NCBI GenBank assembly: GCA_902769875.1
Contig: CACXQV010000003.1
Span: 1-64,000 of the forward strand
DNA length: 64,000 nt
Direction: 5' to 3'
DNA from: an uncultured Bacteroidia bacterium
Lineage (GTDB): Bacteria > Bacteroidota > Bacteroidia > Bacteroidales > F082
The translations under genes were made by a program, and so were the position numbers. Each line of letters begins with the position of its first letter. Within the stretch, counting starts at the first letter, position 1. Shown here one piece after another: positions 1 through 64,000 of this stretch. The notes beneath the pieces were generated by a model. The model searched no databases. It saw only the letters and a program-made list of their open reading frames with translations, and was not told the DNA's origin.

Positions 1-3000
1 CTTGGCGGTCATCGTCCATTCGTTCACCATCGTCCAGCCGCTCGTGCCGTTGTCGGAAATGGCAACGCCGAAGTGGTCGGCAGGATAGCTGGCATCCTGA
101 GCGCAAGCCCAGAAGCTGAAGGTGCTGCCGGCAGCAAGCGTCACTTGAGGCGAAACGAGATAGTTGTCAGGATACAGGACTTGGCCGGTACCATTGGCCC
201 AAGAGCCAGAAATCACATAGGCTGTAGAGCTGTTGTGGCCGGTGCCGGTCAGGTCAACACCTGCATTGTGGTAGTTGCCGGGATTCATGCTCGAAACCCA
301 AGTGTAGCCGTCACCGTCGGCATCGACAGTCGTCCAGCCGGCAGGCATGCCAGCGTCGAAGTTCTCGCTGAACGAGTCACCGTTGCCGCCGGGGCCTGGG
401 TTCGGGCCTGGGCTCGGGGCGTCGCCGTGGCCAGTCCACATAGCCCAGCCAGTGCGGCTCACATACAGGTCGCTCACACCGTAGATGATTTCGGTCATCA
501 CATAGCGCAGGCTGGTGGGATTCCAGATGCTCACGCTGTCAATGATGTCATAGTAGCCTTCGTTTTCGATCTTCACTTGATAATCGCCCTTGCGGAACAG
601 ATCCCAAGCGTAGTAGCCGGTCTCGTCGAGGACGACGGAACCCATCGGGTAGAGCTCTTGCTCGGCCTCATTGTAGTTGGTGAAGCTCACCGTCACGCCC
701 TCCGGGCTGTCGGCGCTGTTCAGCAACACAGTGATGTCGTCGTTCTCGCCGAGGTACATGCCCTTGTCGAGGCAGTTCGACCAAACGGTCTCGCTCTCGC
801 GAGGTTCGGCAAGCCAGTTCAGGTTGTTGCCACCGCCGGCAACACCTTCGAAGGTGATCTCGTCGATGAAGTAACGGTCTTCACCGCTGTTGACGCTGCT
901 GTCCTTACGATAGTACCAACGGAAGGTATGCGTACCAGCGGCCACGTCGAAGTGACGGTTGGCCCAGTTGGTGGTGCCACCCTCGCGGTATTGCTCCACG
1001 TTGTCGATATAGAAAGCACCCCAGTCGTAGTTCACGCTTTCGGAAGAGATACGGCTGAAGAAGTCGATGGAGCCATCGGTGACAAACTCGACAGTGGCAT
1101 CGATGTAGGACTCGGAGCTGGCAATGTTGTAGTTGCCGCTGGCCATGCAGTAGGAGCCGCTGTAAGGATTGCTGTTCCAAATGACCCAAGGATAGTTGCT
1201 GATGGTGTTGTCGAAGCCGGCAGGGATCTCGCCACCTTCGAAGTCAACAACCGAAATGCCGGATTGGCCAGGATTCGGGTTCGGGCCAGGACCTGGGCCA
1301 GGACCTGGGCCAGGACCGGGTTCGCCGTCAACAAAGCCACGAATCATCCAAGTGTAGTTGAGGCCGTAGTCGCCGGCATGCTCCCAAACGGCGCCGTCGA
1401 GCGACAGGAAGTCGGAGTTAGGATTGCCAACATAGTCGCAACCAGCCATCGGGTAAGCGATGTCAGGCGTGTAGAAGCACAACCACAGGTCTTGTGAGGC
1501 ATCGATGGTCACAGGCGTGGTCAAAGTGATGTCGTGCCATGCCATGTCGCCAGGCAGATACTGCGAAGCAGTGCTCACCAACGAACCGGGGGCGGTAGCG
1601 CCACCTTGGTGTACGTTCACGGTGTAGGTGCCGGAATAAGTCCAGCCATAGTCACCGTCGACATCCATGAAGATACCCACAGCGTTCAAGCTCTGGCCAG
1701 CGTATGGAGCAAGTTCGGCAGCGGGGAATCTGACGCCCCAGTACACGGCTCCACCACCGGTGCCAACGCCGCCACTGAAGGTTTCAGTGCAGTATTGCAG
1801 ATAAGCGCGGCTCTTGTCTTGAGGATCGGCGGCCACTTCCTTGTTGACCTTCGAACCCATTTGGGCAGCCTCGCTCGTGCTGAAGCTCCTGTTCACATTG
1901 GTAGGTTCTCCCCAAGTGATGGGCGACTCAAAAAGTTCGCCACGGTTGCCGGCATAGACGCAGCCGACGCCCCACTTGTAGATACCAGCCGGCAGTTCAG
2001 GCCACTCAATGTCGATGTAGATAGTGTCGCCAGGCCAGTTGGTAGCCAACAGCACGGTGTTCTCCTCGGTGTAAGGACCATCGTTGTAGCAATTGGTACG
2101 ATAGATGTTGTAGTGGTGCAAGCTACGGGTGTTGCCAGCCACAGCCTTGCCGGGTTCGCCGATGGTGATGTCATCAACATCGAGATAGAACATATCACTG
2201 CAATTGAAGTGACGGATGGCCACATAACCCATTCCGCTGTAAGCGCTCAGGTCGACGGTATATTCATACCAGTTGCCTTGTGCACGGTTGTTGCCATTGC
2301 GTGAGTGACCCATGGCATCAGCATCGTTGTTCATGACACCACCCTTGGCGGCCTTGGCCGTCATCGTCCACTCTTGGAGCATGGTGAAGTCGCTCGGGTT
2401 GGTGTTGCCAGTGGTCGAAACGGCCACGCCGAAGTGCTCGGCAGCATAGCTGGCATCTTGGGCGCAAGCGTAGAATCTCAACAGGCCACCCAATTCCACT
2501 TGAGGCGAAACGAGGTAGTTGTCGGGATAGAGGACCAAGCCGCTATAGTAGCTCTGGCTCAACACGCAGTCGTTGGAGCCGTTATGGCCGTAACCAGTGC
2601 TCATGATGTCGCTGGCCACATACCAACCGTAACCGTCGCCGTCGGCATCGATGCTGGTCCAGCCTTGCATCGTGCTGTTGTCGAAGTCGTAGGTCATGCC
2701 CGGGATGGGCGGTTCGGGTTGCTTGTAGAAGTTGATGTAGTCGACATAGAAGCAGTCGTCGTTGCTGTTCACGGAGCTGTCCTTCGTGTATCTCCACTGG
2801 AAGGTGTGCTCACCAGCGGTGACGTTATAGGTGCGCTCAGTCCAGTTGCCTGCACCGCTCCAGCTGCCCATCTCGACGCCGTCGATGAAGAAGCGACCGA
2901 AGTCGAAGTTGCTTTCGCAAGAAACCTTGCCGAAGAAGCTCATTTCGCCATCGGCGGGAATCTCAACCGTGACAGTCATGTTGCTGACCACGCTGGCCAC

Positions 3001-6000
3001 GCCGGCGCCGCCGCTCTTCATGCAGTAGATGCCTTCGTAAGGAGCAGTAGTGGTCACGCTCCAAGGATAAGTCGGGTCGAGCTGCCAATCGAACATGCTG
3101 AAGTCACCAGTCTCGAAGTCCTCGATGATTTCGCTGCCGGGCAGGCCGCAGCCCCAGTAAACCTTCACATACGGGCTCAACGGGTCGAGGCTGTCGGGAT
3201 AGTATTGGGCGATGACACCGCAAACCGGGTCGAAGTTCTCGTCCAACACATAGTCGACGGGGCTCGTGGTCACGTCGTAGGTGATGGCAATCGGGTTGCC
3301 TTGGACAGGAGCCGTGATGGTTTGATAGCCATCCTTTGCAGCCTGGCCATTATAGCTACCGGCATACACAGCACCGCTATAGTAACCTTGGGCGTTGGTG
3401 GTGAAGTTGTAGGTGTGGTTCACACCGAACTCGTCAGGGCCAACCATGGTGACGGTGGCGCCGGCGATGCCGGTGGTGCCGTCTTGTTCGTAGACGTGGC
3501 CGTTCACGTTGCCACGACCGCTCACCTTCACGTTGACGGTGTTCGACGGGGCGCTTTCGCCCTCATCGTACACGGCAGTGACACAATAGGTGTAGCCACC
3601 CATGTTGTACGGCAGAGGACCATCGGTGTAGGTGCTGGCATTGATCATATTGGTGTTGGTTTCGCCAACCTTCACGCCATCACGATAGATGTAATAGGTA
3701 CGGAAAGTACGGTCAACCACGGCATTCCAGTTGAGGACGATGTTCTCGTCGTCAAACACGGTTTGGTCGGCAGCAGTCAGGTTCTGCGGGATGTTGAGGT
3801 GGGTGGTGAAGCCCCAAATCGGGCTGCTCACGCCAGCTTCGCATCCGCCGTTGTTGAACTCAACACGCCAGAAGTAGTTGTTGTTGTTCCAGAGGTTGCG
3901 CACCGTGAAGCTGTTGGCCAAAGAGGTGCTGAAGCTGCCATCTTCAGGATACATAACCGTTTGCGGATGGTTGGGATCCGGGTGATAGGTGGAGCCGAAG
4001 ATCAAGCGCCAGCCAGTAGCGTAGGCGGGAATCTGCCAACGCAGCGTCACACTACCCGGTTCAATCTCGTCCTCGTTGTCGGCAGGCTGCGGGTTAAAGG
4101 CAAAGCCTTCGACTTGCGGGCAAGGCATATTGTCGCCATTGATGGTCACTTCGAAGTCTGGATCGGTCGAAGAAGCCAGCAAATAATAGGTGCCGGGACG
4201 CACAGGCAGGTTCTCGATGACAGGGCCGCAGGCATATTCGATGCCCGTGCCGCCGCCACCGGGAGTGATGTCGATCTGGACATTGGAACGATAGGTATAC
4301 AATACCTTGCTGCCGCCGTAGCTGCCCAAATCGTACGGATTCGGATTGTAGCTGTCGCTGTAGCAACGCAGGGCCATATTGGCCGAGCCAGGCGAAGTGG
4401 TCTGACGCCAATTGTAGCTCGTTCCGGGATAGCCCGAAGTGCCATCATAGAAGGCCACCAACAGGTTGCTCGTGCCGTCGTATTGGAACGGGGTGTTGAG
4501 CGTGAAGGTGTACCAACCGGCAGCGGTCGGGGCGATGTCGCCCGTCCAAACGATGTCGGAAGCGGCGAGAGGCTCGTGATCAGAGGTAGAAGCAAAAGAG
4601 CTGCGTGCCACGTTCTTCATGTACATCGTCACATTCGGGGTGTTGTAGGCCGTACCGTAGTTGTAGTAGAAGCTGATGCTGTTGATGGTACCGGCAGTGC
4701 CAATTTCCTCGGCAGTGTAGATCTGCTCAGTGCAGGAGTAGTTGAAGTAATTGTCGATGGGGAAATAGTAGGTCGTACCAGTGCCTTCGCCAATCTCAAC
4801 GATGTCGCGGTTGCCAGCGGCGCGGCCACCGCCCTTCATGATGATGTTGGCGCGAACCGTGTTGCTGCGGGTCCAGTTGTAGGTCGTGGTTTCCATGTTG
4901 TAAGGCGAACCATCTTCATAGAGATAGCCGCGAGCATAGAAACCGGGGTTGTGCGACTGCCAGCTGATGCTGCTGGTCCAGCTGCCGTTGTTGCGTTGGC
5001 AGAGGATCATCACGTTGCTGTGGCCGTCCCAAGCGAAGCTGCCTTCATTGAAGACGAACTCGACCCAGCCCGTAGGAGTGGGTTGCGAAAGGTTGCCGGT
5101 ATACACCTTGGTCATGCCGGCGGTCAAGGGTGAAGTGGCAGGCACTTCGGTGTCGGTCACGTTGGCCATCCAGATGGTGATGTTGTTCTGGTCTTGGCTG
5201 ATGCTGTTGGTGGCATTCCAGCTCAAGCTCGTGAACGGGGCCGAAGTCACGCCAGCCTCTTCAAGCTCGGCGGCGGTGAAGATTTCGGCAGAGATGCTGT
5301 AGTTGTACAAGGTGTAGAACGGGAAGTAGCCGGAAGTGCTGGTGCCTTCACCGATTTGAACCTCAAACGGAGTGGCGGCGCCACCACCGGCACCCATTTC
5401 GATGCCTTGGTAGTAGTTGTGGGCCATCGGGCCACCTTCGCCATTGAAGTCCTCAGTGTAGAGGGCCACCTTGCCGTTTGCGCCTTGCGTAACAGCAGCG
5501 CTGATCATCATGTCATTATCCACAGTGAACTTATACACGGCATCCAAACCGTCGGGGATGTTGTTAGGCTCATCTGTGAACGGCATGTTGTAGTCGTCGT
5601 GCAAAGTGGTGGGAGCGATGTTGGCGGGAATGCCTTGATAGCTGAAACCGGGAGTGATGGTTCCGAAGTCGTAAGCCAGTTCGACGACATCCGGGCAAGC
5701 CGGGTCGTAAGGCTCGGCAGTGATGGGCCAAATGGCAGCCGTGCGGGTGTCGTAGAGGGCCACAAATTGCCATTCGTTCAGCGTAGAAGTGCCGGTGTTC
5801 AAAACGACATCGACCACATCGTTGTGAGCCACGGTCAAAGGAAGTTCGGGCTCAACAATGCTGAAGAACTCATCGGGAGTGAAGTCCATGCGGGTCAAGG
5901 TGACGCGCGGACCGTCGTTGCGGAGTTGGAAGGTGAAGGGCTCCAACCATGCGCCGTTGGCACGAGGACCAACATTGATGATGTTGACCACTTGATCGTC

Positions 6001-7209
6001 CTGCATGGCGACAAGCACGTCTTCGATGCCACCGCCACCAGCAGTGGTGATGTCGAGTCTCACCACGTTCTTCGAAGTCAGCGTGTAGCCAGTCACACCG
6101 GGAGCAGCCGGGTCGTAAACCGTGCCGTCACGATAGGCATAGATGGCCTGGTCGCCAGCGGCCGGGAAAGTGACGCCAGCGGCGCCGCTGCTCCAACTGC
6201 CTGTAACATCCTGGACACAGATGACCAAGTTGCCATTGCCGGAATAGGCGAAAGGCGTGTTAAGTGTGAAGGTGGTCTCAACAGGGTCAGTGATGCCATT
6301 GGCCAAGACGCCTGAGGCAACCAAGTCGCTTGCCGACATGCTCACCCAAGCGCTACCATTGGCGAAGGTGCTTTCGCTCACTTCCTTCATGTAGACGTTC
6401 AGGTTACGGGCATAGTTCGAAGTGTTTCTCAGCCACATGCCGAAAGCAGTGATGCTGCCACCCACACCGATTTCATCAGCGGTGTAGATTTGCTGCGTGA
6501 ACGAGTAATCGTACAACGAGTAGGTGGGCAAATACGAATTGGTCGTGGTTGACGTGGGGTCGCCAATCGTCACCGTAACCGCTTGGCCACCACCGCCGCC
6601 GCCAGCCGTGATTTCGAGCTGGGCATTGCCTAGGTAGGAGCGGACGTAGGAACTGCCACTGTACGAACCCAGATTGTACGGATCCGGATTGTACGAATCG
6701 CTGTACCACTGCACACTTGCACCAGTCACCGAAGTGTAGGTGAAGTAGCGGGTGCTGTAGCCACTCGTGAATTCGTGCATGGCTACCATCAGATTACTAT
6801 AGCCGTCGTAGGCGAAAGGCGTAGTGAGGTTGATGGTCACCCAGCCAGTGTAGTTGGCCGGAATGGTCCACAAACCCGAGTACACCACATCACCGGGGGT
6901 GACGGTCTCGTAATCCGAAGTGCTCGAGAAGGAGGTTCTCGACACGTTCTTCATGTACAGAGCAATTTCGTTGGTCTGTTCGACCGAATTGCTCGTACCG
7001 AGGTAGAAACTGATGGAAGAAATGTTTCCAGCAGTCCCAATGTCACTGGCGGAATACACCTGCTCAGTGAACGAGTAACCATAGAGAGAGTTGAACGGGA
7101 CATAGTACGACGTACCCGTGCCCGTGCCAATCTCAATGGTCTCCGCCCGTGCCACGCCCATGAAGGCCAGCACAAGCGTCATCATCAAAGAAAATACTTT
7201 CTTTTTCAT
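1..7209 (-). CDS. Giant secreted modular adhesin-like protein (5' 2403 codons; 3' end off window)
   Basis: The frame opens with ATG at 7209 and runs to base 1 without a stop, so the C-terminus (probably a T9SS sorting domain) lies outside. Residues 1-22 are a signal peptide (MKKKVFSLMMTL, cleavage near ARA-E). Four copies of a module of about 170 residues begin near residues 23, 206, 611 and 800, recognisable by EIGxGTGT, an aromatic Y-YSFTEQIY segment and AYDGxSNLMVA. Later come fibronectin-like domains, a CarboxypepD_reg-like stretch (GRGNVNGHVYEQDG), two lectin-like FETGDF/FEGGEIP modules and two choice-of-anchor J / cleaved-adhesin modules (GWTSIDADGDGYGW, YPDNYLVSPQV), as in gingipain adhesin regions. 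Pro-Gly linkers join modules. No protease motif is visible. Inferred role: cell-surface adhesion or polymer binding; the true substrate is unknown. Confidence 0.85.
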   Translation of the reverse strand, partial: MKKKVFSLMMTLVLAFMGVARAETIEIGTGTGTSYYVPFNSLYGYSFTEQVYSASDIGTAGNISSISFYLGTSNSVEQTNEIALYMKNVSRTSFSSTSDYETVTPGDVVYSGLWTIPANYTGWVTINLTTPFAYDGYSNLMVAMHEFTSGYSTRYFTYTSVTGASVQWYSDSYNPDPYNLGSYSGSSYVRSYLGNAQLEITAGGGGGGQAVTVTIGDPTSTTTNSYLPTYSLYDYSFTQQIYTADEIGVGGSITAFGMWLRNTSNYARNLNVYMKEVSESTFANGSAWVSMSASDLVASGVLANGITDPVETTFTLNTPFAYSGNGNLVICVQDVTGSWSSGAAGVTFPAAGDQAIYAYRDGTVYDPAAPGVTGYTLTSKNVVRLDITTAGGGGIEDVLVAMQDDQVVNIINVGPRANGAWLEPFTFQLRNDGPRVTLTRMDFTPDEFFSIVEPELPLTVAHNDVVDVVLNTGTSTLNEWQFVALYDTRTAAIWPITAEPYDPACPDVVELAYDFGTITPGFSYQGIPANIAPTTLHDDYNMPFTDEPNNIPDGLDAVYKFTVDNDMMISAAVTQGANGKVALYTEDFNGEGGPMAHNYYQGIEMGAGGGAATPFEVQIGEGTSTSGYFPFYTLYNYSISAEIFTAAELEEAGVTSAPFTSLSWNATNSISQDQNNITIWMANVTDTEVPATSPLTAGMTKVYTGNLSQPTPTGWVEFVFNEGSFAWDGHSNVMILCQRNNGSWTSSISWQSHNPGFYARGYLYEDGSPYNMETTTYNWTRSNTVRANIIMKGGGRAAGNRDIVEIGEGTGTTYYFPIDNYFNYSCTEQIYTAEEIGTAGTINSISFYYNYGTAYNTPNVTMYMKNVARSSFASTSDHEPLAASDIVWTGDIAPTAAGWYTFTLNTPFQYDGTSNLLVAFYDGTSGYPGTSYNWRQTTSPGSANMALRCYSDSYNPNPYDLGSYGGSKVLYTYRSNVQIDITPGGGGTGIEYACGPVIENLPVRPGTYYLLASSTDPDFEVTINGDNMPCPQVEGFAFNPQPADNEDEIEPGSVTLRWQIPAYATGWRLIFGSTYHPDPNHPQTVMYPEDGSFSTSLANSFTVRNLWNNNNYFWRVEFNNGGCEAGVSSPIWGFTTHLNIPQNLTAADQTVFDDENIVLNWNAVVDRTFRTYYIYRDGVKVGETNTNMINASTYTDGPLPYNMGGYTYCVTAVYDEGESAPSNTVNVKVSGRGNVNGHVYEQDGTTGIAGATVTMVGPDEFGVNHTYNFTTNAQGYYSGAVYAGSYNGQAAKDGYQTITAPVQGNPIAITYDVTTSPVDYVLDENFDPVCGVIAQYYPDSLDPLSPYVKVYWGCGLPGSEIIEDFETGDFSMFDWQLDPTYPWSVTTTAPYEGIYCMKSGGAGVASVVSNMTVTVEIPADGEMSFFGKVSCESNFDFGRFFIDGVEMGSWSGAGNWTERTYNVTAGEHTFQWRYTKDSSVNSNDDCFYVDYINFYKQPEPPIPGMTYDFDNSTMQGWTSIDADGDGYGWYVASDIMSTGYGHNGSNDCVLSQSYYSGLVLYPDNYLVSPQVELGGLLRFYACAQDASYAAEHFGVAVSTTGNTNPSDFTMLQEWTMTAKAAKGGVMNNDADAMGHSRNGNNRAQGNWYEYTVDLSAYSGMGYVAIRHFNCSDMFYLDVDDITIGEPGKAVAGNTRSLHHYNIYRTNCYNDGPYTEENTVLLATNWPGDTIYIDIEWPELPAGIYKWGVGCVYAGNRGELFESPITWGEPTNVNRSFSTSEAAQMGSKVNKEVAADPQDKSRAYLQYCTETFSGGVGTGGGAVYWGVRFPAAELAPYAGQSLNAVGIFMDVDGDYGWTYSGTYTVNVHQGGATAPGSLVSTASQYLPGDMAWHDITLTTPVTIDASQDLWLCFYTPDIAYPMAGCDYVGNPNSDFLSLDGAVWEHAGDYGLNYTWMIRGFVDGEPGPGPGPGPGPGPNPNPGQSGISVVDFEGGEIPAGFDNTISNYPWVIWNSNPYSGSYCMASGNYNIASSESYIDATVEFVTDGSIDFFSRISSESVNYDWGAFYIDNVEQYREGGTTNWANRHFDVAAGTHTFRWYYRKDSSVNSGEDRYFIDEITFEGVAGGGNNLNWLAEPRESETVWSNCLDKGMYLGENDDITVLLNSADSPEGVTVSFTNYNEAEQELYPMGSVVLDETGYYAWDLFRKGDYQVKIENEGYYDIIDSVSIWNPTSLRYVMTEIIYGVSDLYVSRTGWAMWTGHGDAPSPGPNPGPGGNGDSFSENFDAGMPAGWTTVDADGDGYTWVSSMNPGNYHNAGVDLTGTGHNSSTAYVISGSWANGTGQVLYPDNYLVSPQVTLAAGSTFSFWACAQDASYPADHFGVAISDNGTSGWTMVNEWTMTAK

Positions 7210-7434
7210 AATGAATTGAGTTTAGTTAATAAATAGGTGAATTAAATGGTTTCGATCTTGGATGCGCAGGACTGCGTGACGCGGGGCGCGCCGCCGCAAT
7301 GCCGCGAAGCGATTGCCTGAAATGGCAAAAGCACCGCTGCCAAATGGCAAGGTGTAACCGATTGCGCTAAGCATCTTACGGACATTCGAATGCATAGTAA
7401 ACGCGTTTTTGTTGTCTAGACATAAAAAAGACAA
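7210..7434 (-). other. GC-rich leader region upstream of the giant adhesin gene
   Basis: The block at about 7260-7380 is much richer in G+C than the flanking AT-rich ends. On the minus strand a 57-codon ATG frame (from 7395, ending 7222) crosses it and reads GSGAFAISGNRFAALRRRAP. No match to a known family is recognised, and no clear TAnnTTTG box precedes the adhesin start. It may be an untranslated leader, a small leader peptide or a decayed gene; coding status is unproven. Confidence 0.25.
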
Positions 7435-7487
7435 AAAAAGCGTGTCTTACCCTTAGTCCTTTTTTGGACTTGTAAGACACGCTTTTT
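7435..7487 (-). terminator. Terminator of the 12135-7518 operon
   Basis: A perfect 16-bp inverted repeat (7435-7450 with 7472-7487, core AGCGTGTCTTAC) encloses a second 5-bp hairpin (AGTCC/GGACT, 7455-7459 and 7466-7470). On the minus strand it is followed by a T-rich run. It lies just past the stop of the last operon gene, as an intrinsic terminator should. Confidence 0.85.
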
Positions 7488-7517
7488 GGATTTAAAATCC
7501 AAAATATCAAAAACTTG

Positions 7518-8711
7518 CTATCTGACGGGCATCTTTAGCGAAGCCATACCGCCGAGGCGGTCATACACCTTTATTATATATAAGCCCGTGGGCAGCGTGG
7601 CGACGTTCACCGTCTCGCTGAGGGTTTCCATCACCATTTGTCCGGCCATGTTGTAGATTTCGGCCTTTTGGAAGCCTTCGGCCTGAATCTGGATTTCGTT
7701 CTCGGCAGGAACGGGATAGACCTTGAAATTGGCCTGGGCGTTCTCGTTTACACCAGTAAGGTCAACATAGGTCATGTCGATTTCAGTGCCATAGAACGTC
7801 TTGGTCGCGGCATTGTAGCCGTATGCCATTTCCAATTCCTCATCACACACAATCCCACCTTCTACTTTCATTGCTGTGCCATTAACGGCATTGCCGTCAA
7901 CATAACTGAACCGGCAAATGATGTCATCCTCCCAAACCGAGCTATTGACCATCCATCCCTGAAGAAGTTTGGAGTCAAAGCAACCCTCATCGTTATAGTG
8001 ATAGATGACTTTCACGAAATTCACCCAAGCGTTGTTTTGCCATAATTCATAAAGAATCTCGGTGACATGCTCATCGAAATCGAGGGTGTAGGTCTCTTTT
8101 TCGTCGTTTTGCCAAGCTCCACCTTGCATATATTGGATAAGCACTTCCAAGGTGTTGCCGGTTCTGGTGTAAGTCCAAAGCTCGTCCGACGACCAATTGT
8201 TGCCGTTCCAGTCCCAATAAAGGACGGTGGTCACATTGCCGTTGTAGTTGTAGACTTCCTTCGTATCGTTCACCCAATTGCCATTTTCCCATTCTTGGTA
8301 AATGACCTCGCTCAGTTCGCCACCTTCGTAGGTGTAGGAAGCGCGGGCATCGTTCTCAAACACTCCGATCTCGTATGCCGACATACCTATAACCTCAAGC
8401 ACATTGCCTGCGAAATCGTATTCGTAATTAATTACATAAAAGTCATTCCAGCCATCGCCTTCGTCCATTTCGGTACGCTCCTCAATAAGGTAAAAGTCAT
8501 ACTCATCGTAAGTGTAAGTGGTGCGATACTTCTCACCGTCAACGGTATGCCAAGCAGCGGTTTGAGGCACCACTGTGGTTTCGTCGCGCACGCCATAGTG
8601 CTTGAGCACATTTTGGGTCACATTCGATTTCAGGTTGGCATTGCGTTGTGCAAAGCCCACATTTCCAAACGCCATCACAAGGACGGCCAAAGTAAAGATT
8701 GTTTTTTTCAT
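7518..8711 (-). CDS. Secreted protein with T9SS type A sorting domain
   Basis: 397 residues. An N-terminal signal peptide (MKKTIFTLAVLVMAFG, cleavage after GFA) and a C-terminal T9SS tail (VYPVPAENEIQIQ, then LPTGLYIIKVYD) indicate export through the type IX system and surface attachment. The middle (about 60-300) has four or five loose repeats of 35-40 residues with the pattern Y-x-W-x-NGNWV/NNWS-x-D-x-x-YTY, resembling the short beta-strand repeats of Bacteroidetes secreted proteins of unknown function. No catalytic motif is seen. It is the last gene of a four-gene operon, 12 bases after the upstream lipoprotein, and is followed by a strong terminator. The function is unknown. Confidence 0.85.
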   Translation of the reverse strand: MKKTIFTLAVLVMAFGNVGFAQRNANLKSNVTQNVLKHYGVRDETTVVPQTAAWHTVDGEKYRTTYTYDEYDFYLIEERTEMDEGDGWNDFYVINYEYDFAGNVLEVIGMSAYEIGVFENDARASYTYEGGELSEVIYQEWENGNWVNDTKEVYNYNGNVTTVLYWDWNGNNWSSDELWTYTRTGNTLEVLIQYMQGGAWQNDEKETYTLDFDEHVTEILYELWQNNAWVNFVKVIYHYNDEGCFDSKLLQGWMVNSSVWEDDIICRFSYVDGNAVNGTAMKVEGGIVCDEELEMAYGYNAATKTFYGTEIDMTYVDLTGVNENAQANFKVYPVPAENEIQIQAEGFQKAEIYNMAGQMVMETLSETVNVATLPTGLYIIKVYDRLGGMASLKMPVR

Positions 8712-8723
8712 TTGTGTAATTAT

Positions 8724-9230
8724 TTAGTTTTTAATGACATCGAAATAATAGTTGTAGCTTTCCCTCACATACTGATGCTGATTGCTGTCAACGCCATAAA
8801 TGGTCTTGCGGGCGTAGCCGTGCAAACGAATCTCGCCCTTGCTGTTGTCGTAAACCGAGGCCGACACCGAATACTCAGTGTTGGAAGTGGAGTGACCATT
8901 TGTCATATTGATCAGGAAATCGTCTTCGTTATGTGAAGGATCGCCCGTAAAAGTCTGGTTGTAGCCTTCGTTGGGGCAATTAACCTTAAACTCAATCGAA
9001 CTTCCCGAATAATGGGAAATGGTGATTTCGGCATCCTTGCAAAGATGGCAATACTCCCCTTCCGTCAAGGCATCGAAGGCATCCGGCAGGTTGGAGAAAC
9101 GATACGTCCCTACGATGTCGGTGTTGGTGTAGCCATAATAGTGGTTCCATTCCGTTTTTTGGGTTTTCCCACACGAAACGAGCATCAAGCCCAAAGCCAT
9201 AAGCATCAGCTTCAAAGTCTTGTTTTTCAT
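8724..9230 (-). CDS. Small lipoprotein of unknown function
   Basis: 168 residues. The start MKNKTLKLMLMALGLMLVSC is a typical lipoprotein signal with the lipobox LVSC, so Cys20 should be acylated and the protein anchored in a membrane. The mature part has a CHLC motif at mid-protein and closely spaced aromatic residues but no domain I recognise. It lies 8 bases after the M1 peptidase and 12 bases before the T9SS gene, in the same operon, so it may serve the same export or peptide-handling process. Function is not assigned. Confidence 0.8.
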   Translation of the reverse strand: MKNKTLKLMLMALGLMLVSCGKTQKTEWNHYYGYTNTDIVGTYRFSNLPDAFDALTEGEYCHLCKDAEITISHYSGSSIEFKVNCPNEGYNQTFTGDPSHNEDDFLINMTNGHSTSNTEYSVSASVYDNSKGEIRLHGYARKTIYGVDSNQHQYVRESYNYYFDVIKN

Positions 9231-9238
9231 TGTTTCCC

Positions 9239-11554
9239 TTATTTGATGATGAGTTTTTCGCTATCCAAAACCGTGCCAGTTTTGTTACGGCGGCTTACGG
9301 TGTACCAGCCACGGGGCAAATCGGAGGTTGAAACCTCGACGCTCTCGGTTTGGCTGAAGCTGATGCGTTTCACTTCCTTGCCTTCGGAATTGAAGATGAC
9401 GATTTGTCCATCGGAAGGCTCGCCCCAGCTCAGACGTGCTTGTCCGTCGGCTGGATTGGGGTACACCTGCATGCGTTTCAAGGGCTCGTGGTGCTCTGCC
9501 TCGCCCAAAGCCTGCTTGTCCCAGGCGGCGATGGCATATTCGCCCGAAGGCAAATTGTCGACGACGAGGCGGCCATGGCGCCATGTGCTGCCCGGATAGA
9601 GCGAATGCGGCATCTCATGCCAAGGCTCTGACGCATTGCGGCGATAAAGCAAGGTGGCCGAGTCGTTTTCGCTGTGGATGATGTCGTCTTCGCTCGAGTT
9701 GGTATAGTCGAACATTCCCGTCACCGTGGCCTCACCGAAATCGTAACGGTTGATGGTCCAGAAGTGTTTGGTCGACATGGCCATGTTGGGGATGAGCGGG
9801 TCGTCGTAGGGACCCACAAAATGATGCTCCACCCCGACAAAGACTGAGTCGGTGAGCGATTCGGCCTTGGCAAAGAAGCTGGCATAGTTCTGTTGCGCGG
9901 TGGTCTTCAGCATCATGTTTTTCTGCAACCTGCCGTCGAGCCAATTGTTGTTGAAGTCGCATACCATACCTATAGGCTCAAAGTCAAGCATTTTCACGGA
10001 GGCGCCTTGCAGCCCGTCCCAGCAAACCGTATCGGTAACCAACTGGAAATCAGGACCGATGAAGGTCACTTCATAAACATTGTGCTGTCCGATGTGGTCG
10101 TCGCCGATGTGCTGGTAACGCAAATCGAGCGTCACCGCATACTGTCCACCCACGGGCGTCACCTCGGCAATGGTCGCGAAAGGATGCGGCATCCCCGAAC
10201 TGTACACATAAGTGTCAAAGAAGCCGTGCATATCGATGCCCGAATAATCGGTGAGTGCATTACAAAGGAGTTCGGAAGTCGCTGTCTGGTAGGCATATTG
10301 CTGGAAGTAGTGGCGCATGGCAGCGAGGAAGTTTTCGCGCCCCATGTAGTTCATCATCGTGTTGACAATGACCGCGCCGCGCTCGTAAACCAGAATGGTG
10401 TTGTAGGTCAAATCCAAGGGCATATTGTTGAGCGGTATCCAGTTGCTTGCGCTGTTGCACCAATTGTTGACGCTGTTCACCTTGGCCGACATGGTGTTTT
10501 GGAAATGCTGCTCACCGTAAACGCCCACCTCGTAGAACACGCCCCAAAACTGCGCGAAGCCCTCGTTGAGCCACATGTCGCCCGCCTCGGCGCAAGTCAC
10601 CAAGTTGCCCGACCACATGTGAGAGAGTTCGTGGGCGATGTATTCCTCGTTGTCGGTCGTGCCGTTCACCACGCTTGACACGATGGCGATGTTGTCGGTG
10701 TGTTCCATGCAACCTTTTTCCGTGACCACATAACCAATACGGTTGAACGGATAGGCACCCATGCTCTCTTCAAAGAAAGCCGCAATCTGCTTGACGTGTA
10801 CCATCGAAGCCGGCACGTTGTTGACTTGGTTGGGCTTGGCATACACCGTAATCGGGATGTCGCGCTCGATGCCGTTGTAGACATCTTCCCAAACCACATA
10901 GTCGCCAACCGCAAAGGAAATATGGTAGGTGGCGATTTCCTGCGGTGTGTTCCAATGCCAAGTGGTGGTGCCGTCGCCGTTGTCAAAGGCATCCACAAGG
11001 ATGCCGCCGCAAATGGCTTTCTTGTCGTTGCTCGCGGTGATGAAAAGGTCGTATGTGGCCTTGTCGGTGAAGTTGTCGACGCAAGGGAACCAAGTCTTGC
11101 CGAGGTTGTGCGGTTGGCTGTCGAAGCCCACGCCGAGGTTGTAGACACGATCAGGGATGCTGTTAGGGGCAGGACGCCACCATTCCACGCCGCCCCAAGT
11201 CTCGCTGAAAGTGGAGCCGCCATAGCGCACGTCGAGGGTGACGCTCTCGCCCGCCGCTATCGGTTCGTCGAAGGTGACGGTCAAAAAGTCGCCCTCCTGA
11301 CCGAAACTTTCCACACCGTAGAAATCGGAGGCCACATCGGTGACAGTGAGGCTCTTCAATTCCAACACGACGGCATTTATGCTCGCAGTGGTGGTGAAAT
11401 CGATGAAGGTCTCTCCTTGCAGCGTGCAGTTGGCGAAATCGAAATCCCAAACGTGGATTTCATAGTGCGTCACATCTATGCCTTCGCCGGCGGTTTGGCC
11501 AATCAGCGAAGACAAGGAAAACAACAACGCAAGTATTACAGAAACTTTTTTCAT
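9239..11554 (-). CDS. Secreted M1-family metallo-aminopeptidase with T9SS tail
   Basis: 771 residues from ATG 11554; the frame extends 20 codons upstream, but only MKKVSVILALLFSLSSLIGQ gives a proper signal peptide. The gluzincin signature HELSH (residues 308-312) is followed 18 residues later by the third zinc ligand in WLNEG (Glu331). The exopeptidase motif normally GxMEN reads GCMEH (about 281-285), an unusual Asn-to-His change. The C-terminus carries a T9SS sorting domain (YPNPADGQARL, DLPRGWYTVS). It probably trims N-terminal amino acids from peptides at the cell surface. It sits 8 bases after the upstream lipoprotein gene and 8 before the next, in a tight operon. Confidence 0.92.
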   Translation of the reverse strand: MKKVSVILALLFSLSSLIGQTAGEGIDVTHYEIHVWDFDFANCTLQGETFIDFTTTASINAVVLELKSLTVTDVASDFYGVESFGQEGDFLTVTFDEPIAAGESVTLDVRYGGSTFSETWGGVEWWRPAPNSIPDRVYNLGVGFDSQPHNLGKTWFPCVDNFTDKATYDLFITASNDKKAICGGILVDAFDNGDGTTTWHWNTPQEIATYHISFAVGDYVVWEDVYNGIERDIPITVYAKPNQVNNVPASMVHVKQIAAFFEESMGAYPFNRIGYVVTEKGCMEHTDNIAIVSSVVNGTTDNEEYIAHELSHMWSGNLVTCAEAGDMWLNEGFAQFWGVFYEVGVYGEQHFQNTMSAKVNSVNNWCNSASNWIPLNNMPLDLTYNTILVYERGAVIVNTMMNYMGRENFLAAMRHYFQQYAYQTATSELLCNALTDYSGIDMHGFFDTYVYSSGMPHPFATIAEVTPVGGQYAVTLDLRYQHIGDDHIGQHNVYEVTFIGPDFQLVTDTVCWDGLQGASVKMLDFEPIGMVCDFNNNWLDGRLQKNMMLKTTAQQNYASFFAKAESLTDSVFVGVEHHFVGPYDDPLIPNMAMSTKHFWTINRYDFGEATVTGMFDYTNSSEDDIIHSENDSATLLYRRNASEPWHEMPHSLYPGSTWRHGRLVVDNLPSGEYAIAAWDKQALGEAEHHEPLKRMQVYPNPADGQARLSWGEPSDGQIVIFNSEGKEVKRISFSQTESVEVSTSDLPRGWYTVSRRNKTGTVLDSEKLIIK

Positions 11555-11562
11555 AGAACGAT

Positions 11563-12135
11563 TTATTTTTGATTGATGACAGATTTGCTTCCAATGAAGA
11601 CGGGATTCGTGCATATCGCTTCCGTTTGAATCACATTGCTTTCGTGCAAGGCGCGGTCGAGGATGCGGATTTCGAATTTGATGGTATCGTTGGGCGACAG
11701 CGGGTTTTGCACCGTGAGCTTATACTCGATCTTGCCCGAAATGGCCTTCGGCTCTTCCGAGTCGCGCAAGCGGCGGAAACGCGCGTTGAATGTCACCGTG
11801 TCGAACGATTGCGTCTGCGGGTTCCAGCTCAGCAGCGGCGTTTTCACAAACTGCCCATTGACCGATCTCAGGTAGTCGACCACCATATTATAATAATGTG
11901 CGTCGTTCAGGCCGAATGGCGGCAGCGTGTCGGAGTCGTCAAGGCCGAGGTCGCCGTCGCCGTCAGTGTAAGAGAAAACCACGACACCCTCACCACTGAA
12001 AGTGCTGTCAGGATTCATCAGATAAGTGAAACCTTCGTAGGCAATCTTCGACTCCACAGGATACTCCACGGGCTTTTGGCAGGCCACCGCCGCCAAGGCC
12101 AAAAAAAGAAGCCCTATCAGTTCCTTGATTTTCAT
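11563..12135 (-). CDS. Lipoprotein of unknown function, first gene of the M1 peptidase operon
   Basis: 190 residues from ATG 12135 (the frame begins 10 codons earlier, but MKIKELIGLLFLALAAVAC is the proper lipoprotein signal, lipobox AVAC). The mature part has an acidic DGDGDLGLDDSD stretch that could bind calcium, then beta-rich sequence (SGKIEYKLTVQNPL). It resembles small Bacteroidetes lipoproteins of unknown role. It is the promoter-proximal gene of the operon, and its stop lies 8 bases before the M1 peptidase start. Confidence 0.8.
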   Translation of the reverse strand: MKIKELIGLLFLALAAVACQKPVEYPVESKIAYEGFTYLMNPDSTFSGEGVVVFSYTDGDGDLGLDDSDTLPPFGLNDAHYYNMVVDYLRSVNGQFVKTPLLSWNPQTQSFDTVTFNARFRRLRDSEEPKAISGKIEYKLTVQNPLSPNDTIKFEIRILDRALHESNVIQTEAICTNPVFIGSKSVINQK

Positions 12136-12176
12136 CTCATCAATCCAAGTTGGTCGACACTTCACATTTGAGGCGG

Positions 12177-12212
12177 TAAAAGTACGAATTTTTGGCGAAA
12201 TGGGCGCAACAA
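12177..12212 (-). promoter_or_regulatory. Candidate promoter of the 12135-7518 operon
   Basis: On the minus strand a -7 box TACTTTTA (12177-12184) is preceded 22 bases upstream by TTGTTG (12207-12212). The last base differs from the TAnnTTTG consensus. Transcription would start about 35 bases upstream of the lipoprotein ATG. Confidence 0.4.
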
Positions 12213-12294
12213 TAATCGATTTGAGTTTTTCTTGATTTTCAGCAAATTAACAACCATCGTTCAAAAAAATATCGTGGAAAAGTGTGGAAAAGTG

Positions 12295-12323
12295 TTGACT
12301 TGTTCACAAATGTTGTATCTTTG
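12295..12323 (+). promoter_or_regulatory. Promoter of the zeta-like kinase gene
   Basis: TTG (12295-12297), an 18-base spacer, then the consensus -7 box TATCTTTG (12316-12323), about 55 bases before the ATG. This is a good fit to the Bacteroidetes primary sigma factor promoter. Confidence 0.6.
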
Positions 12324-12377
12324 CCGCCAGTTTTGGCACGAAATTGGCCATAACAGAACGAGCAGAAAACATTTTAG

Positions 12378-12971
12378 ATGCCGAATTTGTATATCATATC
12401 AGGCTGCAACGGAGCAGGAAAGACGACCGCCTCATTGACGGTTTTGCCCGAGACGCTCCAATGCAAGGAGTTCGTCAATTGCGACGAAATCGCCAAAGGC
12501 CTCTCTCCACTCAACCCCGACGGAGCCAAGGTTGCCGCAGGCCGCCTGATGCTCTCGCGCATCAAGACCCTCATCGCTGACAAAGCCGACTTTGCCATCG
12601 AGACCACTTTGGCCGCAAAATCCTATCACGCCCTCATCAAGAAAGCCCGCGAGGAAGGCTACAAGGCCAGCCTCATCTATTTCTGGCTGCAAAGCCCGGA
12701 ATTGGCCATCAAGCGCGTGGCGGAGCGCGTGAAACACGGCGGCCATCATGTGGACGACAGTATCATCCGCAGGCGCTATCGTGCAGGCATCAAGAACCTT
12801 TTCAACCTTTATTGCCCCGTCGTCGACTACTTCCTGTTCATCGACAACAGCATTATGCCCTCCGAGGTCATCGCCGAAGGAAACATCAAATCCATCAAGT
12901 TCTATAACGAAGAAAAATTCAAAAAAATCAGACAATATGACAACAGTAACAGTGAATGCAAAGAAGAATGA
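12378..12971 (+). CDS. Zeta-toxin-like P-loop kinase
   Basis: 197 residues. The start MPNLYIISGCNGAGKTT holds a Walker A loop (GCNGAGKTT, 9-17). An acidic NCDEIAKG follows at about 34-41, and FAIETTLAAKSY at about 72 is the substrate-side motif of the zeta-toxin/AAA_33 group. The later positively charged helix SIIRRRYRAGIKNL also fits. Zeta toxins phosphorylate UDP-N-acetylglucosamine; related chromosomal Bacteroidetes proteins are not all proven toxins. Its 3' end overlaps the next small gene by 35 bases, suggesting a translationally coupled pair, and a terminator follows. It may instead be a small-molecule kinase. Confidence 0.8.
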   Translation: MPNLYIISGCNGAGKTTASLTVLPETLQCKEFVNCDEIAKGLSPLNPDGAKVAAGRLMLSRIKTLIADKADFAIETTLAAKSYHALIKKAREEGYKASLIYFWLQSPELAIKRVAERVKHGGHHVDDSIIRRRYRAGIKNLFNLYCPVVDYFLFIDNSIMPSEVIAEGNIKSIKFYNEEKFKKIRQYDNSNSECKEE

Positions 12972-13137
12972 AGTTTCGTCCTTCACCAAGAAATTGATGA
13001 GCGGCCTCGACCTCTCGATGCAACGCCTTCTCACCATGCGCTGCCGCCACAACGGCACCTTCTGCTTCTGCGACGCCAACGGCAACATCTACACCGTGAA
13101 AGCCAAGGAAGTCAGAGCCATGATGGAACAGGAATAA
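12937..13137 (+). CDS. Small protein, candidate antitoxin of the zeta-like kinase
   Basis: 66 residues beginning MTTVTVNAKKNEVSSFTKKL, in a different frame from the kinase gene and overlapping its last 35 bases. The TTVTVN start resembles small Bacteroidetes antitoxin-like proteins (inference from memory). The rest has a basic middle and a CRHNGTFCFCDANGN segment with three Cys. The order kinase-first, antitoxin-second is unlike classical epsilon/zeta operons. It ends 28 bases before a strong hairpin terminator, so the two genes form a closed unit. Confidence 0.65.
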   Translation: MTTVTVNAKKNEVSSFTKKLMSGLDLSMQRLLTMRCRHNGTFCFCDANGNIYTVKAKEVRAMMEQE

Positions 13138-13165
13138 AAGCTATTCGTCACATAGAAAAACCAAG

Positions 13166-13204
13166 CCACAATTTGCAGGTTGTCTGCGAATTGTGGTTTT
13201 TTTT
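13166..13204 (+). terminator. Terminator after the zeta-like pair
   Basis: A 13-bp stem with one G-T pair (13166-13178 with 13184-13196), a 5-base loop and a run of eight T (13197-13204). It lies between the plus-strand pair and the convergent minus-strand AlbA_2 gene. Confidence 0.85.
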
Positions 13205-13215
13205 GTGCAATTGTC

Positions 13216-14373
13216 TTAACCCTCTTTTCGAGGTATCCGAACTATAAACTGTTCCCCATCTTTGTCGTTAATAAGTTCAAGATTGGGTTCTGCTTTGATT
13301 GCACGGCGAACACCCGTCCCCACTCCACGATAATTCATTAACCTCGAAACATAAGTGACAATCAATGGATTACGAACAATAGCGTTCCCCATCTTAATAT
13401 TCTCAATTGTCAAACTATTTGGCAAAGCCCCAGGGCTGATTATTTCAACTCTATCATCAAAAATAAAAACCCTGATAGGCGAATTCTTTGAATAATCTCT
13501 ATGTGTCAAAGCATTCTGTATCAGTTCTTCCAATGCAACAGGTGAAATTTCAAGTTTCCCAACGGAGTTAAAGTTTTGGCCTTGTTGGGTATGCATCAAA
13601 TTCCTATTGAAAAATGCCATACATTTTTCGAACATTTCCGGTATCGTTCCAACAATGTCTTCACTATCCCTGTAATCAATGCCTTCCATTTCATTACCGA
13701 AAAACGAAATCGCTTTAATGCAAAAAACAGGGCGATACCGTTGTGGATTTGGAGAGAAGAACAATAGGCCTCCCAAAGTTAATTCTTTATTCTTCAATAG
13801 ATTGATATTTCTGTATAGTTGTTCATCTGGCAAATCTATATCATCACTGATTTTGGAAAGATACTCTTTTACCCTGTTTTCATCAATATCATTAATGGAA
13901 GTGTTGGGGACAATCATTTCGTCCACATACAACATACCACTATGTTGGAACAACCTGATTTGTTCATTATTATCCGTTAGTATACGCTTGTCGCCTCCCT
14001 GTTTAATCCAAATACGGCCTTGCTTGTCTTTGTATGGTTTTGAAACTCCTTCGTCAATATTTACGACAAGGATGTTCTTCTCTTTGCCCTCGTCAGAAAT
14101 CTGGACAACTTCAGTTGTGATATAAATCGATGGCTTCACAAAATCCGTTGCTATCGTAGCCAATTTGTTTCCAGTATCTTGCAACTGTTTATAATCAAGG
14201 CCGACGATTGCCCCTGTTTTATCGACGACACCGAACAATATCACTCCTCCTATTGAATTAGACATTGCAACCATTTCCGCTGCAATTCCATCATTGCTGT
14301 CCAACAATTGCTTGAACTGTACTTTGCTGGTTTCTCCTTGGCCAATCAAACCAAGTAATTCTAATGCGTCCAT
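13216..14373 (-). CDS. AlbA_2 / HATPase_c_4 domain protein (RecG-like regulator family)
   Basis: 385 residues. Residues 14-58 (ETSKVQFKQLL...GVILFGVVD) match the Schlafen/AlbA_2 putative nucleic-acid-binding domain. Residues 280-320 (ELIQNALTHRDYS, then VEIISPGALPNSL) and GVGTGVRRAI (351-360) match the GHKL-type ATPase module that follows AlbA_2 in COG2865 proteins. The usual C-terminal winged helix is missing, so it is a short version. It starts 6 bases after the PHP-ATPase gene and is very probably co-transcribed with it. Such proteins often occur in mobile and defence islands, as regulators or effectors; the role here is inferred only from that association. AT-rich compared with its neighbours. 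Confidence 0.85.
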   Translation of the reverse strand: MDALELLGLIGQGETSKVQFKQLLDSNDGIAAEMVAMSNSIGGVILFGVVDKTGAIVGLDYKQLQDTGNKLATIATDFVKPSIYITTEVVQISDEGKEKNILVVNIDEGVSKPYKDKQGRIWIKQGGDKRILTDNNEQIRLFQHSGMLYVDEMIVPNTSINDIDENRVKEYLSKISDDIDLPDEQLYRNINLLKNKELTLGGLLFFSPNPQRYRPVFCIKAISFFGNEMEGIDYRDSEDIVGTIPEMFEKCMAFFNRNLMHTQQGQNFNSVGKLEISPVALEELIQNALTHRDYSKNSPIRVFIFDDRVEIISPGALPNSLTIENIKMGNAIVRNPLIVTYVSRLMNYRGVGTGVRRAIKAEPNLELINDKDGEQFIVRIPRKEG

Positions 14374-14379
14374 ATTGTA

Positions 14380-17022
14380 TTACCTCCAAATGTTATATAT
14401 GTATTTTCTTCTATCAAAAGCGTCTTTCCCGCCTTCCATAATATCCACAATAGACTTTTGAATGATAGGAGTATCTATCGTTCCCTCTTGCAGTTCAATT
14501 GCAGAACCATCTTCAAAAGAACAAGAAACGATTTTTTCGCTATCGCCAAGAACTGGAATGTTTGCGTTATGGGTGGCAAAGACAAATTGCATTTTCCCTT
14601 TTAATTTCAGAATTTCTTTGATCACTTCATCATATATTGTCTGATTATCCAAATCATCTTCAGGCTGGTCTATAATGAGAATATCATTGTCTTTTTGGGC
14701 AAGCAAAAACAGGATTAATGCAGAAGCCCTTTGGCCAAGAGAATGTTTCGAGAGAGGTTTCCCTTTATAGTTTATTGTAACTTTGTCTTTCACCCTAAAT
14801 GTCAGCAACTCATCCAAATGTTCCATTAAACGATCATAGAACAGATGGTATGCAGAACTGGCAATTTGCGACAACTTGTCCTTGTCACGATAAATCTCAA
14901 TAAAATCGGAAAACTTCTCTACAATATTATTATAGGTGGTTTCTCTAATGTTTGTTCCCCTGAAAACAGACTTGATCTTTTCAAGCATTTGATTTCGCTG
15001 TCCCTTGAACTCTATTGTAATTTCCAAATTGCTGTTCGATTTGTTGATCTTTTCGGTTTCATCCTTCAAAATATCAAATTCCGACAGCCAAAGTTCGTTC
15101 AACTCTTGCAACAATTTCTGCAGTTTCAGTTCAAGGGCTTTCTGCTTTTCAATTTGCTTATTAATCTCCTGTAACCTCAATTGTGAAGTATTTAAAGACC
15201 TGTTTAGAGCCAAGAAAGAATCAGGATTCAAAGTATCAGAATTGATTTCTCGTTTTATCTTTGCAAACTCTTCTGCCATTTCCTCCTTCTTGACATTATA
15301 ATGCTCAATCGCTTTGTTGTAGAGTTCAATTGCTTTTTGGTTCTTTGATGATGCCTCCTTTAGTGCTTCGTAAGACTGTTTTGCTTCTTGCAATGCTTTG
15401 TTTGCCATATCGAAAATATCAGCATTGCTTTCCGAAACAATTGGATTTGCAAACAACTGTTCGTAGTCGGCAATGATGGAATTAACATCATTTATATATG
15501 AATCCAATCTTTCGCGTGTCCTGATCAACAACAAACCATCCTGTTCGAATTGGGTTTGTTGCCTTAACTTTTCCTCTACACCGGCTTTTTTGAAGTACTC
15601 AATCTTCTGTTGCGCATTCTTGATCGTATTTTCCGTCTCTTCCTTTAGTGACTGTAAATCTTTAATCTTTTTAATCTCAGATATCACACTAACTATTTCA
15701 TTCTTTTTATCGTTTATTTCACGGATTTTGGATTGCAGTCGGTTTCCGACCAGTCGTTTCAGCAAGTCCGATTCAAAATCATCTTTCTTGTTCGACAAGT
15801 CTTTTTGGCCGAAATATATTGGTGTGCCCAAAATGGCCTCAATGGAACAATCTTTTATTTCATTGGTCTCATTATCAAAAATGTTTTCCTTCTGGCCATA
15901 TATCTTCTCTATGCGATACTCTCGTCTGTCTTGTTTGTTAACCACGACAACTATTACCTTGCCCCCACTACCCAAGATGTAAGAAATCAAATCATTCTTG
16001 TAACCAGCATCTGCCGACGAACCAGACAGATTGATTCCCAAAGCATACCTCAATATTTCAATAATTGATGACTTCCCACTACCTCTAATTCCGATGAAAC
16101 TATTCAGTTCAGATGAAAACCCAATAACTTTTCCGTCTAGTTTTCCGCCAATAAATTGAATAGATTTTATGTATGAGTTAGATGTAGCCTGGTCAGTTTC
16201 CGAAACTCTATGTTCCTTGTCTATCAAAGCATATTTCAGAGCCTCAAAACTGAAATCCCCTAATTTAATATAAGTCCTTTTCTCCGTGTCATTTTGTTTC
16301 GAGGGCTTGCCCGCCGCTTCTAATGTCTTGCAATCAGACCCTTCTACAAAAGCAGGCAATACCCCGCCAAACCATTGACGATATGTATCAAGCCTATCAT
16401 AAGTGCGCACTTTTTGCAATCCAAGAACAAATTTTTTAAACAATTCATTTTTAGCAAGTTGCTGTATCCTTCCACCCTCTAATTCGTTAAAAAATCCGCT
16501 GTTTTGTTCAATATGAGCTAATACGATGAACGAGTCTCTACCTTGATTGCGGTGTTCATCAAGTTTCTTCAGGAGAGTTTCCAAACTATAATTGCATCTC
16601 GTATTATCGTTTTCTCTATTGGCAATACCTTCAAAAGCAGAGGTGAGAAACTGATTTATATAGTTTTCGTTATTTGGCAGCCAAGACTTGTCATCAAAAG
16701 CGATAAGGGTATGGATTCCGTTTGCACCATCATTCACGGACAATTCAACTCCTGCGACAAGCCAAATACCTTCTTTTTTTGCAGTTTTTTTCAACGCTTT
16801 ATACTCATCAACGTCAAACTTGTTGTGGTTCGTAATAACCCCAACTTGGATGCCCTCTTTTTTTAGTTGTTGAATATAGTTTGAATAATAGAAGTTCACA
16901 TCCCCATTATACACAAATTCTTTATCGGCTTTCGTATGAAGATGAAAATCAGCACGCAGCCACTGTGAGCCATTTTTAAACAAATCAAGTTTTTTTGTTT
17001 CTATCTTTTGAGAATCATCCAT
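14380..17022 (-). CDS. PHP-domain ABC/SMC-type coiled-coil ATPase (TrlF-like), candidate defence protein
   Basis: 880 residues. The N-terminal PHP phosphoesterase domain shows DFHLHT (25-30), TNHN (64-67), a metal-ligand Glu in GVELS (93), His170 (LAHIEQN) and Asp230 (EGSDCKT). An ABC/RecF-type ATPase follows: Walker A GIRGSGKSS (311-319), Q-loop YFGQKD (Gln406), signature SLGQ (761-764), Walker B ILIIDQPEDD (781-790) and switch His818 (ATHNAN). Residues 430-690 are a long Lys/Glu-rich coiled coil. The layout agrees with the family I remember as TrlF-like AAA ATPases. PHP domains can be nucleases, so a Rad50/SbcC-like or Abi-type nuclease is plausible. It is followed at 6 bases by the AlbA_2 gene and preceded by a 42-codon ORF. 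Base composition is clearly AT-rich, suggesting transfer. Confidence 0.88.
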   Translation of the reverse strand: MDDSQKIETKKLDLFKNGSQWLRADFHLHTKADKEFVYNGDVNFYYSNYIQQLKKEGIQVGVITNHNKFDVDEYKALKKTAKKEGIWLVAGVELSVNDGANGIHTLIAFDDKSWLPNNENYINQFLTSAFEGIANRENDNTRCNYSLETLLKKLDEHRNQGRDSFIVLAHIEQNSGFFNELEGGRIQQLAKNELFKKFVLGLQKVRTYDRLDTYRQWFGGVLPAFVEGSDCKTLEAAGKPSKQNDTEKRTYIKLGDFSFEALKYALIDKEHRVSETDQATSNSYIKSIQFIGGKLDGKVIGFSSELNSFIGIRGSGKSSIIEILRYALGINLSGSSADAGYKNDLISYILGSGGKVIVVVVNKQDRREYRIEKIYGQKENIFDNETNEIKDCSIEAILGTPIYFGQKDLSNKKDDFESDLLKRLVGNRLQSKIREINDKKNEIVSVISEIKKIKDLQSLKEETENTIKNAQQKIEYFKKAGVEEKLRQQTQFEQDGLLLIRTRERLDSYINDVNSIIADYEQLFANPIVSESNADIFDMANKALQEAKQSYEALKEASSKNQKAIELYNKAIEHYNVKKEEMAEEFAKIKREINSDTLNPDSFLALNRSLNTSQLRLQEINKQIEKQKALELKLQKLLQELNELWLSEFDILKDETEKINKSNSNLEITIEFKGQRNQMLEKIKSVFRGTNIRETTYNNIVEKFSDFIEIYRDKDKLSQIASSAYHLFYDRLMEHLDELLTFRVKDKVTINYKGKPLSKHSLGQRASALILFLLAQKDNDILIIDQPEDDLDNQTIYDEVIKEILKLKGKMQFVFATHNANIPVLGDSEKIVSCSFEDGSAIELQEGTIDTPIIQKSIVDIMEGGKDAFDRRKYIYNIWR

Positions 17023-17050
17023 AGTCTTATTCCTATTAAATCATATCGTC

Positions 17051-17179
17051 TTATCCTCTCTCATTTGCAAAGCAGTATCGGTTTTTCAACTGGCTGGAAT
17101 CTTCGTCAAATACCTCAGGCATAAGCGATTGCAGTATCTTTATCCGTTCCTCTTGCGGTGTTTGCGATTTTCCGTCCAT
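17051..17179 (-). CDS. 42-residue ORF at the head of the PHP-ATPase operon
   Basis: ATG at 17179, stop at 17051, 28 bases before the PHP-ATPase start and in the same direction. The peptide is acidic and hydrophilic (QEERIKILQSLMPEVFDED at residues 10-27). The ERIKILQSLMPEVFDE part faintly recalls the N-terminus of type III restriction-modification Mod proteins, so it may be the leftover start of a deleted mod gene. It could also be a genuine small operon member or leader peptide. Two TAnnTTTG boxes lie immediately upstream. Confidence 0.45.
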   Translation of the reverse strand: MDGKSQTPQEERIKILQSLMPEVFDEDSSQLKNRYCFANERG

Positions 17180-17200
17180 ACATTTTCCCAATTTACCGAG

Positions 17201-17218
17201 CAAAATTAGGCAAATTTA
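17201..17218 (-). promoter_or_regulatory. Candidate promoter(s) of the PHP-ATPase operon
   Basis: On the minus strand two adjacent -7 boxes are visible, TAATTTTG (17201-17208) and TAAATTTG (17211-17218), 22-32 bases upstream of the 42-codon ORF. No convincing -33 TTTG at the right spacing was found. Confidence 0.45.
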
Positions 17219-17324
17219 TTGTTGAATAATAATTTCAGGCTCAATTTTCCCATTTTTGGCTCAGAATGGTAACACATAAGGCCTTTCCCCCGAAAAATCG
17301 GGGGAAAACGGGTGTCGTAGGTGT

Positions 17325-17640
17325 CTACCTGAAACAGGGCCTGTGTGGTGTTGTATAGCCGCATAGGCCTTCCTTGCCAATTTTGCCCGAGCGCAAGCGC
17401 AACTCCTTGACGATACTCAGCAAGGCGGTCTCCGTGTTGGAGAAATCGGCCTTCACCGTGCTGATGTCGCTCATGGTACAGACGTATTTGAATCAGGAAG
17501 CCATGTCGCCAACAAAGAAACCATTGTCGGCAACGAAGTCCGTCGACGATGCCTTGATGCTGCAACAGGCGGGGTTGGTTCTCGCGATGTTGAGTTAGGC
17601 TTGGGCCTGCGTCACATTCTTAGAAGTTGCCTTAATAAAT
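17325..17640 (-). pseudogene. Decayed coding frame of unknown origin
   Basis: One minus-strand frame stays readable across the region with two in-frame stops (TAA and TGA): pieces read KNVTQAQA, then LNIARTNPACCSIKASSTDF...GDMAS, then from ATG 17474 MSDISTVKADFSNTETALLS...IGKEGL. The codon pattern looks like decayed protein sequence rather than random DNA, but no family is recognised. A small GC hairpin (17287-17304, CCCCCGA/TCGGGGG) lies just beyond. The remaining bases between 17180 and 17325 hold only the promoter boxes. Confidence 0.35.
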
Positions 17641-17755
17641 GATCATCAAAAACACGGAAACGGAACGTGTTCATTACTCGATCACTATCTTTTGGGTTCT
17701 GACATTGTCCCCATCAATCAAACGCAACACATACACGCCCGCCGTCATCCCTGAT

Positions 17756-17785
17756 GTAGAGACGTTTCCTGAAACGTCCCCCCTA
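17756..17785. repeat. Palindromic repeat inside the lipase-like T9SS tail
   Basis: Arms GACGTTTC and GAAACGTC (17761-17778, CT between), with flanking GTAGA at 17756. In the protein it encodes the SRRGDVSGNVSTS part of the sorting domain. The paralogous tail at 24292-24313 carries the same element with a longer stem. Confidence 0.7.
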
Positions 17786-18174
17786 CGCGAAACGACAATG
17801 CGACCTAACATGTCCACGATTTGCAGAGATGTTTCGGGGGGCGTTTCTACCAGCAAACGGATTTCCCCGTTGCTGATATAGGCAAACGGCACATCGGGTT
17901 CACAGGCGGCCTCGTCTGCAAAGAACACCAACTTGAACCGCGATTCATAGTCCGTCGTCTTGGCAGTGAAGGTGTAGGATGGCTTGAGGGATTGCGGGGC
18001 TTCGCCCGCAATGAGGTTCTGCCTTTGCGGAATGAGGGTTTCGGGGTGGAGCAGGTCAACATCCGCGCCAGTCAGGTTATCAATCAAGTGCAGATAGGAC
18101 AATTCCACGCCTTCGGGATTGACCGTCAGCGTGTAGGTGCCGTCTTTCGTGGCCTTGAAATTAATCGGCATTGA

Positions 18175-18200
18175 AGATACGGTGCAGGCACCGTCTCTAC
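18175..18200. repeat. Palindromic repeat encoding an extra peptide
   Basis: Arms ACGGTGC (18179-18185) and GCACCGT (18188-18194) within a GTAGAGACG-type element. It encodes GRDGACTVSS, exactly where the otherwise similar C10-protease tail has only DGIGE, so it is an in-frame insertion relative to the paralogue. Confidence 0.6.
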
Positions 18201-21200
18201 CCACACATGCGATGGCATATTCCTTGCCGTTCTGCGGGATGTAGATGCTGGCGTTCTGCTTGCCAAAATAGAATTTGCCCAACTGTGTGCCCTCGTTGAA
18301 ACTGACGATGGCATTGTCCAATGTGGTCGCTGAGCCAGTCGAAGTGCCGCGCATGTTGGACATAGGCTGACTCAACGCGATTTGCAGGTTGCCGTTTTTG
18401 GTTAGGCCTGATGCAACCGGTGCCGTGGTGGTGAAGGTGGCGGTTTCGCTGTTGCTTGTGGCTTCCACGACAACACCGTAGCAGGGCGAGATGGCGGTCG
18501 CGATTGATTCTGAAGTAGTCAAGACTGCGGTGCCATCCTGATTCAACGTGTAATAAGGCCTGTCGATGTAAGCCGCACGCGGGAAGGGGTTGCCCGCGAG
18601 GTTGAAGCCTTGTTGAAGCGTCACCTCTGTTGTGTCGCTCAGGTTGAACGAGCCGTTGAAGGTCAGAGTAACACCTTCTTGTTTGGCATAGAGGTAACCT
18701 TGGCCGTTGGCAATCATGAAGTCGGAAGTGTGTTCATGATAGTTTTCCCATTCCATATCAGCCAACGGGTTGAAACGGTAGAGGTCGTAGTCGTATGAAT
18801 TCTCCTCGATAGAAGTTCCCAAAAGGCCTGTGACATTGTTCGGGATTAGGTCTTCCATTACCGGCGAGGCGATGAAGGCCCAGCCATCAATAGAAACATT
18901 AGGGTTGTCGCTGCTCCAAACCGTAGGGGCTGCCACCGTGCGCACATTGCCTGGAATGGCACCGTCGTTTTCGGTGATGTCGCCGAGGGGACCGAAGGTG
19001 TTGCCAGTCTTGATGTAGCAACCTACGTTGGTGGGGTTGGGGATGTCAGCCACGGTGCAGTTGACATAGTAGTTGCGCTCAAGGTTGCCGCCATTGCTTC
19101 CTGCAACAGCACCATACAAGTTCTTTGTCCTTGGTATCGTTGCCTCGATGACCAAATTGTTGCTCATAATGGCGTTGTTATCACTGACTCCAGCGATGCC
19201 GCCATAGGAATAGGCAGCAAATGTACCTTCACCGGGATCCGTGAAGGTTTTGGTGATGGTACCAGCGAAGGTGCATTGGCTGAGCGAACCCATATTGTAG
19301 CCTGCGATGCCGCCAAGGAACCAGGAGAATTGCGCGGTGCCTTTGATGGTGTCCGTGGATGTGACGTGGCAGTTGGTAACCGTGCCTTCGTTCCAACCCA
19401 CGATGCCGCCCGCCCTTTCACCGTCGACGATATTAGAGTTGGTGAGAACGATGCTTTTCACCTCCGCGCCGCTGCCAAGGTGTCCGAACAAACCGTTATA
19501 ATTGACCACTGTACTGTTGATGCCGCTGATGGTGTATCCTTGGCCATCGAAGTGGCCGTTGAAGACATATTCACCCTGATCAAATATGGTGGCTCCGATG
19601 GCCGTGAAGTTGTCCTCCACATTGGCATCGTATGCGATGTCGGCCATCAGTTTGTAGTATTTGGTGTTGTAATTGCCACTGTTTTCGCTGTTCACACGGG
19701 CAGAAAGCAGGTCGAGTTGTTCGATGGTGTAAATAAGGTAAGCCGTCTCCCAACTTTGGCCGTCGCCCGACCATTCAACGGAGTAGTTGACGGTGATGGT
19801 GACATTGGCATTCGGCATAGTGAATGAATAGACACCATCATCAAAAGCCATTTCTGTTGCCGTGCCGCCTTCAGGCGTATAAGTGACGGTGCCGATGATA
19901 TAGCCATCCGAAACCGTGAAACTGAGGTTCACGTTGTTGCCTTGGCCTGCAAAAAGCATATTGTCATACAGGATGCCTGTGCCGTAGCGTGTGACGCCGC
20001 TGACATTGTACTCGGTGGCATCGCCTGCGAAAGCCATGGTGACATCCTCACTGCCTGTGATGCTACGGGCCCGCATTCCCTGCTCGGTGCCGAGGGGTTG
20101 GGTGTAATAGCAGTTGGTGAAGGTCGCCACCCCATCACTTGGGATGCCAACAAAAGTGTAGGCGTTAGTGTTTCCAACCGTAATATTGGCAGGAGCAAAA
20201 AGGCAGTCCGTGAGATTGGCACTTGAACCCGTTGTACCTGTTTTCCATCCTATCAATCCGCCGCAGCCTGTGCTGCTCTCGCCAAGGATACTACCCGTGA
20301 AAACGCATCCGATAAGGTCGGCATTGATGGTGTAACCCACCAATCCGCCATGTTCTGCGGAGCCGCTATAGGTCGAGTTGATGATGACATCGCTCTTCAC
20401 ATTCTCTAACGTAAGCTTGCCCGTGCCGTTGCGTCCCACCACGCCGCCGGCATGTTGTTTGGAAGTGGTGATGGTTCCTGTGGTAATGAGGTTCTTGATG
20501 GTGGCGCCGTAGGTATAGGCGAAGGGAGCGGCGAACTCGGAATATTCGTTAAGGTTGAATGTCAAGGTGTTTCCGCCGCCGTCGAAGGTGCCGTTGAATG
20601 TAGCGTAAGAACTCGAGCCTGTTTTATCGCCCACCATGGAGGTGATACTGATGTCATTCGTCATCTTGAAGAACTTGCCACTGTAGTTGTCGCCATTTAT
20701 TACGCGGTTGGCGAGGAGAAGCCACTCGTCAACGGTGCTGATCAGCCATGGGTCATCTTCGGTGCCAGTGCCATCCCATTCGAATGACCCCGTGTCGATC
20801 CAATGGAAGTACGCCCCTCTTTGGTACATGGTCAACAAGAACGAGGTGCCTGCAACCAGATGGTCGGAGGAGCTAAAGGTGTTGTCCACACGATAGATGA
20901 CGTTTTCGCCTTCAGGATGCGCATCGCGGAAGGCAAGGTAGTTGCCGTAAGGCACCACCATATCTTTCTTCGAGTGCATAAACATGATGCGGTGGCTCGG
21001 CTCCCAACCCGTGCAGACATTGTTGTTGGCCAAGGCACGGTGCATGGCTTGGTAGGCGTTGTCGGGTGTGGCAGGCACATTGTTGAAGTTGCTGGGATTA
21101 CTCAAATAATTGTAAAAACCCTCGGTGAAGACCTTGCTGAGGTCGACCCACACGGCCTTTTCAGTTCCAAGATAGGCTGGAACCGTATGTTGTGTAAACA

Positions 21201-23901
21201 TCTCGTTCATATTTGCCGGTGCGGGATAGGCAATGCCGTTCACGGTGGTGGTGCCATTGTTCAGTTGTTCAATCCATGCCGTGACAATCTGCTTGTTGGT
21301 CACGGTTTTGCTGTTGAGCCAGTTGAGGATGCCGGTGGCGAGGAAGTCCTCGGTGAGGTAATCGGTAATCTGATAGTTGGTCATGGCGGGTTCGCTGTCG
21401 ATCATACCCTTCAGAATCATTGGGAGCACTACGGGCAAGGTGGCTTGGCCTGCACGGTGGTCGGTGGTCACATCGTAGCTGGTGCCGTTGTCTTCCATAT
21501 AGTAGCGCAAGGTGGCGATGAGGTCGTAGGGGCCGTCGCCGCAGAGGGTGCCACGGAAATGCAACTCATCGCTGAGGTTGTGTTGCTCAATGTGGCGTTG
21601 CACGGCCAATGCCACGGCACCGCCTTGCGAGTAGCCCATGCTGAAGCTGCGCCAATACTCAGCCAGCTGGGGTGCAAGGCCACCATTGACCAACTCTTGG
21701 TAAACCAATAAGCCGAAGCGGGTACCGTCAACCACCTGCTTCGCCGTCAGTTCTTCAGCAAGGTAGGGATGCGTCGAACCAGAGGATATCCCATAGCCCT
21801 CATAGTCGGGCATGATGACGACGCTTTTCGAGATTAAATCTTCGTAAGGATATTCGTGCCTACCCGAAATAAGTGCTTGAAGCAGCAAATAGTCGGGGAA
21901 ATCATAACTGATGGTGTTCGTGATACGGGTGGGACACTGGGCATCGGCGGTGATGGTGTAATGGCTGTTGATAATCACCGAATTGTTGACATCGTCCGTC
22001 ATTTGAGCATCTGGCTTCCAAAAAGCCAACAGCGACGAGAGTGTGATTGGCTCTCCCGCCGCATTGGTCGACGGGTAGTTGAACTTGTAAAACGACCGTT
22101 TTTGTTCCGTGAAGAGCAACTCATACTCAATGGATAACGCCACAGTAGCTGTGATGACGACATCAGCATTGGGCATGTTCAGCACATTACCGTTGAGGGT
22201 GACTCCATTAACGAAATACGAAACCATGTTGAATTCGGGGATGGTACCTGAATAGCTCAGATGGAGGACCACTTGGTCGCCATTGCCGGCATAGAGCACA
22301 TCGTTGTATTTGAAGCCGATGCCGTAGCTGGTGATACCGCTTTCGTCGTACACAGTGGCGGATGCAGAGACGTTCTCGACGGTGACATTCTCGCCGGCGC
22401 TGATGCTGCGGGCACGCTTGCCCTGCACGGTGCCGAGAGACTGGGTGTAGTAACAGTTGGTGATTTCAACCACACCATCAGTATGGTTATTGGCAATGGT
22501 GTAGGAGCCATCGGTGCCTACCGTGACGCTGGTGGGAGAGAAAAGGCAGTCGATAAAGACAGCTTTTCTGTTTTGATCTGATTCATACGTCTTATAAACT
22601 AAGAGGCCGCCACAATGAGTTGAATTTGTACCAATCAAACTGCCGGTGAAGGCACAACCGATGATGTCGGCAGTGATGGCGTAGCCGACCAATCCGCCGT
22701 GCTCGGCGGAGCCGCTGTAGGAAGAGTTGATGGTCACGTTGCTTTTCACATTCTTCAAAGTGAGTTTGCCACTGCCGTTACGTCCCACCACGCCGCCGGC
22801 ATGTTTATTCGAAGTATTGATGGTTCCAGTGGTAATAAGATTCTTGATGGTGGCGCCATAGGTGTAGCAGAAGGGACCACAAAATTCGGCATTGGTGGTA
22901 TGGTTGAAGGTAAGGGTGTAACCGTCGCCGTCGAAAGTGCCGTTGAATGTATTGTAAGTATCCCCGTCAGGATGATTGCCCACCATGGTAGTGACCTCGA
23001 TGTTGTCCATCAGCTTGAAGTAGGTGCCGCTGTATGTGGTGCCGTTGTTCACATTGGCGGCCAATGTATTCCAATGCCCTGTGCTGGCAATCTGGTAGGG
23101 GTCACTCACTGTGCCGCTGCCGAGCCAATAGATGAGGTGGGCTTCGCCTTCTCTCAGGATGACGACGGAGCCCTTGTCGGAATGGAACACGGTGGACGGG
23201 TCAGTCGAACTGTTGTTGGCGGAATAGCCCGAGGTGAAAGCGCCAATGCCATCAGCAAGGGTCACGCCGATGTTGGCATTGGAGGTGAAGGAGCCATCGA
23301 CAGTGATGGTCTTGCCGCTGGTCAGATACACATTGTTGCTGCTGCCGTTGGCGGTGTTGTTGTATATCTTTGGGCTGCCGCTCATGACGAGGCTGCCATT
23401 GTTGTAGATGCCGCCGCCGTTGGAGGCATTGCCGCCAGTGATGGTGCCGCCATACATTTCGAGCGTGCCGGCATTGTAGATGACACCGCCGTTGTGGGTG
23501 GTGCTTCTATCCCCTTTGATGGTGCCGCTGATGATTTCGAGCGTGCTACCGCTCTCGATGTAGAGTGCGCATCCATCGCCGCCCTGATAACGACCTTTGA
23601 TGATGCCTGAGCCTGTTGTGGAGTTGTCTTTGATTTGCAGCGTCCAGGGGCTCACCACGCGGATGTTATAGTTGGCGGTAAGCGTTCTGCCATTGAGGTC
23701 GAGGCTGAAGTTCTTGTTGAAGACGAGTTGATCACTCTCAATGTTAATGTTGTCCTCCAAGATGATGGTGGTGCCTCCAGGCTGTTGTGAGATTGCTTCA
23801 CGCAACTCGTTTTCGGTGTCAACGTGTACTTCTTATGCCCAAGCCGTCGACCCGAAGGCTACGAGGGCGAGGAGGATGATTAGGATAGATGATTTTTTCA
23901 T

Positions 23902-24142
23902 TTATTTGTAGATTTTGTTTGTTGTTTGTCTTGTAGTTGCCCCCATAGGCCACGCCCGCCGTAGGTCGCGACCTACGGTTTTTGGGGTGTCGTCCCATCG
24001 GGAGGTTGCCCCCGCTTCGCTTCGCGTCAAAGCGAGCGAAGCGCGGCAACCCTGACAATCAGTCGCACTTGAGACTGTTGCGGTCAGAAACATATCTGAT
24101 TTTGAGGGTATTGGCCTACTTATTTTGAAGCCGCAAAAGTAC
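23902..24142 (-). other. Leader of the lipase-like gene, with palindromic repeats
   Basis: Between the signal-peptide ATG (23901) and the upstream terminator there is no gene. It holds a perfect 20-bp palindrome CCGTAGGTCGCGACCTACGG (23959-23978), a large hairpin (24004-24010 GGTTGCC with 24045-24051 GGCAACC, plus inner GCTTCGCT/AGCGAAGC-like arms) and a -7 box TACTTTTG on the minus strand (24134-24141). Transcripts would thus carry a structured leader of about 225 bases. Confidence 0.55.
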
Positions 24143-24182
24143 AAAAAAATGGAGACGATTCTCGAATCGTCTCCATTTTTTT
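24143..24182 (-). terminator. Terminator of the C10 protease gene
   Basis: A perfect 18-bp stem (24143-24160 with 24165-24182, core ATGGAGACGATT), loop CTCG, with T/A runs on both ends, 25 bases past the protease stop. It could work in both directions. Confidence 0.9.
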
Positions 24183-24206
24183 GATTATAATGGACTAATA
24201 GTCAAA

Positions 24207-27200
24207 TCATCGAACCACAATCTTCTGCGTCTTTACTTCGTCGCCGTTGATGAGGCGCAACACATACACGCCCGCCGTCATTCCTTCCGTAGAGACGTTT
24301 CCTGAAACGTCTCCCCTACACGAAACGACAATGCGTCCTAACATATCCACGATTTGCAGAGACGTTTCGGGTGTCGTCTCTACCAGCAAACGGATTTCCC
24401 CGTTGCTGATGAAGGCAAACGGTGCATCAGGTTCGCAGGCGGCCTTGCCTGCAAGGAACACCAATTTGAACCGCGAAGCATAGTCCATCGTCTTGGCGGT
24501 GAATGTGTACGAAGGTACAGCAGATTGCGGGTCTTCGCCCGCAATGAAGGTTTCGGGATGGAGCAGGTCAATGTCTGCACCCGTTACGTTGTCGATGAGG
24601 TGAAGATACTCCAAATCGAGGCTGTTAGGCTCCATACTAAGGGTATGGGTTCCGTCGCTCGCAGCCTTGAAGTTGATGGGCATTTCGCCAATTCCATCAA
24701 CGTAGGCCACGGCATATTCCTCGCCGTCCTGCCAGAAGGAGAGCTGGGTGTTGTTGTCGCGGTCGATCGTGAACTTCTCAAGGTTCGTGCCTTCACCGAA
24801 ACGCACACGGGCACGGTCGAGGGTGGAACGGCCTTGGGTGACGACCAAGTCGATGCAATTACTTGATTTATTTGACCTTGCATTGTCAGCTTTTGTGAAA
24901 ACGACTTGGTAACCGTTGTTGTTGTCGGCTTTCACGAAAACGCTTTCACAAGGTGCTATTTGTCTATTGGATTCCGCCAAAATGATATTGTTGTCGGAAT
25001 CAATTACAAAACAATCCGTGTTGACTGTCGCATTGCAGACGAAGGGATTGCCCACAAGGTTGAAGCCATTCAGTTCAGTGGCAGTGTGACTCAAATTGTC
25101 AAGGGTAACGCTGTTCTCGCTTGGGGTCAGCGTGCCTTCAAACTGAAGCGTAGTGCCGTCGCCGTTGGCGTAAAGGTATCCTTTTGAGTGTTCGATGGTG
25201 AAGCCATCAGAGTGTGATTCGTAGTTTCTCCAATATTGGGCAGGTTCTTCGTAATAATACAAGTCGTAAGTGTTGTTCCCATTGCCAATTTCCCCATTGA
25301 GCAAGCCGTTTGTTTCGCTCGGCGTGATGTTTTCCACGACGGGTGAAGCAATGAAGTTCCAACCGTTTCCGTTGGAGGCTGGTGCTATGTCCTTCTTCAC
25401 CGTCGCCTTCACGCCCTCAGTATTGTGGATGAGTTGCGCACCGTCTTCGATGACAAAGTTGGAGGTATTGTTGTTGATGAGTTCACCTGTGACAGTGAGA
25501 GTGCTGCCGCTCGTCACAGTCATCTTGTTGTTGGCTGCCATTTCCAATGAGGCAAGCGAAGCATTGCCCACAGCAAAGCTGACCATATTGGAAGCATCCG
25601 ATTCGCCTTTGTAATAGTTGGTCTTAACGGTGTAGTTATGGACTGTGTTGTTAGCCAGATTATCTAAACCTAACGTATAAGTCGTGTCCGAGATGGGTTC
25701 ATCGTTGAGTTTTGTCTCGCCGTCATATATATTATAGGTATAGATACCGTCGGTGACATAAGTCCGGATGAGGTAGGACCTATCAAATATGTTTTGCACA
25801 AATTTTCTATTGTCTCCACTTCCTCCTACTGTGGACATATTATACTTTCCATGCTCGCAGCCCGTGTTACTAGTATATGCAGCAGGATAGCCAGTCTTAT
25901 TAGGATAGTCTAATACGACCCAAAGATCCCTTTGCCCACCGATGAGGGCAGTACTATCCAAATCAATGTCGATCCATCTATTCTTTTCATTATTCGAAAC
26001 CAACACCTCCTTTTCTGACAACATTGTTTCTGGAGTATAGTAGGTTTTGCCTCCATTGTCCTCAGAGGAAGTACCTTCATACACATAACATCTATGAATT
26101 CCCTCTTCACAGGCATAAAAAGCAACCTTATAGACAGATTTGCCTGAATATTGTGCTATGTTTTCGGCGATAAACCTATGAGCCCACTTATATCCGACGC
26201 TACTTCTGCCGCCGTATGATCCATTTCCGTATGTCAGCATAGTGGTAGGCGTTTCAGGATAGCACCAGTCGGGAGAAGTCCAAGTAAAACAGGCAGTGGA
26301 TCCACTAAAAAAAGCATCCACATCGTCAACGACAGGATGCCGGTAGTCCAAATTAAACACAATACTATTTGACGAAAGTGACTGTTGACCAAGGTCGTCC
26401 ACGGCACGCACATAATAGACATTGGTTCCAAAATCAGTTTTCTCGGAGTAGGTAGTGGTAGTGGAAGATCCCACAAATCTACCGTTGCGATAAATCTTGT
26501 AGTTAGATGCCACGCCACCGTTCCAATTGAGGGTGACATTTTGACCACTTAACGTATAAGTGAGACCGAAAGGGACGGTAGCGTTACAGGTAGCAGGCCT
26601 TATGCCAAAGATGGCACCTTGGTCGCCTGTGTAGCCTTGCAGTGTGCTGAGCGTATAGTAGCCATCATTTGCCCCTGACCATCCCAAATTGAAGTGAAAA
26701 TTGTTGTCGCTGTCATATCCATCACACACAAAAATATGCCCTCTACCATTGCTATTACTACCAAAATATGGCAAAGGCTGTCTTTTATTCTTCAATTCGT
26801 CTTTCACCATATTTTCCCATTTGCTGCCATCACGATCAGTATATTCAGTATCTTCTCCCCTAAATTTAAACTCCATATTGGGACTATAGTTGAAATACTC
26901 CCTCAGTGCATAAACTACATCTTGTATATTGGCGGAGCTGCTCTGAACGCCATAACTCATATTTACCGCAACACCGCAGTGATACATCAACGTGGCAATA
27001 GCGGAGGCTGATGTTGTTGAAGGGGCTGGTAGCGGAATTCTGGTTTCGCCGTCATAGTAATACTCGTAATAGTTTTCCATAGACGACCAATCATAATTTG
27101 CTGAATTAAAGTCAGCTCTTAAGGTATCATTACCCCATTTGTAGTAATGGGATCCTATGCCATGGCTTGGGTTTTTCGGATACTCATAATACTTCATGAT

Positions 27201-27755
27201 TTGTGCCATGGCTGTTGCCACACAACCTGTATAGGCACGACCATTATCTATGTCACTGTTTGCCACCACAGGGCAACTGTCGTTGTAAAATTTGGTTTGG
27301 TTCCACTTGGTCTGAATCAATGGCCCAACCACGGGCGTCGCCTTTGCCACGTCGCCTTTGCCTGCTTCCAAGGCTTTCCACAATTGTAAGTCTTCAGTGG
27401 AGGCTCTCACCTTGTTGTCGATGGCATACTGGATGTCGTCGCTATAGCCTTGCAGCCAGTCGCGCAGGTTTTCGGGCATATCCTCCGCGATGAACGTCCC
27501 AGTAAAAGAGTAGCCCAAAATAGGTTTCACACGGTCGTCGGCGGACATCACCACAAAGCCCGGCTTGGCCTTGAAGATGTACAGGTTAGGGAAACCGGCT
27601 GTCTTTGAAAGATCGGTCAGTTGGATGGACTTCGCGCCGTTGTTCTTCAAGAAAGTGGTGGCCACTTTTCTTGCGGTTTCGGGCGAAACGCGCTCAGCCC
27701 TTATTGGCATCGCCATCGTTACCAACAATGCCAAAATCATCGTAAATCTCTTCAT
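24207..27755 (-). CDS. Secreted C10-family (streptopain-like) cysteine protease with T9SS tail
   Basis: 1182 residues. Signal peptide 1-20 (MKRFTMILALLVTMAMPIRA), a Spi-like propeptide (about 22-120), then the C10 catalytic domain with nucleophile Cys178 in YTGCVATAMAQIM, His340 in GRGHIFVCDGY, and NLGWSGANDGYY (356-367). Fibronectin-like repeats and a beta-sandwich follow; the C-terminus is a T9SS sorting domain (MLGRIVVS...GMTAGVYVLRL). It should be secreted, self-process and degrade host or dietary proteins at the cell surface. The last 170 or so residues are nearly the same as those of the adjacent lipase-like gene. The segment around 25700-27100 is more AT-rich than the rest, suggesting mosaic origin. 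Confidence 0.93.
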   Translation of the reverse strand: MKRFTMILALLVTMAMPIRAERVSPETARKVATTFLKNNGAKSIQLTDLSKTAGFPNLYIFKAKPGFVVMSADDRVKPILGYSFTGTFIAEDMPENLRDWLQGYSDDIQYAIDNKVRASTEDLQLWKALEAGKGDVAKATPVVGPLIQTKWNQTKFYNDSCPVVANSDIDNGRAYTGCVATAMAQIMKYYEYPKNPSHGIGSHYYKWGNDTLRADFNSANYDWSSMENYYEYYYDGETRIPLPAPSTTSASAIATLMYHCGVAVNMSYGVQSSSANIQDVVYALREYFNYSPNMEFKFRGEDTEYTDRDGSKWENMVKDELKNKRQPLPYFGSNSNGRGHIFVCDGYDSDNNFHFNLGWSGANDGYYTLSTLQGYTGDQGAIFGIRPATCNATVPFGLTYTLSGQNVTLNWNGGVASNYKIYRNGRFVGSSTTTTYSEKTDFGTNVYYVRAVDDLGQQSLSSNSIVFNLDYRHPVVDDVDAFFSGSTACFTWTSPDWCYPETPTTMLTYGNGSYGGRSSVGYKWAHRFIAENIAQYSGKSVYKVAFYACEEGIHRCYVYEGTSSEDNGGKTYYTPETMLSEKEVLVSNNEKNRWIDIDLDSTALIGGQRDLWVVLDYPNKTGYPAAYTSNTGCEHGKYNMSTVGGSGDNRKFVQNIFDRSYLIRTYVTDGIYTYNIYDGETKLNDEPISDTTYTLGLDNLANNTVHNYTVKTNYYKGESDASNMVSFAVGNASLASLEMAANNKMTVTSGSTLTVTGELINNNTSNFVIEDGAQLIHNTEGVKATVKKDIAPASNGNGWNFIASPVVENITPSETNGLLNGEIGNGNNTYDLYYYEEPAQYWRNYESHSDGFTIEHSKGYLYANGDGTTLQFEGTLTPSENSVTLDNLSHTATELNGFNLVGNPFVCNATVNTDCFVIDSDNNIILAESNRQIAPCESVFVKADNNNGYQVVFTKADNARSNKSSNCIDLVVTQGRSTLDRARVRFGEGTNLEKFTIDRDNNTQLSFWQDGEEYAVAYVDGIGEMPINFKAASDGTHTLSMEPNSLDLEYLHLIDNVTGADIDLLHPETFIAGEDPQSAVPSYTFTAKTMDYASRFKLVFLAGKAACEPDAPFAFISNGEIRLLVETTPETSLQIVDMLGRIVVSCRGDVSGNVSTEGMTAGVYVLRLINGDEVKTQKIVVR
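24292..24313. repeat. Palindromic repeat inside the C10 protease tail
   Basis: Perfect 10-bp arms GAGACGTTTC and GAAACGTCTC separated by CT. It encodes the RGDVSGNVSTE part of the T9SS domain and matches the element at 17756-17785. Confidence 0.75.
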
Positions 27756-28086
27756 CTCAATTTGTTATATTGTTTAGTCCTTAATAACGGTTACATATTT
27801 CACGGTGCAAAATTAGTTAATTTTAGTTGATCGCAACAAGAAAATTTTCAAATATTTAATCTTGCAGGTTCGGAAAGTCATTCGCCTTTGCAAATGAAAC
27901 CATTTCAGGGCATTATATCCGCAAAAAAGGTGCTGCTATTGGCAGTTTTTAAGAATAAACATCACTTAGTCCCGGCAACGGTAGAATCAAATTGGTTTTC
28001 ATAGGCCATTGCTTGTTTCTTTTCCACAGATTTGTTGGGGAGCGCAAATGAAAAAACTGTATATTTGCAGCCAAAAGGATTGAAAA
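27756..28086. promoter_or_regulatory. Divergent promoter region of the C10 protease and fucosidase genes
   Basis: For the minus-strand protease: TAATTTTG (27808-27815) with TTGTTG-type -33 18 bases upstream (27834-27839). For the plus-strand fucosidase: TATATTTG (28060-28067), 20 bases before the ATG. The bases between (about 27840-28055) contain no ORF or recognised site. Confidence 0.6.
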
Positions 28087-29679
28087 ATGACAAGTAACAC
28101 AGACAATCAGAATGTTATCGAGAGACTTCTCCTAAAGTGCTTTTTCTCCACGATTTTATGCCTCGTTGGCTTGATGGCCTTCGCCCAAACCGCTGACCAG
28201 CGGCCCGAAACCGACCCCATCATCACCAACCGCATCAGCCAATGGCAGGACTTGAAGTTCGGCTTCATGATGCACTGGGGTATGTATTCGCAATGGGAAG
28301 TGGTGGAGTCGTGGTCCATCTGCAACGAGCCTTGGATCAACCGCAACGGCGCGGATTATTACCAATACAAGACTGACTACCAAAACCTTAACAAGACCTT
28401 TAACCCTAAGGACTTCGACCCGTCGAAATGGGCTGAGGCTGCCAAAAACGCGGGTATGAAATATGTCGTCTTCACCACGAAACACCACGACGGCTTCTGC
28501 CTGTTCGACACAAAGGAGACCACATACTCCACCACTGACCCAAGTTGCCCGTTCTCGAAAAACCCGAAGGCCGACATCACCGGCGAAGTGGTGAAAGCCT
28601 TCCGCGAAAAGGGATTCTGGACCGGCCTCTACTTCTCCAAGCCCGACTGGCATTGCGACGACTATTGGGCGCACGAATGGGCCACGCCCGACCGCAACGT
28701 GAACTACGACCCGACCGTCCATCCTGAGCGTTTTGAGAAATACAAGCAATTCACCCACAGACAGATACGCGAACTCACCCACAACTATGGCGACATCGAC
28801 ATCCTTTGGCTCGACGGCGGCTGGGTGCGCCCCGAGTGGAGCGTGAACGACGAAACCCGCCCGTGGCTTGGCTGCCAAGGCTACATTCAAGATATTAATA
28901 TGGAGGAAGTGGCCAACATCGCCCGCGAAAACAACCCCGACCTCATCATCGTTGACCGCTCCGTGGGCGGCAAATACGAGAACTACCAAACGCCCGAACA
29001 ACAAGTGCCCGACTCGCTCCTGCCCTACCCTTGGGAAACCTGCATGTCGATGGGCGACTCGTGGTCATACGTCTCCACCGACAAATACAAGAGCACCAAC
29101 AAACTCATCCATTTGCTTTGCGACATCGTGGCAAAGGGCGGCAATTTCCTCCTCAACGTGGGTCCCGATGCCGACGGCAACCTGCCCGACACCGCCTTGC
29201 TCCGCTTGAAGGAAATCGGCGAATGGATGCAGGTGAACGGCGAAGCCATCTATGGCACGCGCCCGATTTACCCATTCTGCTACGGCAAGTTCCGATTCAC
29301 GCAAAAAGACGACAAAGTCTATGGCATCTTCCTCTTGGACGAACAGGAAAAACCAGTGCCTGAGACCTATTGGTTTGATTTTCCCTCAGACGGGCCGTCT
29401 GCAAACCACATAAATGAAAGAGGTGTGTCGATGGGCAGGTCGGGGTTTCTTGCAGACGAGCCGTCTGCAAACCATATATATGAAAGAGGTGTGTCGGGAA
29501 GCAGGTCTGGTTTTCTTGCAGACGAACCGTCTGCAAACCTGAAAACAGGCAAAATCAAGGTGTTGGGCAGCAAAAAGAAGGCCTCGCTTCACAAAGAGAC
29601 CGACGGACGCTATCGCATCGACTTCCCGAATGATGTTGAGATGCCACACGCTGTGGTGTTTGAGATGAAACTAAAATAA
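28087..29679 (+). CDS. Alpha-L-fucosidase, family GH29
   Basis: 530 residues. Signal peptide ending about residue 34 (CLVGLMAFAQ). GH29 landmarks: LKFGFMMHWGMYSQWE (57-71), FTTKHHDGFCLFDT (129-142), GLYFSKPDWH (180-189) and DIDILWLDGGW (236-246), where Asp243 is the likely nucleophile. It should remove alpha-L-fucose from host or plant glycans in the periplasm or outside. Oddity: from about residue 433 the protein contains two and a half copies of a 22-residue unit (ADEPSANHIYERGVSGSRSG) encoded by 66-bp tandem repeats with palindromic ends, in frame and before the final beta domain (TGKIKVLGSKKK). An AraC regulator gene follows and may control it. Confidence 0.93.
   Translation: MTSNTDNQNVIERLLLKCFFSTILCLVGLMAFAQTADQRPETDPIITNRISQWQDLKFGFMMHWGMYSQWEVVESWSICNEPWINRNGADYYQYKTDYQNLNKTFNPKDFDPSKWAEAAKNAGMKYVVFTTKHHDGFCLFDTKETTYSTTDPSCPFSKNPKADITGEVVKAFREKGFWTGLYFSKPDWHCDDYWAHEWATPDRNVNYDPTVHPERFEKYKQFTHRQIRELTHNYGDIDILWLDGGWVRPEWSVNDETRPWLGCQGYIQDINMEEVANIARENNPDLIIVDRSVGGKYENYQTPEQQVPDSLLPYPWETCMSMGDSWSYVSTDKYKSTNKLIHLLCDIVAKGGNFLLNVGPDADGNLPDTALLRLKEIGEWMQVNGEAIYGTRPIYPFCYGKFRFTQKDDKVYGIFLLDEQEKPVPETYWFDFPSDGPSANHINERGVSMGRSGFLADEPSANHIYERGVSGSRSGFLADEPSANLKTGKIKVLGSKKKASLHKETDGRYRIDFPNDVEMPHAVVFEMKLK
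29389..29543 (+). repeat. In-frame 66-bp palindromic tandem repeat in the fucosidase gene
   Basis: The motif GCAGACGAGCCGTCTGC (arms GCAGACG/CGTCTGC) recurs at exactly 66-base steps (GCAAACC at 29401, 29467 and 29533), giving two full units and a partial third. The units differ by point changes but keep the reading frame open. Confidence 0.85.
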
Positions 29680-29810
29680 CGGCACCATTTATCACTTTAG
29701 TCGTATCATGAACAAAACGAATTACGATCAAAAGAATTTACGCCAACCATAAAAATATTGTCGCCAAACAAACAGAACAAGTCAGCCATAAACCGTGACG
29801 ATGGTGCCGT
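29679..29810. repeat. Long-distance inverted repeat after the fucosidase gene
   Basis: ACGGCACCAT (29679-29688) and ATGGTGCCGT (29801-29810) are perfect complements bracketing 112 bases with no ORF. They may be ends of a small element or chance. The rest of the 29680-29966 gap holds only the AraC gene promoter. Confidence 0.35.
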
Positions 29811-29937
29811 CGTGCAATTATTATTCATCTTTATTCGATGGCAAAAGTAGAAACCTTTCAGCATTCATCAGGTAACGATTAGAACGAAATAATTGTCATT
29901 TGGTCGGATTATTTGGTTTTTTTATTCCAATTTCAAG

Positions 29938-29945
29938 TATTTTTG
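29938..29945 (+). promoter_or_regulatory. Promoter -7 box of the AraC-type regulator
   Basis: TATTTTTG, 21 bases before the ATG, with TTTG at 29912-29915 (22-base spacer). Confidence 0.5.
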
Positions 29946-29966
29946 TAGGCAAAATGACCAAAACAA

Positions 29967-30824
29967 ATGAATGAGCAGCCACACGCCTTGGAAGAGATAA
30001 GGGACCAGATAAAAAAGCATGGTCTGGTGATATTTGACAACATAAACCGAGTGCCAATTTACGAGAAAGCCTACGCATCGCCTTTTTTCATACTTTGGCT
30101 TAACCATCGGGGATGCCTGAAAAACCTTTTTGACAAGCAGCAAAAGGAATTCCGTGGACACGACTTTGTCATGATTCCTCCTGGTCACGTGATGGAAATC
30201 CAAGAGTCGAGCGACGATTATTTGGTTTCATTGCTCGTCATCTCACCAAGTTTTCTCCAAAGCCTGAAGCATCTCTATCCTTTCTATTTTGAGCATGCCG
30301 AATATCGGTACAATTCCGTTTTCCATCTGAGTGATGAGCAATACGAATGCATGCAAGGGCATTTCATGATGCTCCAAGCCATCAGCCAATTGAGCCACCC
30401 TGAGCGTGACGAATTATTGGTCAAGCAAATGGAGATAGGAACGCAATTGATGGAAATTTACCTGCATGAAAACGGTTTGACGGCGCCGGAACTCACTCCA
30501 GCCCAACAATTGGTCAACCGCTTCAAAAACACCTTTGTCAACCATTTCAAAGAAAGTCGCGAAGTGCAGTATTATGCCCATCTTCTTTGTTTGTCGCCCA
30601 AGTATTTTGGCAGCATCATCAAGAAACAAACCGGCATCAGCGCCTATGAATGGATTACGGGTTATGTCATCGTTCAAGCCAAGTCATTGCTTCGCCACAG
30701 CAAGAACCTCAACATCCAGCAAATCAGCCAGCAGCTTGGCTTTTCTGACCCTGCTGCATTCACCCGCTTTTTTAAAACGAATGCCAGGATGACACCTAAA
30801 GAATATCGGGAGCAATGGGAGTAA
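29967..30824 (+). CDS. AraC-family transcriptional regulator
   Basis: 285 residues. The C-terminal 100 residues contain the double helix-turn-helix: HLLCLSPKYFGSIIKKQTG, then WITGYVIVQAKSLLRHSKNLNIQQISQQLGFSDPAAFTRFFK and TPKEYREQW, a clear HTH_18 match. The N-terminal half is a cupin-like sensor region (GHDFVMIPPGHVMEIQE) that probably binds a small ligand. It lies downstream of and in the same direction as the GH29 gene, with its own promoter, so control of fucoside use is possible but unproven. Confidence 0.9.
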   Translation: MNEQPHALEEIRDQIKKHGLVIFDNINRVPIYEKAYASPFFILWLNHRGCLKNLFDKQQKEFRGHDFVMIPPGHVMEIQESSDDYLVSLLVISPSFLQSLKHLYPFYFEHAEYRYNSVFHLSDEQYECMQGHFMMLQAISQLSHPERDELLVKQMEIGTQLMEIYLHENGLTAPELTPAQQLVNRFKNTFVNHFKESREVQYYAHLLCLSPKYFGSIIKKQTGISAYEWITGYVIVQAKSLLRHSKNLNIQQISQQLGFSDPAAFTRFFKTNARMTPKEYREQWE

Positions 30825-30870
30825 GCACCTGTTTGTTAGAGATGCCATACACCGTCACGCTCAAAACGCG

Positions 30871-31004
30871 AAAAAAATTCCGCAGTTTTTGAATATTTTG
30901 AGGAAAAAACTCCGCAGTTTTATTAGATATTGCTGAAAAAATTCCGCAATATTTGCAAAAAGTGAGGAAGAAATTCCGCAGTTTTGAAAAAATGTGTAAT
31001 TTTG
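30871..31004 (+). promoter_or_regulatory. Four 32-bp-spaced repeats plus promoter before the AAA ATPase gene
   Basis: The motif TTCCGCAGTTTT (with small variation) occurs at 30878, 30910, 30942 and 30974, exactly 32 bases apart (about three helical turns), in an A-rich context. The consensus -7 box TAATTTTG (30997-31004) follows 15 bases after the last copy and 22 before the ATG. The layout suggests a multi-site operator. Confidence 0.65.
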
Positions 31005-31026
31005 CGACGTAAAAAGAGGAGGAATC

Positions 31027-32193
31027 ATGGAAAAACTGTATGAACTGTTTTACGCGAAATTGGACGAAACGCCCACTGGTTTCTTGCGCTACCTGCACGA
31101 CCGCATCAACTGGAAGAACCGCATGATTGCCATCCTTGGCGAGCGCGGCGTGGGCAAAACCACCCTCATCCTTCAGAAAATCAAGCAAGACGGCATCGAC
31201 CACACCCTGTATTTCAGTGCGGACAATGTGTATTTCGGCCAGCACTCGCTCTTCGACACCGCCAACGAGTTTTACCGCAAAGGCGGCCAGCGGCTCTATA
31301 TCGACGAAATCCACAAATACCCATCGTGGTCAACGGAACTGAAGATGATTTACGACTATTGCCCACGTTTGCAAGTGGTTATCACAGGCTCGTCAATCCT
31401 CGACTTGTACAGAGGCATCGCCGACCTGAGCCGCCGCGTCATTTCCTACCCCCTCGCAGGGCTGTCGTTCAGGGAATTCTTGGCCATGGCCAAAGGCATC
31501 GTGCTCAAGCCCGTTTCGCTTGAAGACATTTTGCGCCACAAAGTGACCTTTCCCTCGGGAGAACGTCCTTTGGCGCTGTTTGACGACTACCTCAAAACAG
31601 GCTACTACCCCTTCTGGAACGAAACCGACTTTGCCACACGCCTCAACAACGTCATCAACCAAACCGTGGAAAACGACATCCCGACCTATGCCAAGATGAA
31701 CATCGCCACTTCGCGGAAACTCAAGCAGTTGCTGTTCATCATCTCGCAAAGCGTGCCGTTCAAGCCCAACTACACCGAAATCGGCGCCGCCATGGAATGT
31801 GACCGCAACACCGTGGCCGACTTGGCTTACTATATGGACAAAGCCCGCCTGACTATGTCGCTGAGGCATCAGGACGACGGAATGAAAAACTACGGCAAGC
31901 CCGAAAAACTCTACTTGGGCAACACCAACCTCGTTTACGCCCTCTCGGAAAGCAAGCCCGAAACGGGCAATCTTCGCGAGACTTTTTTCCTTTCGCAAAT
32001 GCAAGTCGATCAGGAAGTTTACGCTTCAAAGGCCGCCGATTTCCTCATCGATGGGAAAACCTTCGAGGTGGGCGGCAAGAGCAAAAGCAAGAAGCAAATC
32101 GCCGAGGTGAAAGACGCTTTTGTCGTGAAAGACGACATTGAATATGGCTACGAGAACATCATCCCCCTGTGGCATTTCGGGATGGGGTATTGA
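31027..32193 (+). CDS. AAA_14/DUF4143-type ATPase (first of three)
   Basis: 388 residues. Walker A GERGVGKTT (38-46), Walker B LYIDEIHK (90-97), sensor-like VVITGSS (about 119), then a C-terminal DUF4143 region ending in a nuclease-fold-like stretch (DFLIDGKTFEVGGKSKSK, FEVGGK near residue 350). DUF4143 ATPases are common in Bacteroidetes and archaea, usually single and mobile-looking; their function is not established. It is transcribed alone from a repeat-bearing promoter and converges on leuS with only 7 bases between stops. Confidence 0.85.
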   Translation: MEKLYELFYAKLDETPTGFLRYLHDRINWKNRMIAILGERGVGKTTLILQKIKQDGIDHTLYFSADNVYFGQHSLFDTANEFYRKGGQRLYIDEIHKYPSWSTELKMIYDYCPRLQVVITGSSILDLYRGIADLSRRVISYPLAGLSFREFLAMAKGIVLKPVSLEDILRHKVTFPSGERPLALFDDYLKTGYYPFWNETDFATRLNNVINQTVENDIPTYAKMNIATSRKLKQLLFIISQSVPFKPNYTEIGAAMECDRNTVADLAYYMDKARLTMSLRHQDDGMKNYGKPEKLYLGNTNLVYALSESKPETGNLRETFFLSQMQVDQEVYASKAADFLIDGKTFEVGGKSKSKKQIAEVKDAFVVKDDIEYGYENIIPLWHFGMGY

Positions 32194-32200
32194 GCTGAAA

Positions 32201-35200
32201 TCATCCCACCACGATATTCACAATCTTCTTCGGCACATAAATCACCTTGCGGACTTGCTTGCCCTCAATCCATTTGGCAGACTCGGGGGCGGCAAGCACG
32301 GCGGCCTGCACCTCGTCTTGGTTCATCGTTAAGGGCAGCTCCATATTGAAGCGCATCTTGCCGTTAAAACTGACGGGATAGTTGAAGCTGTTCTCCACGG
32401 TCTTGCTCTCGTCATAGATGGGGAACGAAGCATTCACTACGGAGGTTTCGTGACCCAGCAAATGCCAAAGTTCTTCGGCAATATGTGGTGCGTATGGCGA
32501 AATCATAATGGCCAAAGGTTCAAGGATTTCGCGCTTGTTGCACTTGAGGTCGGCGAGTTCGTTGACGCAAATCATAAAGGCCGAAACGACCGTGTTGAAC
32601 GAAATGCTCTCAATGCCTTCCTCCTCCTTCTTGATGAGTTTGTGCAGGCTCTTCAGTTCGGGTGCGGTGGCAGGTTCGTCACTGACACAGAACTCGTTGT
32701 TCTCGTTGTGGAACAGCCTCCAGAACTTGCGCACGAAGCGGAAGGTGCCTTCGATGCCTTGCGTGTCCCAAGGTTTGGATTGCTCCAAGGGACCGAGGAA
32801 CATCTCATAAAGGCGAAGCGTGTCGGCACCGTATTTCTCCACAAGGTCGTCGGGGTTCTGCACGTTGTATTTCGACTTCGACATCTTCTCCACTTCCGAA
32901 CCGCAAACGAAAATGTCGTTGCCGTCCTTGTCCTTCTCCTTGATGAAGTGGGCGTTCTTCAGGTCGTCGCGCCACTGGCGGCACGCTGGAATATCGAGAA
33001 TGTCGTTGCGTACCATATTAATATCGACGTGAATCGGGTCACTGAACAACTCACGGTCGGGTATGTTTTTGGACACGAAGATAGGACCACGATTGTACTC
33101 TTCGCCTTCAACGAAAGCAGGAACTTCCTTGCCCGCAATCAAATCCTTGATTTTTTGCTCAACGATATGGGTTCCAGCCCTATAATCATTCAAAACATCG
33201 ATGTTGGGCACCAAAAGCAGTTTGTAGCCCTTCGATGCCGCATAATCCTCCCACGGCTCAGCCACCTTCTCAAGGTTGCCCATTCGGTTAATCTCGATGA
33301 GAATGCCTTTCTCAGGGCAGAAGAAGTCGAACTGACGGCGACCATCCTTGTAGTTTCTGACAAATTCCACGCCCAAACGCTTGTCTTTGATGATGTTCCA
33401 AACGTCGTATTCGCACAACTTCTCCAAATTGACACGATAAGCGAAACTGGAACGACCTTGAATCATACCTTGATTAATCATTTTCTGGAACGGCTCGTCC
33501 TTGCACGACAAACCAATGTCATACAGGAACTTGCACCAGAAGCGGCTGTAAATCAAATGGCCGGTGGCGTGTTCGGCACCGCCGATATAAAGGTCCACGT
33601 TTTGCCAATAGTCGTTGGCTTCGCGGCTGAAATATTCCTTGTCGTTGTGCGGGTCTTCGTAGCGGAAATAATAACCGCTCGAACCGGCAAAGCCCGGCAT
33701 AGTGTTGGTCTCGATGGGATAGCCCTCCTCCGTGACCCAATTCTTGGCGCGGGCCAAAGGCGGTTCGCCCGTTGCGGTGGGCTTGTATTCGTCAATAGCA
33801 GGCAGCTCCAACGGCAGTTTCGACTCGTCCATAGCGTAAGGCATCCCGTCCTTGTAGTAAATCGGGAACGGCTCGCCCCAATAACGCTGGCGGCTGAAGA
33901 TGGCATCGCGGAGGCGATAGTTGGTCTTGCCCGTGCCAACGCCCAATTTCTCCAATTCCTCAATCATACGCTCGATGGCTTTCTTGACGGTCAGGCCGTT
34001 AAGGAAGCCCGAATTGACCAATTCGCCATCCTTGGCATCAAAACTTTCCTCCCAAGTGGCGGGGTCGGTCGGCTCGGTGCCAGGCTTCTTCACCACTTGG
34101 ATGATGGGCAGGTTGAAATGGCGGGCAAAGGCAAAGTCGCGGCTGTCGTGGGCAGGCACGGCCATAATGGCACCCGTACCGTAACCCATCAAAACATAGT
34201 CGGCAATCCAAATCGGGAGTTTGGCTCCCGTGATGGGATTGATGCCGTAGGCACCCGTAAAGGCACCGCTCACCTTGCGCACCTCGGCCATACGCTCACG
34301 CTCGCTACGGTTCTTGGTGCGGGTGATGTATTCCTCCACGGCGATGCGTTGTTCGGGCGTAGTGATTTGTGAAACCAACTCGTGTTCGGGAGCCAGCACC
34401 ATAAAGGTCGTGCCAAACAACGTATCCGCACGGGTCGTAAACACCTCCAAATCAATGTCTTTTCCTTCAACCTTGAAGATAACCGAAGCACCCATCGACT
34501 TGCCAATCCAATTGCGCTGCAAATCCTTCACCGACTCGCTCCAATCGACCGTTTCAAGACCTTGAAGCAGGCGGTCGGCATAGGCCGTAATGCGGAGTTG
34601 CCACTGTTTCATCGACTTGCGCTCAACGGGGAAGCCGCCACGCACTGAGAGGCCATCGGCGACCTCGTCGTTGGCAAGCACCGTACCCAGGCCCGGGCAC
34701 CAGTTCACCATCGCCTCGGCTTGATAGGCAAGGCGGTAGTTCATCAACACCTCTTGTTGTTCTTTCTCGCTCATCGCCTTCCATTCGGCGGCGGTGAAAC
34801 TCAACGGCTTGCTTTCGGCCACATTGAGGCCTTCCGTGCCTTTTTCCTCGAAGCGGGCAATCAATTTGCTGATGGGCTGGGTCTTCTGGCAACCGTTGCA
34901 ATAGAACGAGTTGAACAGTTGGAGGAAAGTCCATTGCGTCCATTTGTAATAACCCGGCTCACAGGTGCGCACCTCGCGGTCCCAGTCGTAGCAAAAACCG
35001 ATCTTGTCCATCTGCTCGCGGTAGCGGTTGATGTTCTTTTCTGTCGTCACGGCGGGGTGTGTGCCCGTTTGGATGGCGTATTGCTCGGCGGGCAGACCGT
35101 AGGCATCATAGCCCATCGGGTGGAGCACATTGAAGCCTTTCAGCCTTTTGTATCTTGCATAAATATCCGAGGCGATATAGCCCAACGGGTGACCTACGTG

Positions 35201-35341
35201 CAGACCCGCGCCCGAGGGATACGGGAACATATCCAAAACATAGAATTTCGGCTTATTGTAGTCAATATCAACCTTATAGATTTTGTTGTCGCGCCAGTAT
35301 TGCTGCCACTTTTTCTCGATTTCGTTGAAGTTGTAATCCAT
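32201..35341 (-). CDS. leuS: Leucyl-tRNA synthetase with an inserted nuclease-like domain
   Basis: 1046 residues from ATG 35341 ([16 protein letters not shown]; the frame runs 24 codons further up without sense). HIGH-type motif HVGH (48-51), the editing domain, and KMSKS ([10 protein letters not shown], near 820) are intact, so it should charge tRNA-Leu. Bacteroidetes LeuRS proteins are usually about 920-950 residues; the extra length is one block of about 114 residues between [13 protein letters not shown] and FVSKNIPD...HVDINMV, near the leucine-specific domain just before KMSKS. The block reads like a DUF559/Vsr-type PD-(D/E)XK fold ([18 protein letters not shown]). The promoter -7 box is at 35379-35386. 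Confidence 0.95.
33085..33427 (-). other. DUF559-like nuclease-fold insertion within leuS
   Basis: Residues about 639-752 of LeuRS. Family resemblance: [18 protein letters not shown], then QFDFFCPE (Asp), ILIEIN (Glu, with Asn where DUF559 usually has Asp), then [15 protein letters not shown] and a terminal helix [10 protein letters not shown]. The Asp and Glu of a PD-(D/E)XK centre are present but the third position looks changed, so activity is uncertain. Boundaries are estimated from remembered LeuRS sequences. Confidence 0.6.
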
Positions 35342-35378
35342 ATAAAGAGGTGTTTTTTGCTGATTTTGAAAGAAGCTG

Positions 35379-35386
35379 CAAAAATA
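35379..35386 (-). promoter_or_regulatory. Promoter -7 box of leuS
   Basis: TATTTTTG on the minus strand, 37 bases upstream of the leuS ATG. The -33 TTTG (35411-35414, 24-base spacer) lies in an HTH gene remnant. Confidence 0.5.
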
Positions 35387-35393
35387 CAGATTT

Positions 35394-35537
35394 TTAGAAT
35401 GTGACAGCCGCAAATTCTTGGCCTAATTGATGGATTTGTTGCAAAATCTGTTGTTCTCTTTCTTGGGAAGGCTTTTTGAAGCCATTGATATAGTTACGAA
35501 GCAATCCAGCATTGATGCCCGTTTTAACTGAAAAATA
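35394..35537 (-). pseudogene. 3' remnant of an HTH antitoxin-type gene
   Basis: A 47-codon open stretch bounded upstream by TGA reads VKTGINAGLLRNYINGFKKP, then [18 protein letters not shown] and a stop at 35394. This is the end of a HicB/Xre-like helix-turn-helix protein (GINxxLLxxYxxGxKxPS). The first half of the gene is missing, replaced by the operator region of the next gene. Confidence 0.65.
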
Positions 35538-35554
35538 TCAATAATTTGAAATAT

Positions 35555-35609
35555 AATCCAAAAATAAGGTAAATTTTTTGGATTGTAATCCAGAAAATTA
35601 GTATTTTTG
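35555..35609 (+). promoter_or_regulatory. Operator-like repeats and promoter of the second AAA ATPase
   Basis: Three half-sites alternate in orientation: AATCCA (35555-35560), TGGATT (35579-35584) and AATCCA (35587-35592), the last two forming the palindrome TGGATTGTAATCCA. The -7 box TATTTTTG (35602-35609) lies 10 bases after the palindrome, and the ATG is 19 bases further. A dimeric repressor site overlapping the promoter is likely. Confidence 0.6.
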
Positions 35610-35628
35610 CGGTATCAAAAATTCCAGT

Positions 35629-36753
35629 ATGATACAGAGGAAACTAAATAAACTTATTGAAAACCAATTGTATAAAGGGAAATCCATTATACTTATTGGT
35701 GCGCGGCAGGTGGGAAAGACCACTTTATTGAATCACATAGTACGAGAAAGCAACTTGTCGACCTTGATGATGAATTGTGACGAACCTGAATCCCGAGCCG
35801 TGTTGAGCGACACTAACGTGGCCAAACTCAATTTGTTGATTGGCGGCCACAAATTGTTGGTCATCGACGAGGCGCAAAAAGTGGACGGCATCGGGACGAC
35901 CTTGAAACTCATCGTGGACAATTTCAAGGATGTACAAGTGATTGCTACAGGATCGTCAGCGTTTGAGCTGCACAACAAATTGAACGAGCCGCTCACGGGG
36001 CGCAAGTTGGAATATCGGCTGTTTCCCATTTCAAGTGCCGAAATCGTCGAAACCTTTGGCTTGCTTGAGGAAAAGCGCACTTTGGAAAACCGGCTGATCT
36101 ATGGCAGCTATCCCGACATCATCAACCATCCAGAACAAGCCCGTGCGTATCTTACCGAACTGACACAAAGTTACTTGTACAAAGACCTTTTCTCTTTGGG
36201 CGACATCCGCAAGCCACAACTGATAGAAAAGTTGGTGCAGGCTTTGGCTTTCCAAGTCGGGAGTGAGGTTTCGTCCAACGAATTGGCCAATATGCTTCAA
36301 ACCGACAACAAAACCATCGACAAGTACATTGACCTGTTGGAGAAATGCTATGTGGTATTCCGGTTGGGAGGGTTGAGCCGAAACCTTCGAAACGAACTGA
36401 AGAAAAGCAAGAAGATTTATTTTTACGACACGGGCGTGCGAAACGCTGTCATCCAACAGTTTGCGCCCGCCGCTTTGCGTGACGACATGGGGGCTTTGTG
36501 GGAAAATTTCTTTATCGCGGAACGGATGAAACGCAACCACTACGGGCAGCATTTCTGCAACACCTATTTTTGGCGCACCAACCAACAACAGGAGATCGAC
36601 CTTGTGGAGGAGTCGGACGGGCAAATGACCGCTTTCGAGATGAAGTGGAAACCGGAGAAAAAAGCCCGATTCCCAAAGTCTTTTTTGGAAGCCTATCCTG
36701 TGAAGGAAACCGTTGTCATCACTCCGGAGAATTATTTGGATTGGGTGATTTAG
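35629..36753 (+). CDS. AAA_14/DUF4143-type ATPase (second of three)
   Basis: 374 residues. Walker A GARQVGKTT (24-32), Walker B KLLVIDEAQK, sensor VIATGSS, R-finger region LTGRKLEYRLFPIS, then the DUF4143 domain ending in the nuclease-like strand pattern EIDLVEESDGQMTAFEMKW, typical of COG1373 proteins. Base composition is intermediate. Remnants of the same HTH gene end lie on both sides of it, and an 88-bp piece of its own 3' part recurs downstream (36867-36954), so the locus has been duplicated and partly deleted. Cellular role unknown. Confidence 0.87.
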   Translation: MIQRKLNKLIENQLYKGKSIILIGARQVGKTTLLNHIVRESNLSTLMMNCDEPESRAVLSDTNVAKLNLLIGGHKLLVIDEAQKVDGIGTTLKLIVDNFKDVQVIATGSSAFELHNKLNEPLTGRKLEYRLFPISSAEIVETFGLLEEKRTLENRLIYGSYPDIINHPEQARAYLTELTQSYLYKDLFSLGDIRKPQLIEKLVQALAFQVGSEVSSNELANMLQTDNKTIDKYIDLLEKCYVVFRLGGLSRNLRNELKKSKKIYFYDTGVRNAVIQQFAPAALRDDMGALWENFFIAERMKRNHYGQHFCNTYFWRTNQQQEIDLVEESDGQMTAFEMKWKPEKKARFPKSFLEAYPVKETVVITPENYLDWVI

Positions 36754-36788
36754 AGTGAAACAGCGGCACATTCTTGGCTTAATTGATG
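36750..36788 (-). pseudogene. Second, shorter HTH gene remnant
   Basis: On the minus strand the frame reads HQLSQECAAVSL then stop, matching [12 protein letters not shown] of the remnant at 35394-35537. Its stop overlaps the stop of the AAA gene. Only 12 codons remain. Confidence 0.5.
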
Positions 36789-36866
36789 GATTTTATATAT
36801 GTAAATAGTTATTCAAAATTAAACTATATGTTTATTTGACGCAGGACACGGGACAACTCTAATTCT

Positions 36867-36954
36867 TACTTTTGGCGCACCAACCAACAACAGGAAATCG
36901 ACCTTGAGGAGGAGTCGGACGGGCACATGACCGCTTTCGAGATGAAGAGGAAAC
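36867..36954 (+). pseudogene. 88-bp duplicated scrap of the second AAA ATPase gene
   Basis: The sequence from TTTTGGCGCACCAACC to GAAACAAG repeats 36565-36652 with only a handful of changes, two of which would alter residues (V-to-E and Q-to-H). No start codon or continuing frame is present. Confidence 0.8.
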
Positions 36955-36972
36955 AAGCTAAACCACAGAATA

Positions 36973-37019
36973 AAAATCTCCAAACTGCCTAACGAAAAAT
37001 CTTCAAACTGCCTAACGAA
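36973..37019 (+). repeat. Two 23-bp direct repeats before the third AAA ATPase
   Basis: AAATCTNCAAACTGCCTAAC occurs twice, 23 bases apart, 35 bases upstream of the -7 region. Possible operator or slippage product. Confidence 0.6.
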
Positions 37020-37054
37020 ATTATTTTATAATATTGTATTTCAAATATTTTTGC

Positions 37055-37062
37055 TATTTTTG
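37055..37062 (+). promoter_or_regulatory. Promoter -7 box of the third AAA ATPase
   Basis: TATTTTTG, 15 bases before the ATG at 37078; a second TATTTTTG lies at 37046-37053. Confidence 0.5.
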
Positions 37063-37077
37063 CAGCGTGTAATAAAA

Positions 37078-38370
37078 ATGCAAAATATGGAAGAAGAAAA
37101 TGGCTATGTAAGACGGGTTGCCGATGCGCTTTTGGAGCTTCAACTGGAAGCTGCTGGAGTGGTGTTGATAGAAGGTGCAAAATGGTGCGGCAAAACCACC
37201 ACGGCTATACAACAAGCCAGAAGCGTGGTCTTTATGGACGAACCCAAACGCAAGGAAGAATATATGCGGTTAGCCCAGACCGACATTGATGTGCTGCTGT
37301 CGGGCAACGCGCCCCGCCTGATTGACGAATGGCAAAAAGCGCCGCAAATCTGGGATGCCTGCCGCTATATTGTTGACCGACGCGGCAAAGATGGGCAATT
37401 CATACTAACCGGCAGTGCCGAACCCGCCGACCAAAGCAAACTGGAACACACGGGTACAGGCCGTGTCGGGTGGGTTAGGATGAGGCCTATGTCGCTGTAT
37501 GAGTCGGGAGAGTCGAATGGGAGCGTGTCGCTCGGCGAGTTGTTTGAGGATCATTTCAAGTCAGCAGAGGCACACGAGCTGAACTTGCGCGATTTGTGCT
37601 ATCTCGTTTGTCGTGGCGGCTGGCCCAAAGCCATCGGCAAATCGGAACGCGCAGCATTGCGGCAGGCCTTCAACTATGTGGATGCCGTGGCCAAACGCGA
37701 AATTATCGAGGTGGATGCCGTACACCGCAGCGAAACCAACACGCGGCGGCTGTTGCGCAGTTATGCCCGCCATCAAGCCACACAAGCCACTAACGGCACC
37801 ATCGTCGCCGACTTGAAAGCCAACGAAGGTGATACCTTAAACGATGCCACCGTGGCCTCCTATCTCAACGCCCTACGCAAGATTTTCGTGATAGAGGATA
37901 TGGAGGCTTGGAACCCCAACTTGCGTTCAAAGGCGGCAATCCGAACCACCGACACGCGCTATTTCGTTGACCCAAGCATTGCCACGGCCTCATTAGGCTT
38001 GGGCTCCAGCGATTTAATGAAAGATTTGAACACTTTGGGACTGTTTTTTGAAACCCTTGCCGTGCGCGACCTGCGGGTGTATGCCGATGCCATCGATGGA
38101 AGCCTGTTCCATTACCGCGACAACAACGGGCTTGAGTGCGACAGCGTGTTGCACCTCCGCAACGGCCATTACGGCCTGATTGAAATCAAGCTCGGCGGCG
38201 AAACGCTCATCAATGAAGGCGCGGCCAATCTCAAACTTTTGGCCAAAAAAATTGACACGGAAAAGATGCCCGAGCCTTCGTTCAAGATGGTGCTTGTGGG
38301 AACCGGTCAGTACGCCTACCGCCGCGAAGACGGCGTGATGGTCGTCCCAATTGGATGTTTGAAATACTAA
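37078..38370 (+). CDS. AAA_14/DUF4143-type ATPase (third of three)
   Basis: 430 residues from ATG 37078 (MQNMEEENG); ATG 37087 is equally possible, while a TTG 9 codons upstream lies within the promoter. Walker A GAKWCGKTT (33-41), Walker B RLIDEWQ, sensor FILTGSAEP, then DUF4143 and the end module LRNGHYGLIEIKLGG, with the E-x-K pattern of COG1373 proteins. It is only distantly like the other two ATPases here, so it is a separate acquisition rather than a recent copy. It converges on ruvB with 11 bases between stops. Confidence 0.87.
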   Translation: MQNMEEENGYVRRVADALLELQLEAAGVVLIEGAKWCGKTTTAIQQARSVVFMDEPKRKEEYMRLAQTDIDVLLSGNAPRLIDEWQKAPQIWDACRYIVDRRGKDGQFILTGSAEPADQSKLEHTGTGRVGWVRMRPMSLYESGESNGSVSLGELFEDHFKSAEAHELNLRDLCYLVCRGGWPKAIGKSERAALRQAFNYVDAVAKREIIEVDAVHRSETNTRRLLRSYARHQATQATNGTIVADLKANEGDTLNDATVASYLNALRKIFVIEDMEAWNPNLRSKAAIRTTDTRYFVDPSIATASLGLGSSDLMKDLNTLGLFFETLAVRDLRVYADAIDGSLFHYRDNNGLECDSVLHLRNGHYGLIEIKLGGETLINEGAANLKLLAKKIDTEKMPEPSFKMVLVGTGQYAYRREDGVMVVPIGCLKY

Positions 38371-38381
38371 ACAAATTTCAA

Positions 38382-39419
38382 CTACTCAAACAGCGTCATC
38401 TCCCCACTTGGCTTAATCCTCTTTTTTCCCAAGTGCTTATAAGCCAAATCGGTACATTCTCGGCCACGGAGCGTGCGCATGATGAAACCTTCTTGGATAA
38501 GGAACGGCTCGCAAACCTCCTCAATCGTGCCGGGGTCCTCGCCTACCGCCGTGGCGATGGTGTTCACGCCAACGGGGCCGCCCTTGAACTTGTCGATGAT
38601 GGTGGAGAGGATCTTGTTGTCCATATCGTCGAGGCCATGCTCGTCCACGTTGAGGGCCTTCAGGCCGATGCGGGCGATGTCGATGGTGATGGTGCCGTCG
38701 CCTTGTATTTGGGCGAAGTCGCGGACGCGACGCAACAAAAGGTTGGCGATACGCGGCGTGCCACGACTGCGACGCGCAATCTCGAAGGCTGCCGTGTCGT
38801 CGATGGGCACGCGCAAAATGCTCGCCGAGCGTTTCACGATTTTGGCCAAAGTGTGCGCATCGTAATATTCCAACCTTAGATTAATGCCGAAGCGCGAGCG
38901 CAAGGGTGCCGTCAGCAGGCCGCTTCGGGTGGTGGCACCAATCAAGGTGAAGGGATTCAGCGTGATTTGGATGCTACGCGCACTCGGGCCCGTTTCAATC
39001 ATAATGTCGATGCGGAAGTCCTCCATTGCAGAATAGAGATATTCTTCCACCACGGGACTCAGGCGGTGAATCTCGTCGATGAACAACACGTCGTTGGGTT
39101 CAAGGCTGGTGAGCAAGCCCGCAAGGTTGCCCGGCTTGTCTAAGACGGGGCCTGAAGTCATCTTCATGCCCACGCCCAACTCATGCGCGATGATGTGCGA
39201 AAGCGTCGTCTTGCCCAAGCCCGGAGGGCCGTGCAGCAAGGTATGGTCGAGGGCTTCGCCACGTTGGGCGGCGGCCTTCACGAAAACGCGCAGGTTGTCA
39301 ACCACTTGCTTTTGTCCGGCAAAGCTGTCGAACAAGTCGGGGCGCAGGGCGTTTTCGAGGTCTTTCTCGGCCTTGCTCAAATGGGAAGCATTGGCATCAA
39401 GGTTACTGTTCATAGCCAT
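38382..39419 (-). CDS. ruvB: Holliday junction branch migration helicase RuvB
   Basis: About 345 residues. Walker [10 protein letters not shown], Walker [10 protein letters not shown], sensor GATTRSG, arginine-finger region APLRSRFG, and a C-terminal winged helix ([22 protein letters not shown]) are all present. RuvB is the hexameric motor that moves Holliday junctions with RuvA. The start is uncertain: ATG 39419 and ATG 39413 both lie inside the end of the DUF2442 gene (stop 39403); an in-frame codon at 39437 is less likely. Translation is therefore probably coupled to the upstream pair. Confidence 0.95.
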
Positions 39420-39678
39420 AGCGTTGGAAATTACCAAGAACTTGCTCTATATGAATCACTTCCGGACACGAGTCCCAAGTGAATCCGCCTCCCGTCAGAT
39501 ACCAATGGCTGCGTTCTTTTACAGGAACCCTCTTGATGCTCGGAAAAGCCGCCAATGGCATAATGATAACACGTCCGTCAACAAGTGCAATCTGGATTTT
39601 CCCACGCATTGGGAACGAAATGTCCTTGATTTCAGGCTCCACATCCCAAAAGCCCTCTATTTTCGGTTTATTTGTCAT
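39403..39678 (-). CDS. DUF2442-family protein (putative TA-pair partner)
   Basis: 91 residues. The pattern [39 protein letters not shown], followed by [14 protein letters not shown], matches the DUF2442 family (LxVxFxDGR-x-hxhPL). These proteins are commonly adjacent to DUF4160 proteins and have been suggested to be antitoxin-like; this is not proven. Its ATG overlaps the original stop of the upstream DUF4160 frame (ATGA) and its end overlaps the ruvB start. Confidence 0.8.
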
Positions 39679-39963
39679 TTTCTCACAATTTTCATTTTCA
39701 ACTTTCCATTCATATAGTCATTCCATTGCTTCACCAAATCATCCTTAGTATTGTTCGGCAATTTCAAGCACTTCCTTCAATTCTGCATTGTTCAGGTCTC
39801 CCGCCTTGCCCAGTTCCACCTTGGGCTGAAGCCATATCTTACAATAATGCTTCGTGTCTTTCCTGCCCACATGAACATATATCCGATTTTCATTGCTATC
39901 GGTCCCAAAAATCAGGAAAATCCAAGTCCCTTTCAGGGTGATATAAAGCAATAGTTTTGGCAT
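39675..39963 (-). pseudogene. DUF4160-family gene with a frameshift near its end
   Basis: ATG 39963 encodes MPKLLLYITLKGTWIFLIFG, then a DUF4160-like core (NRIYVHVGRK, KIWLQPKVELGK, LNNAELKEVLEIAEQY), ending at TAA 39745 after 72 residues. One base later in frame the expected tail continues (KDDLVKQWNDYMNGKLK) to a TGA that overlaps the DUF2442 ATG. A single extra T in the stop codon explains it. DUF4160 proteins normally have this helix (LLxKWNxY). The -7 box TATTTTTG (minus strand, 39984-39991) lies upstream. The truncated protein may still be made. Confidence 0.75.
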
Positions 39964-39983
39964 TGTCACTACTATTTCAGCCG

Positions 39984-40030
39984 CAAAAATAATAAAAAAC
40001 GACGGATTTGACGGAATAATAGTATTTTTG
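39984..40030. promoter_or_regulatory. Divergent promoters of the DUF4160 and SPOR genes
   Basis: Minus strand -7 box TATTTTTG at 39984-39991, 21 bases before the DUF4160 ATG; plus strand -7 box TATTTTTG at 40023-40030, 19 bases before the SPOR gene ATG. No good -33 box was found for either. Confidence 0.5.
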
Positions 40031-40048
40031 CAGTCTAAAACATCCATT

Positions 40049-40453
40049 ATGAAACGACTTGTTAGCCTTTCGGCATTGATGATGATTGCCGCTTTTGCTT
40101 TCGCGCAAAGCTCTGGTTCAATGAACATTAACCAAGACAGCCGCATCGACGACCTCATCGCCAAACAGCGTAGGCTTTACGCCGTCGACAGTTCGTTCAA
40201 TGGCTATCGCATCCACATCTTCATGGAAATCGGGAACGAGGCCTTGAAACACGCCGAGGAGGTGAAAAGCCAATTTGAAAAGGCTTTCCCCGACATTCCG
40301 GTTTATCTCACCTACGCCGAGCCGTATTTCCGCCTGCGTGCCGGCGACTTTCGCAACCGCGTGGAGGCCGAAAGGAGCCTGCGCCGAATCAAGCCGCGCT
40401 TCAAGGAGGCTTTCGTCACGGCGGATATGATTTACAGGCCGAAATTTGATTGA
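40049..40453 (+). CDS. Secreted SPOR-domain protein
   Basis: 134 residues from ATG 40049. Signal peptide MKRLVSLSALMMIAAFAFAQ (cleaved after AFA). The mature C-terminal part (YRIHIFMEIGNEALKHAEEV, then LTYAEPYFRLRAGDFRNRVEAER) matches the SPOR fold, which binds denuded peptidoglycan. Probably a small periplasmic cell-wall-associated protein. Followed directly by three tandem palindromic repeats. Confidence 0.85.
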   Translation: MKRLVSLSALMMIAAFAFAQSSGSMNINQDSRIDDLIAKQRRLYAVDSSFNGYRIHIFMEIGNEALKHAEEVKSQFEKAFPDIPVYLTYAEPYFRLRAGDFRNRVEAERSLRRIKPRFKEAFVTADMIYRPKFD

Positions 40454-40860
40454 TGGAATCGCTTCGCGAGAAATCACATCAAAATCTTATTTCAAAATCA
40501 ATCAAAAATCTTAGTTTATTGATTTTGAATGATTTTTATTTTGATTTTTGAAAGATTTCTTGCGAAGCAATCCTAAACAATCAGCAATTGATGGAATCGC
40601 TTCGCGAGAAATCCTATTAAAATCTTATTTCAAAATCAATCAAAAATCCTAATTCATTGATTTTAAATGATTTTTATTTTGATTTTTGAAAGATTTCTTG
40701 CGAAGCAATCCTAAATAATCAGCAATTGATGGAATCGCTTCGCGAGAAATCCCATTAAAATCTTATTTCAAAATCATCAAAAATCTTAATTTATTGATTT
40801 TGAACGACTTTTATTTTGATTTTTGAAAAATTTCTTGCGAAGCAATCCAAAAACAATCAG
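40451..40860. repeat. Three tandem 138-bp palindromic repeats
   Basis: Copies start at 40451, 40589 and 40727, each opening with TGATGGAATCGCTTCGCGAG. Each copy is a long imperfect inverted repeat: GGAATCGCTTCGCGAGAAAT at the left mirrors ATTTCTTGCGAAGCAATCC at the right, with AAAATC/GATTTT runs inside. Copies differ by a few bases and a 1-4 base length change in the third. They fill the space between two convergent genes, and the last copy overlaps the dehydrogenase stop (40857), so they could terminate transcription from both sides. Confidence 0.9.
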
Positions 40861-41774
40861 AATAATTCCTCTATATTCCGGACGACTATCCCCAACCTAA
40901 GCAAAAACGCCTCTTCGGTGGCAAAGCCGATGTGCGGCAACATAATGAGATTGGGTGCGCCAAGCAAAGGATTTTCAGGTTTCAAAGGCGGTTCGCTGTT
41001 GTAAACATCGGTGGCGGCAGCAGCGATTCGGCCTTGTTTCAAGGCGTTGGCCAAAGCCGTTTCGTTCACGACGGGACCGCGTGCCGTATTAATTAATATG
41101 GTGCTCGGCTTCATCAAGGCGAAGTCTTTCTCCGTGATGAAATCGCGGGTGTCGTTGTTCAAGGCGATGTGCAGGGTGATGATGTCGGATTCCCTCAGCA
41201 AGGTTTCCTTGTCGACGAAAGTCACGCCCTCGATTTGCTTCGGGGTGCGGTTCCAAGCCAACACCTTGCAGCCGAAAGCATTCGCCAATTTGGCCACACG
41301 CTGTCCGATGTTGCCCATGCCGACGATGCCGATGGTCTTGCCCCCGATTTCGCGTCCAGGCATGATGCCCTTGCGGTTGCATTGGCGCGTAATCGCATCG
41401 TTTTCAAGCACTTTGCGATAAAGGTCTATCATTAATGCGATGGCCAACTCAGCCACGGCCTCGGTGCTGTAGCCTGCCGCGTTTTTCACTACGATGCCAC
41501 GACGCTCACATTCCTCCATGTCGATGTGGTCCAAGCCGGTGAAGGCGATGGAGAGCATCTTCAAGTTGGGGCAAGCGTCCAAGAAGTCCTTGCACAGCGG
41601 GATGTTGCTTTCGATGACGACTTCCGCACCTTCGGCGCGGCGTTTCAGTTCGTCGAGGTTTTCGTTGCGATCGGGGTAAATGACGACTTCGTGGCCGGCT
41701 TTTTTCAGACCTTCGCAAGCCGCCTCAATCTGCTGGACTTTCAGTCCGAGCGGCTCCAAAAAGACGATTTTCAT
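40857..41774 (-). CDS. D-isomer-specific 2-hydroxyacid dehydrogenase
   Basis: 305 residues. NAD-binding Rossmann motif GIVGMGNIGQRVA, catalytic-region Arg in INTARGPVV, and His in LPHIGFATEEA with the preceding acidic segment. Interconverts a 2-oxo acid and its D-2-hydroxy acid; the exact substrate (glycerate, lactate or another) cannot be read. Overlaps the RidA gene upstream by 4 bases (ATGA), so the two are translationally coupled; RidA removes reactive enamine/imine products, a sensible companion to amino-acid metabolism. Confidence 0.9.
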   Translation of the reverse strand: MKIVFLEPLGLKVQQIEAACEGLKKAGHEVVIYPDRNENLDELKRRAEGAEVVIESNIPLCKDFLDACPNLKMLSIAFTGLDHIDMEECERRGIVVKNAAGYSTEAVAELAIALMIDLYRKVLENDAITRQCNRKGIMPGREIGGKTIGIVGMGNIGQRVAKLANAFGCKVLAWNRTPKQIEGVTFVDKETLLRESDIITLHIALNNDTRDFITEKDFALMKPSTILINTARGPVVNETALANALKQGRIAAAATDVYNSEPPLKPENPLLGAPNLIMLPHIGFATEEAFLLRLGIVVRNIEELF

Positions 41775-42145
41775 TTTGCGGCAATCATTTCGATTTCGAC
41801 CAAGGCCTTCTTGGGTAGTTCCTTCACGGCGAAGGCGGCACGGGCAGGATAGTCGCCCTTGAAATACTTGCCGTACACCGTATTCATCTCACCAAAGTAG
41901 CTCATATCAGCGAGATAGCATACTGACTTCACCACATTGTCGAAGGTGCAGCCCGCCTCGTTGAGGATGGCTTCAAGGTTTTTCATGCTCTGCTCGGTTT
42001 GAGCGCTGACACCCTCAGGCATTTCGCCCGTGGCGGGATTGATGGGCAGTTGGCCCGAAATGAAAATCATGCCGTTGGCTTCGATGGCCTGGCTGTAAGG
42101 TCCGATGGCTCCGGGAGCCTTTGTTGTTGCGATAACTTTTTTCAT
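41771..42145 (-). CDS. ridA: RidA-family enamine/imine deaminase
   Basis: 124 residues from ATG 42145 (MKKVIATTKAPGAIGPYSQ); the frame extends 35 codons upstream but the family begins here. GPYSQAIEANGMIFISGQLP, GCTFDNVVKSVCYLADM and YPARAAFAVKELPKKALVEIEM are the RidA/YjgF/UK114 hallmarks, including the substrate-binding Arg. It hydrolyses reactive 2-aminoacrylate-type intermediates in the cytoplasm. First gene of a two-gene operon. Confidence 0.95.
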   Translation of the reverse strand: MKKVIATTKAPGAIGPYSQAIEANGMIFISGQLPINPATGEMPEGVSAQTEQSMKNLEAILNEAGCTFDNVVKSVCYLADMSYFGEMNTVYGKYFKGDYPARAAFAVKELPKKALVEIEMIAAK

Positions 42146-42174
42146 TGTTGATAACTTTAATGGTTTTATGAGCG

Positions 42175-42222
42175 CAAAAATAGGAAAAAAGATGATGGGT
42201 TCGTCAAAATATATTACCTTTG
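42175..42222. promoter_or_regulatory. Divergent promoters of ridA and the FtsB/DivIC gene
   Basis: Minus strand: TATTTTTG (42175-42182) with TTTG (42205-42208) 22 bases upstream. Plus strand: TACCTTTG (42215-42222), 21 bases before the ATG at 42244. The -33 of one overlaps the zone of the other. Confidence 0.6.
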
Positions 42223-42243
42223 CACACCGAAAAACGAACCACC

Positions 42244-42540
42244 ATGACATTCAGGGAAGTCTTACGCAAACTCAACAACCGCTATGTGTACGCCACATTG
42301 CTGTTTCTCGTCGTCATTTTCTTCATCGACCAATTCAACGTTTTCGAGCAAATCAGGCTCTCGAAAGTGTTGGATGACAAGCAACAGCAGATTGAATACT
42401 ACGAGAAGCTGGTGCCCGAAAGCAAGCAATACCTCAACGCCCTGCAAAACGACACCGCCACCATGGAGAAGGTGGCCCGCGAGCAATATCTGATGAAACG
42501 CGACAACGAAATCATCTATCTAACTGAGACACAAGAATGA
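42244..42540 (+). CDS. FtsB/DivIC-like septum formation initiator
   Basis: 98 residues from ATG 42244. One N-terminal membrane helix (YATLLFLVVIFFIDQF) followed by a coiled coil (LSKVLDDKQQQIEYYEKLVPESKQYL) and AREQYLMKRDNEIIYL, the typical end of the family. It should take part in the divisome at the inner membrane. Its stop overlaps the next ATG by 4 bases, giving translational coupling with the DUF5686 gene. Confidence 0.87.
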   Translation: MTFREVLRKLNNRYVYATLLFLVVIFFIDQFNVFEQIRLSKVLDDKQQQIEYYEKLVPESKQYLNALQNDTATMEKVAREQYLMKRDNEIIYLTETQE

Positions 42541-44990
42541 AGCCTCACTATCGCATCAAGGTTTTATCCTTCCTTTCCCTCGTTTTTTTCCTGTTTTCGG
42601 TACAATCGCTTTTCGGCCAGTCGCAAAACTTGAGCGGAAAAGTGACCGACGAGCGCAACCGCCAGCCCCTGGCCTTTGTCAACGTGGTCATCAATGAAGG
42701 ACAACGCGGCGTCATCAGCGACATCAACGGGAAATACGAAATCGTTTCTGATGGACCCATTACAAAAGTGAAATTTTCGTCCATCGGCTACGAATCCAAG
42801 GAAATCGTCCTGCAAGCCAACCAAAAAAAGTGCAATATCGCCCTCACACCCAAGACTTTCGAGCTGAAGGAAGTGACCGTTGAGGCTGGGGAAAACCCCG
42901 CCCACCGCATCATCGACAGCTTGTTTGCGCATCGCAAAGCCAACAATCCCAACTCTTTGGATTCATACCGCTACAAGATTTACGACCAAATGGTGTTCAC
43001 CGTCGACAGCACCGAGCTTGGGAACGCCTTGAGGCGGTCAAGCAAAGGCGGCGGGGTGCAGCAATTCGACAGCATCCTGAAAAAGAGCGACTTGATGGTG
43101 ATGGAAACCGTTTCGGAAGTGTTGTTCAAGAAGCCCGACCGCAAACTGCAAAACGTGCTCGGCACCAAGGTGGCGGGAATGAAAGAGCCGACCTTCATCT
43201 ATTTGGCCAACAGCATGCAGAGCGTCAGTTTTTATGACGAAACCGTCAGCATCACCGGGAACGACTACGTGAACCCCATCAGCCGCAACAGCAAAACGCA
43301 CTATTTCTTCACTTTAGAGTCGGTCCATCCCATCGGGCAGGGCGACTCGCTCTATGTGATTTCGTTCCACCCGATGCGCGGCAGCACCTTCAACGGCCTG
43401 CGCGGCTCGCTGACAGTCAACAGCAACGGATGGGCCTTGCAAAGCGTGAAAGCCTCGCCCGACGAGCCAAGTGCCTTGTATGCCGCCACCATCCAGCAGC
43501 TGTATCAGAAAGTTGATAGCCAATGGTTTCCGAAACAGCTCAACACCGTTTTGAAGTTTTCGGGCATCGCCCTTGGCGTGGATGATGCCACACTTTCCAT
43601 GGTCGCTGTCGGGAAGAGCTACCTCACCGACATCGAAATCAATCCCGACCTCAGCAAGCAGCGGTTCACCGACATCGAAATCAAAGTGGACCCAGCCGCC
43701 GCCTACCGCGACGACAGCTTTTGGGACCAACACCGCATCGACTCGCTCACCGAGCGCATCCGTGCCACCTACCTCCTCGTCGACTCCATCACCAACGGTT
43801 CCGACATCTTCGACCGCGTGCTCGGCATAACCGACAAGCTGATGGGCCAATCAGCGCTGCCCTTGGGCCCCATCGACCTCAACATCGGCAACCTCATCAA
43901 GATTTCACGCTATCGAGGCGTCTATTTCGGCCTCGGTGCAGCCACCAACGACCGCCTCTCGCGATGGTTCGGCCTGAACGGATTCTTCGGCTACTGGACC
44001 GGCCTGAAACGCTTGGACTACGGCGGCGGCATCAATTTCAGGCTCAACCCGCAGCGGCAAATGGAACTCGGTCTCAAATACAGCCAAATGTCGGAACCCA
44101 TCGGCGAGTTCGGCGGTTTTCAGGAAAGCTACGCCCTGTTGGCCGAATCGGACTACAAATACACCTTCTACGAAAACATACACGCCCGCTGCAAGCGCCT
44201 CGACCTCAGCTTCTCGACGCGGACGCTCCGCCACTTCAAGGTTTTCGTCAACCTCAGCTCAAGCCACAAACGCTACAACGCCAGCTTTTTCTGCGCCCCT
44301 TCCGACTCGCTGGCCGAAGGACGCTTCACCAATGCCGAGGTCAAGATACGTTTTGCCTACAAGGAAAAGTTCCTCAGCACACCGCAAGGCTTGCGCTCGT
44401 TGGGCACCACGGCTCCCATTGTCTGGTTCTCGTATATGCATTCCTTCCCCCAGCTTTTGGGCGGACAATTCGAATACGACCGCTTCAAGTTCGAGGTGTC
44501 GAAGAACTTCTATACGCATTATCTCGGCTTTGCAAAAGTGATGCTGCAAACCGGCTACGCCACCGAGACCTGCCCCGTGATGGAGACTTTCGACATCTTG
44601 GGCACTTACGACCGCTGGGGGCTGTATTCACCCGGCAGCTTCAGCACGATGCGTCTGGACGAGTTTTTCTGCGACCGTTTTGTGGCCCTATATCTTAGCC
44701 ACAACTTCAACGGTATGCTTTGGAAGACGGAATCAAATTGGTTCAAGCCCGAATTGACCTTGGTGACCAACCTCGGCTGGGGCGATATGAAACGCGCCGA
44801 AAACCAGCCCAACAAGAACTTCGAGACGATGGAGAAAGGCTATTTCGAAAGCGGTTTCGTCGTCAGGGGGCTGCTCAGCCTGCCTTTGGTGAAGGTCGGC
44901 TTGGGCGCTTTCTATCGCTATGGGCCATATAGCCTGCCAAGGGTTTGGGATAATTTCGCATGGAAATGGAGTGCTACGTTTAGTTTGTAA
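42537..44990 (+). CDS. DUF5686 outer-membrane protein with carboxypeptidase-regulatory-like domain
   Basis: 817 residues. Signal peptide to about residue 28 (FLFSVQSLFGQ), then a CarboxypepD_reg-like fold (LSGKVTDERNRQPLAFVNVVI...GVISDINGKYEI, 32-115), then a large DUF5686 region ending in beta-strand-rich sequence with an aromatic terminus (WKWSATFSL), as in outer-membrane barrels. The function of DUF5686 is unknown. Coupled to the FtsB/DivIC gene upstream; the next gene (ApbE) starts after a repeat-rich stretch. Confidence 0.88.
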   Translation: MKPHYRIKVLSFLSLVFFLFSVQSLFGQSQNLSGKVTDERNRQPLAFVNVVINEGQRGVISDINGKYEIVSDGPITKVKFSSIGYESKEIVLQANQKKCNIALTPKTFELKEVTVEAGENPAHRIIDSLFAHRKANNPNSLDSYRYKIYDQMVFTVDSTELGNALRRSSKGGGVQQFDSILKKSDLMVMETVSEVLFKKPDRKLQNVLGTKVAGMKEPTFIYLANSMQSVSFYDETVSITGNDYVNPISRNSKTHYFFTLESVHPIGQGDSLYVISFHPMRGSTFNGLRGSLTVNSNGWALQSVKASPDEPSALYAATIQQLYQKVDSQWFPKQLNTVLKFSGIALGVDDATLSMVAVGKSYLTDIEINPDLSKQRFTDIEIKVDPAAAYRDDSFWDQHRIDSLTERIRATYLLVDSITNGSDIFDRVLGITDKLMGQSALPLGPIDLNIGNLIKISRYRGVYFGLGAATNDRLSRWFGLNGFFGYWTGLKRLDYGGGINFRLNPQRQMELGLKYSQMSEPIGEFGGFQESYALLAESDYKYTFYENIHARCKRLDLSFSTRTLRHFKVFVNLSSSHKRYNASFFCAPSDSLAEGRFTNAEVKIRFAYKEKFLSTPQGLRSLGTTAPIVWFSYMHSFPQLLGGQFEYDRFKFEVSKNFYTHYLGFAKVMLQTGYATETCPVMETFDILGTYDRWGLYSPGSFSTMRLDEFFCDRFVALYLSHNFNGMLWKTESNWFKPELTLVTNLGWGDMKRAENQPNKNFETMEKGYFESGFVVRGLLSLPLVKVGLGAFYRYGPYSLPRVWDNFAWKWSATFSL

Positions 44991-44999
44991 TTTATGACA

Positions 45000-45060
45000 C
45001 GGGACACAAGACACAGGACACGAGACTGCGGGAGGCGGGACTGCGGGACACGGGAAACGA
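45000..45060 (+). repeat. Low-complexity GACACGGGA repeats
   Basis: Repeats of GACACGGGA/GACTGCGGGA-type words over about 60 bases after the DUF5686 stop. A related word (GGACACGGGACA) occurs at 36843-36854. Confidence 0.5.
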
Positions 45061-45077
45061 GACCTAACCTTTCGTTT

Positions 45078-45157
45078 GGCCGGATTTGCAATCCGACCAC
45101 TATGAAAAGGGGATTTGAAATCCCCAACCCCATTTCCGCCGGATTGCAAATCCGTCG
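45078..45157. repeat. Cluster of three palindromes at the start of the ApbE gene
   Basis: CGGATT-TGC-AATCCG (45081-45095), GGGGATTT-G-AAATCCCC (45109-45125) and CGGATT-GCA-AATCCG (45140-45154), the first and third being mirror forms of one sequence, so the whole block is itself an inverted repeat. It is read through in the ApbE frame. Confidence 0.8.
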
Positions 45158-46148
45158 GAACCTGAGGAACATAAGCTGGATATGGGTCGGCTTATTGATG
45201 GTTTTCTGCTCGTGCCACCAACAGCCCCCGAAAATCGTCCTCCAAGGCTTGGCCCAAGGTTCCTATTACGCCATCACTTATTTCGACGAGGAAGGGCGCA
45301 ATTTCCAGCACGAAATCGATTCCATTTTCCACGCCGTCGATATGTCGGTCAATCTTTGGGTGGATAGCTCCATCATCTCGAAAGTCAATCGGAATGAGGA
45401 AGCTGCGCCCGACCAAATCTTCATCGACAACTTCAACATTGCGCAAGAGGCCGCCCGACTTTCCAATGGCTATTTCGATCCCACCATCTCCCCTCTCGTG
45501 GCAGCTTGGGGTTTCAGTTACAAAACCGGCGACAACATCACACCGTCATTAATCGACAGCCTGAAACAATTGGTCGACTATCGGAAAATCCGAATCGAAA
45601 ACGGCAAAGTCGTGAAGGAAAATCCCACCATACAAATAGATTTCAACGCCATAGCCCAAGGCTACACTTCTGATTTGATTGCACAGTTTTTGGAAAGCCG
45701 AGGCATCACCAACTTCTTGGTCGACACAGGCGGCGAGATTATGGCTCGTGGCGGCAAGCCCAATGGCCAGCCATGGATTGTAGGCATCGAGAAGCCAGCC
45801 GAAAACTGGGATTCGGAGCAGGTGGTGCAAACCCGCGTGGCCTTACGCGACAAAGGTTTGGTCACTTCGGGCAGCACCCGCAAGTATGTGGAGCGCGACG
45901 GCAAACGCTATTCCCACAACTTGGATCCGACGACAGGCTATCCCGTGGAGCATAATGTGCTGAGCGTTACCGTCTTGGCCGAAAGCTCCGTTTGGGCCGA
46001 TGCCATAGCTTCCATCTGTATGGTGATGGGTTTGGAGAAGTCGCTGCCGCTCATCGAAAGCATGGACGGCGTGGAAGCCTATTACATTTTCGAGAACGAA
46101 AAAAACGAGTTGGAGACCTTCGCCACAGAAGGTTTCGTCACCCTATAA
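45102..46148 (+). CDS. apbE: ApbE-family FAD:protein FMN transferase, lipoprotein
   Basis: 348 residues from ATG 45102. The enzyme part has LVDTGGEIMARGGKPNG, SGSTRKYVERDGKRYSHNLDP, GYPVEHNVLSVTVLAESSVWADAIAS, the ApbE signatures with flavin and Mg sites. It attaches FMN to Thr/Ser of proteins such as Rnf/Nqr subunits in the periplasm. The signal ends in the lipobox VFCSC but is preceded by about 24 residues encoded by the palindromic repeats (GFEIPNPISAGLQIRRN), so the original start may have been replaced. ATG 44994 is in frame but upstream of the low-complexity stretch and unlikely. Confidence 0.88.
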   Translation: MKRGFEIPNPISAGLQIRRNLRNISWIWVGLLMVFCSCHQQPPKIVLQGLAQGSYYAITYFDEEGRNFQHEIDSIFHAVDMSVNLWVDSSIISKVNRNEEAAPDQIFIDNFNIAQEAARLSNGYFDPTISPLVAAWGFSYKTGDNITPSLIDSLKQLVDYRKIRIENGKVVKENPTIQIDFNAIAQGYTSDLIAQFLESRGITNFLVDTGGEIMARGGKPNGQPWIVGIEKPAENWDSEQVVQTRVALRDKGLVTSGSTRKYVERDGKRYSHNLDPTTGYPVEHNVLSVTVLAESSVWADAIASICMVMGLEKSLPLIESMDGVEAYYIFENEKNELETFATEGFVTL

Positions 46149-46158
46149 CCCCAAACCA

Positions 46159-46704
46159 ATGGTCATCCTATTCAACAAGCCCTACGGAGTATTAAGCCAA
46201 TTCACCCCCGAAGCGGGGCATCGCGCACTCAACGAATTCGGATTCCCTGCCGGGGTATATGCCGCAGGGAGGTTGGATCATGACAGCGAAGGGGCCTTAC
46301 TGCTCACCGACGAAGGGAAGCTCATCAAGAAACTGCTCGACCCGAAGTTTGAGCACCCGCGCACCTATCTTGCGCAGGTTGACGGGCAAATCACCCCAGA
46401 GGCCATACGCCAGTTGGCCAAGGGCGTGACCATCAAAGGGTACCATACCCGCCCGTGCAAGGCGGAGATGGTGAATGCGCCAAAAGGTTTATGGGACAGG
46501 GTGCCGCCCATCCGCTATCGCGCTGCCATACCCACCAGTTGGGTGCGTCTCACCCTCATCGAAGGCAAGAACCGACAAGTGCGGCACATGACGGCAGCGG
46601 TAGGCTTTCCGACACTGAGGCTCATCAGGACAAAAATTGGAAACGTCGCGTTGGACGGGCTCCAACCCGGCGAGTGGCGCATAGTGACTGATCGGGTGAT
46701 TTGA
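46159..46704 (+). CDS. RluE-type rRNA pseudouridine synthase
   Basis: 181 residues. Starts MVILFNKPYGVLSQF; the catalytic Asp is in AGRLDHDSEGALLLT; RTYLAQVDGQIT and LTLIEGKNRQVRHM follow, all typical of the RsuA/RluE family without an S4 domain. It isomerises a uridine of 23S rRNA (position 2457 in E. coli for RluE). Starts 10 bases after the apbE stop, probably co-transcribed. Confidence 0.92.
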   Translation: MVILFNKPYGVLSQFTPEAGHRALNEFGFPAGVYAAGRLDHDSEGALLLTDEGKLIKKLLDPKFEHPRTYLAQVDGQITPEAIRQLAKGVTIKGYHTRPCKAEMVNAPKGLWDRVPPIRYRAAIPTSWVRLTLIEGKNRQVRHMTAAVGFPTLRLIRTKIGNVALDGLQPGEWRIVTDRVI

Positions 46705-46743
46705 AAGGCAAGACTTTTGTCCCAATGCTCATTTTCGTATGTT

Positions 46744-46778
46744 TTTGGTAGAAAGTTTTTGCAAAATTTTCTACCAAA
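46744..46778 (+). terminator. Hairpin after rluE-type gene
   Basis: 11-bp perfect stem TTTGGTAGAAA (46744-46754) / TTTCTACCAAA (46768-46778). The T-run is weak, so termination is only likely. Confidence 0.45.
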
Positions 46779-46797
46779 TTCAACTTTGACACAAAAA

Positions 46798-46815
46798 AAC
46801 CGCCGATTAGCGGTT
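46798..46815 (-). terminator. Terminator of the tRNA-Lys gene
   Basis: Stem AACCGC/GCGGTT (46798-46803 and 46810-46815), with a seven-T run on the minus strand directly after. It lies 9 bases past the tRNA 3' end. Confidence 0.75.
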
Positions 46816-46823
46816 CTTTTTTG

Positions 46824-46896
46824 TACTCCCGCAGGGGGTCGAACCCTGGACACCCTGATTAAGAGTCAGGTGCTCTACCAACTGAGCTACGGAAGC
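46824..46896 (-). tRNA. tRNA-Lys (CTT)
   Basis: 73-base cloverleaf: D arm with AGCTCAGTTGGTAGAGC, anticodon arm CCTGA-CTCTTAA-TCAGG giving anticodon CTT, T arm CAGGGTTCGACCCCCTG. The acceptor stem GCTTCCG/CGGGAGT has a G-U first pair. CCA is not encoded. The -7 box TAATTTTG (46913-46920) lies 17 bases upstream. Confidence 0.95.
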
Positions 46897-46912
46897 ATCG
46901 TTTTTGTGGCTG

Positions 46913-46920
46913 CAAAATTA
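46913..46920 (-). promoter_or_regulatory. Promoter -7 box of tRNA-Lys
   Basis: TAATTTTG on the minus strand, 17 bases upstream of tRNA base 1; candidate TTG boxes at 46936-46938 and 46943-46945. Confidence 0.55.
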
Positions 46921-47041
46921 CATACTTTTTCGATACAACGGACAATTTTTACAAACTTTTTTCATCGCATCACCTAAAAATCTTCATATCAACCGATTAC
47001 AAACCAACAAAAACAAGCGATTCGGCCAACCTATGCTCATC

Positions 47042-47803
47042 TTAGTTAGAGAACCAATGCTTGAACTCGCCCACACGCGCCTTGCTGACGATGATTTTCT
47101 CAGGCGTTTCAACAACAAGGTTGATGGCCAGCTTGTTGCCGAACCACACCGAGACGTCCTTGATGGACTGGCGCGGCACGATGAACTGGCGGTTGGCGCG
47201 GAAAAACACATCAGGATCCAACTTGGCCATCAGGTCGTCCAACGTCTGGCTGATATAATACGTCTTCTGGTCGAGCGAGACAATCTTCACCGTCTTCGTG
47301 TCGATATAAATATAGGCGATGTTGCTCACGGGCAGCGGCACCAACTTGTCACGCTCAGGCAGCAGGAAGCAGCTCTTGTATTTCTTCTTTTCGCCCAAAT
47401 GCAGCAGCAAAGCCTCCAACTTGCTCGATTCGAGGTTTCTCTCAACCAAGTTGTGATACTTCTGCATGGCGCGGGCCAATGCGTCCTTGCTGACAGGCTT
47501 CAGCAGATAGTCGATGCTGTTCACCTCGAAGGCCTGCAGTGCATATTCGTCGTAGGCCGTGGTGAAAATGACTGGGCAAGTGATGTTGACCTGTTCGAAA
47601 ATGGTGAATGAGGAGCCGTCGGCCAAATGGATGTCCATAAAAATAAGGTCGGGCATGGGCTTGTTCTCAAGCCACTCCACCGATTCCTCAATGGTTTCAA
47701 GGATGCCGAGCACTTCCACCTCGGATTCCACTTCCTTCAAAACTTTTTTCAAGGCCTTGGCGGCCATGACCTCGTCTTCAATGATAAGTACTTTCATAGT
47801 CAT
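47042..47803 (-). CDS. LytTR-family response regulator
   Basis: 253 residues. Receiver domain with acidic pocket IIEDE, phospho-acceptor Asp57 in LIFMDIHLAD, Thr in VIFTTAYDEYALQAF and Lys in YLLKPV. The C-terminal LytTR DNA-binding domain includes ISQTLDDLMAKLDPDVFFRANRQFIV. Its ATG overlaps the stop of the histidine-kinase gene by 3 bases, so the pair is coupled. It probably controls the efflux operon it belongs to. Last gene of a six-gene unit; downstream is the tRNA promoter region. Confidence 0.93.
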   Translation of the reverse strand: MTMKVLIIEDEVMAAKALKKVLKEVESEVEVLGILETIEESVEWLENKPMPDLIFMDIHLADGSSFTIFEQVNITCPVIFTTAYDEYALQAFEVNSIDYLLKPVSKDALARAMQKYHNLVERNLESSKLEALLLHLGEKKKYKSCFLLPERDKLVPLPVSNIAYIYIDTKTVKIVSLDQKTYYISQTLDDLMAKLDPDVFFRANRQFIVPRQSIKDVSVWFGNKLAINLVVETPEKIIVSKARVGEFKHWFSN

Positions 47804-48897
47804 TGTTCTTTTTCTTTGAGTGGCAAAGTTACTCTAAAAATCGTTCCATCATCAAAAATTTCGACATTTTCGTTCCATTTGATGCGATAACGTTCAACGA
47901 GGTTGGCCAACCCGATGCCGCTTCCTTCCTCGCTTTTGATTTTCGGCTGAATCTTGTTGCTGATTATCAAATGGTTGTCGTCGTCAGTAGCGATAAAAAC
48001 CGTCAATGGCTGTTTCGACGAAATCACGTTGTGCTTGATGGCGTTTTCCACCAGCCCTTGGATGGAAAGGGGCAAAACGAGATAATGGTCGTATTTCTCG
48101 TGGTTGATGTGATGGTCGAAAACGAGGTTGTCGCCATACCGCATCTTCATCATCACGCAATAGGAGCGTGTGCATGTCAACTCATCGGCCAAGGTCGACA
48201 CCTCCTTGTTCTGCAAAGAGGAACGCAACACCACCGAAAGCTGCTGGACAAAATCCTCGGCCTTGTCGACATCCATATCAATGAGCGACTTCAGCGTGTT
48301 CAGCGAATTGAAGAGGAAATGCGGATCCATCTGGTTTTTCAAGGCTTCGTAGCGCGAGTTGAGGTTCTCGGCACGAAGGGTTTCGTTTTCGACGGCAGCC
48401 AGATTCTCAAGATACATCGAGCGCAAAAGATAACTGATCATGATGGGAAGGATAATCATCGGCATGTCACCCAACCAGCATCTGTAAATGTGGCCAAAAG
48501 ACAATCCCGGCTGAAACCCCGGAGGTGGTGTTGGAGGCGCCCAAAACACATGGTTCAGCAAGGTAATCAACGTACTGATTACCAGACCAATCAACACGGA
48601 ACCTACTATATTTGCCATCACCTCATCGCGCTTCAACTTGAACGGATAGCCCAAAGCAACCCGCTCATAAAGGAACAAAAGGAAGGCCATGATAAAACTG
48701 AACACGATGTTGACCGAAACAATGACCCAATAAGGCGACCTGTACTCCACGGGAGAAATAATGGGCAACATAGGACGGCTGAAATAATGCTTGAGGATAA
48801 ACAGCACATAGAAACCAACCGTGATGGCAAGCGAGATGAACGCTATCCTCTTGATAGACAAATAATTGTTTACATTATTCTTTTCATTCTTATTCAT
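47800..48897 (-). CDS. LytS-type sensor histidine kinase
   Basis: 365 residues from ATG 48897 (MNKNEKNN; the frame starts 4 codons earlier). Four hydrophobic membrane helices within residues 17-160, then the His_kinase region with phospho-acceptor His193 in NQMDPHFLFNSLNTLKSLID and an HATPase with N-box GLVENAIKHNV and GSGIGLANLVERY. It autophosphorylates and passes phosphate to the following LytTR regulator. Its start overlaps the stop of the MacB-like permease by 8 bases. Confidence 0.93.
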   Translation of the reverse strand: MNKNEKNNVNNYLSIKRIAFISLAITVGFYVLFILKHYFSRPMLPIISPVEYRSPYWVIVSVNIVFSFIMAFLLFLYERVALGYPFKLKRDEVMANIVGSVLIGLVISTLITLLNHVFWAPPTPPPGFQPGLSFGHIYRCWLGDMPMIILPIMISYLLRSMYLENLAAVENETLRAENLNSRYEALKNQMDPHFLFNSLNTLKSLIDMDVDKAEDFVQQLSVVLRSSLQNKEVSTLADELTCTRSYCVMMKMRYGDNLVFDHHINHEKYDHYLVLPLSIQGLVENAIKHNVISSKQPLTVFIATDDDNHLIISNKIQPKIKSEEGSGIGLANLVERYRIKWNENVEIFDDGTIFRVTLPLKEKEQ

Positions 48898-50110
48898 AGC
48901 GCAAAGCATTAATCGGGTCGGTGCGCGAGGCCTTCAGGGCTGGGAAGAATCCGGCGATGAGACCCAAAACGGCGCACGAAACAAACGAAATGACCATCCA
49001 CAGCACATTGCCGACGTAGGGCAGCGACATGGCCATCGAAACCACGTATGACAGCAAAAGGCCCAACAAAAGGCCAATCACTCCACCTATCAAACTCAAA
49101 ATCATGCTCTCAGTGAGGAACTGCATCAGAATGGCGGCATTTTTCGCGCCGATGGACATGCGCAGGCCGATTTCCTTGGTGCGCTCAGTCACGGTGACAT
49201 ACATGATGTTCATAATGCCAATGACACCCACTAACAACGAAATCAGGGCGATGGCCACCAAAACCGTGGTGATCATTCCCGTCATCGACGACATCATTTC
49301 AAGCATTTCCTGCTGGGTTCGCACCTCGAAGTCGTCGTTGCCGCCTTCGGGTATCTTGTGCGAAGCGCGAAGGATGCTCTCGACTTCTTCCACGGCGGCT
49401 TCGGCCACGTTTTCAGACGCTGCCGAACACACAATCTGCTGGATGTAATCGACGCCCAACATACGCTTTTGCACGGTGCTGTAAGGCATCACGACGAGGT
49501 CGTCTTGGTCCATGCCCATGCCGTTCTGTCCCTTTTCCTTCAGGGTTCCGATGACCTTAAAGGGCATGTTGCCTACACGGATGGTCTTGCCGATGGGGTC
49601 TTCGCCCTCGTCGAAAAGTTCTTTCACAATGGTTTGGCCTATCAAGCCGACCTTGGCATATTTCTTCACGTCCTCGGCGGTGAAGTTCACACCCGTTGCG
49701 ATTTCGTATTTCCTGATTTCAAGATAATCGGGCGAGCCGCCATACACCGTGCCCGACCAGTTTTTGGAGCCGTTCACCAACTGTCCGCCGCTGTTCACCA
49801 CGGGGCTTACCATCGTGATGTTTTTGGCGTTTTTGGCAATCAAATCGCAGTCTTTCACCTTGAGCGACTGCACATTGCCGGAGCCCAAACTCACGCCGCC
49901 ACGCCTCTGGTTGGCACGCATCACCATGATGAGGTTGGTGCCCATATCTGAGAGTTGGTTGGCGGTGCTTTGCTTAAGCCCCTCGCCCAAATTGACCACC
50001 GCAATGACGGCAGCAATGCCGATGACAATGCCGAGCATGGAAAGGGCAGAGCGTGTCTTGTTGCGCAGCAGGGCTTTCGCCGAGATTCGTATGAGGTTGA
50101 GTATATCCAA
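48890..50110 (-). CDS. MacB-like ABC transporter permease
   Basis: 406 residues. An N-terminal membrane helix (ALLRNKTRSALSMLGIVIGIAAVIAVVNLGEG), a large MacB periplasmic core domain, and three C-terminal helices of the FtsX fold (LISLLVGVIGIMNIMYVTVTERTKEIGLRMSIGA). It works with the ATPase gene 27 bases upstream and the MacA adaptor to drive a substrate from the periplasm through TolC. Confidence 0.93.
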   Translation of the reverse strand: MDILNLIRISAKALLRNKTRSALSMLGIVIGIAAVIAVVNLGEGLKQSTANQLSDMGTNLIMVMRANQRRGGVSLGSGNVQSLKVKDCDLIAKNAKNITMVSPVVNSGGQLVNGSKNWSGTVYGGSPDYLEIRKYEIATGVNFTAEDVKKYAKVGLIGQTIVKELFDEGEDPIGKTIRVGNMPFKVIGTLKEKGQNGMGMDQDDLVVMPYSTVQKRMLGVDYIQQIVCSAASENVAEAAVEEVESILRASHKIPEGGNDDFEVRTQQEMLEMMSSMTGMITTVLVAIALISLLVGVIGIMNIMYVTVTERTKEIGLRMSIGAKNAAILMQFLTESMILSLIGGVIGLLLGLLLSYVVSMAMSLPYVGNVLWMVISFVSCAVLGLIAGFFPALKASRTDPINALRYE

Positions 50111-50137
50111 TGTGAGTTGAGAGTTTAGAGTTTAGGG

Positions 50138-50887
<750 letters not shown>

Positions 50888-50898
50888 AGCGCCAATCC

Positions 50899-52146
50899 TT
50901 ATTTCTTTTGCTGCTGGTTGCTGTTCTTGTTTCTTCCGGGTGGGCCGGGCATGAAGGGGTTTTCGCCTTTCTTCACTTCTTTTTCCTTGGCCACAAACTG
51001 CGCCGAAAGCACCACCGAATCGCCAGCCTTCACACCTTGTTCTATAATCTTATAAGCGCCATCGCTCATACCCACCTTGACAGGGCGCGGCATCATCTGG
51101 TCGCCGTTTTTCAGCCATACCATAGCTCCGTTTCGTGTTGCCTTCATTCCTTCATCTTGCATCTGAGGAGGTTCGGGGCGTTGGCCTTCAGGCTTTTCCG
51201 GCTTGCGCAAAGCCTTCAGCACCTGTTCGTCGGGCTTGAAATTGAACGCTTCGGCTGGCGCGGCCAAGCCCGTTTGCGCCTCGGTGACGATGGTCACACT
51301 GGCGGTCATGCCGGGGAAGAGTTTCTGGTCGGGATTGGGCGCATCGATGATGACGGTATAGGTCACCACATTGCTCGTGGTGGTGGGTTTCATTCGGATT
51401 TGGTTGACGGTGCCATTGAAAATCTCGTCCATATAGGCATCCACGGTGAAGGTCACTTTTTGTCCTTCCTTCACCTGCCCGATGTCCGCTTCGTCCACAT
51501 CGGCTTCCACCTGCATCTTGGTCAGGTCGTTGGCTAGCGTGAACAAGGTGGGCGTGCTGAACGAGGCGGCCACCGTTTGGCCCACCTCAACGGCGCGGTC
51601 GAGCACGATGCCATCGATGGGCGAATAGATTTCGGCATAACCCAAATCCACCAAGGCTTGGTCGTAAGCAGCTTGCGCGTTTCTCTTGCTCATCTGCGCT
51701 TGGGTGTAGGTGTTTTGCGCGTCTTGGAAAGCGGCCAATGTGGCGGCGTTGGCCTCGTAGAGTTGCCTTGTGCGCTCAAAGGAGAGTTGGGCGTAATTGA
51801 GCTGGCTCTCAGCCGAGGTCAGGCTGGCTCTTGCGCGGCTAAGGCTTTGGTTGAGCGTCTGCTTGTCCAACTCAGCCATCAGTTGGCCTTTCTTGACCTG
51901 ATCGTTGAAATCGACGTAGATCTTTTCCACCTTGCCCGACACCTGCGTACCGACCTCAACGGTTTCGACTGGCTCGATGGTGCCCGTGGCGGTGACGGTG
52001 TTCTCAACGGTGTATTCCCCTACGACATACGTGCGAATCACCAACTCCTTATTCACTGATTTCGTTGCATTTACAATCAGAATCGCTGCGATGGACACCG
52101 CAATGGTTCCGAGGATAACCAGCCAGATTTTTCTTTTCTTTTTCAT
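50899..52146 (-). CDS. MacA-like periplasmic adaptor protein
   Basis: 415 residues. N-terminal membrane anchor (IWLVILGTIAVSIAAILIV), lipoyl/biotinyl half-motifs (GTIEPVETVEVGTQVSGKV and YSPIDGIVLDRAVEVGQTV), a coiled-coil hairpin between them (SLTSAESQLNYAQLSFERT), and a beta-barrel/MP domain. The C-terminus is Lys/Gln-rich (NKNSNQQQKK). It bridges the inner-membrane transporter and TolC. A REP-like repeat lies between it and the TolC gene. Confidence 0.94.
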   Translation of the reverse strand: MKKKRKIWLVILGTIAVSIAAILIVNATKSVNKELVIRTYVVGEYTVENTVTATGTIEPVETVEVGTQVSGKVEKIYVDFNDQVKKGQLMAELDKQTLNQSLSRARASLTSAESQLNYAQLSFERTRQLYEANAATLAAFQDAQNTYTQAQMSKRNAQAAYDQALVDLGYAEIYSPIDGIVLDRAVEVGQTVAASFSTPTLFTLANDLTKMQVEADVDEADIGQVKEGQKVTFTVDAYMDEIFNGTVNQIRMKPTTTSNVVTYTVIIDAPNPDQKLFPGMTASVTIVTEAQTGLAAPAEAFNFKPDEQVLKALRKPEKPEGQRPEPPQMQDEGMKATRNGAMVWLKNGDQMMPRPVKVGMSDGAYKIIEQGVKAGDSVVLSAQFVAKEKEVKKGENPFMPGPPGRNKNSNQQQKK

Positions 52147-52174
52147 TATTTATGGTTTTCAATGTTGTGTCGGC

Positions 52175-52222
52175 GTTTCGACAAGCTCAACGACCTTAGG
52201 CCCCTGAGCCCGCCGAAGGGCC
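52175..52222. repeat. REP-like palindromic element within the efflux operon
   Basis: TTCGACAAGCTCA (52177-52189) and TGAGCCCGCCGAA (52204-52216) are imperfect complements. A second copy of the family, CCTGAGCTTGTCGAAGGG, is at 58575-58592. Confidence 0.6.
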
Positions 52223-52227
52223 AACTA

Positions 52228-53526
52228 TTATAATGTGATCTTCTTGCCCATATAAATATCCAAAATCTTGCGTTTCATCACCAATGAATACTTGTTCTGA
52301 ATGAAAACATTAAGGGCGTTCAGGTAATTGTCCTGCTGTTGCAGCAGCTCAACTGTGGTAATACTACCGTATTGATACTGAATGTTATAAGCATCATAAC
52401 TCTTGCCATACGCATTTTCGCGCACTTGGGATACCTTGTACGCATTGTAGGCCGCGATGACGTCGCGATAGGCTTGCACAACGGTCTGCCTAACGCTCAG
52501 TTGGGTTTGCTCGTAGTCGAGTTGGGCTTGCTGCAAGGCGATTTGGCTCTTTTTCACGTTGGCTTTGGTGGCTCCACGGCTGTAGATGGGGATGCTCATC
52601 GAAACGCCCACCGACTCGGAAGGCTTGCCGTACCAGCTATTGTTGCCGTCGCTGTCGAACGAAAGCACGCCCATTCCAACGTTGGCATTGGCCGAGATGG
52701 AGGGGAAATAGTTGCCTCGAGCCAAGTCGACGCTCTTCGCGGCAAGTCGGATGTCGTAGTCGCCCAAGCGCAAGTCGGGCAAATATTCCATGGCTATGAT
52801 GACGGCTTCGTCTTCGGTGGGGAGGCTTGCTCTCAGGTCGTCGAGATTGTCGGTGTCGGGCGACACGATTTCCAAGTCGTCAGTCGGCTCCATCGAGAGC
52901 TTCACCTTCAAGTCGAGCAAGTTGTTCTCGATTTTGATGCGCGTGTCGACCACATTGTTTGAATCGCTATAGTATTGGGCCTCAAGCAGGAGCAAGTCGC
53001 TTTCGAGGATGGTGCCGACCTTGTGTTTCACCCGCCCTTGCTTCAGCTGCTCGCGGCTGGTGTTGAGCACTTCAAGCTGATATTTCAGCATTTCCTGATT
53101 GCCAAGGATGGTGAGGAAACTTTGCAGGATTTGGGTGGTCAACTGGTTGTCGTACTGTTCAAGCCTCACCTCGTTTCGCTCCACATTGAGGCGGTTCTGG
53201 TCGATGGTGTTGCTGATGTTGCCGCCTTGGTAAATGGTCACCGAGGAGCCAACCCCCACATTGCCCGACACGCCCCAACCATTTTCGTTATTGTTGAAGT
53301 TTTCGCCAAACGAGGCACTCAGGTTGGGCAGGCGTTGTTGCTTCGACTGCTCGTAAGTGGCCTCCAACGACTCGCCCGTGAGCCCTAATGATTGGCGGTC
53401 GTAGCTGTTGGCGAAGGCGAACCTCAAGCAATCCTCCAACGTGAAACGGTAGGAATGATGCTCCTGAGCCTTGCCACAGCAAGCCAATAACGACATCAGA
53501 ATCAGTAGTTTTATGCGCTTCTTCAT
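52228..53526 (-). CDS. TolC-family outer-membrane efflux protein
   Basis: 432 residues from ATG 53526 (MKKRIKLLILMSLLACCGKAQ signal; a TTG two codons upstream is unlikely). Two long helical repeats with TolC-type heptads (ATYEQSKQQRLPNLSASFGENF and DIRLAAKSVDLARGNYFPSISANANVG) form the trimeric tunnel. First gene of the operon, driven by a consensus promoter. Substrate unknown (antibiotic, bile or peptide efflux is likely). Confidence 0.94.
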   Translation of the reverse strand: MKKRIKLLILMSLLACCGKAQEHHSYRFTLEDCLRFAFANSYDRQSLGLTGESLEATYEQSKQQRLPNLSASFGENFNNNENGWGVSGNVGVGSSVTIYQGGNISNTIDQNRLNVERNEVRLEQYDNQLTTQILQSFLTILGNQEMLKYQLEVLNTSREQLKQGRVKHKVGTILESDLLLLEAQYYSDSNNVVDTRIKIENNLLDLKVKLSMEPTDDLEIVSPDTDNLDDLRASLPTEDEAVIIAMEYLPDLRLGDYDIRLAAKSVDLARGNYFPSISANANVGMGVLSFDSDGNNSWYGKPSESVGVSMSIPIYSRGATKANVKKSQIALQQAQLDYEQTQLSVRQTVVQAYRDVIAAYNAYKVSQVRENAYGKSYDAYNIQYQYGSITTVELLQQQDNYLNALNVFIQNKYSLVMKRKILDIYMGKKITL

Positions 53527-53548
53527 CAGCAAAATGACTTTTTCGCGG

Positions 53549-53613
53549 CAAAGATAGTCTTTTTCCTTTTTTCAAGCAAAAAATTGTTTTTTTTCAATTA
53601 TTTCGTACATTTG
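53549..53613. promoter_or_regulatory. Divergent promoters of the efflux operon and aquaporin gene
   Basis: Minus strand: TATCTTTG (53549-53556) with TTTG (53577-53580) 20 bases upstream. Plus strand: TTG (53584-53586), 19-base spacer, TACATTTG (53606-53613). Both fit the consensus well. The aquaporin mRNA would have a leader of about 80 bases. Confidence 0.75.
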
Positions 53614-53698
53614 CAGTGCTGCAAAGAACAAATTTTGGCAGGCAATCGTCTTTTGAAACAATTTATTCAACTAATAACTCATTAAAAATTAAAAAGTT

Positions 53699-54427
53699 AT
53701 GAAAACTACCAACAAGTTTTTCGCCGAATTGTTCGGCACATTCGTTTTGGTTTTCGGAGGTTGCGGCACTGCACTCTTCGGACATGTCGGTTTCCTTGGC
53801 GTTTCCATCGCCTTTGGTCTCACTGTGATTGCCATGGCCTACGGCATTGGCCACATTTCGGGTGCTCACCTCAACCCTGCCGTCAGTTTCGGCGTTTTCG
53901 TCAATGGCCGTATGAGTTTTAAGGAAATGCTTTGCTACTGGGTAGCCCAGTTTATCGGCGGCATCATTGCCGGAGCTTTGCTGCTCTGCATTTGGAATGC
54001 CATCGGTGGCGGTGCCACCGGAGTTTTTGCCGCCAACGGTTATGGCGAAGCCTTCCAGAAGGCTTGCGGCGGTCCCGACACGGGCTACCAAGCCATCTCC
54101 ACGGGTGGCGCTTTCCTCGTTGAGTGCCTGCTGACCTTCGTGTTCCTGATGGTCATCCTCGGCATCACCGACAGCCGCCACGCCAATGGCAAGTTCGGTG
54201 GTTTGGCCATCGGCCTCACCTTGGTGCTCATCCACCTCATCAGCATCCCGCTGACCAACACTTCCGTCAACCCCGCCCGCTCGCTTGGCGTTGCCCTGTT
54301 CTCCAACACCAACGGCGTTTGGAGCGCTATGGGTCAGGTGTGGCTCTTCATCGTTGCCCCGCTCGTGGGCGCCTGCCTCGCCGGCCTCGCCTACAAGTGC
54401 CTTGGCGGCTGCGAAAAGAAAAACTAA
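53699..54427 (+). CDS. aqpZ: Aquaporin (MIP family, AqpZ-like)
   Basis: 242 residues with six membrane helices and both half-helix motifs: HLNPAVSFG and SVNPARSLG. The residues around the pore (Arg after the second NPA, as usual) agree with a water channel rather than a glycerol facilitator, though this is not certain. An unusual Gly/Cys-rich loop (GGGATGVFAANGYGEAFQKACGG) joins helices 3 and 4. Located in the inner membrane; monocistronic, with a downstream hairpin. Confidence 0.94.
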   Translation: MKTTNKFFAELFGTFVLVFGGCGTALFGHVGFLGVSIAFGLTVIAMAYGIGHISGAHLNPAVSFGVFVNGRMSFKEMLCYWVAQFIGGIIAGALLLCIWNAIGGGATGVFAANGYGEAFQKACGGPDTGYQAISTGGAFLVECLLTFVFLMVILGITDSRHANGKFGGLAIGLTLVLIHLISIPLTNTSVNPARSLGVALFSNTNGVWSAMGQVWLFIVAPLVGACLAGLAYKCLGGCEKKN

Positions 54428-54454
54428 CCCGATTATCGCTGCTTAACCATTAAA

Positions 54455-54501
54455 GAAAGCCGTTTCGTGCGCTGGTTACTCCGGCAAATGAAACGGCTTT
54501 C
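54455..54501 (+). terminator. Hairpin after the aquaporin gene
   Basis: 12-bp perfect stem GAAAGCCGTTTC (54455-54466) / GAAACGGCTTTC (54490-54501) with a 23-base loop. The T-run is weak, but the position 28 bases past the stop fits a terminator. Confidence 0.6.
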
Positions 54502-54522
54502 CCAATTCAAACAATCCTATCT

Positions 54523-56493
54523 ATGAAAAAGACATTACTATTGCTGGCCTTCTTCCCGTTGTCGTCAGGCTTGGTTGCCCAACGGCCTGCCACACGGGCT
54601 TTCGTCGATGAAGAAGGCATCATCAAAACAGAAAGTGTGGTCACCCAACTGCCCCCAGCAGCCCGCGACGGGCTCACACCCATGCCGGGCTTTCCTCTAA
54701 GTTTCGGCTCCAACACCACCTACAAGCCGATGCGCGGCTTGGCCTTGGCCGACCTCAACAACGACGGCGCCGACGAAATCATCCTCTGCCACAACGAGGA
54801 AATCAACGTCATCGACGGGCAGGGCAACGTGCTCTGGACCCAGCCTTTGGTCGGCGGAATGGCCCAATATCCCGCTGCCGTCGGCGACATTGACGGCGAC
54901 GGCGCCCCCGAAATCGTGGTGCTCACCGCTTACGGCAACGCCCGTGGCGGCATCAACGTATTCGATGCCACAGGTGCAACCCTGATTTCAGAAGTCACCA
55001 ACAACAACCCGCTCATCTGCGCCCCCGTCCTTGCCGACATCAACAACGACGGCGAACAGGAAATCATCTTCTGCGGTCGTGGCAAAGCGTCGGCAAGCAT
55101 CGCGGCCGGTGTGCATGTGTGGAACCTGCAAGGCGAAGAGTTGCCCGGCTTCCCATACGAATTGCCTTCAACGCCCGCTTTCACCCCAACGGCAGCCGAC
55201 CTCGACGGCGACGGCTTTCTCGAACTTTTCATCGCCACCACCTCTACACTCCACTGCCTCAACCACAACGGCGAGATGCTTTACACGGTTGACGGAGAGG
55301 AGGCTTACAAATACTCTTACCAGTCGCCCTTGGTCGTCGATTTCGTGGGCGACGGCAATTGGAGCCTCGTGGGCGCGTGCCACGGCGACAATCCGAACCA
55401 CTATGTGCGCAATGCCCACACAGGCGAATACCGCGAAGGCTGGCCAAAACCCGTCAGCTCTTGGACCTACTCCGCCCCGACGGCGGTCAAAAACGGCGAC
55501 GAATACGCCATTTTCATGGGCGTTTCAGGGGAAGGCAACGTGTTCTACCAATATGACACCGACGGCAACACGGCTCCCGGATTCCCGCTCAACCTGACTT
55601 CGGGCATCGAAGGCTTCGTTTCAGTGGCCGACATCGACGGCGACGGCGAGAACGAAATCATCACCGACTTCAACCTGATGGACGGCGGCGAAGGTTTCAT
55701 CCGCGCTTGGGAGATGGACGGCACCGAGGTCACCGACGGCTTCCCGCTGCGCCCGCAAGGCCTCACCTACATGAACGGCGCCAACTTCGGCGACATCGAC
55801 GGCGACGGCATGCTGGAAATCGTCACCTTGACCTACATCCAGAACTTCTCCCCCGACGACCCGGTGTATGTGACCGCCTACGCCTTGAACCAACCTGTCA
55901 AAAACCTCGTTTTTGGCACCTACAAAGGCAGCAACGACCGCATAGGCTGGATTCGTGAAGAGGAAGCTCCCATGGTGAGTTGCAATCCCGTCAGGGATTT
56001 GGAAGCAGAATCAGGCGGTGATGTTTCCCAAGTGTATCTGCATTGGACCGAGCCTGAAGCCGGCTCGACGGGCAACCTGTTGGGCTATCGAATCCTCAAA
56101 AACGGGGAACTGCTGGCCGATTTGGTGGAAGTGACTGAGTATGTAGATGATGAAGTCGCTTTCTTCGAGACCTACGAATACGTTGTCATCGCTGTATACG
56201 ACGACAATTGCGAGTCGGCCTGTGCCCCCCTCACGGTAGAGGTGATTCCAGATGCCGTCGCGGAATGCGGCAAGGAAGCCAAAATCTATCCCAACCCGGC
56301 CAATGACATCATCCATTTGGAGGGAACAGACCTGCTCCAAGTGGAAGTGTTCAACATTGTCGGCCAAAGCGTGTTGCGCATCGGCGAAAACCTTGAGGCC
56401 ATCGACATCAGCCACCTGCAAAACGGCGTGTATTTCGTGCGCCTCAAAACCAATGATGAAGAAAAGACCGTTAAACTGGTGATTGAAAAGTAA
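54523..56493 (+). CDS. FG-GAP/VCBS repeat T9SS-secreted protein
   Basis: 656 residues. Signal peptide MKKTLLLLAFFPLSSGLVAQ. Six calcium-loop repeats of the type ADxNxDGxxEI: ADLNNDGADEI, GDIDGDGAPEI, ADINNDGEQEI, ADLDGDGFLEL, ADIDGDGENEI and GDIDGDGMLEI suggest a beta-propeller that binds Ca. A fibronectin III domain (about 485-575) and a T9SS tail (AKIYPNPANDIIHLEG, LQNGVYFVRLKT) follow. It is probably an extracellular binding protein; no catalytic motif is seen. Confidence 0.9.
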   Translation: MKKTLLLLAFFPLSSGLVAQRPATRAFVDEEGIIKTESVVTQLPPAARDGLTPMPGFPLSFGSNTTYKPMRGLALADLNNDGADEIILCHNEEINVIDGQGNVLWTQPLVGGMAQYPAAVGDIDGDGAPEIVVLTAYGNARGGINVFDATGATLISEVTNNNPLICAPVLADINNDGEQEIIFCGRGKASASIAAGVHVWNLQGEELPGFPYELPSTPAFTPTAADLDGDGFLELFIATTSTLHCLNHNGEMLYTVDGEEAYKYSYQSPLVVDFVGDGNWSLVGACHGDNPNHYVRNAHTGEYREGWPKPVSSWTYSAPTAVKNGDEYAIFMGVSGEGNVFYQYDTDGNTAPGFPLNLTSGIEGFVSVADIDGDGENEIITDFNLMDGGEGFIRAWEMDGTEVTDGFPLRPQGLTYMNGANFGDIDGDGMLEIVTLTYIQNFSPDDPVYVTAYALNQPVKNLVFGTYKGSNDRIGWIREEEAPMVSCNPVRDLEAESGGDVSQVYLHWTEPEAGSTGNLLGYRILKNGELLADLVEVTEYVDDEVAFFETYEYVVIAVYDDNCESACAPLTVEVIPDAVAECGKEAKIYPNPANDIIHLEGTDLLQVEVFNIVGQSVLRIGENLEAIDISHLQNGVYFVRLKTNDEEKTVKLVIEK

Positions 56494-56509
56494 AAGTCAC
56501 AAACAGCAG

Positions 56510-56535
56510 AAAAGTCCTGCGAATGCAGGACTTTT
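56510..56535 (+). terminator. Terminator of the FG-GAP gene
   Basis: 11-bp perfect stem AAAAGTCCTGC / GCAGGACTTTT (56510-56520 and 56525-56535), loop GAAT, followed by a T-rich run that merges with the next promoter. Confidence 0.85.
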
Positions 56536-56538
56536 CTT

Positions 56539-56546
56539 ATTTTTGC
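56539..56546 (+). promoter_or_regulatory. -7 box abutting the hemW start
   Basis: TATTTTTG ends only 3 bases before the hemW ATG (56550). If used, transcription would begin at or within the start codon, giving a leaderless mRNA. Confidence 0.4.
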
Positions 56547-56549
56547 GTC

Positions 56550-57764
56550 ATGGCAGGCATATACATCCATATTCCCTTTTGTAAGTCGAAATGCGGCTAT
56601 TGCGGGTTCTATTCGTTGCCTTCATTGAAGCTGAAAGACAGGTTTTTGGAGGCATTGAAGACAGAAATAGTGATGCGAAAAGACTACCTCCAGCACGAGC
56701 CTCATTGCGGGATTGACCCGCAATCCCCCGCGCTGGAGGGCAGCCATGGCCCGACCACCATCAACACCGTGTATTTCGGCGGCGGCACGCCTTCGCTGCT
56801 CGGCACGGACGAAATCGAAGGCTTAATGCAAGTCATCAAAGCGCATTATCCCGTCGCCGAAAACGCCGAAATCACCCTCGAAGCCAACCCCGACACATTG
56901 TCGCCCGATTACCTCCAAGCCTTGCGGGAAACGGGCATCAACCGCCTGAGCATCGGCATCCAGAGCTTCTTCGACAACGATTTGAAATATCTCAGCCGTC
57001 GCCACGATTCCGCTCACGCCCGGCTCAGCATCGAATGGGCCTTACAAGCAGGCTTCAACAACCTGAGCATCGACCTGATTTATGGTCTGCCCACCTCCAA
57101 CGCCGAGCAGTGGAACCGCAATTTGGACATCTTTTTCGAATACGACCTTCCCCACCTCTCAGCATACGCCCTCACGCTTGAGCCCAATGCCATCCTGACC
57201 AAGCAAATCGAACAAAGGAAGGCCTTGCCCGTCAACGAAGATGATGCGCTGCGCGATTATGAAATCCTTTGCCAACGCGCCAAAGAAAACGGCTATCTGC
57301 ACTATGAGATTTCCAACTTCTGCCGCTGTGGGATGCATTCCAAACACAACGCAAGCTATTGGTTCGGGACACCTTATCTTGGTTTGGGACCTTCGGCGCA
57401 TTCGTTTGATGGTGCTTCGAGGCAGTGGAATGTATCGAATGTGGAAGACTATTGCGATGCTTTGCTATCGCCCGGTAGGAACAGTGGGGCAAGCCCCACT
57501 GTCGGCAAAGCTCTGAAAGAGAAAGAATTGCTTTCTCCTGAACAGCAATACGACGAATACGTTATGCTGCGCCTGCGCACCCATTGGGGCATCGACCTGA
57601 AATGGCTGAAACGCGAGATGGGCGAGCGTTTTTCCAATTATTGCCAGCAACAAGCCCTGCCGCTCATCGCCCAAGGCCGCCTCACGCAAACACGGGAATT
57701 CCTCCACCTCACCGACCGACAGATGCTCTTCGCCGACGGCGTGGCAGAGGAATTGTTTTGGTAA
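56550..57764 (+). CDS. hemW: HemW-like radical SAM protein (heme chaperone family)
   Basis: 404 residues from ATG 56550 (MAGIYIHIPFCKSKCGYCGFYS); the radical-SAM CxxxCxxC is Cys11, Cys15, Cys18, and FGGGTPSLL follows. HemW proteins look like coproporphyrinogen dehydrogenase HemN but transfer heme. Family members are about 375-380 residues; here two segments are extra: HCGIDPQSPALEGSHG (around 51-66) and RNSGASPTVGKALKE (around 310), each encoded over a perfect inverted repeat. Catalytic motifs are unaffected. Confidence 0.92.
   Translation: MAGIYIHIPFCKSKCGYCGFYSLPSLKLKDRFLEALKTEIVMRKDYLQHEPHCGIDPQSPALEGSHGPTTINTVYFGGGTPSLLGTDEIEGLMQVIKAHYPVAENAEITLEANPDTLSPDYLQALRETGINRLSIGIQSFFDNDLKYLSRRHDSAHARLSIEWALQAGFNNLSIDLIYGLPTSNAEQWNRNLDIFFEYDLPHLSAYALTLEPNAILTKQIEQRKALPVNEDDALRDYEILCQRAKENGYLHYEISNFCRCGMHSKHNASYWFGTPYLGLGPSAHSFDGASRQWNVSNVEDYCDALLSPGRNSGASPTVGKALKEKELLSPEQQYDEYVMLRLRTHWGIDLKWLKREMGERFSNYCQQQALPLIAQGRLTQTREFLHLTDRQMLFADGVAEELFW
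56704..56724. repeat. In-frame palindrome in hemW (1)
   Basis: Arms ATTGCGGG (56704-56711) and CCCGCAAT (56717-56724), 5-base loop, encoding HCGIDPQS in a place where HemW relatives have no such peptide. Confidence 0.7.
57481..57502. repeat. In-frame palindrome in hemW (2)
   Basis: Arms ACAGTGGGGC (57481-57490) and GCCCCACTGT (57493-57502), 2-base loop, encoding NSGASPTV. Confidence 0.75.
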
Positions 57765-57773
57765 CCAACTGTA

Positions 57774-58421
57774 TCAGAAATAGATATGCGCCGAAACGAG
57801 GCAACTGTTCAAATCAAACACCAAGGAATTGCTTGAAAAGAACTTTTTGCCTTCGTCAAAATAATTCCGATGGGTATATTTCAGGCAGCCCACCCCAGCC
57901 CAAAGCGCGAAATGAGGCCCTACCCGATACTCAAATGCCAACAAGTTGGCATACAAAGAATAATCCCTGTAAGGATAATTCCAAGTTTTGGAATGTGTTT
58001 CCTCATGCGTGTACTTGCCAAAAGCAAACATCACACCAACTTCAGGTGCATAGTAGAACCTATCAGCAAGCCTCACATAATAAGACAGGCTTGGGCACAC
58101 ATAAAAGCTCGTGAACTTGTTGTACAGCCAATCATTGTCATACGCCAACTCCCTCGGATTCTTTCCATAGGAAACGCCCAAACATAGTTCCAAACGGAAA
58201 TTGTTTGCGGCAAACCAGCCAAAGCCCGCATCGAAACCCAAATAGGTATCGTAAGGCTCCTCCGTTGTGTTGGCAATGGAGCCATTGATATTATAAGTGT
58301 CTGACCTCACTTTCCCGAACGAGGCCGAAGCCGATGTGAGGACATACATTTCACCCTTGCTTTGCGCAAAGGCCGTGATGGTAAAGGCCACAAGGCCGAC
58401 AAGTAAAGCCAATTTTTTCAT
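57774..58421 (-). CDS. Outer-membrane beta-barrel protein
   Basis: 215 residues from ATG 58421. Signal peptide MKKLALLVGLVAFTITAFAQ, then alternating hydrophobic/polar strands ending in an aromatic residue (VFDLNSCLVSAHIYF), as in small OmpA/OmpW-like barrels. Motifs such as FGWFAANNFRLELCLG and VGPHFALWAGVGCLKY fit the PF13568-type Bacteroidetes barrels. Function unknown. Promoter -7 TATATTTG at 58452-58459 (minus). Converges with hemW, 9 bases between stops. Confidence 0.82.
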   Translation of the reverse strand: MKKLALLVGLVAFTITAFAQSKGEMYVLTSASASFGKVRSDTYNINGSIANTTEEPYDTYLGFDAGFGWFAANNFRLELCLGVSYGKNPRELAYDNDWLYNKFTSFYVCPSLSYYVRLADRFYYAPEVGVMFAFGKYTHEETHSKTWNYPYRDYSLYANLLAFEYRVGPHFALWAGVGCLKYTHRNYFDEGKKFFSSNSLVFDLNSCLVSAHIYF

Positions 58422-58451
58422 GACATTCGATTTTAGGGTTATTACTGCCTG

Positions 58452-58540
58452 CAAATATAGGCATTAATTGGATTTGTCGAACAATTCCTCAAAAAACCTC
58501 CCCGAATTTTCCGAACCTACCGTTTTCTTTCCTATTTTTG
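58452..58540. promoter_or_regulatory. Divergent promoters of the barrel and dipeptidase genes
   Basis: Minus strand -7 box TATATTTG (58452-58459), 31 bases before the barrel gene ATG. Plus strand -7 box TATTTTTG (58533-58540), about 95 bases before the C69 dipeptidase ATG. Confidence 0.5.
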
Positions 58541-58574
58541 AACTCACAAATTCCATACTAAGCAAGCCAAGGGC

Positions 58575-58592
58575 CCTGAGCTTGTCGAAGGG
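58575..58592. repeat. REP-like element in the dipeptidase leader
   Basis: CCTGAGCTTGTCGAAGGG, same family as the element at 52175-52222, lying in the transcribed leader 43 bases before the ATG. Confidence 0.6.
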
Positions 58593-58634
58593 CCGACCTT
58601 ATCGAATAAGACAAATCATCAAAACATAATCATT

Positions 58635-60284
58635 ATGCTCAAATTCAAAGCTTTACTCTTATCAGGTCTTTTGCTCATCGGCTTCAACGCCAAGGCACAA
58701 GACGAAAACGAGCGCCGTGTTGGCGCCAACTGCACTAGCATCATGGTGGGCAAGAAAGCCTCCACCGACGGCTCGGTCATCACCTCCCACACTTGCGATG
58801 GCCGCTACCGCACTTGGATGCGCTGGGAACCCGCCGCCGACCACAAAGTGGCCGAACCTGCCAAAGGCAAGAAGAAAAAAGGCCAAGCCGATGAAACCAT
58901 CGAGACGCACAAGGTCTACAAAGGCACAATGCACACCGAAGACACATTCGACAACCGTGGCCTCGAATTGGCCGGCGAAATCCCGCAGGTGGCGCACACC
59001 TACGCCTACCTCAACACAGCCTATCCCTGCCTCAACGAGAAACAATTGGCCATCGGCGAAACCACTTTTTCGGGTCCTGACACATTGGTCAACAACAAAG
59101 GCATGTTCATGATTGAGGAGTTGGAGCGCGTGGCCCTGATGCGCTGCGACAACGCCCGCGACGCCATACAACTCATCGGCCAGCTCGTCAAGGAATACGG
59201 CTACGGCGACGGCGGCGAGTGCATCACCATTGCCGACAAAAACGAGGTGTGGCAGATGGAAATCCTCGGCGAAGGCCCCGACAAGATTGGCGGCGTGTGG
59301 GCTGCCAAACGCATCCCCGACGACGAGGTAGGTGTCAGCGCCAACATCGCCCGCATCGGCAAACTGGAACGCGGAAGCAACGACTTCTACTGCTCCGACA
59401 ACTGCGAGGCAGTGGCCAAGAAATACGGCCTCTGGGACGGCAAGGGCGACTTCATTTTCTGGAAAGCCTTCCGTGCCTCTTACGGCGGCGGCAAGAACTA
59501 CAGCGACCGCGAGTTCTTCATCCTCAGCCAATTGGCACCTTCGTTGAACCTCAACCGCGATATGCCCGAACTGCCTTTCTCAGTGAAACCCGACGAGAAC
59601 GTCGACGTGCGCAAGGTGATGGAACTCTTCCGCAGCACCTACGAAGGCACCGACATGGACATGACACGCAACGTGAAGATGGTGAGCAAGAAACGCACCG
59701 ACGATGGCGTGGTTGAAGACACCATCATCAGCCCCGTCGCCAACCCTTGGGTGGGCAGCGCGATGATGAACACCATTAATTACCTCGCTCCCGGCACCAT
59801 CAACTTCCAGCGCACCGTGGCCGTGGCTTGGAGCAGCTATCATCACATCATCCAATGCCGTAGCTGGGTGCCCGACGAAATCGGCGCCATCTGCTGGATG
59901 GCCTGCGACAACCCGGGACAAAGCCCGCGCATCCCCATCTTCTCAGGCTCGACCACCTTGCCCGAAGGCTTCGACAAATGCGGCCAGCGGCGCTATCGCG
60001 ACGAAGCCTGGATTTGGCACTATCGCAAGGCCAACAAATTGGCCACCGTGCAATGGGGACGCACCAAGAAGACCTTGCTCGGCACCGCAAAACGTTTCGA
60101 AGACAAGGCCTTCGAAGAGATTCCCGCATTGGAAAAACGCGCTATGGCCTTGATTGACAAGGGCGAAGCAAAAGAAGCCACCACCCTCCTCAACCAATAC
60201 ACCACCGACTTTGCCGCATCCACACGCCAAGCCTGGAAAGAAATGGAAAACACCTTCTGGTATTGGTTCAGCATGGGTTTCTAA
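58635..60284 (+). CDS. C69-family dipeptidase
   Basis: 549 residues. Signal peptide MLKFKALLLSGLLLIGFNAKA, short propeptide, then the N-terminal nucleophile Cys33 in GANCTSIMVGKKASTDGSVI, the start of the mature Ntn-hydrolase (PepD/U34-C69). Other family segments: GDGGECITIADKNEVWQMEI and NIARIGKL. The C-terminal helix is rich in Lys/Glu. It hydrolyses dipeptides in the periplasm or outside, after autoprocessing at Cys33. A Lys-rich insert (PAKGKKKKGQADE, around 76-88) is unusual. Confidence 0.93.
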   Translation: MLKFKALLLSGLLLIGFNAKAQDENERRVGANCTSIMVGKKASTDGSVITSHTCDGRYRTWMRWEPAADHKVAEPAKGKKKKGQADETIETHKVYKGTMHTEDTFDNRGLELAGEIPQVAHTYAYLNTAYPCLNEKQLAIGETTFSGPDTLVNNKGMFMIEELERVALMRCDNARDAIQLIGQLVKEYGYGDGGECITIADKNEVWQMEILGEGPDKIGGVWAAKRIPDDEVGVSANIARIGKLERGSNDFYCSDNCEAVAKKYGLWDGKGDFIFWKAFRASYGGGKNYSDREFFILSQLAPSLNLNRDMPELPFSVKPDENVDVRKVMELFRSTYEGTDMDMTRNVKMVSKKRTDDGVVEDTIISPVANPWVGSAMMNTINYLAPGTINFQRTVAVAWSSYHHIIQCRSWVPDEIGAICWMACDNPGQSPRIPIFSGSTTLPEGFDKCGQRRYRDEAWIWHYRKANKLATVQWGRTKKTLLGTAKRFEDKAFEEIPALEKRAMALIDKGEAKEATTLLNQYTTDFAASTRQAWKEMENTFWYWFSMGF

Positions 60285-60304
60285 ACCACAATCAATCCCA
60301 CAAA

Positions 60305-60338
60305 AAAGCGAGGCAAACGATGATGTCCGCCTCGCTTT
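60305..60338. terminator. Bidirectional terminator between dipeptidase and BACON genes
   Basis: 10-bp perfect stem AAAGCGAGGC (60305-60314) / GCCTCGCTTT (60329-60338) between convergent genes, with T/A runs at both sides. Confidence 0.75.
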
Positions 60339-60358
60339 CGTTTTGCATGGAGCCAATC

Positions 60359-62017
60359 TTAGGGCTGTTGTTTCACCTCAATCACCACCATCTTGCCCGA
60401 TTCGGCCTTGATGGTGATGTAGCCCGTCCTCGGACGAGTCGACATCAAAGGAGCGACAACCACCGTGATGGTGCCGTTGCCGAAGCCCGAAGTCGGGGAA
60501 ACCGTCATCCAAGCCTCAGCCACCACCACCGACCAACCTTGGTTGGAAGTGACGTGTACGATATACTCGCCACCCTCGGCAGGAGCCGCAATACCCATAA
60601 TATCCGTTTCAAGCAAGTCGGGTTTGCCTTCTTGGACCACAACCAACTCACTCATCAGCTGGCCGTTGTGCATAGCCCTGATGTAGCCTATACGAGGTTC
60701 CTCGCTCGAATTGACATCAATCACAGCCGTGACATTGGCATCGCCGCTGCCCGACGAAGGCAACAGATAGGCAACCATTTCGGAGCCTTCCAAAGTCCAA
60801 GTGGTGTTGGCCGTCACTGCGATGGTACGGCTGGCGCCCGTGTAGGGAACCATCAACGTGTCAGGCGAAAGCGTCACTACAAGCTGTTCGCTTCCAGCGG
60901 CTTGCGTCACCGCGATTTCCTTTTCAATATCCCCGGAAACGACAACAACGAAGGCCGTCCTCGGCTCGACCAAGGCATTGGGCTCGGCAGTAAGGAGGAT
61001 GGTGGCATTGCCCGTTCCGATGGTTTCAGACAGCGAAAGCCAGCCGCTCGAAGCATCAGCCTTCCATTCGGTGTCGCAGCCGATGGCGATTTCTTTCTGG
61101 CCGCCTTCGCTGCCAAAACTGAGGCTCATAGGCGAAACCTCCAAGAAATGCGGGTCGATTGAGGCCTCTTGCACTATCGAGACCATAGCCGACGAACCCG
61201 TCAACGAAGTAAACGTGATGATAGCGTTACGCGCCTCGAAGTTGGGGTTCTCGCCCACCGTCACGGCCACAGTCATGTCGCCCGTGCCTTGGGTCTTGTC
61301 GAGCGTCACCCATTCTTCGCTTGCGGCAGCAGCCCATTCGCCTTCGCAAGCCACGTTCACCGTCTTGGTTTCGCCTTCACTGGCCATTTGCAGTTGTTCG
61401 GGAGCGACCGAAATGGCAATTTGCGGGCCAAGGCCCTGCGTGACCGTTAGCTTGGCATTCGTGACATCGTTGCCAAACGACAATTCCGCAGTGCGATCGG
61501 CCGAAAACTCGCCGCCCATGGCCATAACCAACAGCATGACATTCGCATTGCCCGTGCCACTGGTTTCCGACAGCATCACCCACGAAGGCACCTCAGTGAC
61601 CGTCCAGTGCATGTTGGACGTAATTTCCACAATGTATTCGCCGCCCATCTCCGAGCTTTGGATCGAGGTGGGGTTCACGGTGATGAAATCAGCGAAACCT
61701 TGCGTAATAGTCAACACAGCCGAATTATTTTTGGTTGTGGCCGTCACTTGGGCGGTACGGCTCTCCGTACTCGTGTTGGGCAATGCCGTAACGGTCAATG
61801 TGGCATTACCCGAACCCGACACCGGCGTAACAGTGACCCAATTCGCTGACGACGCGATGGTCCACTCGCCATTCGATTCAAGCCCGACCTCAAAGGTTTG
61901 GCCAACCGATTCCACTTCCTTCTCATTGAAGGCAAGCGAAACCTCAACAGACTTGCGGCAGCCCACCAAGGCCAAAGCAACGGCTGCAACAAACATAAAG
62001 CATTTCAGTTTTTTCAT
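60359..62017 (-). CDS. BACON-repeat lipoprotein
   Basis: 552 residues. Signal MKKLKCFMFVAAVALALVGC, lipobox LVGC, then six BACON-like beta-sandwich repeats of 80-90 residues (roughly 25-107, 110-197, 199-288, 292-373, 376-463 and 467-552), each with W(T/K)xxxxxxWVTVxPxSGxGNAxxxVxVxxN and ending in xRTxxVxVxxxxxxxxVxVTQ. BACON domains are thought to bind mucin or carbohydrate. It is anchored by its lipid, perhaps on the cell surface. No catalytic domain is attached. Confidence 0.9.
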   Translation of the reverse strand: MKKLKCFMFVAAVALALVGCRKSVEVSLAFNEKEVESVGQTFEVGLESNGEWTIASSANWVTVTPVSGSGNATLTVTALPNTSTESRTAQVTATTKNNSAVLTITQGFADFITVNPTSIQSSEMGGEYIVEITSNMHWTVTEVPSWVMLSETSGTGNANVMLLVMAMGGEFSADRTAELSFGNDVTNAKLTVTQGLGPQIAISVAPEQLQMASEGETKTVNVACEGEWAAAASEEWVTLDKTQGTGDMTVAVTVGENPNFEARNAIITFTSLTGSSAMVSIVQEASIDPHFLEVSPMSLSFGSEGGQKEIAIGCDTEWKADASSGWLSLSETIGTGNATILLTAEPNALVEPRTAFVVVVSGDIEKEIAVTQAAGSEQLVVTLSPDTLMVPYTGASRTIAVTANTTWTLEGSEMVAYLLPSSGSGDANVTAVIDVNSSEEPRIGYIRAMHNGQLMSELVVVQEGKPDLLETDIMGIAAPAEGGEYIVHVTSNQGWSVVVAEAWMTVSPTSGFGNGTITVVVAPLMSTRPRTGYITIKAESGKMVVIEVKQQP

Positions 62018-62101
62018 ATCAAAAAAATTGGTTTATCCTAAAACATAGTCTTTTGTGATAACGGACAAAATGCCCTTATAGTATGGAGCTTCCAAAAAAA
62101 G

Positions 62102-62123
62102 GGTGCGCCACGAATGACGCACC
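62102..62123 (-). terminator. Terminator of the PpiD-like gene
   Basis: Stem GGTGCG (62102-62107) / CGCACC (62118-62123), with seven T on the minus strand after it, 44 bases past the gene's stop. Confidence 0.75.
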
Positions 62124-62166
62124 TCACTAACAATGATGATATAACAAAACTTTAAGCGATTTCGGA

Positions 62167-64000
62167 TCAGAAAATGTCGGTTCTGTTGTCCTTGATGGTG
62201 GCTTGGTTTCTCAAGGCATTGTAGACGCCGTTGGTCACCCTGTTGGTGAACTGGCTGGTCTTTTCACGGATAATGTCGGAGTAGTCGGTGGTGGCGGCAG
62301 GCTGTGCGATTTTCACGTTCTTCAAGATGAACGCGCTGGTGTTGCCTGCGATGGGGCCCACTTCCTCGCCTTCTTGCATGCCAAGAAGCCTGCCCACAAT
62401 GTCGGCCTCGACGCCGAAGTTGCCCAACACACGCGAATCAATCGAGATGTCGGAAACGCTGGTCGACTCGGCGCCCAACTCGCTCACCATTCTGTTGACG
62501 TCGCTGCCGCAAGCCTTCATCTTCTCGACGGCGACTTCACCTTTCTTCTTGTTCAGGATTTGGTACTTGGCTTGGTCGATGACGGCCTCCAACGGAGCAT
62601 AGCCCTCGTGGACGACACCCGTCAGAGCGGCCACAACCAACATATTGTCGAGTTCGAAAATCTTCTCGGAAACATCGCCTTTCTTCGTCTTTTCGTCGAA
62701 AGCCCAACGCACAATCTCACGCGGGTTGTCCAAACCGGCAATTTGGTAGGTCGACTTGCTCATTCTCGGCATCGTGCGCTTGCTGAGGCCTTGCTCTTCG
62801 ATGGACTTGTTGAATTGGTCCTCGGTCCTGTTTTCGGTCACGAACTTGTTGGCCTGGGCATAAATGCTCTGGTAGGTCTTGGTGCTGGCCGAAATATCGT
62901 GGGTCAGGAAAGCCAAACGGACCTTGGGCTGGGGTTCGGTCTTGCCCGTCACCTTCACGACGTGGTAGCCAAACGGGGTTTCAACAACGCCCAACGAGCC
63001 AACGGGATTGCTGATTACATATTCGTTGAAGGGATGCACCATAGTGCCGTCGGTGAACCAATCGAGGTCGCCGCCTTTGTCTTTGGTGGCGTCGGTGTTG
63101 TATTCAGAAGCCATTTGGGCGAAGAGTTCGTCGTTGTTTTTGGCGGCTTGCAGTTGTGCAAGAAGCTCGTTGGCCTTGGCCTCGGCTTGTTCCTTGCTGA
63201 TGGTGTCTTGGCTGCCGTAAGCGCCTTTATAGCCGATGAGGATGTGGCTGGCTTTCAGCGAGTCGGGGCGGCTCTGCATATCGACGATGCGCACCAAGTT
63301 GAAAGCCTCGTCGTTTTCGTAAGGGCCATACACATAGCCCACGCCGTTGCCGTTGTCGAAGATGGCTTGCTCGGTCATCTCAGGCACGTCTTTCCTGCCC
63401 ATCCAAGTGCTGTCGTAACGCTTGTCGGAGTTGGCGTTCACGAAAGAGACGGGGGTTTCGGTGGCCACGAAGTCGGCCCTCATGTCTTGCACGGTTTTCA
63501 AAGCTTCCTGACGGTCTTCCAACGAAGGCTTAATTTCGAAAACCACATAGTCGATGTCGCGTCTTTCGTCGGTCTCGTAGCGATATTTGTTCTCCTCGTA
63601 GAAGGCCTTGTTGTCGGCATCGGTCACCACGATGGTCGAATCCGGGATGGAGCCATAGCGCAGGGCGATGACATCAGCCGAGACCTTGCGGTTCTTGTTT
63701 TCGTAATACTTCTGGGCCAAGGGCTGGGGCAGGAAGAACGAAGCCTTCACCAAGTTGTTGAACTTGGCTTCCAAGCGGTCGTGCTTCAGGGCTTTCTCAA
63801 AGTCGATCCAGCGGTTGTAATAGTCGGCCGGGAGTTGGTCAAGGTTTTGGAGGTATTCGATCACACGTTGCTTGTCGAACACGCCGTTGGCGTCGGTGAA
63901 GCTCTGCACCACCCAAGCGTGTGGGTTGTCGCCCGTCAGCTGGTCGGCCAGCTCTTCGCTGGTCACGCCAATGCCGGCAGCCTCATATTCCTTGGTCATA
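62167..64000 (-). CDS. PpiD/SurA-like peptidyl-prolyl isomerase (5' end off window)
   Basis: At least 611 residues; the frame is open to the right edge, and the ATG at 63999 is probably internal, since the expected N-terminal membrane helix is missing. The SurA_N-like helical region (EELADQLTGDNPHAWVVQSFTDANGVFDKQRVIEYL) leads to a parvulin domain (LKASHILIGYKGAYGS, FAQMASEYNTDATKDKGGDLDWF, PFGYHVVKVTG). A second degenerate parvulin-like region follows. This is a periplasmic foldase for outer-membrane proteins, anchored in the inner membrane. Confidence 0.92.
   Translation of the reverse strand, partial: MTKEYEAAGIGVTSEELADQLTGDNPHAWVVQSFTDANGVFDKQRVIEYLQNLDQLPADYYNRWIDFEKALKHDRLEAKFNNLVKASFFLPQPLAQKYYENKNRKVSADVIALRYGSIPDSTIVVTDADNKAFYEENKYRYETDERRDIDYVVFEIKPSLEDRQEALKTVQDMRADFVATETPVSFVNANSDKRYDSTWMGRKDVPEMTEQAIFDNGNGVGYVYGPYENDEAFNLVRIVDMQSRPDSLKASHILIGYKGAYGSQDTISKEQAEAKANELLAQLQAAKNNDELFAQMASEYNTDATKDKGGDLDWFTDGTMVHPFNEYVISNPVGSLGVVETPFGYHVVKVTGKTEPQPKVRLAFLTHDISASTKTYQSIYAQANKFVTENRTEDQFNKSIEEQGLSKRTMPRMSKSTYQIAGLDNPREIVRWAFDEKTKKGDVSEKIFELDNMLVVAALTGVVHEGYAPLEAVIDQAKYQILNKKKGEVAVEKMKACGSDVNRMVSELGAESTSVSDISIDSRVLGNFGVEADIVGRLLGMQEGEEVGPIAGNTSAFILKNVKIAQPAATTDYSDIIREKTSQFTNRVTNGVYNALRNQATIKDNRTDIF

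Follow-up and report, generated by a model that had tools for sequence, protein, structure and literature searches.

A TrlF–TrlG gene pair, probably left behind by a type III restriction–modification operon, as a candidate growth-arrest module

Introduction

What might be the role of two adjacent genes, one coding for a PHP phosphoesterase fused to an SMC/Rad50-like ABC ATPase, the other for a protein that combines an SLFN_AlbA_2 with an HATPase_c_4 domain? The question is raised by the window, a stretch of 64,000 nucleotides from an uncultured Bacteroidia bacterium, where trlF (14380–17022, minus strand, 880 amino acids) is followed on the same strand by trlG (13216–14373, minus strand, 385 amino acids). 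Both frames are open and full length, with six bases between them, as the initial annotation had it, and their adjacency in this order is the arrangement of a TRL module. That the block is AT-rich was borne out as well (GC 0.37 and 0.39 for the two genes, where the M1 peptidase gene in the flank has 0.54), and so was the description of an operon-like pair of a PHP-ABC ATPase, intact in appearance, with an AlbA_2/GHKL protein. What did not stand is the statement that this combination was unrecognised. It is the TrlF–TrlG pair, known but little studied: TrlF scores 522.5 bits against the NCBIfam model NF045780 (cut-off 350), and TrlG has the layout of its Photorhabdus counterpart, the domains of which cover residues 14–128 and 298–365 (PMC7554251).

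Domains and conserved residues

TrlF begins with its PHP domain (residues 20–232, limits set by eye; 16327–16965, minus strand). H27, H29, H66, E93, H104, H170 and D230, which we take to be candidate metal ligands, are invariant in an alignment of 57 rows. Two half-domains of an ATPase head enclose a long-helix, coiled-coil segment (residues 416–662, from the secondary structure of the AF2 model; 15037–15777, minus strand). The N-terminal half (AAA_23, residues 285–410, limits by eye; 15793–16170, minus strand) carries Walker A, GIRGSGKSS, and Q406, while the C-terminal half (AAA_21 match; 14380–15027, minus strand) holds the signature HSLGQRA, Walker B, IIDQPEDDLDN, and H818. Invariance in the 57 rows extends to K317 (Walker A), Q406, S761/G763/Q764 (signature), D785/E788 (Walker B) and H818. 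Within the signature, L762 is conserved in 90% of the rows or more. The Pfam match to PHP reaches 20.9 bits, under the cut-off of 26.4, although the seven candidate ligands are invariant. With the AF2 model (pLDDT 86), Foldseek retrieved Smc, Rad50 and RecF heads, JetABC, PARIS AriA and the PHP phosphoesterases 3e38 and 3o0f.

In TrlG the SLFN_AlbA_2 domain (residues 14–132; 13978–14334, minus strand; PF04326, 73.9 bits) comes before the HATPase_c_4 match (residues 298–361; 13291–13482, minus strand; PF13749, 51.9 bits). The latter is directly preceded by an N-box, E283/N287, and these two residues, together with G315, G350 and G352, are present in 76 of the 76 rows of the family alignment. 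Schlafen nucleases have an E-x4-E element within a three-acid catalytic motif, E, E and D. At the corresponding place TrlG has E14-x4-Q19, and with positions assigned by eye E14 and Q19 are each found in 75 of the 76 rows, D51 in 66. Glutamine at the second acidic position would argue against plain cleavage of the Schlafen type. The AF2 model (pLDDT 90) matched DIP2311 (3lmm), Schlafen N-domains, GHKL kinases and the SAMD9 tRNase domain in Foldseek, and identity to three plasmid-borne TrlG proteins is 41–42%.

Several candidate identities were set aside. PADLOC suggested pAgo- and Aga-type systems for TrlG; the part in common is the AlbA_2/HATPase region, the pAgo match spanning positions 42–395 of a profile of 1121, and the Pfam search revealed no PIWI/MID part of a prokaryotic Argonaute. 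Menshen was dropped, since the Nsn models of PADLOC matched neither protein (E ≤ 0.1) and a literature search listed nothing relevant. At the same threshold, PADLOC models of PrrC matched neither protein.

Pairing in relatives

Of the 80 best-scoring loci out of 447, 77 have a trlG frame immediately 3′ of trlF and in the same orientation (75 of 78 without the two duplicates, L010 and L039), a proportion that is inflated by a five-row query comprising four paired rows and by the choice of the best 80, which together would also hide broken trlFG copies beside intact restriction–modification (RM) genes. In a phylum sample, all five close TrlF loci besides the window were paired. Among distant members of the family, an adjacent TrlG on the same strand accompanies TrlF in 6 of 24 cases and is absent from the other 18; TrlG-like proteins also exist without TrlF, two of them in the window's own genome. 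Occurrence of trlF as a single gene, which together with a lack of linked defence genes the initial annotation had regarded as a counter-argument, is in these samples mostly a feature of distant members and the exception in close relatives. A quick TrlF tree shows the phyla intermixed, and TrlF is found on plasmids.

The chromosomal site and the lost operon

In the closest relative (L008) the pair occupies the same chromosomal site, within a type III RM operon of the order mod–trlF–trlG–res. What the window retains of mod is a stub (17051–17179, minus strand; tblastn and translation), 42 codons followed by a stop: residues 1–48 of the Mod protein of the relative match 17179–17057 with 64.6% (tblastn, E 4.8e-10). 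The region upstream of mod (17180–17266, minus strand; blastn) is also kept, 17101–17266 of the window aligning with positions 8179–8012 of the relative at 76%. Res has no match in the window, which contains no complete type III Mod and Res, and the window's genome (83% complete) yielded no Mod of this family at E ≤ 1e-60. The RM operon that hosted the pair has probably been lost here. Of the decayed frames noticed upstream of the pair, the alignments account for 17051–17179 (minus strand), the mod stub, and for little of 17267–17674.

On the other side, the conserved chromosomal flank stops, and the insert starts, at an inverted repeat with a T-run, placed by eye after the zeta genes (13166–13204, plus strand); of 11 congener regions, 9 end their flank match at 13202–13211 and 2 are truncated by contig ends. 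The zeta-like neighbour had been read as the sign of a defence island. PF06414 bears the gene out (41 bits), but it is found at the orthologous site in all 11 congener regions compared; this makes it ordinary backbone in the genus and no evidence for an island, and we rejected the zeta pair as a marker. Nor is the insertion site specific to defence, since two of the 11 congeners carry inserts there which, by eye, resemble efflux genes. The distribution of full TrlF is patchy in the genus (1 of 59 congeners).

These remains might be taken to mean that the window copy is itself an inactive leftover of the lost operon, Mod being reduced to 42 codons and Res gone. We consider this unlikely. Neither frame is truncated, the residues conserved in the ATPase, metal and GHKL sites are kept, and pN between the window and its closest relative is low (0.13 and 0.22 for the pair), against saturated pS, a contrast to be read knowing that most of the divergence may be older than the loss. 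The dN/dS ratio of trlF and trlG for the same comparison was dropped because synonymous sites are saturated.

Linkage to restriction–modification operons

Embedding in RM operons extends beyond the closest relative. In 18 of the 80 loci (best of 447) the pair is flanked by type III Mod and/or Res, all from a single family; 10 of these show long matches to either side, and the Mod and Res queries matched nothing else within the 18. The remaining 62 showed no such genes, many contigs being short. Type III models of PADLOC matched the nearest 5′ gene (MTase) in 12 of 65 loci and the nearest 3′ gene (REase) in 11 of 61. For comparison, 68 of the 117 genes lying over 6 kb from the pair served as a control, and no type III model is among the 25 families listed for them, of 59; other defence matches do occur there, such as type I REase and SduA, so that the wider neighbourhood is not a clean background. 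Type I operons house the pair too, as hsdR–trlF–trlG–hsdS–prrC–hsdM on a plasmid and as hsdM–hsdS–prrC–trlF–trlG–hsdR on a contig from a viral collection. On plasmid pYR3, the gene in the TrlR position matches RptR (9r2z, E 2e-34), described as the repressor of a phage defence island (PMC12255303). The pYR3 gene matched L004 only among L001–L096 (phmmer, E ≤ 1e-4), a set in which L001 stands for the window pair and the 1.5 kb on either side of it. The surmise of a defence setting is supported in relatives, where type I and type III RM, PrrC and RptR adjoin the pair. A single origin of the type III embedding was rejected, as the TrlF tree (83 rows) needs 12 changes, 11 of them forced by starred branches; the tree, some of whose branches are long and some of whose rows have an unusual composition, cannot separate gains from losses.

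Does the surrounding RM enzyme control the pair? TrlFG could be kept silent by it and fire when a phage disables it, in the manner of PrrC with EcoprrI: the RM enzyme linked to PrrC keeps it inactive, and the phage Stp peptide switches it on (PMC2610378). The similar position of TrlFG inside type I operons, sometimes with PrrC in the same operon, and the SMC/Rad50-like ATPase of TrlF, as in PrrC and RloC, speak for this view. Yet RM genes have been gutted around full-length trlF and trlG at five loci with differing breakpoints, the window and four of the 18 type III loci (L015, L024, L027, L043), all of which have lost most of Mod and/or Res. A toxin silenced by its partner should not outlive that loss, unless it were inactive or silenced in trans by another RM enzyme, and, as noted, the window's genome yielded no Mod of the family concerned, at the completeness and threshold given. 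The Photorhabdus pair, between polA and dsbA, also lies outside any RM operon, with no RM genes next to it (PMC7554251). It is because of the five loci that strict silencing of the PrrC kind was demoted to a rival, which we now find improbable.

Growth arrest in Photorhabdus

The one TRL phenotype tested, as far as we found, is heat-linked growth arrest in Photorhabdus. In that work (PMC7554251), expression of the trl operon goes up at 36 °C and in late growth, loss of TrlG relieves the arrest, trlG mutants grow at 36 °C, and 20 of the 30 heat-tolerant clones listed have a change in trlG, none having a mutation in trlF. We mapped the published positions by residue and number through the TrlG of an E. 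coli plasmid (L006). The offset, 0 up to about residue 60 and −1 beyond it, was selected for its fit to 10 of the 11 missense positions; window numbering without offset fits 7 of 13. At 8 of the 11 missense positions that abolish arrest, the window TrlG has the same residue.

These phenotypes could be understood if TrlFG were a physiological brake acting in heat or stationary phase, its linkage to RM operons reflecting shared mobility and nothing more. The patchy spread among congeners, the mixing of phyla in the tree, carriage by plasmids and the recurrent association with RM, PrrC and RptR all weigh against such a role, which is in our opinion hardly probable.

Proposed role

We favour, with a probability of about 0.6, the view that TrlFG is a self-sufficient, ATP-driven growth-arrest module, carried as cargo by RM operons and probably directed against phages. 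The pair would have entered this genome within a type III operon mod–trlF–trlG–res, which afterwards would have lost res and the whole of mod except 42 codons, while trlFG stayed open behind the former upstream region of mod, possibly still active. TrlF, with its SMC/Rad50-like ATPase and PHP domain, would most likely sense DNA or damage, and restrain or license TrlG. The latter would most likely arrest growth through its Schlafen-type AlbA_2 domain, by binding nucleic acid, perhaps tRNA, with the GHKL ATPase domain acting as its control, and stopping the infected cell would protect against the phage. An accessory role in DNA repair or recombination, in keeping with the SMC/Rad50 head of TrlF, the old 'recG-like' and Rad50-like labels and the Pfam description of HATPase_c_4 as a putative RecG C-terminal domain, is very unlikely, as Pfam reports no helicase domain in either protein, the genome encodes a RecG-like protein elsewhere (L183, by eye) and the linkage is to defence.

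A broader view, more tentative than the module itself, is that RM operons of types I and III have a cargo slot in common, which takes up growth-arrest modules repeatedly. TrlFG might there be the autonomous counterpart of PrrC and RloC, sometimes stacked with PrrC; the heat arrest of Photorhabdus might be a side effect of an RptR-controlled anti-phage module, and the module of the window would have outlived its RM system. Three strands would come together – the heat-arrest locus of an insect pathogen, an RptR-linked gene pair and the PHP-ATPases of the Ppl type. If this is true, a widespread two-gene candidate joins the catalogues of defence, the patchy, plasmid-borne occurrence of a 'temperature' locus is explained, and the interior of mod–res operons becomes a practical hunting ground for further defence genes. 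Among the papers listed in searches of the open-licence PMC literature there was no phage assay of TrlFG, and a paper on V. cholerae WASA defence (PMC12137116) makes no mention of PHP, Schlafen, RNA-binding, TrlF, histidinol or AlbA.

Comparison with known systems

The closest likeness is with the trlR–trlF–trlG locus of Photorhabdus, where TrlF precedes TrlG with matching domain positions (PMC7554251). The two differ in that the window, from the Bacteroidota, has a mod remnant upstream and nothing in the 1.5 kb around the pair that matches TrlR/RptR, whereas the Photorhabdus locus belongs to the Proteobacteria. By its description, the RptR-linked pair of an 'RNA-binding protein' and an 'AAA-like ATPase' is the same gene pair; it lies between hsdS and hsdR in four genomes and was given no name, and the available text mentions neither type III embedding nor RM loss for it (PMC12255303).

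More distant systems share parts of the design. Like TrlF, Ppl combines a PHP domain with an ABC/SMC-like ATPase, and TrlF is homologous to it, scoring 160 bits on the Ppl model NF042955, far under the cut-off of 1000 that would make it a Ppl. We take Ppl to be a single-gene anti-phage protein that acts without a TrlG partner; its mechanism is described elsewhere as still to be established (PMC13152194). PrrC and RloC are likewise arrest proteins under the control of an ABC ATPase, in or beside RM operons, but they are single proteins with a nuclease part of their own, where TrlFG consists of two; an rloC adjoining an hsdR relic is on record (PMC2610378). There is finally DarTG2, the proteins of which are presumably unrelated to TrlF and TrlG. 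In the RRDM island, a toxin-type module of this kind sits between hsdS and hsdR under RptR, as embedded TrlFG does (PMC12255303).

A known pair outside its operon

The two genes of the window, trlF (14380-17022, minus strand, 880 aa) and trlG (13216-14373, minus strand, 385 aa), are six bases apart. The initial annotation did not recognise their combination, but the same layout had already been published, as trlF-trlG of the temperature restricting locus (TRL) of Photorhabdus (PMC7554251); judged by its sequence, the window pair is this known pair. TrlF matches the NCBIfam model NF045780 ('TrlF family AAA-like ATPase') with 522.5 bits for a cut-off of 350; two ABC/SMC ATPase halves are matched, together with a PHP domain below the curated cut-off. 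Seven candidate metal ligands of that domain and the ATPase motifs are invariant in a 57-row alignment, apart from L762 of the signature, which is nearly invariant. TrlG comprises SLFN_AlbA_2 (residues 14-132) and HATPase_c_4 (298-361). Models of TrlG and TrlF (AF2; pLDDT 90 and 86) were compared with known structures by Foldseek. Among the 50 matches listed, TrlF resembled Smc, Rad50, RecF, JetABC, Lamassu and PARIS ATPases and PHP phosphoesterases, and TrlG resembled DIP2311, Schlafen N-domains, GHKL kinases and, last, the SAMD9 tRNase domain, all with low TM-scores that we attribute to domain movement and partial matches.

The nearest relative of the window locus, L008, belongs to the same genus, and its scores are those of L088, the locus of congener G057, which is the only one of 59 congeners with a full TrlF. 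The window and L008 share a chromosomal flank (window 8053-13207, L008 21598-16480; 77%), beyond which L008 reads res, trlG, trlF, mod: following PADLOC and Pfam, the pair lies there inside a type III restriction-modification (RM) operon. In the window res is missing and mod is a stub of 42 codons (17051-17179), its upstream region being kept; no Mod of the L008 family was found elsewhere in the genome at E <= 1e-60 (completeness 83%). The AT content of the cargo exceeds that of the operon around it, since in L008 the GC content of trlFG is 0.35-0.36 and that of Mod and Res 0.45-0.47 (0.55 for the M1 peptidase gene of the flank).

Eleven congener regions around this M1 gene were compared, selected among 60 genomes in which it had a match. 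The window's site is empty in five (L165, L166, L168, L172, L174); in L170 (5595-13811) it holds a type IIG enzyme and a 227-aa protein between mod and res, in L171 and L173 efflux-like genes (by eye) and in L164 other genes, while contigs end there in L167 and L169. A zeta-toxin-like protein of the flank (window 12378-12971), though toxin-like in look, is 92-99% identical across the 11 regions, its neighbours being less conserved (M1 64-80%, a lipoprotein-like protein 67-84%). On the other side, the stretch 17267-17674 leads from the mod upstream region to a large secreted protein; Pfam recognised nothing in 17206-17565, the one frame scanned there. A fucosidase-like gene (by eye), which adjoins the zeta terminator in several congeners, lies in the window at about 28134-29679, so that the 17.7-28.1 kb block with its GLUG/Por-tail protein (within 17674-29679) is also inserted or rearranged.

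Type III operons as carriers

A scan of genome contigs gave 447 TrlF relatives, of which the best 80 were kept. In 18 of these 80 loci trlFG is bordered by type III Mod and/or Res, all of one family, with long matches on both sides in ten; the Mod and Res queries had no further hits in the 18, and weaker Mod-like matches lie near the pair in L034 and L077. One gene separates trlG from res in L074, and the res frame of L031 stops early near a contig end. Tallies of nearest neighbours agree (type III in 12/65 on the 5' side and 11/61 on the 3' side). For 68 control genes more than 6 kb away, no type III model appeared among the 25 families listed of 59, other defence models being present in single genes.

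Recorded hosts of the 18 loci are Bacteroidota, Neomarinimicrobiota, Thermodesulfobacteriota, Ignavibacteriota, Cloacimonadota, Mycoplasmatota, Bacillota, Planctomycetota and Nitrospirota, with two lacking a phylum. Most are metagenome-assembled genomes (MAGs), which makes binning errors likely. Two pairs of TrlF loci are the same or nearly the same under different names, L009/L010 as a Paludibacteraceae MAG and a Lachnospiraceae MAG, L014/L089 as a Tissierellales MAG and as a genome from the window's order, so that some host labels are probably such errors. Four loci (L015, L024, L027, L043) have full-length trlF and trlG amid RM genes that are truncated or carry frameshifts; the breakpoints are different in each and are not those of the window.

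Mod of this family occurs in 29 of 149 genomes of the window's order. Twelve of these loci were opened, and trlFG filled the interior in two: L154, where the contig ends, and L158, which is identical with L035. Others held RhuM (L152; L157 by sequence likeness), AbiD (L153), a Bro-N protein (L155, L163), a HerA-like protein (L159), the HEC-01 pair (L160) or a TPR protein (L162); L156 and L161 were empty.

How stable is the pair?

For 77 of the best 80 of the 447 relatives, trlF is directly followed by a trlG frame on its own strand; some of these frames are cut by contig ends, and that of L012 is split between two frames. L011 and L020 offer space for trlG without having it, and L081 stops at a contig end; among the 80, L010 is a duplicate of L009, and the scores of L039 equal those of L038. 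The TrlF family is present at E <= 1e-20 in 44 of 395 genomes sampled from the phylum, taken as Bacteroidota from the names of close relatives (36 above the cut-off). Thirty loci of this sample were inspected: all six scoring above 1000 bits with the TrlF profile, the window among them, have TrlG, while the 24 weaker ones comprise six with a weaker TrlG-like gene at the same place, one with a divergent gene and 17 with none.

The pairing is stable, but not in both directions. TrlF stands without TrlG on a Listeria plasmid and on the viral-collection contig L194. Conversely, the window's TrlF is the only full one of its genome, which has two further TrlG-like proteins with no TrlF nearby (G000:C22:10404-11564, L183, 557 bits; G000:C24:38101-39255, L184, 479 bits). 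At L187:3904-7847, a TrlG-like gene comes directly after the gene of a 913-aa protein that weakly matches AriA; this protein is possibly another partner for TrlG. On a Bergeyella plasmid (L003), trlF and trlG are split over several frames.

Type I operons, PrrC and RptR

Eight plasmid regions were opened. Four of them (L006, L190, L191, L192) combine trlFG with prrC, an anticodon nuclease gene, in a type I operon. Its full order, hsdR-trlF-trlG-hsdS-prrC-hsdM, is seen in L192 and also in L006, where prrC is split over two frames; the L190 record ends within prrC, and L191 is without hsdR and part of trlF. PrrC was identified by PADLOC in L192 (473 bits) and by similarity elsewhere. One of 27 viral-collection loci, L193, reads hsdM-hsdS-prrC-like-trlF-trlG-hsdR. 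This order, unlike that of the plasmids, suggests that such operons were assembled separately; identity between the two PrrC proteins is 33%.

In four further genomes the pair lies between hsdS and hsdR, with RptR, the repressor of a phage defence island, upstream (PMC12255303); the word TrlF is absent from that article. Plasmid pYR3 is named as carrier of all three TRL genes (PMC7554251). On it, the 79-aa gene that lies upstream of trlF has a match to RptR (E 2e-34); from place and length, we infer that this gene is the TrlR of that paper.

Growth arrest and relation to known systems

Photorhabdus without the TRL operon grows at 36 C, and arrest returns when the operon is restored (PMC7554251). 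For 30 heat-tolerant clones, the same source gives changes of trlG in 20, one sequencing failure, one fur mutation (S10) and the others without trlG change; no mutation was seen in trlF. We counted 16 distinct trlG events, two of which (JA, JB) come from clones in which only trlG was sequenced. On the assumption that losing either gene relieves arrest and that hits are distributed by length, the chance that all 16 fall in trlG would be near 5e-9 (about 6e-8 for 14 events; hand arithmetic), which suggests that heat arrest can be set off without TrlF, whose part may be to restrain TrlG or to work elsewhere. When the missense positions were mapped via a plasmid TrlG, the window's TrlG had the same residue at 8 of 11, and seven of those eight columns are identical in at least 70 of 76 members.

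The most economical reading is that trlFG is a host-arrest module: TrlG would arrest growth, TrlF would sense or restrain, and RM operons would carry the pair. The AlbA_2 fold of TrlG is that of tRNA-cleaving proteins, but in place of the second acid of the catalytic motif of Schlafen-type nucleases (position assigned by eye) 75 of 76 members have glutamine.

What is already known is the pair itself. Among the matches listed in the open-licence PMC literature, trlFG was not found named as a defence system, and the word phage is absent from the main text of PMC7554251. As far as these listings go, what is new is that trlFG is embedded in type III operons and that this embedding was lost repeatedly, that the pair is stacked with PrrC, and that the gene in TrlR position on pYR3 matches RptR. 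Of the named anti-phage proteins, Ppl is nearest to TrlF; this single-gene PHP-ATPase was associated by GWAS with phage resistance in S. epidermidis, and its mechanism is called undescribed (PMC13152194). PrrC is silenced strictly by its RM enzyme (PMC2610378), and the loss of RM genes around full-length trlFG argues against such silencing here; the pattern resembles that of the anticodon nuclease gene rloC, which lies beside a relic of hsdR (PMC2610378).
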